Shown: piece by piece, positions 1 to 64,000 of the stretch
Layout of the letters: each line of letters starts with the position of its first letter
How positions within the stretch are numbered: position 1 is the first letter of the stretch
From: Collybia mongolica
Taxonomy: Eukaryota; Basidiomycota; Agaricomycetes; Agaricales; Clitocybaceae
Direction of reading: 5' to 3'
NCBI GenBank assembly: GCA_013420905.1
Contig: JAAXNY010000011.1
Coordinates: 2,604,001-2,668,000, forward strand
DNA: 64,000 nt
Program-made: the position numbers and the translations under genes
Notes under the pieces: model-generated
Databases searched by the model: none
Seen by the model: only the letters and a program-made list of their open reading frames with translations
Told to the model about the DNA's origin: nothing

Positions 1-171
1 GAAGAGAAAGCAACAGGAATGAATTCCACCAAGCCCGTTGACTCCGAACCTCCACTTGAAAAACCCCAAACGGAGACCCTTGAGGAATCAGAGACGCCCA
101 TACCGATACATGATGGTGACAAAGAGAGGAACCAAACCCCTAGACCTGCAGCCGAAATGACTAATGTCTGA
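1..171 (+). CDS. 3' end of a gene cut by the window edge
   Basis: An open frame runs from base 1 to a TGA at 169-171 and encodes 56 residues rich in Pro, Glu, Thr and Ser, with no domain. The low-complexity tail resembles in style the Ser/Thr/Pro-rich C-terminus of the BCS1-like gene that starts about 530 bp downstream on the same strand. It could therefore be the tail of a tandem BCS1-like paralogue, but this is inference from position and composition only. The rest of the gene lies to the left of the window. Confidence 0.45.
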   Translation, partial: EEKATGMNSTKPVDSEPPLEKPQTETLEESETPIPIHDGDKERNQTPRPAAEMTNV

Positions 172-698
172 ACGCATTTACGCACAACATACTTATACGA
201 ATCCTCAACCTCACATAATTTATCGTAGCACATTAGACACAGCACTTATACCCGGCGGGCGAGACCCGATCATTTTCATGATGTACGATTATTGGCACGA
301 CCTAAATACATTGCTTAGATGAGTTCTGATATGTCATGCCTGAGTCTAGGTAGAAAAAAAAGTAATGACCTTCTAGCACTCCACATATCAATCATTTGCT
401 TGGCGCTCGGTAAACAAACCGGGCTGTTCGGGTCGTGTCACTGTCTGTGCCACTCCTCCATATTTTCTCGGGGTGCCTACTGAAATTGGTACCATTTTCT
501 CAACCATCTCCAATGGTAAGTAAATGGTTTTCATAAGAATCAAGATAGTCGGCGCATCTTCCGACTAGAAAGCAAATTTGTTCTCCGCTTCTTTTACCTC
601 ATACACGTTTTTTTGACGCCATGATTTACTAGTTCGCTCGACAGGCGCTTCTCGCCGCTTAAATAGAGCCAATATCCCGCTTATACCCTTCGCGGAAG
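172..698. other. Intergenic: 3' flank of the partial gene and promoter of the BCS1-like gene
   Basis: No gene is supported here. The sequence is moderately AT-rich and must contain the promoter of the gene starting at 699. I did not find a convincing TATA box close to that start. Confidence 0.5.
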
Positions 699-2941
699 AT
701 GGACTCCCTCTACAACAACGATGGGCGCCAGCAAGTCCAAGGCTCGTGGGGCGACTGGTCCACATCGTCGTTCGCTCGCATAATGGGCCTCTCGTTCCTG
801 ACGTCCTTCTTTTCCAACACATATGTCTTTGACAGCGCAAAATTGTTCGTTTTGGGTTCGGTCATTGAGATGGGAAGGAGGCTATGTCAGTGGTTGATTG
901 AGAGGTTCAGATTTCGTGAGTTCACATGCCGCTCTGTTGGAAGGTCCTGCTTGCTAACCAACGTAGAATACTCTATTACGGCGCAATTCGACGAAGGCGA
1001 CCCATCATATGAGTGGATTGTGTTGTTTCTTGTGCGTGTCTCGTTCAATCCTAATCGTTTTGTGGTGATGGAGTAATTTTCAGACGCAAGAAAATGTGTG
1101 GCGTAGATCACGCGACTTTCGAGTGAACGCCAAAAATTCACAGCGAAAATGGGGTATCAAGACAGGGCCTGAGGGCAAAGGGAACGCAGACTACGTACCA
1201 ACATACGAAGAGCCCCAACTTTTTCGGTGGAAGGGATACTGGCTCGAGATTAAACGCGGCAAAGGAGTCACAACGGTTTCACACCATGGAATCAATGAGG
1301 CTGCAACAATATATGTCTCGTGAGTAGACGTGTAATCTTTTCTAATTTTTTTGTCTTAACATTCTTCATATTACTTAGAATATATACATTGAATATGGAC
1401 GTCCTATCAGAACTGGTCGAGGAAGCGCGTCTTCGCTACATTGAGGTCAGCCGGCCACATGTTACGGTCTACATTGCAGATACGGTATGTGTTCTACTTT
1501 TCGCGCAGCCATGATGAGGTCGAATTTAAGCTTCGTCAGCCCACTTATGGTTCAGGAATTGTGTGGAGTAATGTCAAGCACAAAGCTCGAAGACCACTAA
1601 GTTCTGTCATTCTTCTTGATGGGGTAATCGATTCATTGGTGAAAGATGCCCAAGAGTTTATTGATTCGGAGGCATGGTATGTTAGCGCAGGGATTCCCCA
1701 TCGAAGAGGTTACCTTTTGTACGGACCTCCTGGGACCGGAAAGAGTCAGTCTATATCTCTTCCACTCCATTCCACTATCCTTCTGACCAACTTGATTATT
1801 AGCTTCTACGATCTATGCGCTTGTAAGCGCTCAATGCAGGTTTCAAGTTTTGAAGCCATAACTTATGGAACGATAGGCTGGCGAACTAGGACTTGAAATA
1901 TATTCGCTCTCACTGTCGTCCGGGTTGTGCGTCATAATTATCAAATGCTTGTGGCCACATCGACTGACCATTTTACAGTGTTGATGACTCGTTCCTGCAG
2001 AAGGCAGCCTCATCCATGCCCAAGAATTCGATCCTTCTGATAGAGGACATCGATTGCGCATTTCCTTCGCGAGACGATGCGGACGAAGAGGAACCCATGT
2101 TGAACACTGGATACCAAGGCATGGTTGGACCACCCTTTGGACGTTCTGGGCACAAGTCGGCAGTCACGTTGTCAGGGCTACTGAATGTCATTGATGGTGT
2201 CGGGAGTGAAGAAGGAAAGTTATTCTTTGCCACGGTAAGTGCAGCGTTTTATTTCAGTGAGAAGTGAAACAGTAGACTGATATGTCACTCTAGACGAATT
2301 ACGTTGATAGATTGGACCCCGCCCTGTTGCGTCCTGGCAGGATTGACAGGAAGATTCAATACAAACTTGCCACCAAGGAACAGGCGACGGCTCTATTCAC
2401 GCGGTTCTTTGCGGAAATGTATCAGGCCTCCCTGGAAGATACATCAACAGAGAAAGATACAACACCTTTGGCGACCCTCGCCGAAAAGTTCGCCGAGGGT
2501 GTACCCGACCACGAATTCTCGACAGCGGAGCTCCAGGGATTCCTTCTTTCATGCAAAAGGAGCCCCAAAGAGGCTGTGGCGGGGATATCTAGTTGGACTG
2601 AACAGGAACTCATGGAGAGGCAGCAAAAAGAGACACGGGAAGCACAGCGGAAGGATGCGCTGAGGGAAAAGAGGGAGAAATGGGAAGCGAAGAACCTCGA
2701 AGGGACCATTGCGAGGTTGGGCATGGGAATGTCTACTATGTATCCACCGGCGACTACTGCGGGAATGGTCATGGGAGGCCCCACCGTTCGCCCATCTAAC
2801 CCCCCATCGCCATCTCCAGCGTATGAGGACGCTTCTGGGAAAACACCCTCTGTCGTATCAAACGATTCGACAGGAGCTGCGGGAAACACACCCGAGCCTG
2901 ATGAGAATGTAACCGACTCCATGCCGACCATTAACTTGTAA
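699..2941 (+). CDS. BCS1-like AAA ATPase (mitochondrial-type), nine exons, about 599 aa
   Basis: Reconstructed exons are 699-915, 967-1031, 1084-1319, 1379-1484, 1540-1744, 1803-1822, 1877-1923, 1979-2234 and 2294-2941, 1800 nt in total. All introns are GT-AG, mostly 50-60 nt. An N-terminal hydrophobic stretch (about residues 25-55) is followed by the BCS1-specific region ([16 protein letters not shown], then WRRSRDFRV) and one AAA domain. Walker A is GPPGTGKT, completed across an intron; Walker B is ILLIEDIDC; the late AAA motif is [12 protein letters not shown]. The C-terminal 150 residues are Ser/Pro-rich after a charged helical segment. In the family, yeast Bcs1 moves the folded Rieske Fe/S protein across the inner mitochondrial membrane. 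Agaricomycetes carry many divergent BCS1-like paralogues of unknown substrate, so a Rieske-specific role is not claimed. Confidence 0.9.
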
Positions 2942-3903
2942 GGTGTACGAGGTACTTTCTCCACGAATGCATTAGTTACTGTAAACAGATCTACCTCAGC
3001 TACTATGTATGTTCCTTACCAATAAAGGTGTACCGTGTTCTCAGTCATTCACCCCTCGGTCGTTTTGAGTCTATCTTTTTTTTTTACAGTGCCCCAAAAT
3101 TTGATTGCATTATTCCAATCTCTATTAGCCTTGATGGTTCCTACTCCGAAATTTCGAGATAGCCGAGCAAAAGTTATGTAAAATTCAGCTTATGTCAAGT
3201 CGGACAACGGAGGGATGGTACGACTCGCCCGAGTCGCCCTCAGTTAAAAACAAAGTCAAACTTTAAGTATGAGTTCTGACATCTCCCAAATGTAATTGTC
3301 AAAAGCCAGCCCAACGTAGTTAAAAAAAACCATCCACATTGAAAATTGATAAAATCATGATTTGAAACTGCCATTTTTGTTGACTCTCGTGTGTCATTTT
3401 ATTGACTTTGTCATTATTTCGGACTAAAATTTGGACTAAACATTGACTAGTCCCCAATCATGCACCACGAGTCCCCTGTATCAACGTAGTTATGCATGGG
3501 GCGGTGCCCGTCGGCGAGCCTGGGTGAGGTGAATGTAGTATGTGGTGTGGTGTGGGGTCCACACCATAGCCCAACTCCCCTCTCACCCTTGGAAATCTAT
3601 AATTAGTGGAAAATTCTACTTTTTTGACCAATGTTGAAAGTATTGTTTTGAGTATTTTTTTTTACTGAGCGCACGCGTGACCTGGACGCGCACTAAATAC
3701 CACGTGCTGGGAAATCTTAACTAAAAATAGTATGACTCCCTTGTTGCTGTGTAGGTCAAGACAGAAGCACATAAGCTCGTATCAACGTAATCATCACTGT
3801 CGTACTAATCATAATCATACAAGTAATTTACCATTTTCCCCCAAAAACCCTCTCATGAATACCTAATCGTACAAAGGTTGGACATTTATGCTGTACAAGT
3901 CCT
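2942..3903. other. Intergenic between convergent genes
   Basis: AT-rich sequence between the ends of two convergent genes, with no coding pattern. Short A and T runs near 3020-3090 and 3650-3660 are compatible with polyadenylation regions but were not assigned. Confidence 0.5.
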
Positions 3904-5147
3904 TCAAACAACCTCCACACTACTACCCACACTCTTCCTCACCCCTTCGCCTCCCTCCCGCCGTCGGTCCTCTACATCGTCGGGGTCCTGCCGCACTACC
4001 AGTTCGGCCACGCCGAACTCCAAAAGTGGCAACTCCGGCTCTTCCGGGTTAGAGGGCGCGGGTGATGGTGACAGAGGGTGTGGAAGTGGTTGTGAGGGAT
4101 GTTGCGATGACGGGGAGGGGGCTGGCGACGAAGATGGCGACGGTGGGGATAACGTCAGTGGTGACGGACTTTTGGATGTTTGCGAGTATAAATGGGTATT
4201 TAATTGAGGCGGCGATCGCGAGGGTGATGGGGAATGTCCGTATTGCGAATGCGATTGTGACGGCATCGCGATGAGCACCGCGACTCGTACTTTCTTCGGG
4301 CCGTCGTCTTCCACGAGATTGGGGCTCGAATTAGCGTGCGACTCGGGCTGCGGGAACGGCAGCGGCACCATGGGTGTTGTCGGTGTTGGGCTGATCATCT
4401 GGCGCAGGCGGCGCATGACCGAAACTCGGGGTTCTTCAGGTGGGGAGGCGGAGGGCGCAGAAGTGGACTGGGGGGGCAGGGCAGAGGATGTGGTGGATTT
4501 TGGCTCGGGGACGTACGACGCAAAGAAGGGTCGGATAGAGTCCCAGTCCCACTCCGTTTCGCGCTCCATACGGTGCGCATGCCGCGCCGCCTCACCGTGC
4601 ACTGCATCATCGCCGACGAACGCCTCCCACATCTTGGGCTTTCGGCTAAGGTCGACGCGGGCCGGACGGTTCCCACCAAAGCCCCCATTTGTTGGTGACG
4701 GTGGTACCCAAGTCCCATTTGCGATGGCCTCCTCCACCAGCCGCCGATGGCGCCGTCGAATGAGGAGGGAGCGCAGGATAATCGCTGCGCTGACAGATAG
4801 AAGCAGCACTAAGGTAGCGAGAAAGGTGTAGACTGGCCGAGACGTGGTGTTAGGTTGCATAGTGTTGGAGGTGGAAGCATGTGTGACATACGATATAGCC
4901 CTGCTGATGACGCTATTGATGGACCGGGGTTACCGATGACCCCACCATTTCCACCCCCACTAGGTCCAGTTGGAACAGGGTCAGCTGGAGCAGTGAATGT
5001 GGAGGAAAAGAGAGGCGATGTCATGCCTGAGATCCTAGTTGACGTTGGCGACGGTGAAGTACTCGAAGTTTGAGACACTGGGGTCGAGGTTGCGCTCAAG
5101 GAGGTCGAGGCCATCGCAGCCGGTAGGGGGACCAAACGGTAAGTCAA
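3904..5147 (-). CDS. Single-pass membrane protein with Ser/Thr-rich ectodomain and Pro-rich cytoplasmic tail
   Basis: Two exons on the minus strand (5147-4892 and 4832-3904) join across a 59-nt GT-AG intron, giving up to 394 aa. A start at 5114 (MASTSLSATS) is equally possible. The first 85 residues are a Ser/Thr/Pro-rich, probably O-glycosylated stretch with no clear cleavable signal. A membrane helix follows (LYTFLATLVLLLSVSAAIIL), then a basic stop-transfer segment (LIRRRHRR), a conserved-looking block (GTWVPPSPTNGGFGGN, then RKPKMWEAF) and a long Ser/Pro/Gln tail that ends after LLEFGVAEL. The layout resembles a widespread Agaricomycete family of hypothetical membrane proteins. The function is unknown and no catalytic motif is visible. 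Confidence 0.75.
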
Positions 5148-8100
5148 CTGCTGGGCGCCGGGGGGGGGAATCGTACAACTTGGTTGCTGAACAACCCAAG
5201 GCTCCTTGTGTCAAAAAGAAGCTCCCGTTACGGTGTTACGGCAGGGAAAATCAATGTAGCTGGGACCTCGTGGTTATCTCGGTGGGGGATCAACAGCCGA
5301 ATAAGTCCACGTCGTGCGAGAAAACAGCAAAATAGAGACAAAAGGCAAAAATAGCGCGCAGTGGGGACCGGGGGGACGGGGAGGCGAGTGTTAGCTTGGT
5401 ATAAATATGAGCCCTGTGTTTTTGAATCTGCCTATATACTTACTGATCAAAAGATCTGATGATATTGCAATAACGATTACTCGACCGTTATTGACGCAAA
5501 GGTCAGAAGCTTCCCGTTGCTGTCGCTGTCGATGGGGATGATGCATTCGTTTGATTCCCCGGTAATGTCGCCGGCCCACGGAGCTTGGTCTCATGGACCA
5601 ATCACGTCTCGCAAATGCACGTGTCTGGGGTCAGAAATCATTGTGTAAGCAGGATCGGCTGGGGTCGCCGCCGGCAGGTTAGCTGAGAAAATACCGAGCC
5701 AACCCGATCATCTATTCGGAAAGATTCGTATTGAGAAGGTCTTCAATGATCATGTTAGGCATCTCGGTTGTGCAGGGACCAGGCTCTAGGATATAGCAGA
5801 TGTGGCCTTATCTTTTTCTATGAGCCGCGAGCGAGTTTGCGAACATTCAGCCTGATATCTATTTATCAATTGTTGACAAAAACTACGGCCATATTTTGAG
5901 CCCATAAAGCCAAGGCAGTGCTCAGTTACCAGTTACCCGGCATATACTAAAAATGTGTTAGCACCATGGCGCCAATAATCTGAGCGTTGAATGCTTCTAG
6001 CGCACAACCAAGCCGAACAATGAAGTGACATGCAGAAAGTGGAATCCCAACCAGGTTCAATAACACGCAGTAGTAATATCTGGGCCTGAAGTCGCGAGTG
6101 TGCGATGAACGTACTACAACGATAAACACTCATCAATGCATCACCTGAACCTTTCTTGGAGGTTTCGGCAAGACTTCGGAGACGGAACATCGAATACATA
6201 TGCCGGGGCACAGCCCATGAATACATAAGCAACACTCTATTCACGGGGTATCACACTTTATGGCCGCTTCTGTAGGACAGGTTCTCAAGGGGATCCTCGA
6301 TTTGAGCCTGGGCGTCTATTCTCCTCAAACATAAGTAGGGGTAGAAGGGCCCCACGTAGCCCCACGTATGAGGGAAGTTTGCGGAGAACGTAGCGGAACA
6401 GACCAGGCTGGGAGCCTCGGCATCGAAGAAACAAAACTTCGGCCACAGCTACCGAGGTCCGATGGTCATCTCACGAATGTAGGCTTAATCTCGATCATGT
6501 CGTTATCTGATGTGAAGTCCTGCAGGGTCCCAAGTACAACGATGATGACATGAGTTGGAAAGAGTGTTTTGCGACATCACCAGCTCCTACTTCGATTGAC
6601 CGCGTCTGAAAATGCTATAAAAGTTCCCAGAAGCGCTAGCAGTGACAAAAAGAAATCCACCTGACCACACCGAACTTGTCTTAGCGACATCTGACGTGAG
6701 GTCTGGGCATCTAAGCAGAAGCCGCGACAATACTTCCGTGTATCGTCGTAGACACACCAAGTACACGACACACACGCGCTGTCCGGGACACAGAAACCGA
6801 AGGCGACATGCCCGACCATGTCTGATCCGTCCCGAGCTTTCAGAATGGGCTTAACTTGACCCATTGGAGATTGGAGGGACATTGGATAGCTGTATCGACG
6901 ATGCTGTCGGAACGCAGTTCGCGGGGTACGAGAGATCGGCCAAAGTCTCCATGGGGTGGAAAACATCGAGTGTATTGATCACGACGAAGGCCCGAATATC
7001 GAGGGAGCGAGGGCGGGGGAAGTGCCAAGTACAGTGCGCGCTATCAGAGGCACAGGTACCACAAGTCGATAACACGCCACAAGCCCGCCCAATGCCCCGC
7101 ATATACACGAACAATCGTGATGGTAGAAGTCGGTGCTGTGAAGCCAAGGCCGAGAGGAGTGATAGACAAGCCAAATCAGTGAATTTCTTGATAGCCAGTC
7201 ACGACGACAAGATTCTCTGTACTGGGGGGGGTGCCAAATAATTGCCAAGGATGGATGGATGTGCATGCCATCCGGAAAGTTACACCTGTGTCTTGCCGAT
7301 GCCCGAAGGTCGATGGTCATGCCAAACATGAAGGCCTAACAAGAAATCCCTGAGAGCGATACGGGATGTCTATTAGGATCAAAAGTGCCAACCAGTCATG
7401 ACGGGCACTCACATTAGGTGCGATTGTCGCGAATTCAGTATCCAGCAGCACTCTCTAAAACTGATCCTTCAAGACATTTCGGTGAAAAAGAAAACAGAAC
7501 GTTGTTATCAACCGCGGACGCGTAGTTTATAGTTTCAAGGAGAGAGAGAAAAGGGCGAGAGTAACACTCGATATTGTCAGGATGAAGGTCGCGGTGTCGC
7601 GTGCATTGACGGAAAACCTGTACCCTGTTGGATTGTTGGCTCGGAGTTATTTGTTTTGTGGCCACATCAAATTTGCCCAACGGGAAGTCTCGGAACATAC
7701 GCTTACGTAATCTCGCTTTTGAAGGGGAATCACGGAGCGTGCCGCGTGGAACGAGATGGCCTTTATAATCAACGTTTTTTGTTTTTTTTGTTTTTTGTTT
7801 TTTGATCTTGGATATATGTGGCGCGATAGACTAATAAGGTATCGTTGAGGAGAAACTCGCGCCTGAATAGTAATGACACGAACCTTGAGGTCGAACGGAA
7901 ACCATGTATATGAGGGGAGTATGAGGTTTATGGCTCACCTTGGAAAAGATGACTTGCGAGAAAAGAAGGGACAAGCCATTATAAGTACGTGTCCGGCAGC
8001 ACCCATGACAGTGAAAACGGCAAATAAGAAGTGCATTATAAGTGAATTGCGCGACAGTGAGCGGGGGTGGTTCCAGGAACAGTCTTGTAACATTCGGTGG

Positions 8101-8600
8101 CCCAACAGTCCTTTCCGTTAAGGGAATTGGGAGATAGGCAAGATTGTATTAGATTGGAGGTTGAGCGTATATATACAATTGCAAAGTGTTAGTGATTTGG
8201 ATATTAACGAATTATTTACATTGAATTGGTAATGCTTTTGGGATGGATAGCTCGAAATGTAAGTCGTGGTTGAGACTAGAAATGTCGGCGTTTACGATTT
8301 TGGGTAAAGTATCAGTCCGAGGGTTTGAATTACTGGAGGGAGTGTGTAGAACTGGCAGGAAAGGTTGGATGGATATTGCCATATGTAGGTACCGTGTAAG
8401 TATTAGAGATCCGAGGATCGTTTGGAATGAGAACGTGGACGTCCGATGTTAACAGGATTATTAGTATTTAGGCTTTAGCGAGAGATCCCAGATCTGGAGA
8501 TAGGGATATGTCGTCTCCAAGAGATGCATCGTTCTGGATTCAAGTACTCAATAACATTATTGTGTGGTAGGCATGGGTGACTTACCAGTAGATAAGACCG
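5148..8600. other. 3.4 kb without a supported gene
   Basis: I found no family match in any frame. Several open frames of 60-129 codons overlap on both strands between about 6580 and 7330. Some are hydrophobic on the minus strand, but they do not join into a recognisable protein and could be a decayed membrane-protein gene. A T/G low-complexity tract lies at about 7773-7804. Confidence 0.4.
7773..7804. repeat. T-rich low-complexity tract
   Basis: Runs of T interrupted by single G residues (six to eight T per G) over about 32 bp. This is simple-sequence DNA with no evidence of function. Confidence 0.7.
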
Positions 8601-9533
8601 TTAAGCACAGTGACGCTTGTTGGCACCCGTGTCGTTTTCCCTCACTTTTCTCTTCCCTCCAGCGGCCTTGATTTCGAACAGTGCTTCTTCATCGTCATTC
8701 GCTTCCTCATCACCCGATCCAGTATCCTCATTACCGGAATCTCCGTCCTCGCTACTGCTGTAGTCCTCATCAAAATCCTCCTCGTCTTCATCCTCTAGAT
8801 ATTCAGTATTGCATTTTCCCGTAGCAAGCTTTTCCACCCTCCTAAACGTATAACCAATCCCGAATCGGCTCTCCTCCTCACTCGTAAGCCGCCAACTTTT
8901 CCCTTCCACCACTTTCTTCCCAAGATAATACCCAGACCAACTGCAATGTCCCCCCGGCGAGTGACTCCAGTCGAATTTCAAATATGGATTTCCATTATCA
9001 TCCTCCACTGTAGTAACACCTATTGCATTGCCCTCCGAATCCAACCACTGTTCTCCGCCAGGGACATATCCCTCACCAACGAGTAGCACTTCCCAATAAC
9101 TCTCCAGCCACGCGACCGGCTTGTCCGTCGACGATTTTTCGCCCACGCGCCGCAGGCCTTCGTACGCGAGTTTGAGCTCGCCCCAGTTGATGCACCCGCT
9201 GACGTGTTTGGGCGACAGCGGCTTTCCGGGCCTGTGCTTCGCAGCGTCGAGCGTGATGCTGTGGTTCCCTATAAAAGTAGCCTCATCCGAACCACCGCGG
9301 TATAGTTCCTCGACATCTCCGCCGAATTCGGGATCTCCAATGTACACCCAGACATAGGTACCCAAGATTTCGCCAAGCTGCGTGGGTGTGTCGCGTGTTT
9401 CCTGAGTGTAGCAAATAACATCGGTGAGCTATGTGGTCATTTTGTTTTTTGATACAAATACACTTACCACACCGTCAATGGTGCTTTGGCGTTTTGTACT
9501 CCAATATTTTGGGGAGTCCTTAGGCCTCACCAT
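8601..9533 (-). CDS. Unknown protein with acidic C-terminus and basic tail, 288 aa
   Basis: Exon 1 (9533-9468) begins MVRPKDSPKYW and is joined in phase 0 across a 66-nt intron (GTAAGT...CAG, 9467-9402) to exon 2 (9401-8601), for 289 codons including the stop. ATG 9533 is the first in-frame ATG, and the second exon has no usable ATG near its start. Residues 30-190 form a Trp/Gly-rich globular-looking region (LGTYVWVYIGDPEFGG, then WSGYYLGKKVVEG). After a possible Cys-containing segment comes a run of about 50 residues dominated by Asp, Glu and Ser, then a basic cluster (GGKRKV, ANKRH) that could be a nuclear localisation signal. I do not recognise the family. The LINE lies about 260 bp upstream in the same transcriptional direction. 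Confidence 0.65.
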
Positions 9534-9794
9534 TGTTCACGGAAGAAGTTCGTTTGGGAGACAAGGTCTGCCAGCAGAAAAAATCTACGGTGCTTCAGTA
9601 GGGGTCGTGTGCGTTGAAATGTAAACACGGTAATTACTTACATTACATAAATAATTTGGATCGTTGGTCTCGTTCCTATTATCGTATCGCGAGGATACTC
9701 ACGAAACAGAGGGCAGTCATAGGATGGTTACGACGGAGATTTTCAGGTAAGGAGATGAAGTACATAGTTGTTTCCCATACAACAATGCGAATGT

Positions 9795-9809
9795 CTAAGT
9801 TCCGGATTC
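9795..9809. repeat. Left target-site duplication of the LINE
   Basis: CTAAGTTCCGGATTC lies directly against the poly-T run that represents the element's poly-A tail. It is identical to 16357-16371, and the bases just outside differ on both sides, so the duplication is exactly 15 bp. Confidence 0.95.
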
Positions 9810-10284
9810 TTTTTTTTTTTTTTCCTTCAACGTTTTTATATACCGCAATACAAAAGTACAGAAGCGGTCACGTGTAACCGTAATCGTATCAAGCCGAGTC
9901 AAGATATGTCCATTATAGGCCGTCATATGAGGCAGGTCTGGATTGCCCCGCCCGTTCCCGTTTGGAAGCGCTCCCTGAGTGAGCCCCCTTGTGAGGGGCC
10001 GTAAAGTAGTCCCTTTCGGGAAACGAGAGCAGGCGTCGTAGCAGGGGGGCACGCCCCCCGCGCCTCTCAATCTGCTTGGTAAATAAGCTTAAGTGCGGCC
10101 ACCCCTGCCGACAGGTTCCCCGGGGGGGCTCATCCCCTGGAGACCTCCTCAAGAGGAGATCGACTTAGTCCGGAGAGGCCGAGGCCATGCATGACCACTC
10201 ATCCCGGGCCGAAGCCCGAGACTGATGCCTCGGTGTCGCGGCTACCCCTCAGCAAGTACCTACTTACCTCCCGGTACACCCACC

Positions 10285-13200
10285 CTACTCTAAACGGGGT
10301 TCCCGGAAAACCCCAAAGGCCGCCGGGTTGTCGTGGAGGAAATTGCTGACCCATACAAGAGTCAGCTCTCTCCCGGGCCGGGTTTTCCGCTGGTAAAGCG
10401 GACAGTACCGGAATACATGTTCTACGGTCTCCTTTCCGAGGCCGCAGTCGCAGTCATAGGTCTCCTTCTCCTTAAGGAACCTCTGTCTGTACGCGCCAAT
10501 CGGTGCGTGGCCCGTTAGGGCCCGCGCCAGCCTGGCGGTATCACTGGTGCTGGTGGACACCTTTCCGATCCAAGTCCCCCCTTTCAGGTGGCTTGGCAAT
10601 AGTTGCTTACTCCCTTCGTGGAGCGGCAGGAAGTGGGCCCCAATGTAAGACTTCTGCTTGGCCAATTCGCTCCAAGCGTCCGTCATACGTAGGACCGCGT
10701 CCGCCCTCGCCTTAGCAAGGGATGTGTGTTTTACTTCTCCATGTGGGACCTCTGCAGTGGAGGCCGCTTCATGGGCAAGTATATGTTCGCGCACCCCGCA
10801 CGCCTTTGGCGTGTGGTGCAGAGTAATACTGGCGTCCGGTTTCACCGTTAGCCAGTAAGCGAGTTTGGCCAACACGTTGGCAGCCCATTTGTGTGCCGTG
10901 TGATGCGTCGGGTCAATGACCAGATTGATTGCATTCACGGAGTCCGAGAAGACATCAATTTTCCGGATGTCTAAGTTAGGGACGCCGAAGGCCTCGTCCA
11001 CCCCTTTCGAGATGGCGCAGGCCTCAGCATCGTCCGAAGTGACATTCCCACAGGGGGCAAGGCCGCTATACAGTGTACCATCCGACCAGACTCTCCAAGC
11101 TGAGGTAGCTTGGAGGTCCTCGGACCACGGGACGGACCCGTCGCATATGATCGCGACTCGCTTTGGGTTGAGCTTAGCTTCGTTGATTCGGTGGGTGAGA
11201 ACTCTCCCAAAATCAGCAAAAGCCGTCTTCCTCTTCTCCTTCTCTTCTTTGGGTGGAGGGGAGGGTCTGATCTCCACCCTCTCGGCCGCCCAGTCAAGTA
11301 ATCGACTGCCCGGTTGTGCGAGGGGGAACACTGGGGACGCATCATCGCTGCATTCCTTTAATCGGGCAAATGAATCCATTATCCCGGATTTGATCCTGCG
11401 CCTTTTGGCGTCGGACATGCGACTGACCGACAGGTGTGCCTGTCCGTCAATTAAGTTCCTGACTGCGTGGCTCTTGGCCAAGGTCCGGACACGGTAGTGG
11501 CTCCTCTCCACCAATTTACGGATATGCAAGTGGATGGGCGGGAGGCCTGCGAGGGTCTCCGGGGCCCCTTTCGGGGTGGTCCTGAAGTTGCCTGTGATCC
11601 AAAGTGCAGCCTTTCGTTGCATCTTGCGGAGTGCTTCGAGGTGCCCCTTGATGCGGGCCCCATCAACATTCCATAGCCGGCATCCGTACGTCGCAATTGG
11701 AAGTACACAAGCCCGATACAGAGTTCTTTTGTGCACGGGTCTTAAGCCCCGTGCCGAGTTTCCGAGCGCTAACAGGGCCCTGCTTGAGGTCAGGGCCTTG
11801 TTCGCGTACATCTCCACGTGCTTCTTGAACGAGAGCGCGCGGTCAAAGTAGAAGCCTAGGTATCTCCAAAGGATGCCCGGTTTCAGAGGTGTGGCCCCTG
11901 TATAGGGGGCGTGGCCGAGATCTATGGTCGGATTGTCATCCGACTTCAGAAGGCTGAAATGGAAGCCCTCGGACTTCGCATGTTCTAGGATCAGGCCCAT
12001 GGCTCTCGTCATGAGGAAGATGATGTTGTACGCTCTCTTGAGCATAGCATTGTTGTTTTCCCACGTCTTTGATTGGGATATGATGGTCCCGTCATCGACG
12101 TAGGAGATGAGGTCCGATTCATTCTCGTTCCATCTATAGAACTCTTTCATGAGAATGGCTAGTATGAGGGCCGACAGGATTGGGGATAGGGCAGAGCCCT
12201 GTCCCAGTCCTACGCTCGAATCGAATGGGGGGGATTCATCGTCCCCCCAAACATATCTGGTCTTGCGACCCACCAGGTACGACCAGAAGAACGCGACTAT
12301 TTCGGGCGCGAACCCCTGGCCTTCTAAGATGTTGATCTTCACCTCGTGGTTGATCGAGGGGAAGTATTGGGCAAGGTCAAATGCAACCACGCTTGTCTTA
12401 ACCCCCCTTGTCCATCCTTCTCGGACAATGTGGGTAAGAAGTACTCCGGCATCTTCAGTGGAGTTTTGGCGGACACCACCGAATTGATTCGGGTGCAGGA
12501 CTCCCGCCGCTTGGGCCTCAAACTGCAAGCGGGTGGATAGCATTTTCTCAATAAGCTTGCCTAGCGTGTTTAGGAGCACGATGGGTCTGTAAGACTTAGG
12601 AGTGTCGTACGTCGCTTTCCCTGGCTTTGGGATGATGACGGTGCGGGAGGCTTTGAAATGTTCTGGCCAGTGCCCGCATGACAGGCATGCGTTCGCCAGC
12701 CAGACTATGATAGCCTGGGCTTCAGGTCCTACAAGGAGCCGCTTCAAATGCCTCCAGGTGATGTTGTCCGGCCCAGGGGCCGAACTGTTCGAGGTGCCCT
12801 GAAGGGCATCCCTCATCTCCTTGAGGCTAAATTTAGTCCAGCCCCTGGTTTCGGGGGCCTTCCATTGGTCGCCCATTTCAGCCATGTTGGTTGGTCTGTC
12901 GTGAGCGGAGTTGAACGTACTGTGGATGGCGTCCCACAGTTCCTTGTTCGTGTTGCAAGGGTTGCCGTTATGGTTGATCGTAACAGCAGCGGGTGTCTTG
13001 CGAGGCCCTACCCAGTTCATGAGGTCCCATGGCCTCTTAGTGGTGTGAGACACTTCCTCAATGCGCTCATCAAAGAAGACCCTCTTGGCTTGTCTGGTGA
13101 CCCTCTTTAGGGTCCTCCAGTCATCACGCTCATTAGTGAACATGGCCATCTCCTTCGCCTCCGTGCAGGTCGCATTCCACCAAGGCTTCGATCGGGCGCT

Positions 13201-14130
13201 TACACGCCCAGCCTCGGCGAACTTGTCCCACGCGGTCTTGAAGATGGTGGCTATCCGTTCAGTAACATGGTCTATTCCCTCAGCTGACGGTTCCTCCGGC
13301 AGCTCAATGGAGTCTAGGTTAAACCCACTCATCTCGAGAAAATCACTTTCCTCTTCCGATTTGGGCTTAATGCGTTTCTTCCCCTCCATGACTTCGTGTC
13401 TAATGGGGAGGACTGTGGTAAGCGGTCTGTGGTCCGAGGCTCCCGCCTCCCCCACACGGACTTCTGCTTGATACGTCCTTGTGTCTTCAAGAAACACAAG
13501 GTCTAAGATTGATTCTCTGAGTTCGTTGTTACGTGGGATATGTGTAGTCACCCTGGCGGGCGGCCCAACTCTCTCGAGACCGATGTCTTGTGTCACCTCC
13601 AGTAGGGAGGTGGCCTTCGGGTTGTTGTCGATCACTTCGGGGTCCCATAACGGGGACGGGCAGTTAAAATCACCACCCATATAGCCCACGTCACGGAATC
13701 TGTCCCGGTGATCGGATATGTGTCTGATGGTGGTTCCCTTGGCATCAGAGTATACGTTGACTATCGTTTTCGGGCCACCAGGGCCCTTTAGCGAAATTGC
13801 AATGATGTCTCTATGAGAGACAATGTCTGGTCTCAACGCAGGCTTAGCGGGCCGGAGCCTGTTGTGCACGTACGTGAGGACACGCGGTCGGGCATTTACA
13901 TCAATGCCCGGGGGGGAGAAGCACGTCCACTCCGGGTGGGTCGGCCCCCCGATTACCGGGGCGCCTTCCTTCGCCGTGAGTGACGCAGTGTGTCTAACGA
14001 CTTTCCAGGGGGGTTCCTGGATTAATAGAATGTCCCACTTAAGTTTTTCGGACTCAAGGAGCGATTCAAGCCAAAGTGTATTCTTTGCTACATTCTGACA
14101 GTATATGCGCGCTCTAAACAACTTATTCAT
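10285..14130 (-). CDS. LINE ORF2: endonuclease / reverse transcriptase / RNase H polyprotein, 1281 aa
   Basis: One uninterrupted frame starts at ATG 14130. The N-terminal APE-type endonuclease shows LLIQEPPW, GGDFNCPSPLWD, SILDLVF and ASDHRPL. The central reverse transcriptase shows SYRPIVLLNTLGKLIEK, FDLAQYFPSINH (catalytic Asp), GLGQGSALSPILSAL and YVDDG (catalytic Asp pair). An RNase H domain follows near residues 990-1150 (ICDGS, DDAEACAIS, FSDSVNA). A C-terminal CDCGLGKETVEHVFRYC matches the CCHC motif usual in such elements. It should nick the target DNA, copy the element RNA and degrade the hybrid in the nucleus. All recognisable catalytic motifs are present, so it is potentially active. 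Confidence 0.95.
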   Translation of the reverse strand: MNKLFRARIYCQNVAKNTLWLESLLESEKLKWDILLIQEPPWKVVRHTASLTAKEGAPVIGGPTHPEWTCFSPPGIDVNARPRVLTYVHNRLRPAKPALRPDIVSHRDIIAISLKGPGGPKTIVNVYSDAKGTTIRHISDHRDRFRDVGYMGGDFNCPSPLWDPEVIDNNPKATSLLEVTQDIGLERVGPPARVTTHIPRNNELRESILDLVFLEDTRTYQAEVRVGEAGASDHRPLTTVLPIRHEVMEGKKRIKPKSEEESDFLEMSGFNLDSIELPEEPSAEGIDHVTERIATIFKTAWDKFAEAGRVSARSKPWWNATCTEAKEMAMFTNERDDWRTLKRVTRQAKRVFFDERIEEVSHTTKRPWDLMNWVGPRKTPAAVTINHNGNPCNTNKELWDAIHSTFNSAHDRPTNMAEMGDQWKAPETRGWTKFSLKEMRDALQGTSNSSAPGPDNITWRHLKRLLVGPEAQAIIVWLANACLSCGHWPEHFKASRTVIIPKPGKATYDTPKSYRPIVLLNTLGKLIEKMLSTRLQFEAQAAGVLHPNQFGGVRQNSTEDAGVLLTHIVREGWTRGVKTSVVAFDLAQYFPSINHEVKINILEGQGFAPEIVAFFWSYLVGRKTRYVWGDDESPPFDSSVGLGQGSALSPILSALILAILMKEFYRWNENESDLISYVDDGTIISQSKTWENNNAMLKRAYNIIFLMTRAMGLILEHAKSEGFHFSLLKSDDNPTIDLGHAPYTGATPLKPGILWRYLGFYFDRALSFKKHVEMYANKALTSSRALLALGNSARGLRPVHKRTLYRACVLPIATYGCRLWNVDGARIKGHLEALRKMQRKAALWITGNFRTTPKGAPETLAGLPPIHLHIRKLVERSHYRVRTLAKSHAVRNLIDGQAHLSVSRMSDAKRRRIKSGIMDSFARLKECSDDASPVFPLAQPGSRLLDWAAERVEIRPSPPPKEEKEKRKTAFADFGRVLTHRINEAKLNPKRVAIICDGSVPWSEDLQATSAWRVWSDGTLYSGLAPCGNVTSDDAEACAISKGVDEAFGVPNLDIRKIDVFSDSVNAINLVIDPTHHTAHKWAANVLAKLAYWLTVKPDASITLHHTPKACGVREHILAHEAASTAEVPHGEVKHTSLAKARADAVLRMTDAWSELAKQKSYIGAHFLPLHEGSKQLLPSHLKGGTWIGKVSTSTSDTARLARALTGHAPIGAYRQRFLKEKETYDCDCGLGKETVEHVFRYCPLYQRKTRPGRELTLVWVSNFLHDNPAAFGVFREPRLE

Positions 14131-16242
14131 TAATGACTAGTTTGCTGAGCGTGGAGATGACGCTCTCCAGCTCGGGGACGGGGTCCTAGAGGTGGGGAAG
14201 CGCCAGTGAGCTTACTAAGGGGGACGATGATGGCGTCACCTACTTTGACAGATTTATACTTAGCCAGGATCCACCCGGCGTTGTATCTCTTCTTCCAGAA
14301 GGGGCAGTCCCTCGAATCCGACAGGTGACCAGCGGTTCGACAGTTGATGCACCTGTCTGGGTGGGGGCACGGCTCGTTACCTGGTGTAGCCGCGATAGGT
14401 GGTTTCGCGTTCGGCTGTGCTTTGCAGCACGAGGCCAGTACGCGATGGAAGTTCTTGGCGTGGTTGCCACCACACTTCTGACAGTGGATGCTTTTGGAAG
14501 GGCAAGCCGCCGCCGTAGAGCGGTGCCCGTACCTCCAACAGCGGTTGCACAGGGGCGCCCCAACTCTGGGGGTCGCCTCTGCGAAGCGGAGCCTATGGGT
14601 CCCCCACTGGAATGAGGTTCCCTTGAGCGCTTTAAGATTCAACCCGCCCCGCGAGTCGTATATCTCAAAGAAGAGGTACGCGTTAGACGCGTGACCGGAA
14701 GCTTTCACTACTCTGGGCGGGACAGAGTGGTAGAATCGGAGAGCCTTTCTCTGTTCGGCATTACACCGTTGAAGCAGGACGTTGAGTGCGTCTTGCCCAG
14801 AGATAGGGATTGGTTTGCCATTCTCCCCCAGCTTGGGTTCGAGGCCGTAAAAGGGGAAGTCAGCGACCATCATAGAGGATCTGGACGAGCCAGCCTCCAC
14901 GTAGATCGTGGCATCCTTGACTTCGGTCTGTCCCGCGTTCCACTGGAACCAGCGGTGGATGACCTTGATGTCGGCCTTGGACGGGATGTTGTCAGCTGTG
15001 ATAGTAATGCTACCAAGTGACTGCTCCTCGTGTAGGATCCGGAGTTTGGACTGTGCCTTTGTGAGGGCGTCAGTCAGGGGAGCGCAGCATGGTTTGAGAT
15101 CCCATGGGACTGCAGGAGAAGCGAACACTGTCATCGCTTTGCGTGACAGGCCGTGGGTGGTGGACTTGCGCTTGTTAGGAGCGCTAGGACCGGCTGTTTT
15201 TGGTGTGAGCAGCTCGCTCGCACCCATGACCTGATTCGGGTTTGAGTACGGGAAGGCCTGGGCCAACCTGACTAAACTCTCCTCATGCTGAGTGGTCCTG
15301 GCTTTCTTTTGGTTGGAAGGGCCGGGGGCCAGCGGAGGGGCACCTGCTACTTGCGAATATAGCGGGGCCGGCGGCGCATACATCCCATTCCTGAAAGGAT
15401 TATTGTCGGGGTTACGTCGTTTGGTTTGCTGGAACGTGCCGGGGCGTCGAGCGCCGGCGGGGTCCGAGCCGCAATGAGCGAAAGACCGGTGCCTTGATGG
15501 GTTAGGCAGCTGGCCGGGAGGGACTTTAGGAGGAGGGAACTTGGCGTGGTGGGCCTGGCGTTCCTCCGCAAGGGCAGTGCGAATGGAGGTCGCAACACTT
15601 TCCATGAACGTCCATGTCGAGGACTGGGGGTCCAAGCCACGGAGAGAGTTCCTGACAAACCCATGTTTGACCAGGCTACGGATCAGATGACCTGAGGCCT
15701 CAACGAGACCATCAGATTCTGATGTGTTCCACATCTTTCCATTTTGCGCACCAAATTCAAGGAAGGAGGTGATCACGCGCGCTGAGGAAGCAGCGGATTC
15801 GGTGTCAGAGGTCCAAGTCTTTGGATCGCGACGGAATTGGAAGGAGTATTGCAAGTTAGCATCATCCCCTTCAGCAAATGCATCCGTGGGGATGCCTGAG
15901 ACATCAATCATCTCGGCATCGTCCGTGGGTGCGGCAGCGCAGCCTTTGCCCTTGGCGGTCCGCTTAACAGTAGAGTCTGCGTTATCAGCAGCCTTGAGTT
16001 CAGGGTCCCCCTCCTCGTCGCTCCCGGCGGGAGAGGGGTGGACAGATGAGAAGTTAGCCCTACTGGGCTTCGTCCTCTGAATGCGTAGAGCCCGTTCCAG
16101 AGATTGTCTAGAGTAGCTAATAGCGGGGGATGGAGATTTCGACGGGGGAGGTCGGAAGACGGTGGCAGGGTCGACCGTCCCTGAGCCCCCGGGGGGGGTC
16201 GGGAGGGTTAAGGGGTTTATCTTTAGAGCGAGAGGCAGGCAT
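14130..16242 (-). CDS. LINE ORF1: gag-like RNA-binding protein with zinc knuckles (N-terminal frame interrupted)
   Basis: A long open frame ends at TAA 14132-14130. The RNA-binding part has three Cys/His clusters: CNRCWRYGHRSTAAAC (CX2CX4HX5C), CQKCGGNH, and CINCRTAGHLSDSRDC (CX2CX4HX6C). The only plausible start near the 5' end, ATG 16242-16240 (MPASRSKDKPLN), is in a different frame from the body. The two frames meet at a run of eight C followed by five G on the coding strand (16198-16186). One base fewer in the C run would join them, so this copy either carries a 1-nt indel, uses frameshifting, or has a sequencing error there. The frame open upstream of the run lacks its own ATG. ORF1 proteins of this type bind element RNA in a ribonucleoprotein particle. 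Confidence 0.85.
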
Positions 16243-16356
16243 ACAGCGCAAGAAAGGGTGGGAGCGGGTGGGCTCAACCAGGGAGTAACGGCAGTTTGCA
16301 ACTTTACTACGTGTCTAACCTCCTACCAGGTGGTGGTAAGAGATCAAGAAGAGATG

Positions 16357-16371
16357 CTAAGTTCCGGATTC
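16357..16371. repeat. Right target-site duplication of the LINE
   Basis: Identical 15-bp copy of 9795-9809 at the 5' boundary of the element. Confidence 0.95.
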
Positions 16372-17421
16372 GTACCAACGATCTATAAGTATAACAATCA
16401 CGTGCTTTGACAGTCATCTGATCGTGACCACGATCGCCATCCATCAATTCTCCTCTTCACGTTCAACGCTCTCTCACCCACAAAAAACTTGAAAAAACCC
16501 CGAAAAATGTCGAATACACTACAACTCAGAACGAAAATTAGTAAATCTCCCTTGAACAATGACAAAATGGCGCAGCTTGCCGGATCTTAGCCCCCAAAGC
16601 TCAGAAATCCAGACTTCAGTTCAACACCAACCTAAATTCTAGTTCCAGCCCGCGCTCAGCAGAATTCGTGTACTGATAATCAAGAAGTAGAAAATGAGCT
16701 TATCGATGGGTCCGACATATCTGATCTGGCAAGATTACGACCAACCTTGGCCAGGAATCCGCGAGGGAGCTGCAGCAAATCTTTGGCAGGGCAGGTGCAT
16801 CCACTCAGCGAAATCTTCGGATATACAAGACTGCGGTGCAGCGGGGTATGCGAATAGATACCGTGTGCAACCCATGCTATTGCTTCCCAACCTCATCGGA
16901 ACCGCCTGCTAATCTGTGTCTGGCGTCATGCAAGATCAAACCACACTTGATTATCACATTCAAACCGGAGATTCTCTTCTTCTGGAGTCTCTTTCTTCCC
17001 CGCTACCCCAGAACACATTTGCCATTGTTCCCCCACACATTATCCGAGGTTAACAGGCACCTCACTGAATTTGATCGGTCACGCCACCATCGCTATTGAC
17101 TTTTTGACTTGGAGAAGATGCCAAGGATTTCAGGTTGTGCGTTGCAACCTACAGGCGCGGTATTTCTGCGTCCGTGATGCTATTAGAAGGTAGGTAATCG
17201 GCCACTTGATCATCGGGGATCGCACACGCTGGACGGGCAAGACGCGCCATGGATCTTCTGACTATCTCTTGACATTACCGCCCAAGACATTTGCCACAGG
17301 CGGCCCGGCTGCGTTCCATCGGTGTCATGAATAAATGTTGAATTTGCAAGCCAAAAAGGTACGCTCAAAATTTGTATTTAATCGGGCTCGACTGTCGAAC
17401 GAGTAACTTAAACACCCCATC
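16372..17421. other. Intergenic: right flank of the LINE and upstream region of the AA9 gene
   Basis: No supported gene. Short open frames around 16694-17099 show no family resemblance. Confidence 0.5.
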
Positions 17422-18731
17422 ATGTTTAAACACGCAGTCGCACTTGCAGTCACTCTCCTCAGTGTAGCCTCCTCGGTCAAGGCACACGGCTACGTACAGG
17501 AAGTTACCCTGGGATCTACAAAGTACTCAGGATACCTTCCGTACCAAGACCCGTGAGTACCCTTCCTACCAGCCCCCACGTTGTTTTTTCCTGACCGCGT
17601 TTCTAAGATACTACAACCCAGTTCCTCAGAGAATCATTCGCAAGATTCCAGGAAATGGTAATTTTTTGTTTCCAAAAATCGGATCGAAAGTGGCTCTGAT
17701 ATTTTGTTTCCTATCAGGTCCGGTTGAAGATCTTTCACTTATGGAGTGCGTATCCGTCAATTGAAATATCATGCCCGACATTGATATCCTTTTTTAGCGT
17801 TCAATGCAATGGATGGTCAGCCGGTGGCTCCAGTTACGACACGGCACCAGCGCCAATCTACGGCACAGTCGCAGCCGGCTCTCAAGTCAAGCTGAACTGG
17901 ACGCAATGGCCGGACAGCCACAAGGGCCCGATGATCACCTACATGGCCCGCGCCCCCTCCGACATCACGAAGTGGAACCCCGGAAGAGCGTAAGCAGTCT
18001 GAAATTTTCACACCTGAACTAAACCAACCACTCTTTTTTTCATTTAGCGCGGTGTGGTTCAAGGTCCACGAGTCGGGCAAGGACTCTGCCGGAAAATGGG
18101 CCGCCACCGATCTTCTCTATGCGTCCAACCACATCTACACATTCACCATCCCCCCCAAGCTCAAGGCTGGACAGTACATCATCAGGCACGAGATGTAAGT
18201 GATCAGATCTGTCGTATGCTTTCTATTTATTGACGACATGATTTCCAGTATTGCCCTGCACTCGGGTTCGACAATCCATCTCTTACTCAAATGTTCGTGC
18301 TGACCACCACTTAGCATACTCGTACCCTGGCGCACAGGTATACCCTAGCTGCATCCAGGTCCAGGTGACTGGTTCGGGAAGTGCTCTTCCCACTTCTTTC
18401 GTCTCGTTCCCGGGTGCCTACAGTGGCTTCACTCCAGGTCCGTACAGTATTCTAAAGAACTAAAGAAGCCGGACTGATCATTTTTGAAACTAGGCATTAC
18501 CTATGACGTTTACACCAGTGCGTATCACTCCCATGCCTCTTCATTAATCACGATGCTCATATGCTACTACAGACACTGGCGTAAGTTTGACATTAATAAT
18601 CTTATTAAGTGGTGCTTATCATGACTACAGAGCTACCCCATCCCAGGCCCAGCCGTGTAAGTCATCATGTAAACTCATCTCTGATGTATCTGACTAAAGC
18701 GTTTTTTGGCAGCTGGACCGGTGGAAACTAA
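17422..18731 (+). CDS. AA9 lytic polysaccharide monooxygenase, 11 exons, about 254 aa
   Basis: Exons are 17422-17552, 17608-17657, 17718-17745, 17798-17989, 18048-18194, 18249-18265, 18315-18437, 18494-18517, 18573-18580, 18631-18656 and 18713-18731; they sum to 765 nt in frame. A 21-residue signal peptide (ending SSVKA) precedes the mature N-terminal His (HGYVQ), which with the His of DSHKGPMITYMA should form the copper histidine brace. The axial Tyr lies in GAQVYPSCIQVQ with the usual preceding Gln. AVWFKVHE and the C-terminal SYPIPGPAVWTGGN are typical of the family. No CBM1 follows. AA9 enzymes cleave cellulose or hemicellulose oxidatively outside the cell. The eight small 3' exons are normal for basidiomycete AA9 genes. 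Confidence 0.95.
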
Positions 18732-19021
18732 TGGGACTCTACTACGATATGTTTCATATTTTATCAGTTTTCTGGTCGTACATCAATCGTACAAAAATGG
18801 AATGTCGATGAACCATCTAAGCCTTCCGCTTTGTTAAGCCCCTCACCAAACTATGAACACACGTTATATTGTCTGCAGGGTCTGTCGCAGGCTTCAAGTA
18901 CAAAGTTAGAAGACCTTGTACGACACTCCCATGAAACGGATTGTACGTCGGTAACATTATCATACCGTAACAATTGCAACAAGATATATTACAAAATTGA
19001 GCTTGCTTTCGATCCGCCCAA
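18732..19021. other. Intergenic between convergent AA9 and GH78 genes
   Basis: 290 bp between the stop codons of the AA9 (+) and rhamnosidase (-) genes, containing only shared 3' flanks. Confidence 0.6.
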
Positions 19022-22000
19022 TCATTTCGCTACTGAACTGAAAGAGTATGTTCCTGAACCTACGCTTACTTGTGTGCCTTGACCATTGGTCCCCATGATT
19101 CTTATACCTCCGTCCGACGGCACAGGCTTTCCACCCTCTAAGACTTGTGCACCCGGGATAGTAACCGTAGCAGTAACGCCGACTGGCACACCGACATCAA
19201 CATTGACGGCCCCCCCACTGTTTGTCCAGTCGACAGTGAGGTTTCCAAATGGTGTGAGCATCCAGGCGTGGGCTGAATTCAAGAAGCCTGTAAGGACAGG
19301 AGCGATGTTAACTTTTTCGAATGCGACTGAGGCCGCTTGAATGCCGGCCATGTGCTTGTATAACCAGTCTTCAAAGGTTCCAAGGAAAAGCTGTTCATAT
19401 CGTCAGTGATGTACCGACGGAGGATTCAAGAGCAAGACTGACATGGTCACGCGACCGTGCTTCCAAGGCCCAGTGCTCCCACTGCGACACGAAGTTAGTT
19501 CTCGCTGGCGTGTAAAAAAAGTGCACAAACCATTGTGTTTGCTCCGTTTGAAATCCAGAATCCCCAGCTCGGGAATGTAGTTTGTTGCGATAGTGCAAAC
19601 GCTACATCAGCATGACCATGATCAGAGAGAACAGGTAGGATGTATTTCGTGCCGAGGGCCCCTGTGTTGAGATGGGTATTTCGGGAGACGACGTCCTGAG
19701 CAATACTATCGGCTACGACCTGGGCTGTGGTTGCATCGGGAGTAAGACCGAACGCAAGAGCTAATAGATTATGCGTTTGACGATAACCACTGTCGCCGCT
19801 TCCTACATAGTGTCCAGCGCTTCTGTTTAAGAATGCTTGGTTAAAAGCGTTTTTAACGTTCGTAGCCTGAGAACTGAATGTGGAGGCATCAGCTGCTTTA
19901 TTGAGAACAGTGGCAACTTGATTCATCGTGGTCAACATCTGGTATCTGAAACGACAGTTTAAGTCAAGGTTAGAAATTTATAGGTCAGGTGTACTTACAG
20001 ATATGCCGTAGCTGACACACGGAGATCCTCAGGTGGGTTGCCGCCGGCAGGACTGGTTTCCGGGGTGACCCAATCTCCCAAGCCCGTCGAAGCAATATTA
20101 TTTGGTGATCGGGCGAGTTCAAAGGCGACATAATTTTTCATGCTGTCGTAATGGTCCTCGAGAACCCGCCTATCACCACGGTATTGGTAAAGCCACCAGG
20201 GTATGAAAATGAAAGCGGAGCTACGAAATTTGTCAATACAGGGACAGTGTAAGCATTTAGAATATAACACTGACTGCCAGGTTGGCGAATGGTTGTTAGC
20301 GCCCCACCCACTGTCCGGTGCGATGACTCCAGGAGGCCCCGATCCATTGGGCCTACTTTCAGCAAGATCGCGAGCATATTTAGCCAACAAATTCTCTGCG
20401 TTGAAGTTGGAAAGGAACATTTCCTGAACACGGAGTCAGTCTTGCCTGCTCTTCGAAGTGGGATTGACTCACAGTGCCCAACATAGCGTCACCCGACCAA
20501 CCATTTTTCTCGAAGGTTGGACAGTCCTCAGGTATACTATGAACATTATTGAGCATAGTGAAAGTCGAGGCTCTGTGCATCTTGTTTAGCAAGTCATTTG
20601 AAGATTGGAACCCGCCACGCGGCTGTAAATCATCATGGACAACTCTGCCAAGGATGTCGGCGGCTGTGGGGGGTGTAGAGCTCGGCCAGCCTTCTATCTG
20701 CACGTATTGATACCCTTTATAACTGAACTTGGGCTCAAAGATTTCTGGGCTTCCAGTTCCAGCAAGCCAAAACCGATCTATGTAAAATATCAGATCGTAG
20801 GGTCCGTCAGAGATCATGTTTCGGCTCACCTGTTTGGAAGTTATTGGCATAGTAATGGCTAGTATCCTCGAAAATCAGTGTTCCGTCGGCCTTGGAAAAA
20901 CAATGAGTTTGATATCTAAAGTGGCATTTGCTTTACATTACCTTCAATTTTTCGCCGAAATGGATTGTGAGCATGGACTTTTTGGGGCCCGTAACAGTAA
21001 TACGTGCCCATCCAGCAACTACGCGTTCGAAAGCAGCTACGAAAATCCCCTTGACGGGCTGAGTGACAGACACTGGGGTCATGGTTTGTACTATGCGAGT
21101 CGGTGGCTGGCGCTGATTCACAAGGACGCCTTTAGGACCCCCCATCAATTGGGCACTGCTCCAACCAGTGGTGGTAAACCCAGCCCGGTCGAAGCCTGGT
21201 TGCGCAAAACTCGCTGTAGATCTGGAGGTGAGCGACAAGCCATGATACCACTAGTTGAAGCTCACCATCATAATTCTCGCCACCAAATACGTCGTCCAGC
21301 CGGGTTGGGCCCTCGATGACTTGCCACGTTGCGTCGGACACTACACGAGTAGTGGTTCCATCAGTAAACCCTATTGATAGCACTGCCCTCAGCGCAGGTT
21401 CCCCGTGCCACGACGCAGTATTCCAATTCCAAACACTCCCTTGCGTTGAGCCGTAATGGCTTCTGCCGAGTTCGACGCCAATAGCGTTTGCACCGGACTT
21501 GAGCTTCGAAGTGACGTCTAAAGAGACGTATTGCATTTGTGTGTCGTATTTGGTAAAGCCTGGTGTAAGGACGTGGTCTGAAGCAGGTACTCCATTGACG
21601 GAGATACTCGCATATCCGCCGGCGGAGTAATGGAGTCGAGCGAATGATATCGTTTTCGAGATCGTAAACTCTTTTCGAAGGAGTGGGGCGGGATGCTCGC
21701 CGAGTGCGTCTGATGCGGAAACGGTACCCCAAGGGCTAACACCGTTCTTTCCAAGAGTTGTGGCCGCAGCCCAACTTGAATCATCCGTTGACGGCAGCTC
21801 AAAGCCGCTAGGGACAGTTTTCGACACCTTCCAACTAGAGTCTGAAAAGATGCTACTTGTAGAACCATCTGTGTATGTTATCTGAATGGCGGCCAGAAGC
21901 CCTGCGGGGGATTCACCACCACTTGTCACATCTGGAAGATTATTGCCCTGAACGGCGAACACCGTTGAGGCCCCTGAAAGAGCAACTGTAAATGGCCGTG

Positions 22001-23296
22001 CTGATTTCCACGCATCTGTCTGGTTGGGAGATGAACCGACTAAAGCACCATTAACATAGAACGTAAAGCCATCATCGACAGTCAGAAGGACAAAGGCCGA
22101 TTTGACTGTTTTCCCGCTAGGTGTGGGAAATGTTTTCCGGAATGCGCGTGGCTGGGCCGGAGCATTCGGAGAGGCTGTCTCCGAAGACCAAATCCACGTG
22201 GAATCGGCTAAACTAACTGTGGGGGCTGTGTCTGTAAGGACGGCCACCTGCGTACCCCATGGGCCTGAACCATACTTAGAAATAACCGTGGCAGCAGCCC
22301 ATTGAGAGTCGTCAAGGGATGGAGATTGAAAATTGGTCGGGATGGATTTGATCGACCGCCAGCTAACATCTGAAGTCACGATAGATGTCGTTCCGTCGGA
22401 AAATGTGATCTGAATAGCGGCGAGGACACCTGCAGGTCCAGCTCCTCCCGTACCAACTTCAGGCAAATTGGTACCTCGAATTGCGAAGAGATTCGATCCA
22501 GACGCCAGAGGGACAGTGAATTTTTGAGCGGTCTTCCAAACATCTACAGTGGTTGGGGAGCTTCCCACTAAGTTTCCGTTGACATAGAACGAGAAGCGGT
22601 CGTCGACAGTGAGTAGAACCAAAGCAGACGTCGCCACTTTTCCACTAGGTGAGGTGAAAGTTTTGCGAAATGCACGATCTTCGGCAGGTGCGTTCGGTGC
22701 GCCAGTTTCGGAAGTCCAAATCCACGAAGCTGAGCGGAATGCCGATACAAGGGCGTCGGGAAGCCCTTGAGTGGGTTTTCCAATCCACAAACTAGAGCCC
22801 CAGTCACTTGAGGCAAGCATTCCTGTTGTGAACTCGGATGATGCGGACGCTAACCCAGCGGGCGTCGCGATGTTGATACTCCAGAAATATCTTGTGTCTG
22901 ATGACAGGGCCGGACCAGCATACTCGATGAGATATGGTTTGGAGGACGTCACGACCCCGCTGTTCCACACATCACTACTGCCTGCCTGTGACTTCGATAC
23001 CAGAATCTGATAGGAAGTTTGCGCAATTCCGCGCTGAGTTGAACTAATAATCCAGGAAAAGCGGGGTTTGACGTCAATTCCGACAGGCGCAACTTTATTT
23101 TCAACCTGAAGCGATGATAAAGTGATGGCTGCGTCTTTGCGATCTTCAGCTATGCACAGATCATCTGGAGTTCATAACGCACTGGCCACAAGGATTTCAC
23201 AGAAACAGACGAAAGCTAACAATAGACATCTCAAGTTTCCTGCTTATCGCATCAGACTATGCATCTCTCGGCAAGCACGGACGTACCTTTCAGCAT
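19022..23296 (-). CDS. GH78 alpha-L-rhamnosidase, secreted, 11 exons, about 1254 aa
   Basis: Exons (minus): 23296-23287, 23239-23201, 23149-21266, 21213-20942, 20890-20830, 20777-20473, 20423-20275, 20220-19999, 19945-19531, 19481-19443 and 19390-19022; 3765 nt, in frame. The junction after exon 2 has two acceptors 21 nt apart. A signal peptide (LRCLLLAFVCF) precedes an Fn3-like N-domain (RFSWIISSTQRG). Two tandem copies of one module follow at about residues 158-310 and 327-480 (SWIWTSE, AFRKTF, VDDRFSFYVNGNLVGSS), then the rhamnosidase N-domain proper (SVNGVPASDHVLTPGFTKYD). In the catalytic alpha/alpha barrel, DCPTFEKNGWSGD carries the expected acidic residues including the general acid, and NGANTM-WEHW, formed across an intron, carries the likely catalytic base Glu. 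It should release terminal alpha-L-rhamnose from pectic or glycoside substrates outside the cell. The duplicated modules are unusual. Confidence 0.92.
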
Positions 23297-23948
23297 GGAT
23301 GTGGGTCTGATAGGGGGGCGCGTTCAAGCGGGACTATAACGATCCGCATCTTTTCGTCCTTCATTTATGAAAGCAATGCTCATCACGCGGCAGTCCTAGA
23401 CCACGATGGTATCAGGTCCCGTGGAAGAGTCGCCTATTTGCATCCTGAGGAACACCAGCCATCGACAAGGAAATGGAAGCCTTTTGGAGTCATTTGGCAG
23501 TGGACCTTGTGGCGAGAAGGGTGAGAAGTATTAGTGCCACGTTTGTCAGCAGCAGAGAAAGGTGGGCACGGTCACGGTCTGCCAGCTCTGCATGATGGTA
23601 TGTTTATAGATCACCCCAAGAATAATCTATAGCGATACCGGGATTTGTTGTCACGTATAGCATATACATAGTTTGGACTGAGAGTGGGCTGCCTTCCCGA
23701 TTTTGGCGCACGGACCATTATCAACACGATCCGGTTTCCATTCCAACTACCCTGGACAAATCCCCCAATACTAGCAGCTATGGTTCACAATCTTGAGGCG
23801 ATGATATACAGTAATGCCACAACATATGAATACAAAAGAAAATGCTACCTAGTCTCCAAAGTGCTGTTGATCATGATCTATGCATCACCAGTTAGTGGCC
23901 ATTCATATCCAATCCGGCCTCTTCTCTTCACCAACAAGAGTAATCCTG
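23297..23948. other. Intergenic, 0.65 kb
   Basis: Promoter region of the GH78 gene and 3' flank of the next minus-strand gene. No coding pattern was recognised. Confidence 0.5.
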
Positions 23949-25606
23949 TTACCCTGTTTTGAGCTGTTCTGTCAGCTCCGTAACCCTTGCCCGCAATCTC
24001 GCAACTTCCAAACTATCACTATCTCCGGAAGCGATCTCGCGGTCTAGTGCCAATACCAGTTCCTCCAACCTCTGTACCCGCACTCTTGTTTCAATGTATG
24101 CGTTGTCCTCTGCACGTTGCATAGCATCCCTGTTCCTCCGGCTTCGTTCAGCAACGGCCGAAATAGACATTGACGGAGATATGGAAGGAAAGTATCTTAA
24201 TGAGGACACAGACGAGGGTACGTATTGAGACATGCTCTGTATACTGTTCCTGTCTCCGTATTCTAAGTCGAGTGGATGGTGTAGTAGTTGAGCTGTTTTC
24301 GTGATGGGTCAGTGAAACTCCATCCGACAAATAAGGGTAGTTACTTCAAAAGCACTACATACCAGGGAGGGTATGATGTCTTGGTTTCTGGCGATACCAG
24401 AGATATGCGACCAGCACCAGGAGAATGATAATGATACTCCCCAACACTGCACCCACAATAACACCAACATTTTGAGTAGTTCCGGCCCCGGGGGTGGGTA
24501 ACACCGTGCTTGAACTTGACGCAGATGGGGAGGAAGTTGACGAAGTCGGGGAGGAAGTTGACGAAGTGATGGATGTCAAAGTAGTAGATGACGGGGGGCC
24601 CCGAGGTTGCCTAACACTCTTCCTCCAAGGGCCCTCACCATACTCTGCCAAGACTTTCACGGGCGGCCACGATGCGTCATCAGAAGATGGAGATCCATCT
24701 AGGATGGCACTATTTGAACGCCAATTACCATCGGAAAACAAGAAAGCAGGCTTTCCTTCAGCGAATGTGATTCGGATCGCAGCAAGAACACCTGCTGGGG
24801 AAGGCTGATTGTTTGAGTCAAGGTTGTTGATACCACGAATTGCAAAATCGGTCCGGGTTGTATCGGGTGCAAGGATAATGTTGTACCAGCGGGCTTGCCT
24901 CCAGTCTGGATTATCGCCAGATGTGCCGACCAGGTTTCTGTTGACATACAAGGAGAATTCGTTGTCGACAGAAAGTAAAACCAAGGCGGATACTGCCGTT
25001 CTATTAGGAGGTGTGTCGAAGGTGCGCCGATATATACGTTCTCCCTCCGGTGCGCTATTTAGGTCGGCATCCGCAGTCCATATCCATGATGATAACGAGT
25101 TGAAGGTAAGTGTAGGAGAAGATGTGTCTGTACGATTCTCAACCTGCCTGGAATAAAATTTGCTCGGACTCGATGGGCCGGTCACAAATTCAGACGATGC
25201 TACCCCTAAGCCAGCAGAGGTTGAAGCGTTGACGCTCCAGATATAATGAGTGTCCAATGTCAACTGGGGACCTGTGTATCTGATGAATTCCGTTCTGTTG
25301 GATACAGTGACACCACTGTTCCATACATCCTCACCACCAGGGCGAAATTTTGAAACTAGGATCTGGTATGATGTCTGTACAACTTCATGCTCAGGGGAAC
25401 CAAAAGTCCAGGAAAAGAATGGCTCTACAAGTGGCCCGACCAACGCCAAATTGTTTTCAACTCGCAGAGATGATAAAGTAACTTGAGCGTCTATGTGGCG
25501 TGTTGGATGGAAATGGGTTGCATTGTTTCTAGGACGTACTAGCTGAAAGGATGATGTAGCACCATAATAAGGCTAACAGCGATAATCCCTGTATCGCTGG
25601 TTTCAT
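23949..25606 (-). CDS. Membrane-anchored rhamnosidase-module protein with cytoplasmic coiled coil (paralogue 1), 512 aa
   Basis: Exons 25606-25540, 25490-24363 and 24292-23949 total 1539 nt in frame. A signal peptide (LSLLALLWCYIILSANA) is followed by VTLSSLRVENNLALVG, which aligns with the start of the GH78 enzyme 650 bp away (ITLSSLQVENKVAPVG), and by its Fn3-like domain (QTSYQILVSK, VWNSGV). One module copy follows (SSWIWTADADLNSA, RRTFDTPP, VDNEFSLYVNRNLVGTS, PAGVLAAIRITFAEG). Then come a Ser/Thr-rich stalk, one membrane helix at about residues 368-391 (VGVIVGAVLGSIIIILLVLV), a basic stop-transfer (RQKPRHH) and a tail with a predicted coiled coil (VQRLEELVLALDREIASG, then LRARVTELTEQL). 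No catalytic domain is present. It may bind rhamnosides at the cell surface or act as a sensor; this is inference. Confidence 0.82.
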
Positions 25607-25893
25607 GGTCAGCATCTATGAGTCATCATTTCCCACAAAACGCACCGTTGAGCATTGTCGTGGACACTGAGGTCGATGAGGGGGGGAAGCTACTAGCTTT
25701 TTGTTGAGATCCCCTCGGCACTCGTGTTGGCGGTGCTCATGATGTATCAGATCCTGCACAGGTCTCCTATATCCACATCTTCAGGGCTCGATCTGCTTCT
25801 CATGGGCTACGTTTGAAAATAGGAGACGCCTTCTTACTCGGTTGAGGCTACAATGTTGATGACGGCATCAAGTAAAAACCTAATTTCGATCAA
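25607..25893. other. Intergenic up to the Helitron relic
   Basis: Upstream region of the membrane-protein gene. No gene is recognised. Confidence 0.5.
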
Positions 25894-25905
25894 ACAAGCT
25901 TACTA

Positions 25906-25924
25906 CCCGTGCCTTCGGCACGGG
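25906..25924. repeat. Hairpin, possible Helitron 3' terminal stem-loop (outer)
   Basis: A perfect 8-bp stem, CCCGTGCC / GGCACGGG, with a TTC loop, 12 bp from an ACAAGCTTA motif that recurs about 1 kb away beside a second similar hairpin. Confidence 0.7.
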
Positions 25925-26054
25925 GGGGTGGCTTGTCCATTCTGAGGACAAATAATATTTACACAAATATATAAAGGGAGTTCCAGATATATGGTCACTG
26001 GAGTGTGGATTGCAGTTGGCCACAAATGCCATTGATTTTTTTTCCCAATACCAC

Positions 26055-26260
26055 AGGCCCCCAGAAGCTCACCTATATGTTTGGAAAACTTTGCTGGATT
26101 TGAGACTCCCAAAAGTTTGAGAAGAGCCAGAGCCCAGATTCACAATCCTCAAAAAGCACTAAAATATGTTTTATGATATAAGCCCTGGCCCATATAGTGG
26201 ATTTAAGGCCCATTCTGGTGAAAAACTTTTCCAAACATATAGGGGAGCTTCCAGGGGCCT
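26055..26260. repeat. Imperfect inverted repeat with about 38-nt arms
   Basis: The left arm (about 26055-26092, containing CCTATATGTTTGGAAAA) is closely matched in inverse orientation by the right arm (about 26222-26260, containing TTTTCCAAACATATAGG), with about 130 bp between. It lies between the two putative Helitron termini and could be a palindromic non-autonomous element or a foldback. Confidence 0.65.
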
Positions 26261-26903
26261 CATACCACTCTAAGGAACAACTGTAAAATTGAAATTTATT
26301 TACAACAAATTACCTTGGTATTTCAGAAGAGATTCATCTGCTTCATTCTTATTTTTACTGTGGCAAGAATAGATGATGAATCATGATCATGGCTTTTGGT
26401 TTTGTAAGTGAGATGGCAATTAGTCTCACAACAAATACAGGTGGTATGTTCCTGCCTACAATCAAGGCACTCTCTAGATTGCACACAATCTTATATATTT
26501 ACCTCAACTGAGCCTCAAAACTATTATGCATGCTTTGATAAGTATTTTGTAATCAACAGGCTATGGCCATGAAATTTTATTTAATTGATTTGACCTTTCC
26601 AGAATGTTCTATGAGAGGGGAGAAAGAAGAATGACACTACTTCCAGATTCCAGCAACACAATGAGCTAGTAGTTAGAAACCTGAGGGCACACATTTTACA
26701 AATTTGATACTGGACACTTTTTGGCCACATGACTAAACAATGTGTCTGATGGCAAATGCCACCTGCTTCAGTTTCAGGCATCTGTTCAATATTTATCATC
26801 TTTCTTTGATTAGTCATATTTTTAGTCAGCAAAGCGAATATTAGGTCAGCAAAGCTAGGGTCAAAACACCCAGCTGTTTTCATGTATAGGACAAGCTTAT
26901 GGC

Positions 26904-26920
26904 CCGTGGCTATGCCACGG
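26904..26920. repeat. Hairpin, possible Helitron 3' terminal stem-loop (inner)
   Basis: Stem CCGTGGC / GCCACGG with a TAT loop, next to ACAAGCTTA at 26891-26899. It lies just beyond the degenerate helicase C-terminus, where a Helitron 3' end is expected. Confidence 0.65.
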
Positions 26921-26965
26921 CACTGCTACACTCACCCATGGCTCTACCACGTAACCTTCAGCTTG

Positions 26966-26984
26966 CTGGGGGCTCTGCCCCCAG
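26966..26984. repeat. GC-rich hairpin inside the Helitron relic
   Basis: Stem CTGGGGGC / GCCCCCAG with a TCT loop. It is conspicuous in an otherwise AT-rich stretch. Confidence 0.65.
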
Positions 26985-27129
26985 ACTCCCATCTTAGTCT
27001 CAATACTTTATTCTATGTTCAATTTCAATATTTTGGATGTAGGCTTTTTTCCCTATTCAAATCATAATCCATATAATACTTCTACTCCAAAGGAACATCT
27101 TTACTGTTAAAGTGACCCTATTGTCTACA

Positions 27130-28113
27130 GTATTTGGTATCATAGCTTTGATTCCATGTACCAATATTACCTGTGAAATCACAATATAAAACTGCCCATG
27201 TATAACTACAGGAGATCTAAAGTCAAGTCCAACTTGGTGTAATCAGTGCCCTTGATATTGGTTAATTGTCATACAGAATCCCAGCTATAAAAGCAGTTGT
27301 GACCATGCCAATTTAAAAGCTATCAGGCTATTAGATGGCATCATTTGGAATCTTGAGATAATTTCTTTATGCCTATCATTTTGCCTCCCAATCAACTATA
27401 CTTCTACAATATGGTTGCTTGTCCATGTTATTATTTCCCTTGACCCATTGTAAAGACTATCAACTGTGTTCAAATTGTGCAATATCATTACATGGCACCC
27501 CACTTTTTAAGTTAGCTTACATAGATAGAGGTAGCCCTGATACATTGATAACATTCAGATATTCAACAGGGTATATTGCTTCAGCTCCATCAATTCCTTC
27601 ATATGCAATACAATCTGCACTGTGGTACATCTTGCCATCTCCAGGAAACATATCCAGTACTTTTTTATTGAGAGAGTCAACATCACCATTTCTGGCAGAA
27701 AGAATAGCTCTCTCAGGGTAAAATGTATCAGGTTTTAGAACAGGGTTTCCAATGTCAGGATATAATGTGTCAGTTAGAGACTCCACAGTATTCTCAGCAT
27801 CATAAAAGTGGCTAGGTAAGGTGACATTTCCATTGCCATCTGTAAGCTTCCCATGGCCAATTTCAATTTGCCATTTGGAAAGTCTCATTTTATCATTAGT
27901 AACACCATATAAGTACAGATTTTTCTTTAGTTTGAGTATTTGAAGTTCATCCCCAGTGGGGAGTGCATAAGACAGGCACCCACAGTCTGCACCATCAAAT
28001 ACTATAATTAGCCTACCAAAGGCTCTATCATCTCCTCTAATATTTTGGAATAGCCAGTTGACTGCATCAAAGGCAACAATGCTGTCCAATATTGTGTAGT
28101 CAATTCCTATCAC
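27130..28113 (-). pseudogene. PIF1/Helitron-type helicase remnant
   Basis: A 198-codon open stretch (28113-27517) reads like the middle of a Helitron helicase: AFGRLIIVFDGADCGCLSYALPTG occupies the place of the VFGGDFRQxLPV motif, followed by FYPERAILSARNGDVDSLN and YPVEYLNVINVSGLPLSM. Downstream, in other frames and with stops, are NLNTVDSLYNGSR and GFCMTINQYQGH with SPVVIHGQFYIVISQV, matching the helicase C-terminal motifs. The Asp/Gln-type catalytic residues of the first motif are not conserved, so the protein is dead. The full helicase would be a 5'-3' motor for rolling-circle transposition. Confidence 0.8.
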
Positions 28114-28866
28114 ATTTGCAAATTATTATGTGAAAAGTTAGTTGTTATTGCTCTAATTTGATAGGGATCAGCTCTATTCAAAATCCTTGGAATCAATGTT
28201 TCTTCTACCTATAATATTTCTCTCAACCATGTATTACTATTTCCCTTACTCATTTGCACTGGATTCCTATTGTTCTAAAGATAGGGTTAGACAGAGAGTA
28301 ATTTTTTCAAAATAGAATGTATCAGATTTTAAAGCAGGCTTTGTAGTGTTAGAACATTTTATGTTAATTTATGGATTAACAACCAAATTGCTCAGATAAA
28401 CTCATTTCCATTTTTATCTGCATGCTTTCCATGTTCTACTTTGATTTGTAATTTTATGGGTAGTGGCACCATTTAAATACTTTTTTTTTTCCAGTTTGAG
28501 CATCTGAAATTTATGAGGCAGCTTAAGGTTAATAGGTATTGTTTGTTATTTGTTGACTTAGTCCGCTTTGGAGGTCATGTGATGTGGTGTTGCAGATCAG
28601 GTGATTAGTATGTGTCTTAGCATGTTACCTGGATAGATTTTTTTTTAAATATATAATGTATTAGTTTTTAAAGCAAGATATGTAATGTTAGAATTTATTG
28701 TGGTAATTAAGGGTGACTTAAGCAGGTGACTTGAGCAGGTGACATGGCATGTGACTTCAACAATTTTCCTGCTTTGTCATCCTTAGTCAGCACTCTACTT
28801 AAAAGACAACTTTTTTGCTGCTTTGTCAGACTTAGTCAGCGCTTAGTCAGGATTAGTCACAATCAA

Positions 28867-30531
28867 ATTCACACGGCCGTAGTACTTTAATATAGACAGA
28901 GAAGATATAGGATGTATGTTGCATTGCGTTATTCGCTCCGGTTCCCCTGTACGATTCGTGGTCCGCGGGAGTGTCCACTCCTGCTTCAATGATCATTGCT
29001 GACAAGTAAGGGACCATCCAATGGCTTGTTGTTGAATGACCCACTACTGGTAGGTACTGTTCCTTTATAACTCGATGATCCACCAACTTAACATGACAGA
29101 TGTGCTGGCTTGCTATGCAACAATCATTGATCATCAAGCCGCCGATATCCATGCACTACGACAAGCATGAAGAGCCTCATTAAAGTTCTGGTGAGATGAA
29201 TAATGCAGGTATCAGGCGGTGCCCGTGAGAAAAGTAAGTAAGAAAAGACGAGCCGTAATGGCTATACTGACCGGCAATTGCCGGTGAACATCAACTTCGC
29301 ATTCGTCACTCCTACCCTCTGTGTTATGTTCCTACTCCCCCAATGCTTCTCAAATTGGCGCAACGCTATATATTTGAGTAGGGTGTGGGCCTAACATGCA
29401 GACTCTGCATTAACGTCTGAAACGACCGTTTCATTACTCTCTCCCCCCAGGTTCTCGCAATTCCCCAATTTGTGGGTCACCCTGGTCCCCATATCTGGAA
29501 GCTATCTCCTGTTCAAGCTTCATAACAAACGTCTCTAATATGAGCTACCATTTCTGTAATCCGGCCCACTCGGAAGTGACGTTGCGCTCTACTGAGCGCG
29601 TGCTACAACATACATAGATGAAGGAAATATCAACAACATGCGTAATGATTCATGCTGAGCTATGGCCTCGCAATTGACTTGATTTGCTATACCATAACCT
29701 GGATGAGCATTGTCCTCGAGGTTCAAAGGAATTAATGTCACTGTTATTCCACACGCTCAACGTCGATATTTGAGCATTGAGAAGAGACGACAAAACCTAC
29801 CTGAAGCGGTATTGTGACTAACCTGCCTTCGGCGCCATAGTTAGTTACGCCCCCGCCTGGTTTGCCTCCGCTTAAGCCATTGATGCTATTTTGATGTATC
29901 GATCAGTCTTATACTGCTTATTCAAACAAGGTTTCTGGGGATTCTCGCGACGCCTCCATCTCCTGACACTCGTTGAGGCTTTTCGCACCTATTATGTGAA
30001 CACAAACGAAACCTTTACAATGCCCTTTTGAATTCACGAAAGCCAACTTACCGTTCTGAAGTGTTACAGGTACAGAAAACGAATATCATGCCATTGGGCA
30101 ACTGTGGGCTTTGTGAGATGGGTTGGTCCCTCAGCTACGTGCTCAACAACAATGGGGGTATGCAATCTGGAGAGGTACCCTGTGCTCGCTTTTCAAATAT
30201 GAGCGACGTTGGCCTAAATAGTCAGAGAGAGCTGCAAAATTGTCGGTTCTCTGTTCGGGGATCTGGGTCATGGCCGACATCGCCTTCGAGCAGGAGTCTG
30301 GCTATACTGTGAGTTTTGTCGTGGTTACGTCATAGCCTCCGTTGATACAATGTCACGGCGTGCCATTCAATGGTCTCGCGGAAGGGGGATCGTCTTTCGA
30401 CTATACACCACAATTATTTATTTCATAATGCTGAGCAAAAGAGGCAGTGATCCTACATAAAGTCTTAAAGTTGAAGAAAGTATGGTTAAATTATCAAAGA
30501 TGGTAGGTAGGATTTAGAAGGATGATACCTT
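28867..30531. other. 1.7 kb without a supported gene
   Basis: CpG content returns to normal immediately right of the Helitron relic. Small open frames near 28853-29152 (-) and 30028-30312 (+) match nothing I know. Confidence 0.45.
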
Positions 30532-32060
30532 TCAATCCCAGTTTGTCTCGTACGCGGGAGGAGGCATGTTATGAGCTTTACCGTCGTGTGGCGCCCCTCC
30601 TGCAAAAGGGTCCCTATTTTGATGCGTCGATTCTGCAACTCGCGAGCCAGCACCTCCCGAAGCAATCTCTCGGTCTAGCTCCAAGACTAGTCCCTCTAAT
30701 CGCTCTATACGATCCCTGAATTCAGTTCCATCACTCCCTTGATCAGCGCGTGACGCAGACATCGACGGGGTTACGGTTGAAAGATACGCTGATGATGCTG
30801 AAGGAGAAGATACATGATGGAAATTTCTTGGAGTGGTGATTTGAGGCTGTGTCATTTCGACCTGGAAGCTATGCTGTGAGGGAGTCGTATGGCCAAGCTC
30901 GAATCTATCGGTTTGAGGAAGTAATGTTGCTGTTTGATAATGATAGGGTAAGTAATCCTATGGAGATTGAGAATATCTGTGGGTTTACGTACAAGCACCA
31001 CGCATACGATGAAGACGCCTCTTCCTCCATAGGAACGCCAGTACCACCAGGAAGAGAAAGACGATCCCTCCAACCACACCTCCTATGATGGCGCCGACTG
31101 GCTGACTTCCGTGTGAAGCGCCACTGTTCGTCGCAGTTGGGGCTGCTGTTGTCTGCTTTGTCGAAGTTGGCGAGGTAGAAACAGGTGAGGTGGAAGCAGG
31201 TGAGGTAGTTGCAGGCGGAACGTCTGCGGGCAGCACAACGTCAGTGCGCCATGGGCCCTCACCATACTTGAAAAGGGCTGAGGCTTGAGCCCACTCAGAA
31301 TCATCAAAGGTCGGTGATTCAAAGTTGTTTGGAATGTCTTTGGTAGCGCGCCAGCCCCCACTGGAAGAGACCAGAGATGTTGACCCATCAGAAAAGGTGA
31401 TTTGAATCGCAGCAAGAACGCCAGCAGGAGTGGGTCCTCCACCGTTTACGTCTGGTAGATTGACACCTCGAATAGCAAAGACATTTGCTGTAGCCGCGAG
31501 GGTAACGTTGTAAATATGTGCGTTCTTCCAGTTATCCAGGGTGGTTGGAGAGCTTCCAATTAGATTCCCATTCACATAAAAGGAGAAACGGTCGTCAACA
31601 GACAGTAGAACTAAAGCAGAGGTGGCCGCTTTTCCCAAGGGCGAAATGAGAGTGTTCCGAAATGCACGATCTAGTGCAGGCGCGTTTGGTGCATCGGTTT
31701 CGGCGGTCCATATCCATGATGACGATTGGAAGACGTCTACAAGGGCTGTCGGAAGTCTTCCATCACGCTTGATGACCTGTGAATTTGAACCCCAGCCAGT
31801 CGATTTCGGTGTGTTTCTTGCGCTAAATTTGATTGGCGCGACTATGCTCTCCACCCAAGCTGATAATGGACGAATTGCTGCACCTTGTGATTTGTTGGTC
31901 AGCGCAGCGATCGGTCTTGGTAATTTTGAAACACACCAGCGACTAGGATTTCGCAGGGTTCGATGACGGTAAAGAGCAGAAGTCCCCAAACCACTGAATC
32001 TTCGTTCAGAGTATTCAACCTGGCTTATCGAAGAAAATCCATACCGTTTAGTATCAACAT
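30532..32060 (-). CDS. Membrane-anchored rhamnosidase-module protein with coiled-coil tail (paralogue 2), 455 aa
   Basis: Exons 32060-32045, 31999-31937, 31883-30993 and 30929-30532 total 1368 nt in frame. The 16-nt first exon (MLILN) and the signal peptide in exon 2 (WGLLLFTVIEPCEILVAG) align with the GH78 gene in sequence and intron phase. The Fn3-like N-domain is reduced to a stub (IRPLSAWVESIVAPIKFSA). A well-conserved module follows (SSWIWTAETDAPNAPA, VDDRFSFYVNGNLIGSS, AGVLAAIQITFSDGSTS), then a Ser/Thr repeat stalk, a membrane helix (IIGGVVGGIVFLFLVVLAFLW) and a basic flank (RKRRLHR). The cytoplasmic tail has ERLEGLVLELDREIASG, as in paralogue 1, and ends PPPAYETNWD. No catalytic domain is present. 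A cell-surface binding or sensing role is inferred. Confidence 0.8.
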
Positions 32061-33448
32061 AGATGTGGGACCAGAATGAGAAGTAAAGCGAGCTCGCTGT
32101 CGCCATCAATCTTTTTAGATTAAATGTTAAGAAAACGCCCATCAGGTGCCGGCGTAAATATATTCCGAAGGTCCACACAACAGCTAACCTTTCCTGCCAA
32201 ATACCCAACAGCGCCCTCCTGTCAGTATGGCAATGATAGGATCAAGCTATATATAGCTCGAGAGAAAGTCTCCTGCAGATTCCGTATCAACTAGAATACT
32301 GGTAAAGAATTCAACGGGCAGACCCTCTTGGAAAGATAGATCTTGTGAGGCTCAACGCCTGTGAGAAACCCATTGACGCATAGCTTTTTCGATTTGTAAT
32401 AGGTCGCCCGTTGCTGGTAACCTCAGCGGCTATCAGAAAGAAGGTCCCGAATGTCAGGATAAAATGATTCCGGATGTAGGTGTGGATGTCGCAAAAGCGC
32501 TTCTTAATTGTTGGGTAACTGCGAGTATTGCTGCGTTGCGCCTCTTTGTACAAAGCAGTGTTATCATTCCTAGCCCCCCTCTCCCACACTATTCGTATCG
32601 CTCCTGTTATATATCGGGTTATGCAAGGCTACGGTGCTATACCCAGGGTATGAGCACACAGTACATATCCGTCATCGAGCTGCGAACTTCGGGAAGCAGG
32701 GATTGGGGGTAACATATGGACTGAGTGGGCGTACAAACAATCTTCTGATTCTCCAGGCTGTGTGGGTAAACCTCGTTGACAGAGGCTTGATGGTTGAAAT
32801 GGCACGCCTGTGCTTTTTTATTTCCTCCACCTCGCTGTCATTTATCCCTGAAACTTGCTGCATGTAGCGTCACATCCCTTGTTCAAACTTCCACAGCCCC
32901 TACTAGTACCAGGTGCTCCGGGATATAATTTTAATCACTCGTGGACAGGATGAGGTCGATTTTACCAATGAGGAAAAGGCTGGATACATGAGTACAGAGA
33001 CATTCACCTGAGAACTTACAGTGTTGTCTCTATTCGTTGTATCACTCCCTCGTTGGGTGGCGACGACAGTCAATGAAATAGGACGACTCGGGAGTCGGAA
33101 ATTTTCGTTGAAGTAGACACGCTTATATAACAGACACGTGGTTTTGAAAAATTGCCCCGCAAAATTCTTCCGAAAGCCCTTCTTGGACGAGACTTAAAGT
33201 TGACCCTTGAGCAATTCATTGAACTCTGCCATGTGCGAACAGGCGTCGCGAAGATCGGTACACATAGCATAAATCCTTTGCGAGCAGACAACGCTTAATA
33301 TTTAGAATCAGCCCTTAATCCGTTCGGTAAGGCTTAAACTATATAGTATAGTGGTCCATGGGCCCATGATTTTCACTAAAGCTGGCGACGTAGCCTCGTA
33401 TATTGGCTTGCTGGTAGTATGACACTAACCGCACTATCGGGGGGGAGC
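32061..33448. other. Intergenic, 1.4 kb
   Basis: Several short open frames on both strands, none recognisable. It includes the upstream region of paralogue 2 and the 3' flank of paralogue 3. Confidence 0.45.
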
Positions 33449-34558
33449 TTAGGTTCGAAAAATGGCCGAAGATTTGTGCTGTGCCATGTTTTCGGGGCCC
33501 AGCGCAGGTGGGTCGGTCGGATTGTGGCGATTATGCCCAAAATTGAAAGGTGATACATGTTCGGCTATGTTTTTCATGTTAATTGGTTGATGAAGATTGT
33601 CCAGGAGAGATCCAAAAAAGAAAAGAAAAAACATACTAGAATCTCCATTCAACTTGCGTCTTCCACGTCTGTCATGCCTGCCACTCAGCTGCAGGAGTAC
33701 CATCACGATAAGGAGCAAAAGAATGGCACCCCCGAGTACGCCTCCTACAATGGCACTGACTGGTTTGTTTGTGCTGGGTTTAGTCGCGGCTGGCGGAGAC
33801 GTTGGGACTGGAATGGTTATGGATGAGGGGGCAGTACTTTCGCAAGTTCGGGAGATGGGCAGAGTAATTTGAAGCGCTGTGTCCGAAATGATGGATACTC
33901 TAGTACCCCATTCGCCATCCCCATATTTGGCAACTAAGGTAACTAGATCCCACAGAGAGTCGTCGAAGGCCGGCGTCTCAAAACCGTATGGAACATCTTT
34001 CAAGACACGCCACCGGCTGTCACTTGAGGTCAACATCGATGTAGTTCCATCGGAAAATGTGATTTGAATCGCAGCTAGAATACCGGCTGGACTAGGACCT
34101 CCATTCACAGGGAAATTGAGACCCCGGATAGCGAAGACATTCGATGTAGGTTGGAGGGTGACATTGTATATCTCGGCGATGGTCCAGTCGCTCGAGCCGC
34201 CAATCAAATATCCGTTGACGTATAAGGAGTAATTGTCGTCGACAGAAACTACAATGAGCGCAGACATCGCCCGTTTCCCATCGGGAGTGACAAGGCTGGC
34301 CCGGAATGCACGTTCTGCTTTTGGAGGCGCTTCGATTAGGGTGTTCTCCGCAGCCCATGCCCACGATGCTGAGTGGAAGACACTCATAAGTTCTCCCACT
34401 TCATCACGCTTTCCATTGGGAAAACCCAGATACTGGGTGGTTTCCGAGGTCGGGATTCTAATGGTAGATTCTGTCAACGACGCAACCACTGGATGTTTTT
34501 GGACCATTAGCGGGATGGGTCTTGGGACACGGTGTGAACTAAACTCACCAGAACTCAT
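33449..34558 (-). CDS. Rhamnosidase-module membrane protein lacking signal exon and coiled coil (paralogue 3), 325 aa
   Basis: Exons 34558-34549, 34488-33637 and 33564-33449 total 978 nt in frame. The 10-nt first exon ending in phase 1 matches the first-exon pattern of the GH78 gene and paralogue 2. The next exon starts directly at the region after the signal peptide, so the predicted N-terminus (MSSVVASLTESTI) has no signal sequence. One divergent module follows (SASWAWAAENT, AERAFRASLVTPDGK, VDDNYSLYVNGYLIGGSS, AGILAAIQITFSDGTTS), then a Thr/Pro stalk and a membrane helix (VSAIVGGVLGGAILLLLIVM). After a basic segment, the short tail (HVSPFNFGHNRHNP) has no coiled coil. Without a signal it may be mislocalised or decaying, or an upstream exon was missed. 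Confidence 0.68.
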   Translation of the reverse strand: MSSGEFSSHRVPRPIPLMVQKHPVVASLTESTIRIPTSETTQYLGFPNGKRDEVGELMSVFHSASWAWAAENTLIEAPPKAERAFRASLVTPDGKRAMSALIVVSVDDNYSLYVNGYLIGGSSDWTIAEIYNVTLQPTSNVFAIRGLNFPVNGGPSPAGILAAIQITFSDGTTSMLTSSDSRWRVLKDVPYGFETPAFDDSLWDLVTLVAKYGDGEWGTRVSIISDTALQITLPISRTCESTAPSSITIPVPTSPPAATKPSTNKPVSAIVGGVLGGAILLLLIVMVLLQLSGRHDRRGRRKLNGDSSMFFLFFFGSLLDNLHQPINMKNIAEHVSPFNFGHNRHNPTDPPALGPENMAQHKSSAIFRT

Positions 34559-35261
34559 GGTCTCTGACGCGAGAGGGTTAACAGGTTAGAGTGTAGCCGT
34601 AACACTGTCGGGTCGGTAGACGTATGGAGTCGCGATTCAAAAGTGGGCTGGCAGGAAAAAGGAGATGTCAGCTATGCCTGCATGGGCGTGAATATTTCTA
34701 GGTCGGGGAAGAAGACTCGAATAGGGTATATCATCAGTGCTTCTCTCTGAAGTTTTGGTGATGCTTGTGTCAATCATTGTGATCTTCTCGGGTAGGGAAG
34801 AAAGTCAAAGATATAGAGATTGCAGAATGAGCATGATCTAGTATCCTTGATCGTGTTAGTGGTTGTTGTTCAGCACCAGTGCTGGGAGAGTGTGTGCAGG
34901 CACCTGCGGATCCTTGGCTCAACTGAGTTAACGGCGTGACATTTGGGTTTTGATTTGAAACCTGATGTGGACTAGTCACTCTGACAACGTGTATGTATAA
35001 GAGACAAACGGCTTATTGACGTCAGTTACGATGTTTCGGCGGGAATATGAGTCTACATCGGGTTCAGAAAATTCATCGATAGGAAGGATCCCTATGCTTC
35101 TTGCTTGCGTACTTCCTTTTTAAGAATACAGTCGTGTAAAACAGACGAAACTTATGCAGTACTGACAAACCCAAAATGCCCAAATTCCGCTACCCTTCGG
35201 AATGTTTGCAGGATCTCACTGAATGCCTTTTTCTCCCCACTGCCGTAAGTTCGAATCTTGT
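34559..35261. other. Intergenic, 0.7 kb
   Basis: No coding pattern. No signal-peptide exon for paralogue 3 was found in its first few hundred bases. Confidence 0.5.
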
Positions 35262-37122
35262 TTACTTGAACGCTCCTACAAGCCAGTCGTTTACGGCATA
35301 GAATCCTGTCACCTTGTTCGGTTCTTTGGTCAAGAGCGTACTTCCCCAGACATTCTTTATAGGGCCAAGGGCAGGAGCAAGCTTTGCACCAGCCTGCTGC
35401 ATGATTTCAGCCTCAGCTTCGGCTTCCTCGCGATTGTATGCCTTGATAGACGTGTGAAGTAAACGACGATATAGGGAAGAAAGTAAGCGTACCGTAAAGA
35501 CAGATGCAATGTTGTTCTCAACCAAGAATGATATGGTATCTTTCCACGACGAAACGGCTTCTTGTGAGCAGCCAGAGTTGAAAGCTACTGCGAGATCTGA
35601 TCTAACGAATTTACTCCCAAGGCTTTTTGCATAGGTATGATACTTCCTAGAAGAAAGGGTAATGACGACATGACTGTTCCAAGTGCAGGACCTACATGTT
35701 GTAGTGTTGGTGTAATCGTTTACGGCCGCCCCTCTTACAATTCTATGCATTTAGTTCAGGATGAAAACGCGATTCTACACACGTTGGTGACGCACGAGCA
35801 AGTCTCCATATTCATTACTTGACCTCGATTTTGCGAGGTGATGTCCATTTGGATCAATTCAGGACCACAAATGACGAACTTCGGATCTCGTCGAGTGAAT
35901 AAAATAATAAGGCTGAGATTGTGACTTACCTTGAGTGTCCTGAATATGGGTAGACGATGGAGAATTTCTTCGAAAATCTGTGCGTTCATGACTTCGATTT
36001 GATATGCGCCGAGAACCTATTCAAGGCGTATCAGCAAAGTCATCATTGATTACATTATGCAGTTACATGAATAGTCAGAGTATCTTGAAGAGTCCAAGTA
36101 TCGTCCTGGTTGAGATTTTCTAAAGCCCACAGGACCGTCATCGGCATCGACAGAAACTTTGAGGCGGCGCGAATCCAAGATCCCATAGCTGAAACGGGAA
36201 TGCAAAACTGTTGCGCGAGATCTGAACCAAATTCGCCTTCCTAACTAATGTTTCTAAGCGAAGTCCACTTGGGTTTGACTCGTTCAGGGGCCCAGCGAAA
36301 TTCAGTGCCCCGGGTCGTAATAAGGGCGAACTTGATGTCCATGCGAATTTCTTGATTAATTTGACATTGAGAAAGTCCACCATGGCCATCTTCAGAGGGC
36401 TCCCCCGCATGCTTGTGCTGCACAACCTCCCAATGTGAATATGAGCAGCAAAAAGCCATTTTGCAGTCGGTGCAGGACTTGAGGGTTTTAACGGTCGTAG
36501 TGGGCCCGGAATCTTCGGAAGTGGCTTCAATGCGCATTAGGCGGTCGGAACGGCCACTATAAAGCCTGCTTTAGCGAGAGGTTCATGTACTATATCCTGC
36601 AATGCACTCACCATCCCATGCATCGCGGTTCCCAAGCAATGAGGTTGCGTTCCAGTACTGTGAGAGGTCTACTGATATCCTGTTGTATAGCACGCAAGTC
36701 GCTTTGAACACGTGTCTCAATTATCGTGTTCAGGTCGTACAGATTCGAAGCTGGTGCATCCGCAATTGAGAAGACCGAAGTCAACCGTAAAATGGGGTTA
36801 TTCTCTGTATTGTCCAACGCTTTGCAAAACCTCTTGTGCAATCCCCAATTTTCCTAATAACGACGACCCGATAAATGTAAAAGCAAATACTTGGATGAAC
36901 TGTTTGACCTTCTGGCAGGCTATAGATTCGATAATTAGGTTACCTCCACAATGAGGAAGGAATTGTAATATTATGTACCGACTCCACAATATTTCACCGC
37001 GGGACACTTTGTACACTTTTGGAGGATAATTCCTTCGTCTCCTCCTTTGATACAGGCGTAACAAGCTTGGCCGATATTAGCAGTGAGGGTGGAATGCGAC
37101 CGACGTGAACGGAAGAATTCAT
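35262..37122 (-). pseudogene. MYND zinc-finger / MSS51-like gene with in-frame stop
   Basis: Minus-strand exons read ACYACIKGG...CTKCPAVKYCGVACQ...WGLHKRFC, a full MYND Cys/His set assembled across exons ending at 36979, 36919-36891 and 36853-36612. These are followed by PLTVLERNLIAWEPRCMGW (near 36615-36670) and a second Cys-rich part (SCTDCKMAFCC). MSS51-like C-terminal sequence follows, ending in YNREEAEAEAE, ALGPIKNVWGS and KVTGFYAVNDWL (stop at 35262). The reading is broken by TAG at 36243-36241, inside an otherwise open exon (36565-36067) that continues EGEFGSDLAQQFCIPVSAMG. At the 5' end, MNSSVHVGRIPPSLL (ATG 37122) is out of frame with the MYND part unless a 35-nt intron is assumed. 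Yeast Mss51 is a COX1 translation factor; members of the Agaricomycete family are mostly uncharacterised. Confidence 0.75.
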
Positions 37123-39273
37123 TGTGGTCAGCTGTGCTGTTGATTTAATTAGAAATTAGGCCTGAAAACATGACAGGAAACGTCAATGACTGATGAGGAT
37201 CTGGATGTTTCACCTCGGCGTTCACAAATGATCTGTTTTCCTTTGAAGAAGAGGCGTGTACCGGGGGGGGGGATTTTGTACAATTTGGGGCTCTGTTGGT
37301 AGCGTCTGTTGCTGGGACTGGTTCATCGTCAAATATCAACGCATCGAGAATTCGAATTCAAAGTTATATGGCTTTTCATAGCCTCGAGCCTCGAGGCATT
37401 GTCAATTTCCAGACGTGATCTGCCTTATGCCTCAATAAAAACTCAATTTCTGGCAATAGATATCAAATGTCAAGGTAAATCGGATGCTCGTTGAGGCCGG
37501 GGGCGCCACTACCCGAGAAGTCCAATACATCACGACATCCACTGTCTACTTCTGTGGCGGAGCGCCTGAAACTGAAATAACCATCGTTTGACTGAATGTC
37601 AATTTTCATTGTCGCCTTGATAAAGTTGGTGTTGCCTAAACCGTTGTCAATTAACCTGTAAGAACTTCTGAAGTTAAAAAGGAAGCATACGTCATCAGGA
37701 TATTCATCGCCGCCGTTGCTCATGCATCCCTCATCACCAAAAACACCGCCTACAATCCAATCATGTCATCTAGACCTCGCCCCAACCTGAAGGATACCGA
37801 AGGCTCAACATTCCCTGTTTCAAAAGGTATGTGCAACAAAAGGTATGTCAGCGTAGAATGATCAAGCAGTGGTGTGGCATGAGAGGTCCGAGACGAGACA
37901 TAAGTGGTCGTCAAACACGCCGAACTCACCGCGGCCGCATTCCCCTCGAAAGTTGTGATGAAAAAGGGTATAATAGTTATTCTCGTGCGTCTTTTGAGAG
38001 TCGAGGATGGCTTAAACCTGACACATGAGAAAAAAATGGGACTGGGCTGTGACGGAATCGGTAAGGGAAAACGAGCGAGTTGTTCGAGTGATTTGCCTGA
38101 TCCCATGTGGTTTTGGTAAATCTGTGCAGCATATCTATCAGGGGCACTTGATGGAAACGTTCGTCGTAGTTGTTACGATGAAACTTCAGACAACCTGATA
38201 TTCAGTCAGCGGAGAGATGGGCATAAAAGAAAGATCGACGCACTGAAGGATCCGGAGGTTCCAGTCTGTTTGCATCATCTACAAGAGGCTGTTGTGGGGG
38301 TATGAGCAAGCAAAGCTTTTTGCGACGTAGTGATCAATGTAACATTAGGAAGCCTCACCTTGATGTAGGATGGTAACGCATCGAAGACCAAGAGAAAGAA
38401 AGGCTAGCTTAGTTGCCGAGGGTGTTGAGGATGGAGTTGGTGCTTTAGCGTTTGAATCGAGTTAAGAATCGCGGGGGTTTAGAAGAGGAAGGCACTCACC
38501 CGAATGAGATGCTTTCATAATACCCTAACATCGAACGGCGACGTCCGGGTATGCGGCTCACGCACCATTGTGCGTCTATTCGCCTCGTCGCGCCCTCCCA
38601 GTTTCCGCCAGATATTTCCTCGACTTTCATAGGGTCGGTCTATATATGAGCATTCTCGACGAGCGCTGAAGTTGCCGTTGAAAACAGAGGGACCCCTAAA
38701 TCGTGTGAGCGTTCTCTTGAACCCAGGGAGCGACGCGACCTCTCGAACGTGAAAGGGCTTAATTTGTAGTGTGTAGCTATACGGTCGCAACTCCCCAACT
38801 CGTCGCTTGCTCTTAGATATCCGTCGTCCGGTTTCATTTGGGCGTATGGGCTTTACATCCTCCGCCCACGTACTCGAGGCTCCGCGCTGAGAAGGGTGTC
38901 GTCTGAGTACATAAAGGCTTACACAGCTTAGAACGAGGCTGGCGTTTCAAGTTGTTGGGAGTTGGATAATCAGGGCGGAGACCTAAAATGTCTTATGAGC
39001 CATCTGGCCCGCATTTGCGCTTCCAATATACCACCACTTACCTTCACCACCACACCCGGAACAGCATATATTTCCATTTTTCCTTGAGAGTATTGTAAAG
39101 TATCTATACTGTACTGTGTTGGAGGGACCTTGTAAGCAAATGTTCATGAATCATTCAATATGGTTTTCTCTCCTTTTTATTACAAACATTATCGACTACC
39201 ACCATGGAATACAACTCAATTTGAGCATGAAACAGTACATACTCATCAATCAAACCTTTCTTTAGTGCCACCA
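37123..39273. other. 2.1 kb with no recognised gene
   Basis: An open minus-strand stretch at about 37723-37463 (containing KATMKIDIQSNDGYFSF) with plausible flanking splice sites could belong to a small gene, but I do not recognise it. The frame at 38106-37750 begins MGSGKS but shows no further P-loop NTPase motif. Confidence 0.4.
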
Positions 39274-42200
39274 TCAGATGCCAAGGTGGATGAAGGGCAT
39301 CCACTGGTGGCAGGGTGCACCCTCTCTCCTAAGTTTCTGAACAGCAAGATGCAGTCCGACAGCAGCCATCTTCACATCTGGGATATTGTCTTCCCCAAGA
39401 ATTGTTTGATAGACAGTTTCAGCCACCTTAGGTCCGTAGGCATCAGGGATACTCCAGAGTGTTCCAATGGCTCCCTGAAACCCAGCAGCAAGGAACCCTC
39501 CGGCGAGATGCATAGCTTCATTCATTAGCTTTGCATCTCCCATAGCAGTCTCACAGGCAGACAAATACACAAATTTGGCATTTGGTAGATTGAGGTCCAG
39601 GATGGTGGCAAGTTTCAGCTTCCCATCATATAACATAAGGCCACTTTGTAGTGGATCCTGTGGATCTTGGACACCATGAGATGCAATGTGTAACCAAGGT
39701 GACAGTTGCATTCCCTTTACTACATTCTCAATAGTTGCCTGTGAGTTGCGTAGTTCCTTAGAATTTGTTCCAAATTGCAAGGTAACATGGTCAAGTTCAA
39801 CTCCCACAAAAGGCAGCATAGCTTGTGTTTTCTGGTCAGCTGATGTTTCTATAACCCCAACTGCGGTTAAGGTGTTATGGGCATGAGGGAGTAGCTTTCT
39901 AGAGTTTGCTTGGTTGAGGGTATCCAAGGTTGGAGTATAGGACTGGACAAATTTGCTGTCCACAGGTGCAGCTGCATGAAGAGGAAGATATGTAAATGGC
40001 CCTGAAGGGCACCACCAGAGCCTTCCACTATTGATGCCATTCTAAATGAAACTAGAATGAGTAAGGAATCAGAGTTAGCAATTCAAACTTACCTCATTAA
40101 GGACATCAAATATTGGCTTTACCACAGCTGTCCAGATCCAGGAAGCAACAAAATCAAGTATCTTATCTGCTGGAGCAATGTGACCTGAGCTGGGTTTTCC
40201 AAATCTATATTCCCTGGAATTGATATGAAACTGCTTTAAAGCATCACCCAGTTGTGTCTTCTGCTCTTTGATAGCAGCTGCAGTTACTCCAGATAGAACA
40301 AGGTGAACTGGAGGTGCATGTGGTGAAAGAATTATGATGGCATCAGTCTGATCTTCAGTATAATTCAACATGATGACAGGCCCATCTTTAGCAGCTGAAC
40401 CAAGATTTGAATATTTTGGTGACAACATAAAATCCTCAAAGCCAGGGTGTTCACGGATTTCAGCAATTAACTGAAGCCTTTTATGAGCTAGTAGGTGGTA
40501 ATTGACAACTGAATCAGCTGGTTGAGAAGTGCCTTGTAATTGGATAGAGAGCTCATGAAGTTTCCTGGACTGTGAAGGCAACTCAGCTTCAAGTTTGTTA
40601 TGTCCAATCTTGAGCTGCAACATTTGTTGATATGTGGTGCCCAATCCTTGTTCTAAATATTCTACTGCAAGTGGTATGTCTGGTATCTTCAGAGCAGTAA
40701 CAACAGCCACAGATATGAGTTTTGAAACTTCATGTCTGATTAAAGTATCATGTCTTACTCCAAGTGAGTTGCCCAACCACAGAACAGATGGAAGAATTCT
40801 CACTGCAGTGTCACATGCTTGTTGTATGTAGGGTAATTCAAAAACATCAGTGTTCCTGATAAACAACACTGCAGCATCCCAGATATGCTGAGGAGAAGCA
40901 GTAGTAGACTGCAAAGCTAGTTGGTATATTTGCAAAGCTTTATTGAGATCATCTTGATCAGCTGCTTCACTTCTGAGTCTGTCAAGGTAGTTTTCAGCCA
41001 AAATAGCCTGCTTTACAGGTAGATCAGGGTGCCCATCAGGAGATGCAGTTACAGCAGCAAGGCCATATTTGATGGCAGCCTCTAGATCCCGTATGTTTCC
41101 TGTCATTTGATACATTTCTTTATAGGTGATTGATAGATTGTGGTGTCTGCCTGATAACTCAGGGTGTCCTTCTGGAGTTACAGCTACAGCTAACAAGTCA
41201 TACTGCAGTGCAACCTCTAAATTCTGCAGGTCATTGGTTTGTTTGAACAGATCTTTACAATAAATGGCAAGGTCTCGGAGCCTAGTTGGCAATTCAGGAT
41301 GCCCTTCTGGTGTTGCAGCTACAGCAGCTAGACTATACTTCAAGGCAGCTGCCAAATCCTCTACATCCTGAGTCATGATGTACCTGTCTCTGTAAGATAC
41401 AGCTAAGTCACTTTGCTTCCCTGGTAAGTCAGGATGGTCCTCTGGAGTTCCAGTTAAAGCTGCAAGTCCATAATCAAGTGCAGCTTCCAGATCCTGCAAA
41501 TTCCCAGTTCTTCTATATCTGTAATTATAGGACACAGCTAGATTTTGTTGTCTACTTGCCAGATCAGGATGTCCCTCTGGGGTAGCATTTACTGCAGCTA
41601 AATCATACTGGAGTGCACTCTCCAGATCTAGCAAATTTCCAGACATTCTGAACTTATCCTTGTAGGATATAGCTATATTGTGGTGTCGATTTGGCATGTC
41701 AGGATGTCCTTCTGGTGTTGCAGCCACAGCTTTCAGATCATACTCCAGTGCAGTCTCCAGATCATGTTGGTCCCCTAGCACCTTGAATCTATTCTTGTAG
41801 TAAATAGCCAAATTCTGATGCTGAACAGGCAAAAAAGGGTGCTCCTCTGGAGTTGCAGCCACAGCCTCTAGTGCATATTTCAATGCAGCCTCCAAAGCCT
41901 CCAAGCCCCCAGTCTGATTATATCTTTCGTAGTGAAATGCAGCCATATTAACCTGGCGACCAAGAAGCCCAGGATCCCCCTCTGGGGTTATAGTCACAGC
42001 TACTAATCCATACTCAAGTGCAGCTTCCAGATGCTGCAAGTTTCCAGCCCTTTTATATCTGTCATTATAGGAGATGGCTAAGTCCTGGTAGAGCACTGGC
42101 AAGTCAGGATGCCCCTCTGGAGATGCAGCTACAGATGTCAGATTACACTTGAGAGCAGACTCTAGATCCTGTAGATTTCCAGTCCTTCTGAAGAGGCCCC

Positions 42201-42612
42201 TGTAAGACATAGCTAGATTATGATGCTGGCTCGGTAAACTGGGATGCCCAATCGGAGTCGTCGCTATAGCTTCTAGACCATACCTGATCGAAGCTTTGAT
42301 ATCATCTAGATCCATTGTCCAGTCATACTTATCACTGTAAATCATAGAAATGTGGGATAAACCCATCGACAGGTGAGGGCTCTCCCTTGAAAGCCCGGAC
42401 ACGCCCGCCAGGCCATATCTGAGCCCATGCTCAAGATCTTCGATATTCCCAGTCTCAGTGATTTTGCCGCGGAATATGGAAGAGAGATGCAACAGTTGCC
42501 AGGCAAGCTCAGGATCGCCAAGCGATAGTTCACACAGGGGCTCAATGACTTCTTGAAAGTTCGATATCTCAATGCCTGGGCCTTGTTTGTTAGTTTCGTT
42601 CATGCGAATCAT
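39274..42612 (-). CDS. TPR-CHAT protein (tetratricopeptide repeats plus caspase-like CHAT domain), about 1095 aa
   Basis: Exon 42612-40093 is joined in phase 0 across a 51-nt intron to 40041-39274. The N-terminal half holds ten repeats of about 47 residues with the motif TPEGHPDLP...NLAISYKDRF...TGNLQDLEAAL, which are TPR-like helical hairpins. The C-terminus is a CHAT domain with the catalytic pair in LHIASHGVQ (His) and VYLSACETAMG (Cys), then GAIGTLWSIPD. CHAT domains are caspase/separase-related proteases often found in NLR-like or cell-death systems. TPR-CHAT genes are expanded in Agaricomycetes and their substrates are unknown. An upstream exon (ATG 42763, MSDIQPEETGIDLER) could splice in phase instead of the start at 42612. 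The gene body is CpG-poor. Confidence 0.88.
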
Positions 42613-42763
42613 ACCTCAATAGCCCGCTTACTCATGCCGCTAATGTCAATAGTGTGCTCTTCGTCTTGACATACTGTTAACCAGCGTTATCGGGGATTTT
42701 GTGATTGGGACACTTACCTCTTTCAAGATCGATCCCTGTTTCCTCGGGTTGTATGTCGCTCAT

Positions 42764-43309
42764 CGTTGTCTGTTACTGATATCGTCGTGGTTTCGATGCA
42801 ACAAGTAAGTGTTGAAGATCGATGGCACTGCCACTATCGCCATCATCGATTCTGATTTGCGTCGCTGCACGTGTTTCCACTGATTCCGACGCCCTCGGAG
42901 TCAGCAATCCTGGACACCAACCAGCATTCCGAAATACTTTAAAATGAGGGAGATGTCTTTGGAGATACGAGGAAGAGTGTGGACTCTTGTAAGATGAACC
43001 AAAGAACGACCAGGGGGCAACGTAGACAACATTATCAAATACGAAGTTTACCAGATGCCATCCAAAAGGTGAGTACGAGGTGAGTATATTAGTCTGAGCT
43101 GTTTATAACTTGAGTCATGTAAGTAGATCCAAGCGAGTCCTCAAGAACAAAAAGCAGTTGTGTAAACTAGAGAAACGCGCGTGACTAAATTGCCATATTA
43201 TTATAAATAAAGATGATAGAAGGAATAATTAGAGCCAAGCGGGTGTGGCGTCAAGGTTTAAACTGGGCTCAAAGAGACAATATGGCACAAAAACGCGTAC
43301 TTGAAATAG
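42764..43309. other. Intergenic, 0.55 kb
   Basis: Upstream region of the TPR-CHAT gene and 3' flank of the zinc-finger gene. Nothing else was recognised. Confidence 0.5.
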
Positions 43310-44594
43310 TCAAAACAAGCGAGGCGTTATAATATGTAGTGGGACATACTCCTTACTATGCACGGAATGCACACGCATATGTTGGCTCAGATTATCGGCC
43401 CTGCTGAAGTCCTTTCCGCACCCGAGATATGGACACTTGTGAGCTACAATATCAAGACGGAAGTGCGTAAGCAACAGATGTGAAACTAGCCAAGAGAGGG
43501 ACAAATGGCTCACGTTTTTCATAAGTATGTATACCCCTTACATGGCGCCTCAGATGCTCTCCCCTCGCAAACACCTTCCCACATCCTTCGACATTGCATA
43601 CATGCGTCCTCGTACTTCCTGCTTGGCTCAACTTAAGCGTCTTTATACCATCGGCTACCTGCATCGTAGAGTCCTCAAGAATCTCCGCAGTGGGAACCCG
43701 ACGGCCACGGCTCGGCTTCGTGACATTCGGAACAGGTACAGGCTTTGGAAGTTTGGCCAGGACACCTATGGGGCGCACTGGCGGCAGGATCGGCTCTGCT
43801 TTCGAATAACGCCGCGGCGTTCGTGAAGGCGACTGCCATGTGACTGCGGAGTCTATCTCAGGAGTGGATGGTAGGTCGTGCCGCTTCGATGGGGGACTAA
43901 ATCCTTCAGCACACGGATATCCAATAGAGTAATCCTCCCTCCCGATACTCCCATTTCCTTGTTTGGCCTTCGCGTGCAACGAGTCATGAGGCGGTAGTTC
44001 TACTCCCGCATGCACATCTGGACTGAGCCCGTACCTGGGATCATGCTCTCTCTTGTACTGGTGGGAAGAATGGTATAGTGAGGGGCGACCCTGGGCCGAT
44101 GGTGAGGCGGCGGACATAGAGTAAGGAGGATCTTGTCTGTGCTGGGATCCAGTGTACGCAGAGGTATCGTACACGTGTACCTGGCACGCACTCTGGGGCT
44201 GGGTCTGGGATATATAAGTAGCAGTTGATGATATGGAGGTTTTCTGCTCGACAATGAAGCTTTCGGCAGAGCCGGATGCGGCATGGTAGAGAGTATGGTG
44301 CGCGTAGGTGGGGACCAGGGGATAAGCCGAGGGGGAGTAATCGGTTTCACGTGATGAACTAGTAGAGACGATAGAGGGGAAATGCTGAACGTACGATCGT
44401 TGTTGCTGGGAATGTCCAAGAAAGGGCTCTTGAACATTTTGATTTTCAACTCCGAAGGCGGAGCAGCCTATTATGTTATAATCGAGACCCCCTCTCGGGT
44501 CGTATGACACTTTATTATAGCTAGGAAACGGGCTCGAGCCAAAGGCGGCGGCAAGAGTGCTGTGATCGCTGGTATGAGGCGGGAAGTCAGACAT
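43310..44594 (-). CDS. C2H2 zinc-finger transcription factor (Msn2/4-type pair of fingers), about 404 aa
   Basis: Exon 44594-43514 is joined across a 70-nt intron to 43443-43310 (1215 nt in frame). ATG 44594 (MSDFPPHTSDHS) is the first ATG in the frame. The frame is open further upstream to about 44675, so a short 5' exon may be missing. The long Ser/Gln/Pro/Tyr-rich N-terminus is disordered-looking. Near the end are two adjacent C2H2 fingers: HVCNVEGCGKVFARGEHLRR with HVRGIH, then, across the intron, HKCPYLGCGKDFSRADNLSQ with HMRVH, joined by the TYEKP linker. The RGEHLRRH and RADNLSQH helices resemble the fingers of yeast Msn2/Msn4, which bind AGGGG stress elements. It is likely a nuclear regulator; targets unknown. 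Confidence 0.87.
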
Positions 44595-47514
44595 GAAGTC
44601 AAACGGTGCCGATTTCGGGTTGTGGGCAGGTAAGAAGGTGGAGTGATGGAAAAACTTATGCCTATAGGAAGACAAGGTGAGGCAAGAAGCGGGACATGAA
44701 AGACGATCGAACCTCTAGTTTTGAAGGGAACTAACGTTGTTCGGTGAATGAAAATCAAACTTGAGGAGAAGATAGTTGAGATGCGAAGAAAGAAAAGCTG
44801 CTACAAAGGACGAAGCTATGGTCAATACTGTGGGCTAAAACGTATTTCGGAGCATACCTCGTGTCCGGGTGTGGAATCGTAGACTTGAATATGCTGAGTG
44901 TAGCAGTGACAATATATATAGTAAATGCACTAAGCGTGCAAGCCATCCTGGAACACGATACTGGAGTCATCATGGTGACTATAATCTTATAATAAAACAA
45001 TGAGGGGCAAGTCAACAAATCTGAGATGTCAGGGGAAGAAGACTCACGAGTACAACAATCAGCCTCATCATCAACATCCTATTATGCTTGTAACATTCAA
45101 TCCAACAATCCCATGAAGCTTTACTCCACATGTAAATATTTACATGATTATACCGAGAAGATGGAGGACGTATTAAAAGAAGGGATGGACGCTAGAAGGA
45201 AGGATGGTGAGTCGAACTGGCAAAGAGGACAAAGTTAACAATGGTGATCCGTCGCATCGGACAACCAAAATCTTCCAGCTCCGCGATCCCGAATTACCCT
45301 AGAAAAATTCAAAAAAAAAAACATCACTGAACCATAATGCTTACACCCGTTTCTGCTCATCTACTTATTGTTGAATCCACTTTATTACAGGGAAGGTGTT
45401 GTACACCGACATGAATTTCAATAGCTGTGCAGAAATGGACTCTGGCTCCACTACATTAAACTAATCTCCTATCAGTGAATCGTGTCAAACTGGAATGGTT
45501 CTTCCGAAACTCCTGTCAATAATGTTTTCTGCCAAAACTCAATATATACCGCCTTCGGTGAGAACCTACACTGACCTAAATTTTAGCCGCTTATCAGATC
45601 CTCGTACATACATTGACATGCATAATTCTGTTCCTATGTCACGATGACTTCGCAAAATCGTTTAGAGGTTTAGATCCTCCAGTCTCACCATGCCGTATAT
45701 TATGCAACACAGCAATACCCAGCCGACCTTCAGAGTTGAGACACAAAGACATTGGAATCCGACAGGCAGAATTACCAGTAAGATAGGAGGCCATAGGAAC
45801 ATAGTCGGAAAACAAAACTGAGAAGAAAGTATATCAATCAGCGTCTTCCTGCACCAGCCCGGACTTGGGTAGTCATATTGTGATGGGCGGCAAACTCGCC
45901 TATCGATAGGCTGTTCGGCGTCAAGTGGTAGCAGACAATACCAACGCTTACTGTCGTGCCCTGTTAATAACGGTCACATGACCAGGTTAAAACAACCCTT
46001 TACTTATGTATGTATACCATACCGCAAACGATATCATTATCGCGAATCCTATAGCATCCTTATATCAGCTCCGAACGTGCTTAACGGAGCGACCAAAGGT
46101 CAAGGGTGGAGAAAATGAAGAAGACAAGAGCAAGGAGGGTTAGGAATGCCATGGCGAGGCGCCAATTGCTTACACATAAGACACTGCCTCCCATGTGACG
46201 AACGAATCATAACATGCGAGATATCAAACCACAGCCCAATGTTGGTGTCGGAAGCGAATGTCGGCTTGATCAATACCCAATGATTAGGAATAGCAGGAGA
46301 AGCGCGAATGATTCAATCATGAATTACTGCCGCATTGTGCTTTGATATCTATTGTTTCCGAATCGTTGTATTCTTCTGCTCCATTGCTTGTGCCCCTCGA
46401 GGAGTACTTGATGATGAGTAAGACTAACCTTTCGGAGGCCTGGGTATCGCGCTTGGTCGGATATGGCCCTCGACCATCGTGTTTCTGCCGCAAGACGACG
46501 CAAATCGGGCTCATAATGGACCAAGGGAAAGGGAAAAGGGCCGGCGCTAGGCTCCTCGATATTAACGGACCTGGAAAACGTTGGATTCGAAAGGCCATGA
46601 CCAGTAGTGCATGATGATACAGGTCCTTGAAGCGTTAGACATTGATGTTCGTCGTGCGTTGACGTGGACCTAAAAATTACACACGAGGCAAAGCACCCAC
46701 GGAGCTACCGTTTCCCATGCTTGGAATCTGAGCGGTTGTTCGGACCTTTCAGAATTTTCCTGGAATAGATCGTCTGGCTGGTCGACGGCTGTAAGACATA
46801 CTACCTTGAGCTCTTGCTGACTATCGAATGGATAGCCCATGCCATAATGCAAGGAGTTAATACCAAAGAGGAGGGCTGCAAACGTAAGCTGTTGTTAAGG
46901 GAGACGAAAAGGAAAATCACTATCACGTATGTGTCAAACTACAAACAGCTCCTTCCCTTTCAAAGACCCTCTTAGTCTCAGCAGTCAAGTAATCCAAAGC
47001 ACATACTGTGTGGGTTGGCTAGGTTAGGATGCATTGAATTTGCTACGCCTAGTGGAATTGAACAATCACTGTATGATGGTGCCTGAGAAAGGCGACGTGA
47101 GCCCCGAAGCCCAGTGGATGGGTGAGTGGCGTCGCACACAGGGCTATTTTGGGCACAGTTGGAATGACTGCTTTCTCGACAAAGCCTGTGACCAGGTATG
47201 AGACAGGCGTGCTCTTTGATCGCCAGTAACTTCGTAGCTGGAAAACAGCAGATCAAAGCCCAGACTTTCTTGTCAGGCGCTCGGAAGTTAGGAGCGCCCA
47301 GTTGTAAAGCTGGATAGACCATGGCAGGGTAATAGGTTCCGTTATGAGGTAAAACATACCAAAGTCTCGTCCCGACGCCCGAGACTGCGTTTAGCTTTTG
47401 GGTGTAACGTCGGGATATCAGTAAGATCTACTAAGAGTATCAGCAAGTCAAATCACTGCGTTTCAATCCAAAAGTGAGAAAGCCATACTGTGCCACATGC
47501 GTCGATATGCGACC

Positions 47515-47556
47515 GCGAATATACCACGAATGGATGCGAATATACCACGAATGGAT
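47515..47556. repeat. Two perfect tandem copies of a 21-bp unit
   Basis: The unit starts GCGAATATACC and ends ACGAATGGAT. Copies lie at 47515-47535 and 47536-47556 without mismatch. Confidence 0.9.
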
Positions 47557-48466
47557 ACGCACTACGGTGGCAGAATTCTTTATATTCCTGCCAAAAAAAC
47601 GCTATAATGACGAGGCAAAAAAGAGTAATTTCGTTGGTCGTGAGCTATTTTAGCTGATTTTCCAGACTTTCGCCGTCGATTAAGGTGGCAGTGAGGTTCG
47701 ACACAGTCTCTGAAAATCCAATAATTGGTAAGCAAGGACGCCAAGCATCTGTGGCGGGGTTTCTCGCTCGGAACTCGGAAGGAACTTTGTCCTCAACGCA
47801 CCTAGCATTCTTTTCAATGCGTTGGACATATCTTGACGGTTGACATACTTATTTGTGCCGGCGTCAATACTAGGTAAGACTCAACTGGACAACGCATTTA
47901 TGACGCTGCCAAATATTCAGGCTTGACACTTACTTATCCACGACAAGTACGATTCGGTATCAGCATGACGATCGGTCTATGTTTGCATAAAATGGGTGAT
48001 ATCTAAGCCTCATTTCTAGTGGGCAACACCGCAGAACCATTACTGAGTACCAGGGAACTCCAAATCGCCGCTAAAGAAGCCCCAACCGAGAATTTCTCAT
48101 CTAACTTCGCCTCCCTTCAACCGTGATTCGAAGAGTTTTGAGCCTGGGGCTTCCCAAGAAGCGAGGATTTCGGGTCTTTCTTTGTGGTTTCCCCGCCGCC
48201 TGTGAGCGCTTGTGAAGCTGAATATCCAATGCCATGGCCCCACTTGCACTCCTCCTGACCTTTATTCTCGGATAAAACTACGCGTTCGCCAATCCGCTCG
48301 ACCAATATCCGAATTTTTACCATTCTCCAACCTCGTCGTCTAGCGTTTTGTGTGGTCTTCATCGCGTCTTTCAGAGCGTGCCCCGTGTCTTTTCCGGTAG
48401 AACCCTTGACTCTCAATAGAGACGTGGCGTCGCGGCAAAGGAAGGTCTTTTGCACCAGGACAAAGA

Positions 48467-48474
48467 TATAAAAG
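48467..48474 (+). promoter_or_regulatory. TATA box of AA9 gene A
   Basis: TATAAAAG, 75 bp upstream of the ATG at 48549. The same element stands in front of all four clustered AA9 genes. Confidence 0.7.
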
Positions 48475-48548
48475 AGGGCAGATTTATCTCAAACCTCAGT
48501 TCACACCCCAACCAGTTTTCTACCACCCGAAATCAGACTTGAAACAAC

Positions 48549-49461
48549 ATGAAGCTCTCTGCCGTCGTTGGTCTCGCTATTCTTGCCCAAAGCGCATCGG
48601 CCCACTGTATGAAACCTCTCCACTAGGCCTATTTGTTCCTCACAGTTTTGCTCTAGATATCTGGTACAACCTAATCGCAGGAAGTACCCAGTCGACGGCC
48701 GCTGTTCGAAAACCCGTCAGTAACTCGCCGGTTGAAAGCGTTACTTCAAACAGCATTAGATGCAATGCCAACCCCATGCCCGCCACTCAGACGGTCACTA
48801 TCGCTTCCGGAAGTACCATTGGGTTCCAGCTAGACAACACTATCTATCACCAAGGCCCTGCTGCGATATACCTCGGGAAAGCTCCTAGTACAGCCGCAAG
48901 CTGGGATGGAAGTGGCTCTAATTGGTTCAAGGTGCGCCTCACTCAATTTTCGTTTTGCTCGATATCAACGAAGAGATCTAGATCGCTGAATGGGGCGCAA
49001 CCTTCAACCCCTTCGGCTTCACCGATTTGAACGCAAGCCAACTTACTACGACCATCCCTGCCAACACACCACCTGGCGAGGTATTGAATGCTGTTATACT
49101 ATTTTCCTGCGTTGAACACTCATTTGCGCTTGCAGTACTTGGTCAGAATTGAACAGATCGGTCTGCATGTGGCTGGTGCCCCTCAGTGGTACATCTCCTG
49201 CGCCCAGATCAAGATAACTGGTTCTGGAAGCGGAAACCCCTCAAAAGTATCCATCCCTGGATACGTGTCTGCCTCAGGTAAAGCGGTCCTTGTGACTGTC
49301 AAAAAATGGTTCTGATGTATTACAGATCCCGGCCTCACTGTCAACATCTATAACCCTGTTCCCACCTCCTACAAGGTAAGGTCACTCCAGGACATATATA
49401 CGGATCATTTAATTGAACATATGATGACCAGGTTCCTGGACCTGCTGTCTGGAGGGGATAA
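48549..49461 (+). CDS. AA9 lytic polysaccharide monooxygenase A, six exons, 217 aa
   Basis: Exons 48549-48606, 48657-48931, 48982-49080, 49136-49277, 49326-49375 and 49432-49461 total 654 nt. The signal peptide MKLSAVVGLAILAQSASA precedes mature His1 (HYIWYNLIAG), whose codon sits just before the first intron. The second copper His is in YHQGPAAIYLGKAP, and the axial Tyr and its Gln are in APQWYISCAQIKIT. The C-terminus is SY-K-VPGPAVWRG, with no CBM1 or linker. It is a short single-domain AA9 secreted to attack cellulose or related glucans with O2/H2O2. Gene B, 310 bp downstream, has the same exon lengths and intron phases, so the two arose by tandem duplication. Confidence 0.95.
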
Positions 49462-49703
49462 TTCTATAACATTTTGAATATGCCCATTCGTCTCTAGTTA
49501 ATAAATAACAAAAACATATCCTATACAACCTCGGATAAAACAGAAAGTCAGGCCATATTCGAGTGCTTCCCGAGAACCAATTACTCTCCACAATTGTCAG
49601 ATGCATGTATCACGTCGGACACCAGAAATCTCCGTACCTTCCCCGGATTCACGATAAAAATAGAATGCGGCAAAATCTTAGCTTCTCGTCCTTCGTGAAA
49701 TGA

Positions 49704-49711
49704 TATAAAAG
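49704..49711 (+). promoter_or_regulatory. TATA box of AA9 gene B
   Basis: TATAAAAG, 61 bp upstream of the ATG at 49772. Confidence 0.7.
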
Positions 49712-49771
49712 GGTGGCCGAGTGCCCCCACTCCTCGAAGCAACTGTTCTTGTTCCAACTACCTTCCTCAAT

Positions 49772-50708
49772 ATGAAATTCACCAGCCTAGTTGCCCTTGC
49801 CGCCCTCGCTCAGAGCGTCTCTGCTCATTGTAACGCTGTTCCGATTCCGTTTCAAGGCGTATATCACCTCATGACCTTCTTTCACAGACATCTGGTACAA
49901 CCTCATCGCAGGAAGTACCCAGTCGACGGCCGCTGTTCGAAAACCCGTCAGTAACTCGCCGGTCGAAAGCGTTACTTCAAACGACATTAGATGCAACGTC
50001 AACCCCACACCCGCCACTCAGACGGTCACTGTCGCTGCGGGAGATACCATTGGGTTCCAGCTAGACAACACTATCTACCACCAAGGCCCTGCCGCGATAT
50101 ACCTCGGGAAAGCTCCTAGCACAGCTGCAAGCTGGGATGGAAGTGGCTCTAACTGGTTCAAGGTACCATTGCTTTAGCCTGCCATTACATCCGAAGAGAT
50201 GCTTATCGAATATTCCCAGATTGCCGAATGGGGCGCCACATTCAACCCCTTCTCATTTACTGACTTGAATGCCAGCCAACTCACTACCACGATTCCTGCC
50301 AACACGCCGCCTGGCGAGGTGTGCGATTTCATGTGGATATACCCTTTGCAAGTCTGACCCTTAGCAATCCCAAACAGTACCTGGTTCGCATTGAACAGAT
50401 TGGCCTCCACGTAGCCGGAGCCCCCCAATGGTACATCTCATGTGCTCAAATCAAGATTACTGGTAGTGGATCCGGAAATCCTTCGAAGGTTTCCATCCCA
50501 GGATACGTATCCGCAAGTGGTCAGTCCTTCCACGCTGCACTTCTCCTCGACCAGAAGGCTGATTCTCCTTCACAGACCCTGGCCTCACCGTCAACATCTA
50601 CTACCCAATTCCTACTTCCTACAGGGTAAGTCTTCGAAAAATTTATTCGAAAAAAATTTCGAGCTTACACTATATTAGGTTCCTGGACCCGCGGTCTGGA
50701 GAGGATAA
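49772..50708 (+). CDS. AA9 lytic polysaccharide monooxygenase B, six exons, 217 aa
   Basis: Exons 49772-49829, 49888-50162, 50220-50318, 50378-50519, 50576-50625 and 50679-50708 have the same six lengths as gene A. The signal peptide MKFTSLVALAALAQSVSA is followed by HYIWYNLIAG. The copper His in YHQGPAAIYLGKAP and the Gln/Tyr pair in APQWYISCAQ are intact. By hand count, exon 2 differs from gene A at about 19 of 275 bases and exon 3 at about 18 of 99, so exon 2 is unusually similar. The predicted role is the same: extracellular oxidative cleavage of beta-glucans. Confidence 0.95.
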
Positions 50709-51051
50709 ATCCGATCGGAATAACTATTCGCTTTTACTTTGACCCTTACTTATGCATACGATGTGAAAGTGGTGTCTTTGTGACAAATACAAAATTTCCC
50801 GAAGCCAATGGGATTTAAGTAACTTAAGACTCAACCATTCAGGTGACTTGAAAAGGGGTAATTTATGACTACAAATACAAACTGTTGGTCACTGAGCAAA
50901 CTAGGGCCGATTTTCTTTGAAAAGAAGGTAAGTCAACTCAAAATTGGTGACGATAGCAAATACATAGCATCTATGTCCAATGGATGGTTATAAATCAATT
51001 TACGTTTTCACAACCAGTACATATATTTATGGCAGTCGTACTACCAACTAT
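50709..51051. other. Convergent 3' flanks of AA9 genes B and C
   Basis: 343 bp of AT-rich sequence between the two convergent stop codons. No gene is present. Confidence 0.6.
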
Positions 51052-51969
51052 TTATCCACGCCAGACGGCGGGTCCGGGAACCTTTAGTATATTGAGTATT
51101 CCGCTGGGTCGGAGGGTAGAATAAAACACGTACTCGGTATGAAGTGGGAACGGGGTAGTAGATGTTAACAGAGAGGCCGGGGTCTGAAGGAAGCACGGTA
51201 AGCGACAAATTGGATTTTGGGACGAGTAATGGTTGGTTACCAGATGCAGAGACGTATCCTGGGATGGACACCTTAGATGGGTTTCCAGATCCACCGCCAG
51301 TGATCTTAATCTGAGCGCAAGAGATGTACCATTGAGGTGCACCAGCAACGTGGAGGCCGATCTGCTCAATTCGGACCAGATACTGTAAATTTTGATGGGT
51401 TAGTATTTGCTTGCTTTATACTCTAGAGATGTGTACCTCGCCCGCGGGGGTGTTAGAGGGGATGGTGGTCGAGAGTTGGCTCAAACCCTCAGAAGTGAAC
51501 TTGAACGGGTTGAATGTTGCGCCCCACTCGGCGATCTTTGTACAAGTTGAGAATTAATAAAGAGGTAACCGTCGATTAATTACCTTGAACCAGTTAGCGC
51601 CACTCCCGTCCCAGCTGGCGGCAGAGCCCGGAGCTTTTCCAAGGTAGATGGCGGCAGGGCCCTGGTGGTAGAGGGTGTTGTCCAATTGGAAGCCAATTGA
51701 GCTACCGGCGGCGACTGAGACGGTGGCAGTTGCAGGTGTGGGGTTGACGTTGCATCGAAGGTTCGCTGACGTCGCGCTCTCAACGGGGGAGTTGCTAAGA
51801 GGTTTGCGAACAGCCGCAGTCGAAGATGTGCCTCCGGCGATGAGATTGTACCAGATGTCTGTACCACACCAGGTCAAAAGACGCACAATGGACGTACGCG
51901 AACAAACTTACAATGCGCAGATGCGCTTTGCGCAATGGCGGCGAGGCTGAGAACGGTAGCGAACTTCAT
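51052..51969 (-). CDS. AA9 lytic polysaccharide monooxygenase C, six exons, 217 aa
   Basis: Exons (minus) 51969-51912, 51858-51584, 51535-51437, 51382-51241, 51183-51134 and 51081-51052 have lengths identical to genes A and B. The signal peptide MKFATVLSLAAIAQSASA precedes HYIWYNLIAGG. The second His lies in YHQGPAAIYLGKAPGSA, the Gln/Tyr pair in APQWYISCAQIKITGGG, and the protein ends RVPGPAVWRG. All copper-site residues are intact, so it should be an active secreted LPMO. It faces gene B tail to tail. Confidence 0.95.
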
Positions 51970-52956
51970 GTTTTTAGATAGAGTGGCGAGTACTGAAGGA
52001 GGACATCGTTGTGCCATTCATTTTATACCCTGGATGTGAGTAAACGCGTGACTGGAATCTTATATCGCGCATTGTACCAAGCCTCTCCAAGCTTATTGGA
52101 AGGTCAATCGGAGAAGACGCGGATGGCGCCAAGAGGTAAGGGTTCACAGAGGTCCAGTTGACGTTGTACTCGAATACGCTGGAGAGATTGAGCAGTAACC
52201 ATCAGACACGGGCACGTGTTTCGGTCAAAACAGCTTGAGCGATCAGGAGTCAGTTCAATGCCGAACGAGAGTTCTGCATTGCCAAGAAAAAAAGGGATGA
52301 AGGGCCAGAGCGAGTTATGCGCACGGAGATTCCACGAGTCACTTCGTGCGTTATATTATCCGAGGTTCAGCTTACAGGCCATGCGGCTCTCGGTAACGAT
52401 ACAAAAAAGCGGGGAAATAAACGATTCTGAGGGTTATTGCAATGTGGCACGTGTGGCTCAAGAACCAGCCGATGTACCGAGAATTACCCCCTCCCATTTT
52501 TTCGAGTCCGACCGGGTGTCGGTATGGTCCTATGATTAGTGAACCGTGATTAAGCCCAAGGTGGCGCCGTTGTTTGGGTCCGGAACGGAATTAGAGGCAA
52601 TATAGCGACGGGGTTGAAAGGCGAGAATACCTAAAACGATTGGCTGAGGTGATGGTATAAGTATTTACTTGGAAGCTAACGATGTCTGTTCAAAACAATA
52701 TGATGGCCAAATAGGCACAAACTTCAAGGGCTCAATTACCGTCAAAGCACCATCCAAGTGCTATGGAAAAAGGTAACCAACCATCTGAAAGGAAGGGCTC
52801 TGGGGAAAGGATTCTTCTGGATCGCACAAAAATATAAGAAAGACAATAGTTGTATTAAACACTTCAAGTGCATGTAGAATATGTATTAAACGAATATGTA
52901 TCAAATCTCAAACTTGTAATTCAAAGCGTTTAGGCATGCAGACCAGCAGCACTGCT
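51970..52956. other. Intergenic between AA9 genes C and D
   Basis: Contains the gene C promoter (TATA box at 52020) and the gene D 3' flank. A plus-strand open frame at 52216-52539 has no recognisable product. Confidence 0.5.
52020..52027 (-). promoter_or_regulatory. TATA box of AA9 gene C
   Basis: TATAAAAT on the minus strand, 51 bp upstream of the ATG at 51969. Confidence 0.65.
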
Positions 52957-53831
52957 TTACCCGCGCCAGACGGCAGGTCCGGGAACCTTGTAAGAAGTAG
53001 GGACCGGCCAGTAAATGTTGACGTTAACATTACGATCTGAAGTATATGATCAGCGATAGGTTCGATCCACCAGCGGGAGGGCGATCTTACCTGATAGCCC
53101 AATGTATCCAGGGATAGAGACCTTGGGCGGGTTACCAGACCCCCCGTTGGTAATCTTGATCTGGGCGCATGAGACGAAGGACTCGGGAGGCGTGATGTGG
53201 AGACCGAGTTGTTCGATGCGAACCAAGTACTGTTGACGAGTAAGGTTGGTGGTAGTCAAGATTAGAACAGCGATAGCACATACCTCGCCGCTTGGAACGT
53301 TGGGGGGAATAGTAGTGGTCAAACGAGCCTTGCCCAAGGAGGTGAAGGCGAAAGGGTTAAAGGTGGCGCCCCACTCAGCGATCTAAACAGTGACATATTT
53401 GTGAGCCAAGTAGGATAAGATACGTGCGTGAATTTTACCTTGAACCAGTTGGCACCGCTGCCATCCCAGCTAGCTGCAGAGCCGGGGGCCTTGCCAAGGT
53501 AAATCGCGGCAGGACCAGGGTGGTAGACGATACCATCGAGCTGGAAGCCAATAGTGCTTCCGGCCGCGACGCTGAGAGTCTCCGATGCGGGGAAGGGATT
53601 GACATTGCAGCGCATGTCAGTCGAGGTCACAGGCGCGATGGGCATGTTATTTTGGGGCTTGCGAACGGCCCTGGACGACGTGGAATCGCCAGCGATGAGG
53701 GTAGTCCAGATATCTGAAGAGTAAAGAGTTTAGACAGGAATGGTAAAAATAAAGCGAGCGACCGGGAGCTCACAATGGGCAGAGGCGCATTGCGCAATAA
53801 GTGCAAGACCGAGGATGCTGGTAATCTTCAT
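52957..53831 (-). CDS. Divergent AA9 lytic polysaccharide monooxygenase D, five exons, 216 aa
   Basis: Exons (minus) 53831-53774, 53713-53439, 53382-53284, 53229-53091 and 53036-52957 total 651 nt. The first three match the lengths in genes A-C, but the last two exons of those genes are fused here: the intron before VPGPAVWRG is absent and the codons run straight through. The signal peptide (MKITSILGLALIAQCASA), mature His1 (HYIWTTLIAG) and second His (YHPGPAAIYLGKAP) are kept. At the axial-ligand motif gene D reads PPESFVSCAQ where A-C read APQWYISCAQ, so the conserved Gln is Glu and the axial Tyr is Phe. It may be a redox-altered LPMO or a copper/glycan-binding protein. No frame damage is seen. 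Confidence 0.93.
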
Positions 53832-56566
53832 GGTAATGAGAGGAAGGTTTGACGCGAAGTGAGCGTGTGGGTGATTGGACGGGGGGGAAAGGAAGAATGA
53901 ACCATGGTGAGAGATTTTAGCTACGCTTTTATAGCGAAAACTCCTCACAGAATGGTCCCAAAAGAGGTGTAGGATGTAAAATTTCGAGGGTGCGAGTTCC
54001 AATATCTTTCACAAGTTAGAGGCGCACAAGGGTGAAGGGTGCCAAGAATAGGCTCAAGTCCGACCTTCAACGTCCAGAAGGGGGCATTGTGATGGATGAT
54101 CGTAGAGACCAAATCAAATTTCATTCGTGATCGGAAAGAAGACGGTTTGGGTTGGTAAAAACCTGCAGCAGAGGCAGGTGGTCTTTGTCGTTATCTAGGA
54201 AGACAAATTAGGGTTTTGTTTGGACTTCAGATGTGGGAGCCGTATTGGAAAATAGGGTGCTTGTGGTAATTGGTCAGACAAGGCATCCGAAAGTGCACAA
54301 GTTTTGTTGTCCAGTACGTGCACTTTCAGCGGCCTACTGAAAACCAGTCTGGGAGCTAGATTTCCCCACGGCGGCCGTATGTATGGCTGATACTCTTTGA
54401 CGGCGTTTTACCAAGTCGTACCCTCCAGCTGGCGGCAAGTTGACAAGACTTCCGACTTGAAAATTCGGATCTGGCGGACTTGGAACGGGACACAAAAGAA
54501 ATAATTTTCTGAAGAGTCATCTGAATAACCTTCACAAACAAAGTGGCCGATATTTATCGGGCTGCGTCGGGCCGTGCATCGGCATCCTGAAACGCTACCA
54601 CACAGGCTGATGTAAAAAAAAAATTAAAAAATGATCCGGTGCTTATCTATCTCGTGCCGAAGGTGCCTTCAAACAGTCCTTGGAGGACGTTTTGGGGTTC
54701 CTTTCCGCGAATATGTGGAAGAAAAACTTTTTATTTGTTTACTTAGGAGGTCACAAGGCTGCCTTTGAAATAGTAATTTTGTTTTACGAACGCTGACAAA
54801 AGGGCTCAAATAATACAAAGGAGGACTACCTAGACCGAAGGATCAAGATGCCTATGGAGTTTGAGAGCTGATATATTCACTCACACACGTCTGCTGCGCG
54901 CATCGTACATGAAATTTTAAGGTATCTTAGTACAACCAGAGAATGAGACCACATACCGGGAAAATCGGATGGTATTGTCTTTGACATCAAAGCATTCGGA
55001 ATGGCGCTGCAGCGGCCCGTCACTGAGACAGAATCTCAAATTATTTCTAACAACGCATACTTAACGATAGTTCATTATGGTTCTTATCGATAACGAGGTC
55101 GAGCATCCCAGAGACTTCTTGATTCCGCTAATACGACGAAGTTTAGGAAGAATGAGTCAATCTAAGGTCAGAGGACATGTGTATCCCTTCTGCCAAGAGG
55201 GGCGCATCATCGGTCATACCTATGAAGGAGGTGAGAACGAGTGGACGGCAAAAAACCGGATCGACGTACGAGAAGAACGTATGAACGGCGGAATGTCGTC
55301 AAGGATTCCAACGATGATGGCATTTCCGAAGACTGGCAACGTTGAGTTAAGATCAGTCAAAGGATACCCTTTGATACATTGATTGAGCATTCAGCACTAT
55401 GTTTAAACCCATTTTCGTATAAACAGATATTCCGAACGTACGGTGATTAGCCCCAATCCCCCTTTCCACTGGTCGGCGAAACCTTGGTTGCTAGTCCAAC
55501 AAGGAATTCATTAATCCTCTTTCCACGCTTCTTCCTAGGAAGTAGAGGTGATCAAAATATAAACTGTGATTTCGAAGGGACATGTGATATGACCAATACC
55601 TTCTGACCCAGTAAATTGTGACGGACGACCACCCGTACTTCCAACACGCTCATAGGTGAAGCGCAGGACACCTGACTGCATGATCAACATATATATGGCA
55701 TGATAAGATACCTCAACACAGCCCAATCGATCATACTTTCTCCATCTCGTTTCCTCAGTCTGACGAACGATTGGGCCTCATGCGGAGCCAGGTGGGGTGA
55801 AATTATTCATCCAGCACCGTCGCTTACGAACGCAAAGAGGAGCGGACTGTGGCCAGAACTCGTGCAAGTCTCTCCTTAAATTCAATTGCATGCCGTCGAT
55901 CAATCGTATCTCTTGTAGATTACATTTATCTAACATTGAGGCGATCCATACACTAGGACGCGCCGTATCGTAGGAATCGGCGTCACCAGGATGGCTAACG
56001 AATGATCGGTCAAAGCCCTCCAATAAAGGCTGGTACGCGTACTATTCGCAGAGCCATCGGCCTCGGGACATGTCGCCTTAGGCCTATATTCTTGAAGGCG
56101 CCAACGACCTTTTTTCCACAGAACCACATGAGACTTAGAGTTCATTCAATTGGAACTTGTAGCCAACCACGAACTTATATCGCGAACAGGTGGTAGTGTG
56201 CATTCTTAGAAACATGTTAGCTACTTGTCGTTGAAGGAATAACAGAAATTTCACAAATGTACGGATAGCAAACACCCTCGATTTGGCTATCAATGTTTTC
56301 TGTTTTCGAAATGCGTGGTTTCAAGGTCTATAGCTTAGGACCTAACTCATTTCCTTGGTTCATGGATGGCCCAACGTGTTACGGTCCTAAGGTGAGTTTT
56401 CGACCTTGCTCGCTTGGTTTCGAAATTGCAGGCACGAACAGCTCGCTCGGTATTTCCCGATCGCGACAAACATTCGAATCATCAAGTGACTCCCTTTCAA
56501 CTTCTCTTTCTCCTCCATCAACCCACCAAAAATGCTTTTTATCCACTACCTATTTTCTACTGCTAA
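53832..56566. other. 2.7 kb without a supported gene
   Basis: After the gene D promoter there are only short, unrelated open frames (for example 55077-55382 plus and 55778-56023 minus). An A-rich tract lies at about 54614-54630. Confidence 0.45.
53926..53933 (-). promoter_or_regulatory. TATA box of AA9 gene D
   Basis: TATAAAAG on the minus strand, 95 bp upstream of the ATG at 53831. Confidence 0.65.
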
Positions 56567-57858
56567 ATGAGTTGCGAAAATATTATTCCCGTTATTGACG
56601 CCAGTGCATTCATGTCTTCACCGCTTTCTTCATCACCATCAGCTGAACAATCGCAAATCGCGAAAAAGATCTATGAAGCATTCCATTCTTCAGGCTTTAT
56701 CCAAATCACCGGCCATGGGATTTCCGAGGACCTACAGAACAAGCTTTTTCAGGGCACCGAACGGTTCTTTGCCCGACTCGAAGAGGAGAAACTGGCGCTG
56801 TACAAAGAATGGCGGGGTCGCGTGGAGAGGATACATACCGTATGGCGGTGAAGGCACACGTGGTCGCGTCGACCAAAAGGAAGGGGCATATTTAGGTCCA
56901 GAGCACCCAAATGATCACCCGCAAGCAGGCCTGCCCTTATACGGAAAGAACCAGTTCCCCGACGCGACGGTCCCTGAGATGCGCCCGGCGGTTTTGCAAT
57001 ACATCAATGAGGTGATAGAGATGGTCAAGACAATCTCTTGGCGCTAGGTATAAACGGGCATTTTATTAGGGAAATTTACCTTACAAGCAGAGCCATTGGA
57101 GTTTCTCCGTGCATGGAAGTATGAGAGGAGGGTGGAGGTGGGTAGCGAGGGGAAAGCTTGGGGAATCGGGGAACATTCTAGGTAACAAGGATCGTTTGAT
57201 TTTGGCGGATACTGACCGATATATGTTATCAAGATTTTGGGTATCTGACGATTTTTAAACAAGGTTCCCCCGGTCTCCGGATGCGTCTACCGCGTTCCTA
57301 AATGGTTGCATTAACTAATGAAACGGGACAGATACTGTCACCGAAAGGCGGCCGGATTGATGTACCTGTAAATGAGAACGCCTTCATATGCGACGGTTAG
57401 TCTTTGACCTTGGTCATGAAAAGAACTTACACCCAGTTCTAGTTGCTGATATGCTCGATATGGTGTCGGGTGGACGCCTAAGAAGTACATTCCACCACGT
57501 TCTCCCTCCTGCACTATAAGCGCCAGTCAACGTTCCGTGAAGTAATCTTCTCTCATCTGTTTATGTCTTTAGTGGGAACCATTGCATATCTTTCCCCTTG
57601 TTCTTCGACTTCAGTTAGGCCGCTAAAATGGTCCCTTTACCCCTCACACATATTCCCCCACTGTCCCCTAGCGAAGAGGCTCGAGTGAAGGAGCGCTGGG
57701 CGAAGACAACATTCACAGGCATCAGTGGTGAGTGGTGGCAATATCTCGCGAAGAAGGCCAAGAAGATCTTTCCGGAACTTGCTTTGCCTAAATTTGAGGC
57801 GAACGCGAAGCCATCAAGTCGGTTAGCGATTGCTGTCCCGACTCCGACGCCTGCTTGA
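56567..57858 (+). pseudogene. 2-oxoglutarate/Fe(II) dioxygenase (isopenicillin-N-synthase-like) pseudogene
   Basis: The family order is followed throughout but in shifting frames. An N-terminal domain opens at 56567 (IPVIDASAF, then SGFIQITGHGISEDLQNKLF). At the A run near 56804 the frame changes to NGGVAWRGYIPYGGEG and GPEHPNDHP. Further shifts near 57030 and 57065 lead to LEFLRAWKYE and WGIGEHS, the Fe-binding His region. After an intron, GYLTIFKQGSPG is followed by a stop near 57297, then GRIDVPVNENAFICD and GGRLRSTFHHVLPP. The C-terminus PLPLTHIPPLSPSEEARVKE and GEWWQYLAKKAKKIFPELAL (57634-57858) is preceded by TAG 57616-57618, where the family usually has Trp. With at least four lesions the gene cannot make a full enzyme. 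Intact relatives oxidise small molecules using 2OG or O2. Confidence 0.85.
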
Positions 57859-58281
57859 TGTATGAGCTCTTCTTCTGCACAGCTATTCAAATGTTCTGAC
57901 TGCGATCCTGAAGCGTTCTAGTATCTGTGATTCATCGCATCGACTCACAACCGCCCGTTTCTCACCTCACAACGACTTTGTTCTCTCGTCATGGCATCGG
58001 TTACCTACTTCTCGGCAAATTTGTACGTTACACTTCTCTCCCCCATACATTCATACCCACTCTTGGGTGTTGCCAATTACCATACCATACCCTTATGTTC
58101 TCAAACGCTGTCACTTATACCATCGATCACTTGTGTTATTTTTATCTCGTCAACGTGACTGACTGTTGCGGCCGTTAATCGGATCGATAGGTGGTCTTTC
58201 TTCCTACGCTGGCAACAGAACAGACTCCCTCGTCCGTCTCGTCGCTTCAGCCGTTATTCTGCTAGGGCTACGCGAGCCACC
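57859..58281. other. Intergenic
   Basis: Between the dioxygenase pseudogene and the F-box-like gene. It contains the promoter of the latter and no further coding pattern. Confidence 0.5.
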
Positions 58282-59539
58282 ATGTTAGACGCCATACCAG
58301 CCGCCTTGAAGGGTAGCACTCCATCACCCACCTTCCCCCAAGAAATCTTCGACTCGATAATCGATCACCTGCGTAACAATTCCACCGCTCTCAGATCAGC
58401 TTCTCTCGTCTGTCGCGCATTTGCCACATCTTACAGAAGAATCACTTTCTACAAGATTACGATTGATGCTGATACATTCAAGACACTCCCCAAGCTTATA
58501 CGGCAGGCACCTGAGATCCCCACCTTTGTTCGGGAATTATACATTGTGGGCGGACACGACGATCTCTATAGTGAATCCAGTCTTCCCTCCCTTCTCAAGA
58601 AGTTTAAAGCGATACAGAAATTGAGATGGAGGACACTTCGACATCACTCGTTCTCGGGGTGGAAATGGATGTCACTCGAACAGCGCGAGGCCTTTTCGGC
58701 CCTCATATCGCAGCCAACCCTCACCCACCTCGACCTCTCTGGTATAGGTATCCTCCCTATCGCCGAATTCCACTCATTGAATCGTGGACTGCAACATCTC
58801 GGGCTCAATAACATAACGCTCGATACTTCACTCGAGCAACACATGGAAGAATGCATTCTCAAGGAAAACTTGCCTCCGATACAGTTGGATCATGCCGGCC
58901 TGGCATTCCTCCAGAGTGAGACGATAGAGCTTCTTTTAAGCGGCCGATCTCCATTCGATTTTACCCAGCTGAAGAGCTGTGCAATCGTGGAGGTAGGGCC
59001 AACAGGTAGCCTAGTCCTCCAAGCTTGTCAGAAGTCTCTTCACCATTACGGTCATGTGTTTTGGAGAGGGATTGGTATGATAATGCCATATTCTATATGT
59101 TCCATTAACTTATATCACCGAATACATAGGGCCTGAATCCTACACTACGACTCTGCAACATGATATTGCGGCGGTCGATAGCCTTCGCTCCTTGACGTTA
59201 CTCCCCGTATATTCCTACAATGGAATTCCCTCAACAAAGCCTATGCTGGACATTCTAGAGGCTGTGTGCCATTCACCCTCCTGCGCACTGGAAGATGTCA
59301 CAATCATCGTTTGGACAGAACATTTTCGAATGCCTTACAGAAATTTAGAAATCTGGAAGGGGATTGATTTAGCCCTTTCCATTCCGACATCATTGAAGAA
59401 GGTCACGTTTATTGCCCCAGTGCATGGCAGATCCGAATTCAGCTTGAAGGCGCTGCAGAAGGGTGTGAGGGATATATTCCCAGGAGTTTGGAGATTGGGA
59501 AAAGTTCATCTTGAGATATACAACGATAACAAAGGTTAG
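58282..59539 (+). CDS. F-box-like protein with leucine-rich region, two exons, 400 aa
   Basis: Exon 58282-59074 joins in phase 1 across a 55-nt intron to 59130-59539, 1203 nt in frame. The N-terminus shows a degenerate F-box: TFPQEIFDSIIDHLRNNSTA followed by LRSASLVCRAFATSYRRITF. Leu-rich stretches follow (LTHLDLSGIGILPI, LQHLGLNNITLD), then a C-terminal part (SLRSLTLLPVYSYNG, LEDVTIIVWTEHF) that suggests irregular LRR-like repeats. This layout is typical of the large Agaricomycete F-box family, members of which may recruit substrates to SCF ubiquitin ligases. The target cannot be inferred. A GTTAGT follows the stop region and might mark a further intron. Confidence 0.8.
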
Positions 59540-61268
59540 TGTGTCTCATCAATCTCATGCTAGCTCGAAGCTGCTGAGGAAATACTAGGTGCAGAGATGG
59601 ATTATTGGACAGTAGATTTTTCAGTGCTCTCTTCCTTTGATCGTTACTCCCTGCATGTCTGATATCATGCATGTGATGTGTACCTCCGCGAAAATAATTG
59701 GATGCAGCAAACAAATCATAACCTGAAGTCATGGACTTGAGCTAAGGGAGTAGCTACTTAGTTCACGATAACACAGCACCTTTTTTCAAATTTGTGAATT
59801 TATAATTTACTAGGGCAGGGCCCTATGGAAAACTTTGCGTATATATTATGCCACGGCTATTCTACCAGCCCCTCCCGTACACTAAATTCTGGCCCATCCT
59901 TATTAGCTCCCCCGCAGAGCCTGACACGGAAAACAGTTTCGAAAAGCGGCCTCGATTGGCGGCCGCTGGAGAGTACCCTCACCCACTATATTTGCTGGAG
60001 GGGTCCCATGTCGCTCCTGGGTACAGGTCACATACCAACTCAATTTCTCAACTACATAGTGATGCAATAGCCTGAAACGTCTCAACTTACTACCACAACC
60101 TTATAGTTGTGAACCTATGCAAAACTGACTCCATGTACGCTGTGGGTGAAGAGGACCGTGGGAATTGAAGCTGATGTTCGTCGGAGCCTTGTTCGCGGCC
60201 ATCACCTCTGAGCCCGTCGCCCCGAAGTGGGGGTACTAAGTAAAACTTGAGTAAAGTTTTGACTATTGTCTGGAACTCTCGTCGTATATCCAGGACTATG
60301 CATAGACCAGCACCAAAATTTCCGACCTGTGAATTCCGCCGTGTTCTTTGGGCGCAGACTCACCTCGAGGCTCGGAGCCTGGATAGATGCGTACAATACC
60401 TCGGGGAACATTACTAAAAAGAACCTTCCTTTCTCGCCATTTTTCATCTTTCAATCAGGGGAACTATGTAAAGCGAACCATCCAGGGCGTTTTCCCCAGA
60501 TCATTGCAGATAAAGGTATGTCTTCTACTACAATATTGTGTTGGGAGATTGTAGGTAGAGTCGGTAAATTGTTTATTAATGTGTTTGAACTTTCATAGGA
60601 GACCACTGATGAAGTACACATCGTAGATCAGTACCCAATCAACAACACATTCTCATAGATAGAGAAGTATGGATGGGAATCGAGAAGCACTACTTAAGCG
60701 TCTAAGTGTGAATTCCTTCCGGAAGCTACTAAACCCCCACATCGTCGGATGGACGCTATCGCTCATCTCTGTCAGTAGATATTTTGAAGCAGACGTGCGG
60801 ACAATAAAAACCTTTGAAGAAGAGAAGGTATCCGAGTCACCAGTTCTATTCGTTTTCCGTGAGTCTCCCTGACTTAAATTGATGACGACGCTTCTTTGCG
60901 TCTTAGAATCTGGTGAGCTGAAAATCAGAAGCGAAAGAAGGGAATTGACGCACGGTATCTTCTCCCTTTGAGAAAAAACTTAAGCCGGTAAATTCAAAAG
61001 TGAAAGATTCGATTTATCGCTTACCCTTGACTCATAAACACCAATATCGGACAATGGTACACTGGCCATCGTCGAAGCCGCCGCGGTTCTTAGTGCATTT
61101 CGAGTGTTCAAGGTCGCGAGAAGGCTGTTTGCATAGACTTAAACGCGCACTTTTAGATACGACGGTACTAGGCACATATCACATTTCGCGACTTACGTTT
61201 TCCGATCACAAAGTCTATCGCCAGGAACCAGAGACTGTCTGGGGAAATGGCAAACTGTAGGAGAAAAT
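59540..61268. other. 1.7 kb without a supported gene
   Basis: Only short open frames on both strands (59825-60070, 60266-60598, 60669-60872, 61000-61260). None shows a known family or coherent splicing. Confidence 0.45.
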
Positions 61269-62959
61269 TCAGTACCCGTTTGCAGTGTTATATGTTGTAC
61301 ACACAATTATGACCTCTGCCACTGCCACAACCCTGTGAAGAGATATATGATCAATCCTATCGACGAGAAGGAGAACTTACGACGTCAGTAAACATCGGTT
61401 GATAGCATATATTATCAACGTAGTGACGAGTGTATTCGTGCTAGATATTCGCTGTTAGAGTCGTTCGCTAGAATTGGACATGGATAGTTACTGTCTGAAA
61501 CCCGTACGACTGCCGTGAAGTAAAATACATAGGGCTCCAGCAATAAATATATCAGAAAGGACAGCAAGTGCCGCGAATGGCGTAGCAGCGATGAGCTGCA
61601 CTTCTGTTAGTTCAGACTGGCCATAATAAAGTCTCATTAAAATACAGTTATCTCTGGAAGTCGTTTCAGCTCTTTTTTGATGAACCTTTGATATCGAATT
61701 GAATAATCTTGGAATATGAAAACAATGCTGAACATACAAGAACACGACGGTTTCTGTAAATTGCAACCGTTAGACATCAGCCATAAGTCAATGGTTTCGA
61801 ATTAGATTTACCAATTCCGAAGCAGAAATGGCCTAAGACAACCAAAGCCTGCCATCGAACTCAAGTATAAATAAATGATTGAATTCAGGAAGGCGAACCC
61901 ACGATGATCGAAGAAAGCCACCATCTTATTTTGGGATGGCTCACTATTTATAGATACAAAAATATGACATGTCAGCAAACAAGCTGAAAAATAGCACTGC
62001 CGTACGCACATCGGAAAATGCGAACGGTAAAGAAGCTGCAGGTGTTGTTAGTAAATTTCAAGCCGATGTATAGTTGCGTTACCATTGAACAAAGAAAGCG
62101 ATCGTGACCTTGTTAATCAATTTCATTTACAGTCAGTTGGGGTGGGAATATATCTATCAAAAACCTCACGTTCATTGCAACTGAAACCTAGTAAAGACGG
62201 TTAGTTCCTTATCATGGTACCTGACTATGTGAAACGTACAAAGAGAGACCTGAGAGAGGGATCTATATCACGTTATGAGCTGAGATGAGTCGGGTATTGC
62301 TCACCAATGACCAATAGCAAGAGCAGGTGGATTCGCGTAATTCGTCACCTAAGAGTGAGCACAGTCAGATTAGAAGTCTAAAAGAGCTGGTATACGTTTT
62401 ACGGACCAGATAGTGATACATGCATAATGATACTAGGAAGAAAACGATCAGAGAAAGTACGTTGACGATTGTGTTTTTCATACTAACCGAGGATAGTTTG
62501 GGCTGTGTCAAGAACCCTAAGTTTATGATTAATTATAACGAGCACAGTAGGCAACTATGACGGTATTACTTACCACACGAAAGATACCTAGAAACATTCT
62601 CTCAGAATTGAGACAATAGGTCATCGGGGATCATTCACAAACCAGAGATTTAATTTCCATGCCATCCTTAGGGTAATAGACGAAGTAGAAATATGTCTAA
62701 ATTTATGTTACGTTAAGGCAAGATCAAAATAAAGTCGTATGGGATTACCTGGAGTGTTGTCAGGCCATACAACCTACGAGCTTTTCGTTGAACATAGAAA
62801 GTAGAAGTCGGGAGGAAGTCAACGCACATGGCCGTGAACAATGCCCCAATGAACGCCGCCCCTACCTTATTCAATACTACCCGTAAGAATGGCCTAAAAA
62901 ACCAACTTACCATATGTATCATCGATCTTGAGCTTTGGGTGAGGTGGTGGTGCCGACAT
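61269..62959 (-). CDS. DUF6534-like multi-pass membrane protein, many small exons
   Basis: ATG 62959 begins MSAPPPHPKLKIDDTYG (exon 62959-62911), joined to AAFIGALFTAM (62861-62828), then LYGLTTLQ, TYFYFVYYPKDGMEIKSL, VSFVWVLDTAQTIL, MYHYLVTNYANPPALAIGHW, VAMN-VTIAFFVQ, FFTVRIFR and RLSHPKIRWWLSS. Near the C-terminus come VLSDIFIAGALCILLHGSRT-GF, TNTLVTTLIIYAINRCLLTS and VVAVAEVIIVCTTY, ending at about 61269. The order and motifs (LYGxTTLQTYxYF, VWVLDT, SRTGF, NTLxxxLIIYAIN) match the Agaricomycete DUF6534 family of seven-helix-like proteins of unknown function. The join before VAMN does not keep phase with the preceding donor, so one exon boundary is unresolved or the copy is slightly damaged. 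Exon limits inside the gene are approximate. Confidence 0.72.
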
Positions 62960-64000
62960 AGTATAAGAAATCCTGTCCCACTCTTCAAGAAGATTAAGTC
63001 CGGACTCCAGAAGTGGCGCGTTGAGGAGATATCGGTAAAACGAGCTCGCTTATATGAGTTCTTGGGCAGCCCTCCCATTTCGAACTTATCCCAATTTAGC
63101 AACCCACTGTCATAGAAGGTGTGAACTCACCAAAATACCATGCGGACATGACTTTGAGGACAGATTGCTGATGTTACTTTGTGCACGTCAGTTATGAATG
63201 ATGACGGCCGTGGGCTTCGAGTAACGGACCAAGAAGGGAGGATCTTTTCCATCTTTATAGGGCGTTTCTGTTTCGTTGACAGCATTTATTTCGGTGGCTG
63301 GAGTAGTAAGGGAGTATTGCACCTCATAGTGTGCGGAAACATCAAACCCATTGAGCCTCCCCTGAATGATTAGTACATATACACCCCGGCGGGTAAAGCT
63401 AAACGAATCTTTTGACGGATCACAAATGGCGTCGGAGAAACTTGAGCGGCACTGCCCGGCGTCAAATGCTACATCTCAGAAGTACTTCCTAACATTTGCC
63501 AAGAGTTTACATAGCAAGGAATCTAATTGTGGCACATGCCCATTGTGCTTTGAATTTTGGTCAAACTGGGTGCGGCTCGTGACATTGCAGTCAGTATCCG
63601 GCGTCGCCAATCATTACTGAATGGATGGAGTACTTGGTGGAGTTTAAGAGTCCTGACGTCCTACGTATATGCTGAGAATTTCACAGATCTGTAATGGTAG
63701 CGTGTGGAGGGAAATCCTTGGGCTGTCGGCTGTCGACAGCAGGTGATGCCTTCGGCCCACCTGTTAGGGTATACCAGTTCTCTTTCTAGGTAGAAGAGTA
63801 ATGGTTCACATTACCAGTTAAACCACCCGAACTTGCGATGCACGCACCATGATAGAGTTTGGGCATCCAAGACAGCGAGTATCTGTGACAAGAAACGATA
63901 AGGGTTGACAACGGAACAAACATATCTTAAATTGCGCGTCGGTTTTTCTCTGGTTTGTTTTTGCATAAGCCTTGCTTGGTACATCCTCGGAGCTCAAGTG
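62960..64000. other. Right end of window, no gene recognised
   Basis: Short open frames at 62828-63115, 63179-63373 and 63366-63620 (plus) show no family resemblance; the first overlaps the 5' exons of the DUF6534-like gene on the other strand. Confidence 0.45.

Follow-up and report, generated by a model that had tools for sequence, protein, structure and literature searches.

The genes g1 and g2 of Collybia mongolica probably encode membrane-anchored, calcium-dependent lectins that were assembled from the signal peptide, the Ig domain and the first carbohydrate-binding module (CBM67) of a GH78 alpha-L-rhamnosidase, and that carry a working cytoplasmic tail. They were identified in a window of 64,000 nucleotides (contig C11, positions 2604001-2668000) of the C. 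mongolica genome, which comprises 46 Mb in 26 contigs. The minus strand of this window contains an intact GH78 alpha-L-rhamnosidase gene together with three genes, g1, g2 and g3, that bear the same module but have no catalytic domain.

The rhamnosidase locus and its membrane genes

The spliced model of the rhamnosidase (19022..23296, minus strand, as are all features of the four genes) has 11 exons and encodes 1,260 amino acids composed of a signal peptide, an Ig domain (PF25788), two modules of the CBM67 or Pleurotus ostreatus lectin (POL) type (module 1 at 22257..22727 and module 2 at 21729..22202), and the domains PF08531, PF05592, PF17389 and PF17390; its second intron is short (33 nt), and a 39-nt alternative exists. 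The g1 gene (23949..25615) was modelled with three exons and 515 amino acids and has a signal peptide, an Ig domain, the module (24625..25092), a Ser/Thr stalk, a membrane helix and a tail of 128 amino acids. The g2 gene (30532..32060) has four exons, the first intron being 51 nt in its spliced model, and encodes 446 amino acids in which the Ig is lost; a linker follows the signal peptide, and then the module (31249..31722, 69% identical to enzyme module 1), the stalk, the helix and a tail with PPAY near its end. The g3 gene (33449..34558) has two exons and encodes 345 amino acids with no detectable signal peptide, a module (33908..34366), a stalk, a helix and a short tail. The introns of all four models are of the GT-AG type and their reading frames are open, and in the enzyme, g1 and g2 a phase-1 intron follows the signal peptide. 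No words common to the upstream regions of the four genes were found at E 0.5 or better.

The module, approximately 158 residues long, is present in five copies, two in the enzyme and one each in g1, g2 and g3, which were detected both as protein and as DNA repeats. When the g2 copy served as query, its four counterparts in the window were recovered at E 1.6e-38 to 6.7e-69, which bears out the proposal of the initial annotation that the three genes share a module with the adjacent GH78 enzyme. Its estimate of five copies in approximately 15 kb also agrees with the measured spans of 12.6 kb for the modules and approximately 15.5 kb for the four genes. Past the Ser/Thr-rich stalk, the hydropathy profile of each of the three proteins has one strong internal hydrophobic stretch, at residues 369-387 in g1 (24406..24462), 290-308 in g2 (31033..31089) and 270-288 in g3 (33695..33751), with three, six and six Lys or Arg, respectively, in the next 15 residues. 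The stalk, single helix and tail described earlier in place of the catalytic domain are therefore recovered in all three models; in Pfam, the six-hairpin domain PF17389 is present in the adjacent enzyme and absent from g1, g2 and g3, in which no known signalling domain was found either. The N-termini of g1 and g2 are signal-peptide-like and none was found for g3, as had been read from the letters, and g1 keeps the N-domain of the enzyme, which corresponds to the Ig domain PF25788 (E 2.5e-14). Judged by hydropathy only, g1 and g2 are predicted to be secreted to the surface with the module outside and the tail inside. An artefact of the gene models was ruled out because the helix and the tail are conserved in another species.

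Several other elements were observed in the window. A LINE-type element with an endonuclease and reverse transcriptase ORF, plus an upstream ORF, occupies 10285-16301, and an inverted repeat with 38-nt arms that are 89% complementary lies upstream of g1 at 26055-26260. At 39274-42612, an ORF that matches TPR only weakly, below the cut-off, precedes a CHAT-domain ORF. Two similar gene pieces on opposite strands lie at 48539-49030 and 51554-51886, the latter being AA9.

Module identity, fold and predicted sugar site

By profile comparison, the module is identified as the CBM67/POL jelly roll, which is already known. A profile of 11 modules, with g1, g2 and g3 included, was compared with the PDB and matched POL at E 7.8e-77 and residues 138-292 of SaRha78A at E 6.7e-21, and the homology extends over the whole jelly roll of the CBM67/POL-type lectin domain. 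Both PF08531 and CBM67 had been put forward earlier for comparison with the module, and it is CBM67/POL that the profile and the fold match agree on; PF08531 (Bac_rhamnosid_N) gave 12.5 bits for g2 against a curated cut-off of 25, and g1 and g3 were not listed. The AlphaFold2 model of the g2 head (pLDDT 84.7, pTM 0.82, 13 sequences) matches the fold of POL, including 6kc2 with rhamnose, and of SaRha78A with rhamnose (3w5n). For the Ig plus head of g1 (pLDDT 77.8, pTM 0.61, 20 sequences), POL and SaRha78A were among the best PDB folds; the model aligned with SaRha78A over 305 columns at an rmsd of 23.6, and the rmsd was 13 or more in all ten top PDB rows, so that the orientation of the g1 domains is unreliable.

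In the SaRha78A chain numbered from residue 138, D, N, W, N and P fall at 179, 180, 203, 228 and 233, and D179, N180, W203, N228 and P233 are the residues reported by Fujimoto (2013) to form the calcium and sugar site. All five positions are kept in g1, g2 and g3 as D, D/N, W, N and P, the g1 residues being D, N, W, N and P. All 10 external one-module membrane proteins keep the first four, and seven of them keep the proline. Over 62 rows (59 modules, SaRha78A and two POL domains), Asn 228 is conserved in 62, Asp 179 in 60, and Trp 203 and Pro 233 in 55 each. The only two rows without the calcium-site Asp are the first modules of two-module membrane proteins of Mycena (P0020 and P0021), which have V at this position.

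The nearest solved structures differ from g1-g3 in architecture. POL (PDB 6t1d, 6kc2, 6li7) consists of the same jelly-roll module and was solved with rhamnose, melibiose and GalNAc, the PDB titles naming glycerol as a further ligand; its solved chains have two modules and have F or Y where g1-g3 have W. The CBM67 of SaRha78A from Streptomyces avermitilis (PDB 3w5m, 3w5n) agrees at all five site positions, including W203, but it sits in an enzyme, whereas the module of g1-g3 is freed from the catalytic domain and carried on a membrane helix. POL is not known to have a membrane helix. Stand-alone lectins of the CBM67 type have been described before in mushrooms (PMC11512411, PMC7827401). For instance, the shiitake lectin Shictin is described as having one CBM67-type domain of 159 amino acids with two Asp in its calcium site; it resembles g1-g3 by description, and its architecture is given as a signal peptide, the lectin domain and a C-terminal domain of 94 amino acids, with no mention of a membrane helix (PMC11512411). 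Counts of genes for galactose-binding-like domains, the superfamily to which CBM67 belongs, reached 84 and 89 in two Armillaria species, and 13 and 29 of these genes were upregulated in invasive versus non-invasive mycelia. The initial annotation knew of no described system of this kind, and this holds for the membrane form, since no description of membrane-anchored CBM67/POL proteins was found in searches of the open-access PMC literature, but not for the module, which is that of a known lectin.

Relatives, genomic copies and descent

A full-length match (100%) at 51% identity links g1 to a protein of Collybia nuda, so that the anatomy of g1 is more than a chance arrangement. Two homologue searches, each of which scored only the approximately 8,000 candidates sharing the most words, so that the lists are lower bounds, returned 7 and 17 proteins with two common to both. 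They include at least 10 external one-module membrane proteins: P0001, P0004, P0008 and P0010 of C. nuda (Clitocybaceae); P0015 of Sphagnurus paluster, P0005 of Blastosporella zonata, and P0006 and P0017 of Tephrocybe rancida (Lyophyllaceae); and P0013 and P0014 from a metagenome. All four named species belong to Tricholomatineae. The recurrence of this architecture in other fungi supports the earlier suggestion that the non-catalytic part of a rhamnosidase was duplicated and turned into a membrane-anchored protein.

The fusion of module and helix, for which a search of other genomes had been suggested together with its co-location with GH78, thus occurs in other fungi, but co-location was seen only in C. 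mongolica. In T. rancida and Sphagnurus, both a membrane protein and an enzyme are known, on contigs of different size, and no C. nuda GH78 enzyme was found among the 120 of 380 enzyme-front matches listed, despite at least four C. nuda membrane proteins; the tie to the activity of the enzyme is therefore weak. P0001 and P0010 of C. nuda probably share one contig, as both lie on contigs that measure 754706. The enzyme-front query, for which again only the approximately 8,000 candidates richest in common words were scored, returned mostly two-module enzymes of agarics, plus bacterial ones, among the 120 matches listed. Seven large GH78-domain proteins (P0072, P0076, P0078, P0079, P0080, P0086 and P0087), bacterial where named, have three modules each, the third of which scores about twice the others or more.

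A search of the C. mongolica genome with the module, in which, as in the other genome searches, the best candidates only were scored, returned 14 matches, of which five lie in the window, six on contig C5 and one on contig C8; the other two are a fragment on C11 (2917193-2917324; 44 module positions, 41% identical, E 1.1e-4) and a match at E 0.8 that we do not count. The six matches on C5 (3722198-3729059) belong to three tandem genes for two-module POL-like lectins with a signal-peptide-like start, which are 85-95% alike over 333 codons with dN/dS of 0.11-0.18. Among the best candidates scored, PF25788 was found in two places, the enzyme and g1, 2.1 kb apart; PF05592 and PF08531 were found in one place each, the enzyme; and PF17389 was found in three enzyme exons and weakly in one further place, C11:2742464. 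The latter is a six-hairpin gene approximately 75 kb past the end of the window, matched by PF17389 only. Because g1 keeps the Ig of the enzyme, a domain that the genome search placed nowhere else, its descent from the front end of the enzyme is well supported.

In a tree of 59 modules, one group among the first modules of enzymes unites g1, g2, g3 and the C8 copy with the four rows of C. nuda, at a support (92/86) below the mark of the tool for full support. Within this tree, g1 pairs with P0001 (95/58) and g2 with P0008 and P0010 (98/95), and the four membrane rows of Lyophyllaceae fall with POL-type lectins and bacterial rows, apart from g1-g3. When the Ig was added to the module, g1 grouped with P0001 and P0004 (100/99), and P0013 and P0014 grouped with the C. 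mongolica enzyme (100/98), for which a second origin or gene conversion could be the explanation. One clade of all 14 membrane rows was not rejected on the modules (p-AU 0.354); addition of P0012 of Psilocybe gave p 0.042, and addition of the two-module membrane proteins of Mycena gave p 0.205. A single origin of all seven membrane rows on Ig plus module was rejected (p 0.027). Joining the eight-row group to the POL-type lectins was disfavoured without being rejected (p-AU 0.221), and a clade uniting this group with the first modules of enzymes from related species was absent from the best tree but not rejected (p 0.184). Several of the groupings were defined only once the tree had been inspected, and long branches among the lectin rows drew a warning from the tool. 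We read the trees, together with the tail matches given below, as pointing to one main origin before the split of Clitocybaceae and Lyophyllaceae, and perhaps to a second event in a species closely related to C. mongolica, although the trees allow other readings. The two modules of P0012 both fall with those of enzymes, which together with the p of 0.042 points to a separate origin of this protein.

The nearest copy of g3 elsewhere in the genome, on C8 (3094486-3095225), is frameshifted, with the module and the membrane helix in different frames, and its site W is replaced by F. Neither one-intron nor two-intron exon scans found a signal peptide for g3 or this copy, and shuffled g3 upstream sequence yielded a signal-peptide solution in 0 of 20 cases. 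The one-intron scan recovered the signal peptide of g1 and missed that of g2, while the two-intron scan recovered that of g2 and the signal-peptide exon of the enzyme, the latter with a slightly different downstream junction. Both g3 and the C8 copy look degenerate, and g3 may be a third copy that is losing its function. These two copies, and the LINE nearby, speak for a reading in which the region is rich in repeats, parts of the enzyme were duplicated again and again, and the membrane genes are functionless by-products. For g1 and g2 this is very improbable, as they have relatives in C. nuda, tails conserved above the stalk and intact site residues, and their dN/dS is below 1; against enzyme module 1 it is 0.15 for g2, 0.33 for g1 and 0.31 for g3, values that are only rough because dS is 1.2-1.4, near saturation.

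Tail conservation and possible function

The comparison of g1 with P0001 of C. nuda gave identities of 61/102 in the Ig, 82/155 (53%) in the module, 13/52 (25%) in the stalk, 18/24 in the helix and 70/120 (58%) in the tail, and that of g2 with P0010 gave 118/158 (75%) in the module, 19/50 (38%) in the stalk, 15/23 in the helix and 61/134 (46%) in the tail. The tail of g1 is thus level with its lectin module, the tail of g2 is less conserved than its module, and both exceed the stalk, which is 50-52 residues long (67 in P0001). By E-values for a set of ten tails, those of g1 and g2 match the tails of P0001, P0010, Sphagnurus P0015 and Blastosporella P0005 and are therefore shared across families. 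In the C. mongolica genome, the last part of the g1 tail retrieved no place other than g1 and g2 with an E of 1 or less among the best candidates scored. PPxY is present in five of the 10 proteins examined, two of the five being two-module proteins of Mycena, and absent from g1, g3, P0001, P0006 and P0010. The conserved tail lends some support to a role in signalling.

In the mechanism that we propose, a signal peptide, an Ig and a first CBM67 module would have been copied from the rhamnosidase and joined to a membrane anchor, and a Ser/Thr stalk of approximately 50 residues would hold the lectin head near the plasma membrane. The predicted head would bind sugar via a calcium ion, with rhamnose or a sugar of the galactose type as the most likely ligand. 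The conserved tail in the cytoplasm, which has a charged heptad-like segment and, in g2, PPxY, may then relay binding by recruitment of a partner or by uptake; a PPxY motif would fit recruitment of a WW-domain ligase. As a stalk of 50-52 residues would measure about 20 nm if stretched, the head would be placed in the inner wall, where it may meet soluble fragments or wall sugars and not the plant surface.

Alternatively, the proteins might be plain surface lectins of defence, adhesion or wall cross-linking, resembling POL-type lectins fixed to the cell, in which the helix serves as an anchor alone and the tail has no part in signalling. Lectins that combine two modules of this fold with a signal-peptide-like start do occur on C5 and in other Agaricales (P0016, P0019), Psilocybe P0012 and Mycena citricolor P0022 are two-module lectins that end in a hydrophobic stretch plus 2-3 residues, as for a lipid anchor, and the lower conservation of the g2 tail relative to its module fits as well. 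However, the g1 tail matches its module in conservation and exceeds its stalk, the tail is common to another family, and a head that a stalk of this length would leave inside the wall is poorly placed for adhesion. We regard plain lectins as unlikely, though with an appreciable chance of being correct.

The WSC/Mid2 sensors of yeast, whose tail acts on Rho1 via an exchange factor, follow a plan in which a signal peptide and a carbohydrate-binding head precede a Ser/Thr stalk, a single helix and a short tail. The overall plan of g1 and g2, judged by hydropathy, is similar, and on this reading their heads might grip sugars of the fungus's own wall and their tails report wall stress. The heads are unrelated, as the module is CBM67 and no WSC domain was matched by Pfam in g1-g3 up to E 1. 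A wall-stress sensor is accordingly improbable.

Membrane-anchored lectins with a working tail thus stay our preferred reading of g1 and g2, for which sugar binding, the ligand and the function of the tail are predictions from sequence comparison. A more specific and distinctly speculative extension, which we hold to be doubtful, is that of an enzyme-derived glycan receptor in Tricholomatineae, which would sit in the plasma membrane, read rhamnosylated plant fragments in its vicinity and signal their presence through a dedicated tail; on this view, agarics would have derived surface lectins from this enzyme on more than one occasion.

The detection of extracellular plant wall polymers by fungi is poorly known, and the membrane receptors for plant sugars that have names are few. 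What is new here is the anchoring of an already known lectin fold, and with it a route by which a carbohydrate-binding module may leave an enzyme and become a surface protein. Predicted membrane lectins whose fold has been solved, whose predicted site is intact and whose tail is conserved would provide a concrete candidate for plant-sugar detection in these fungi.
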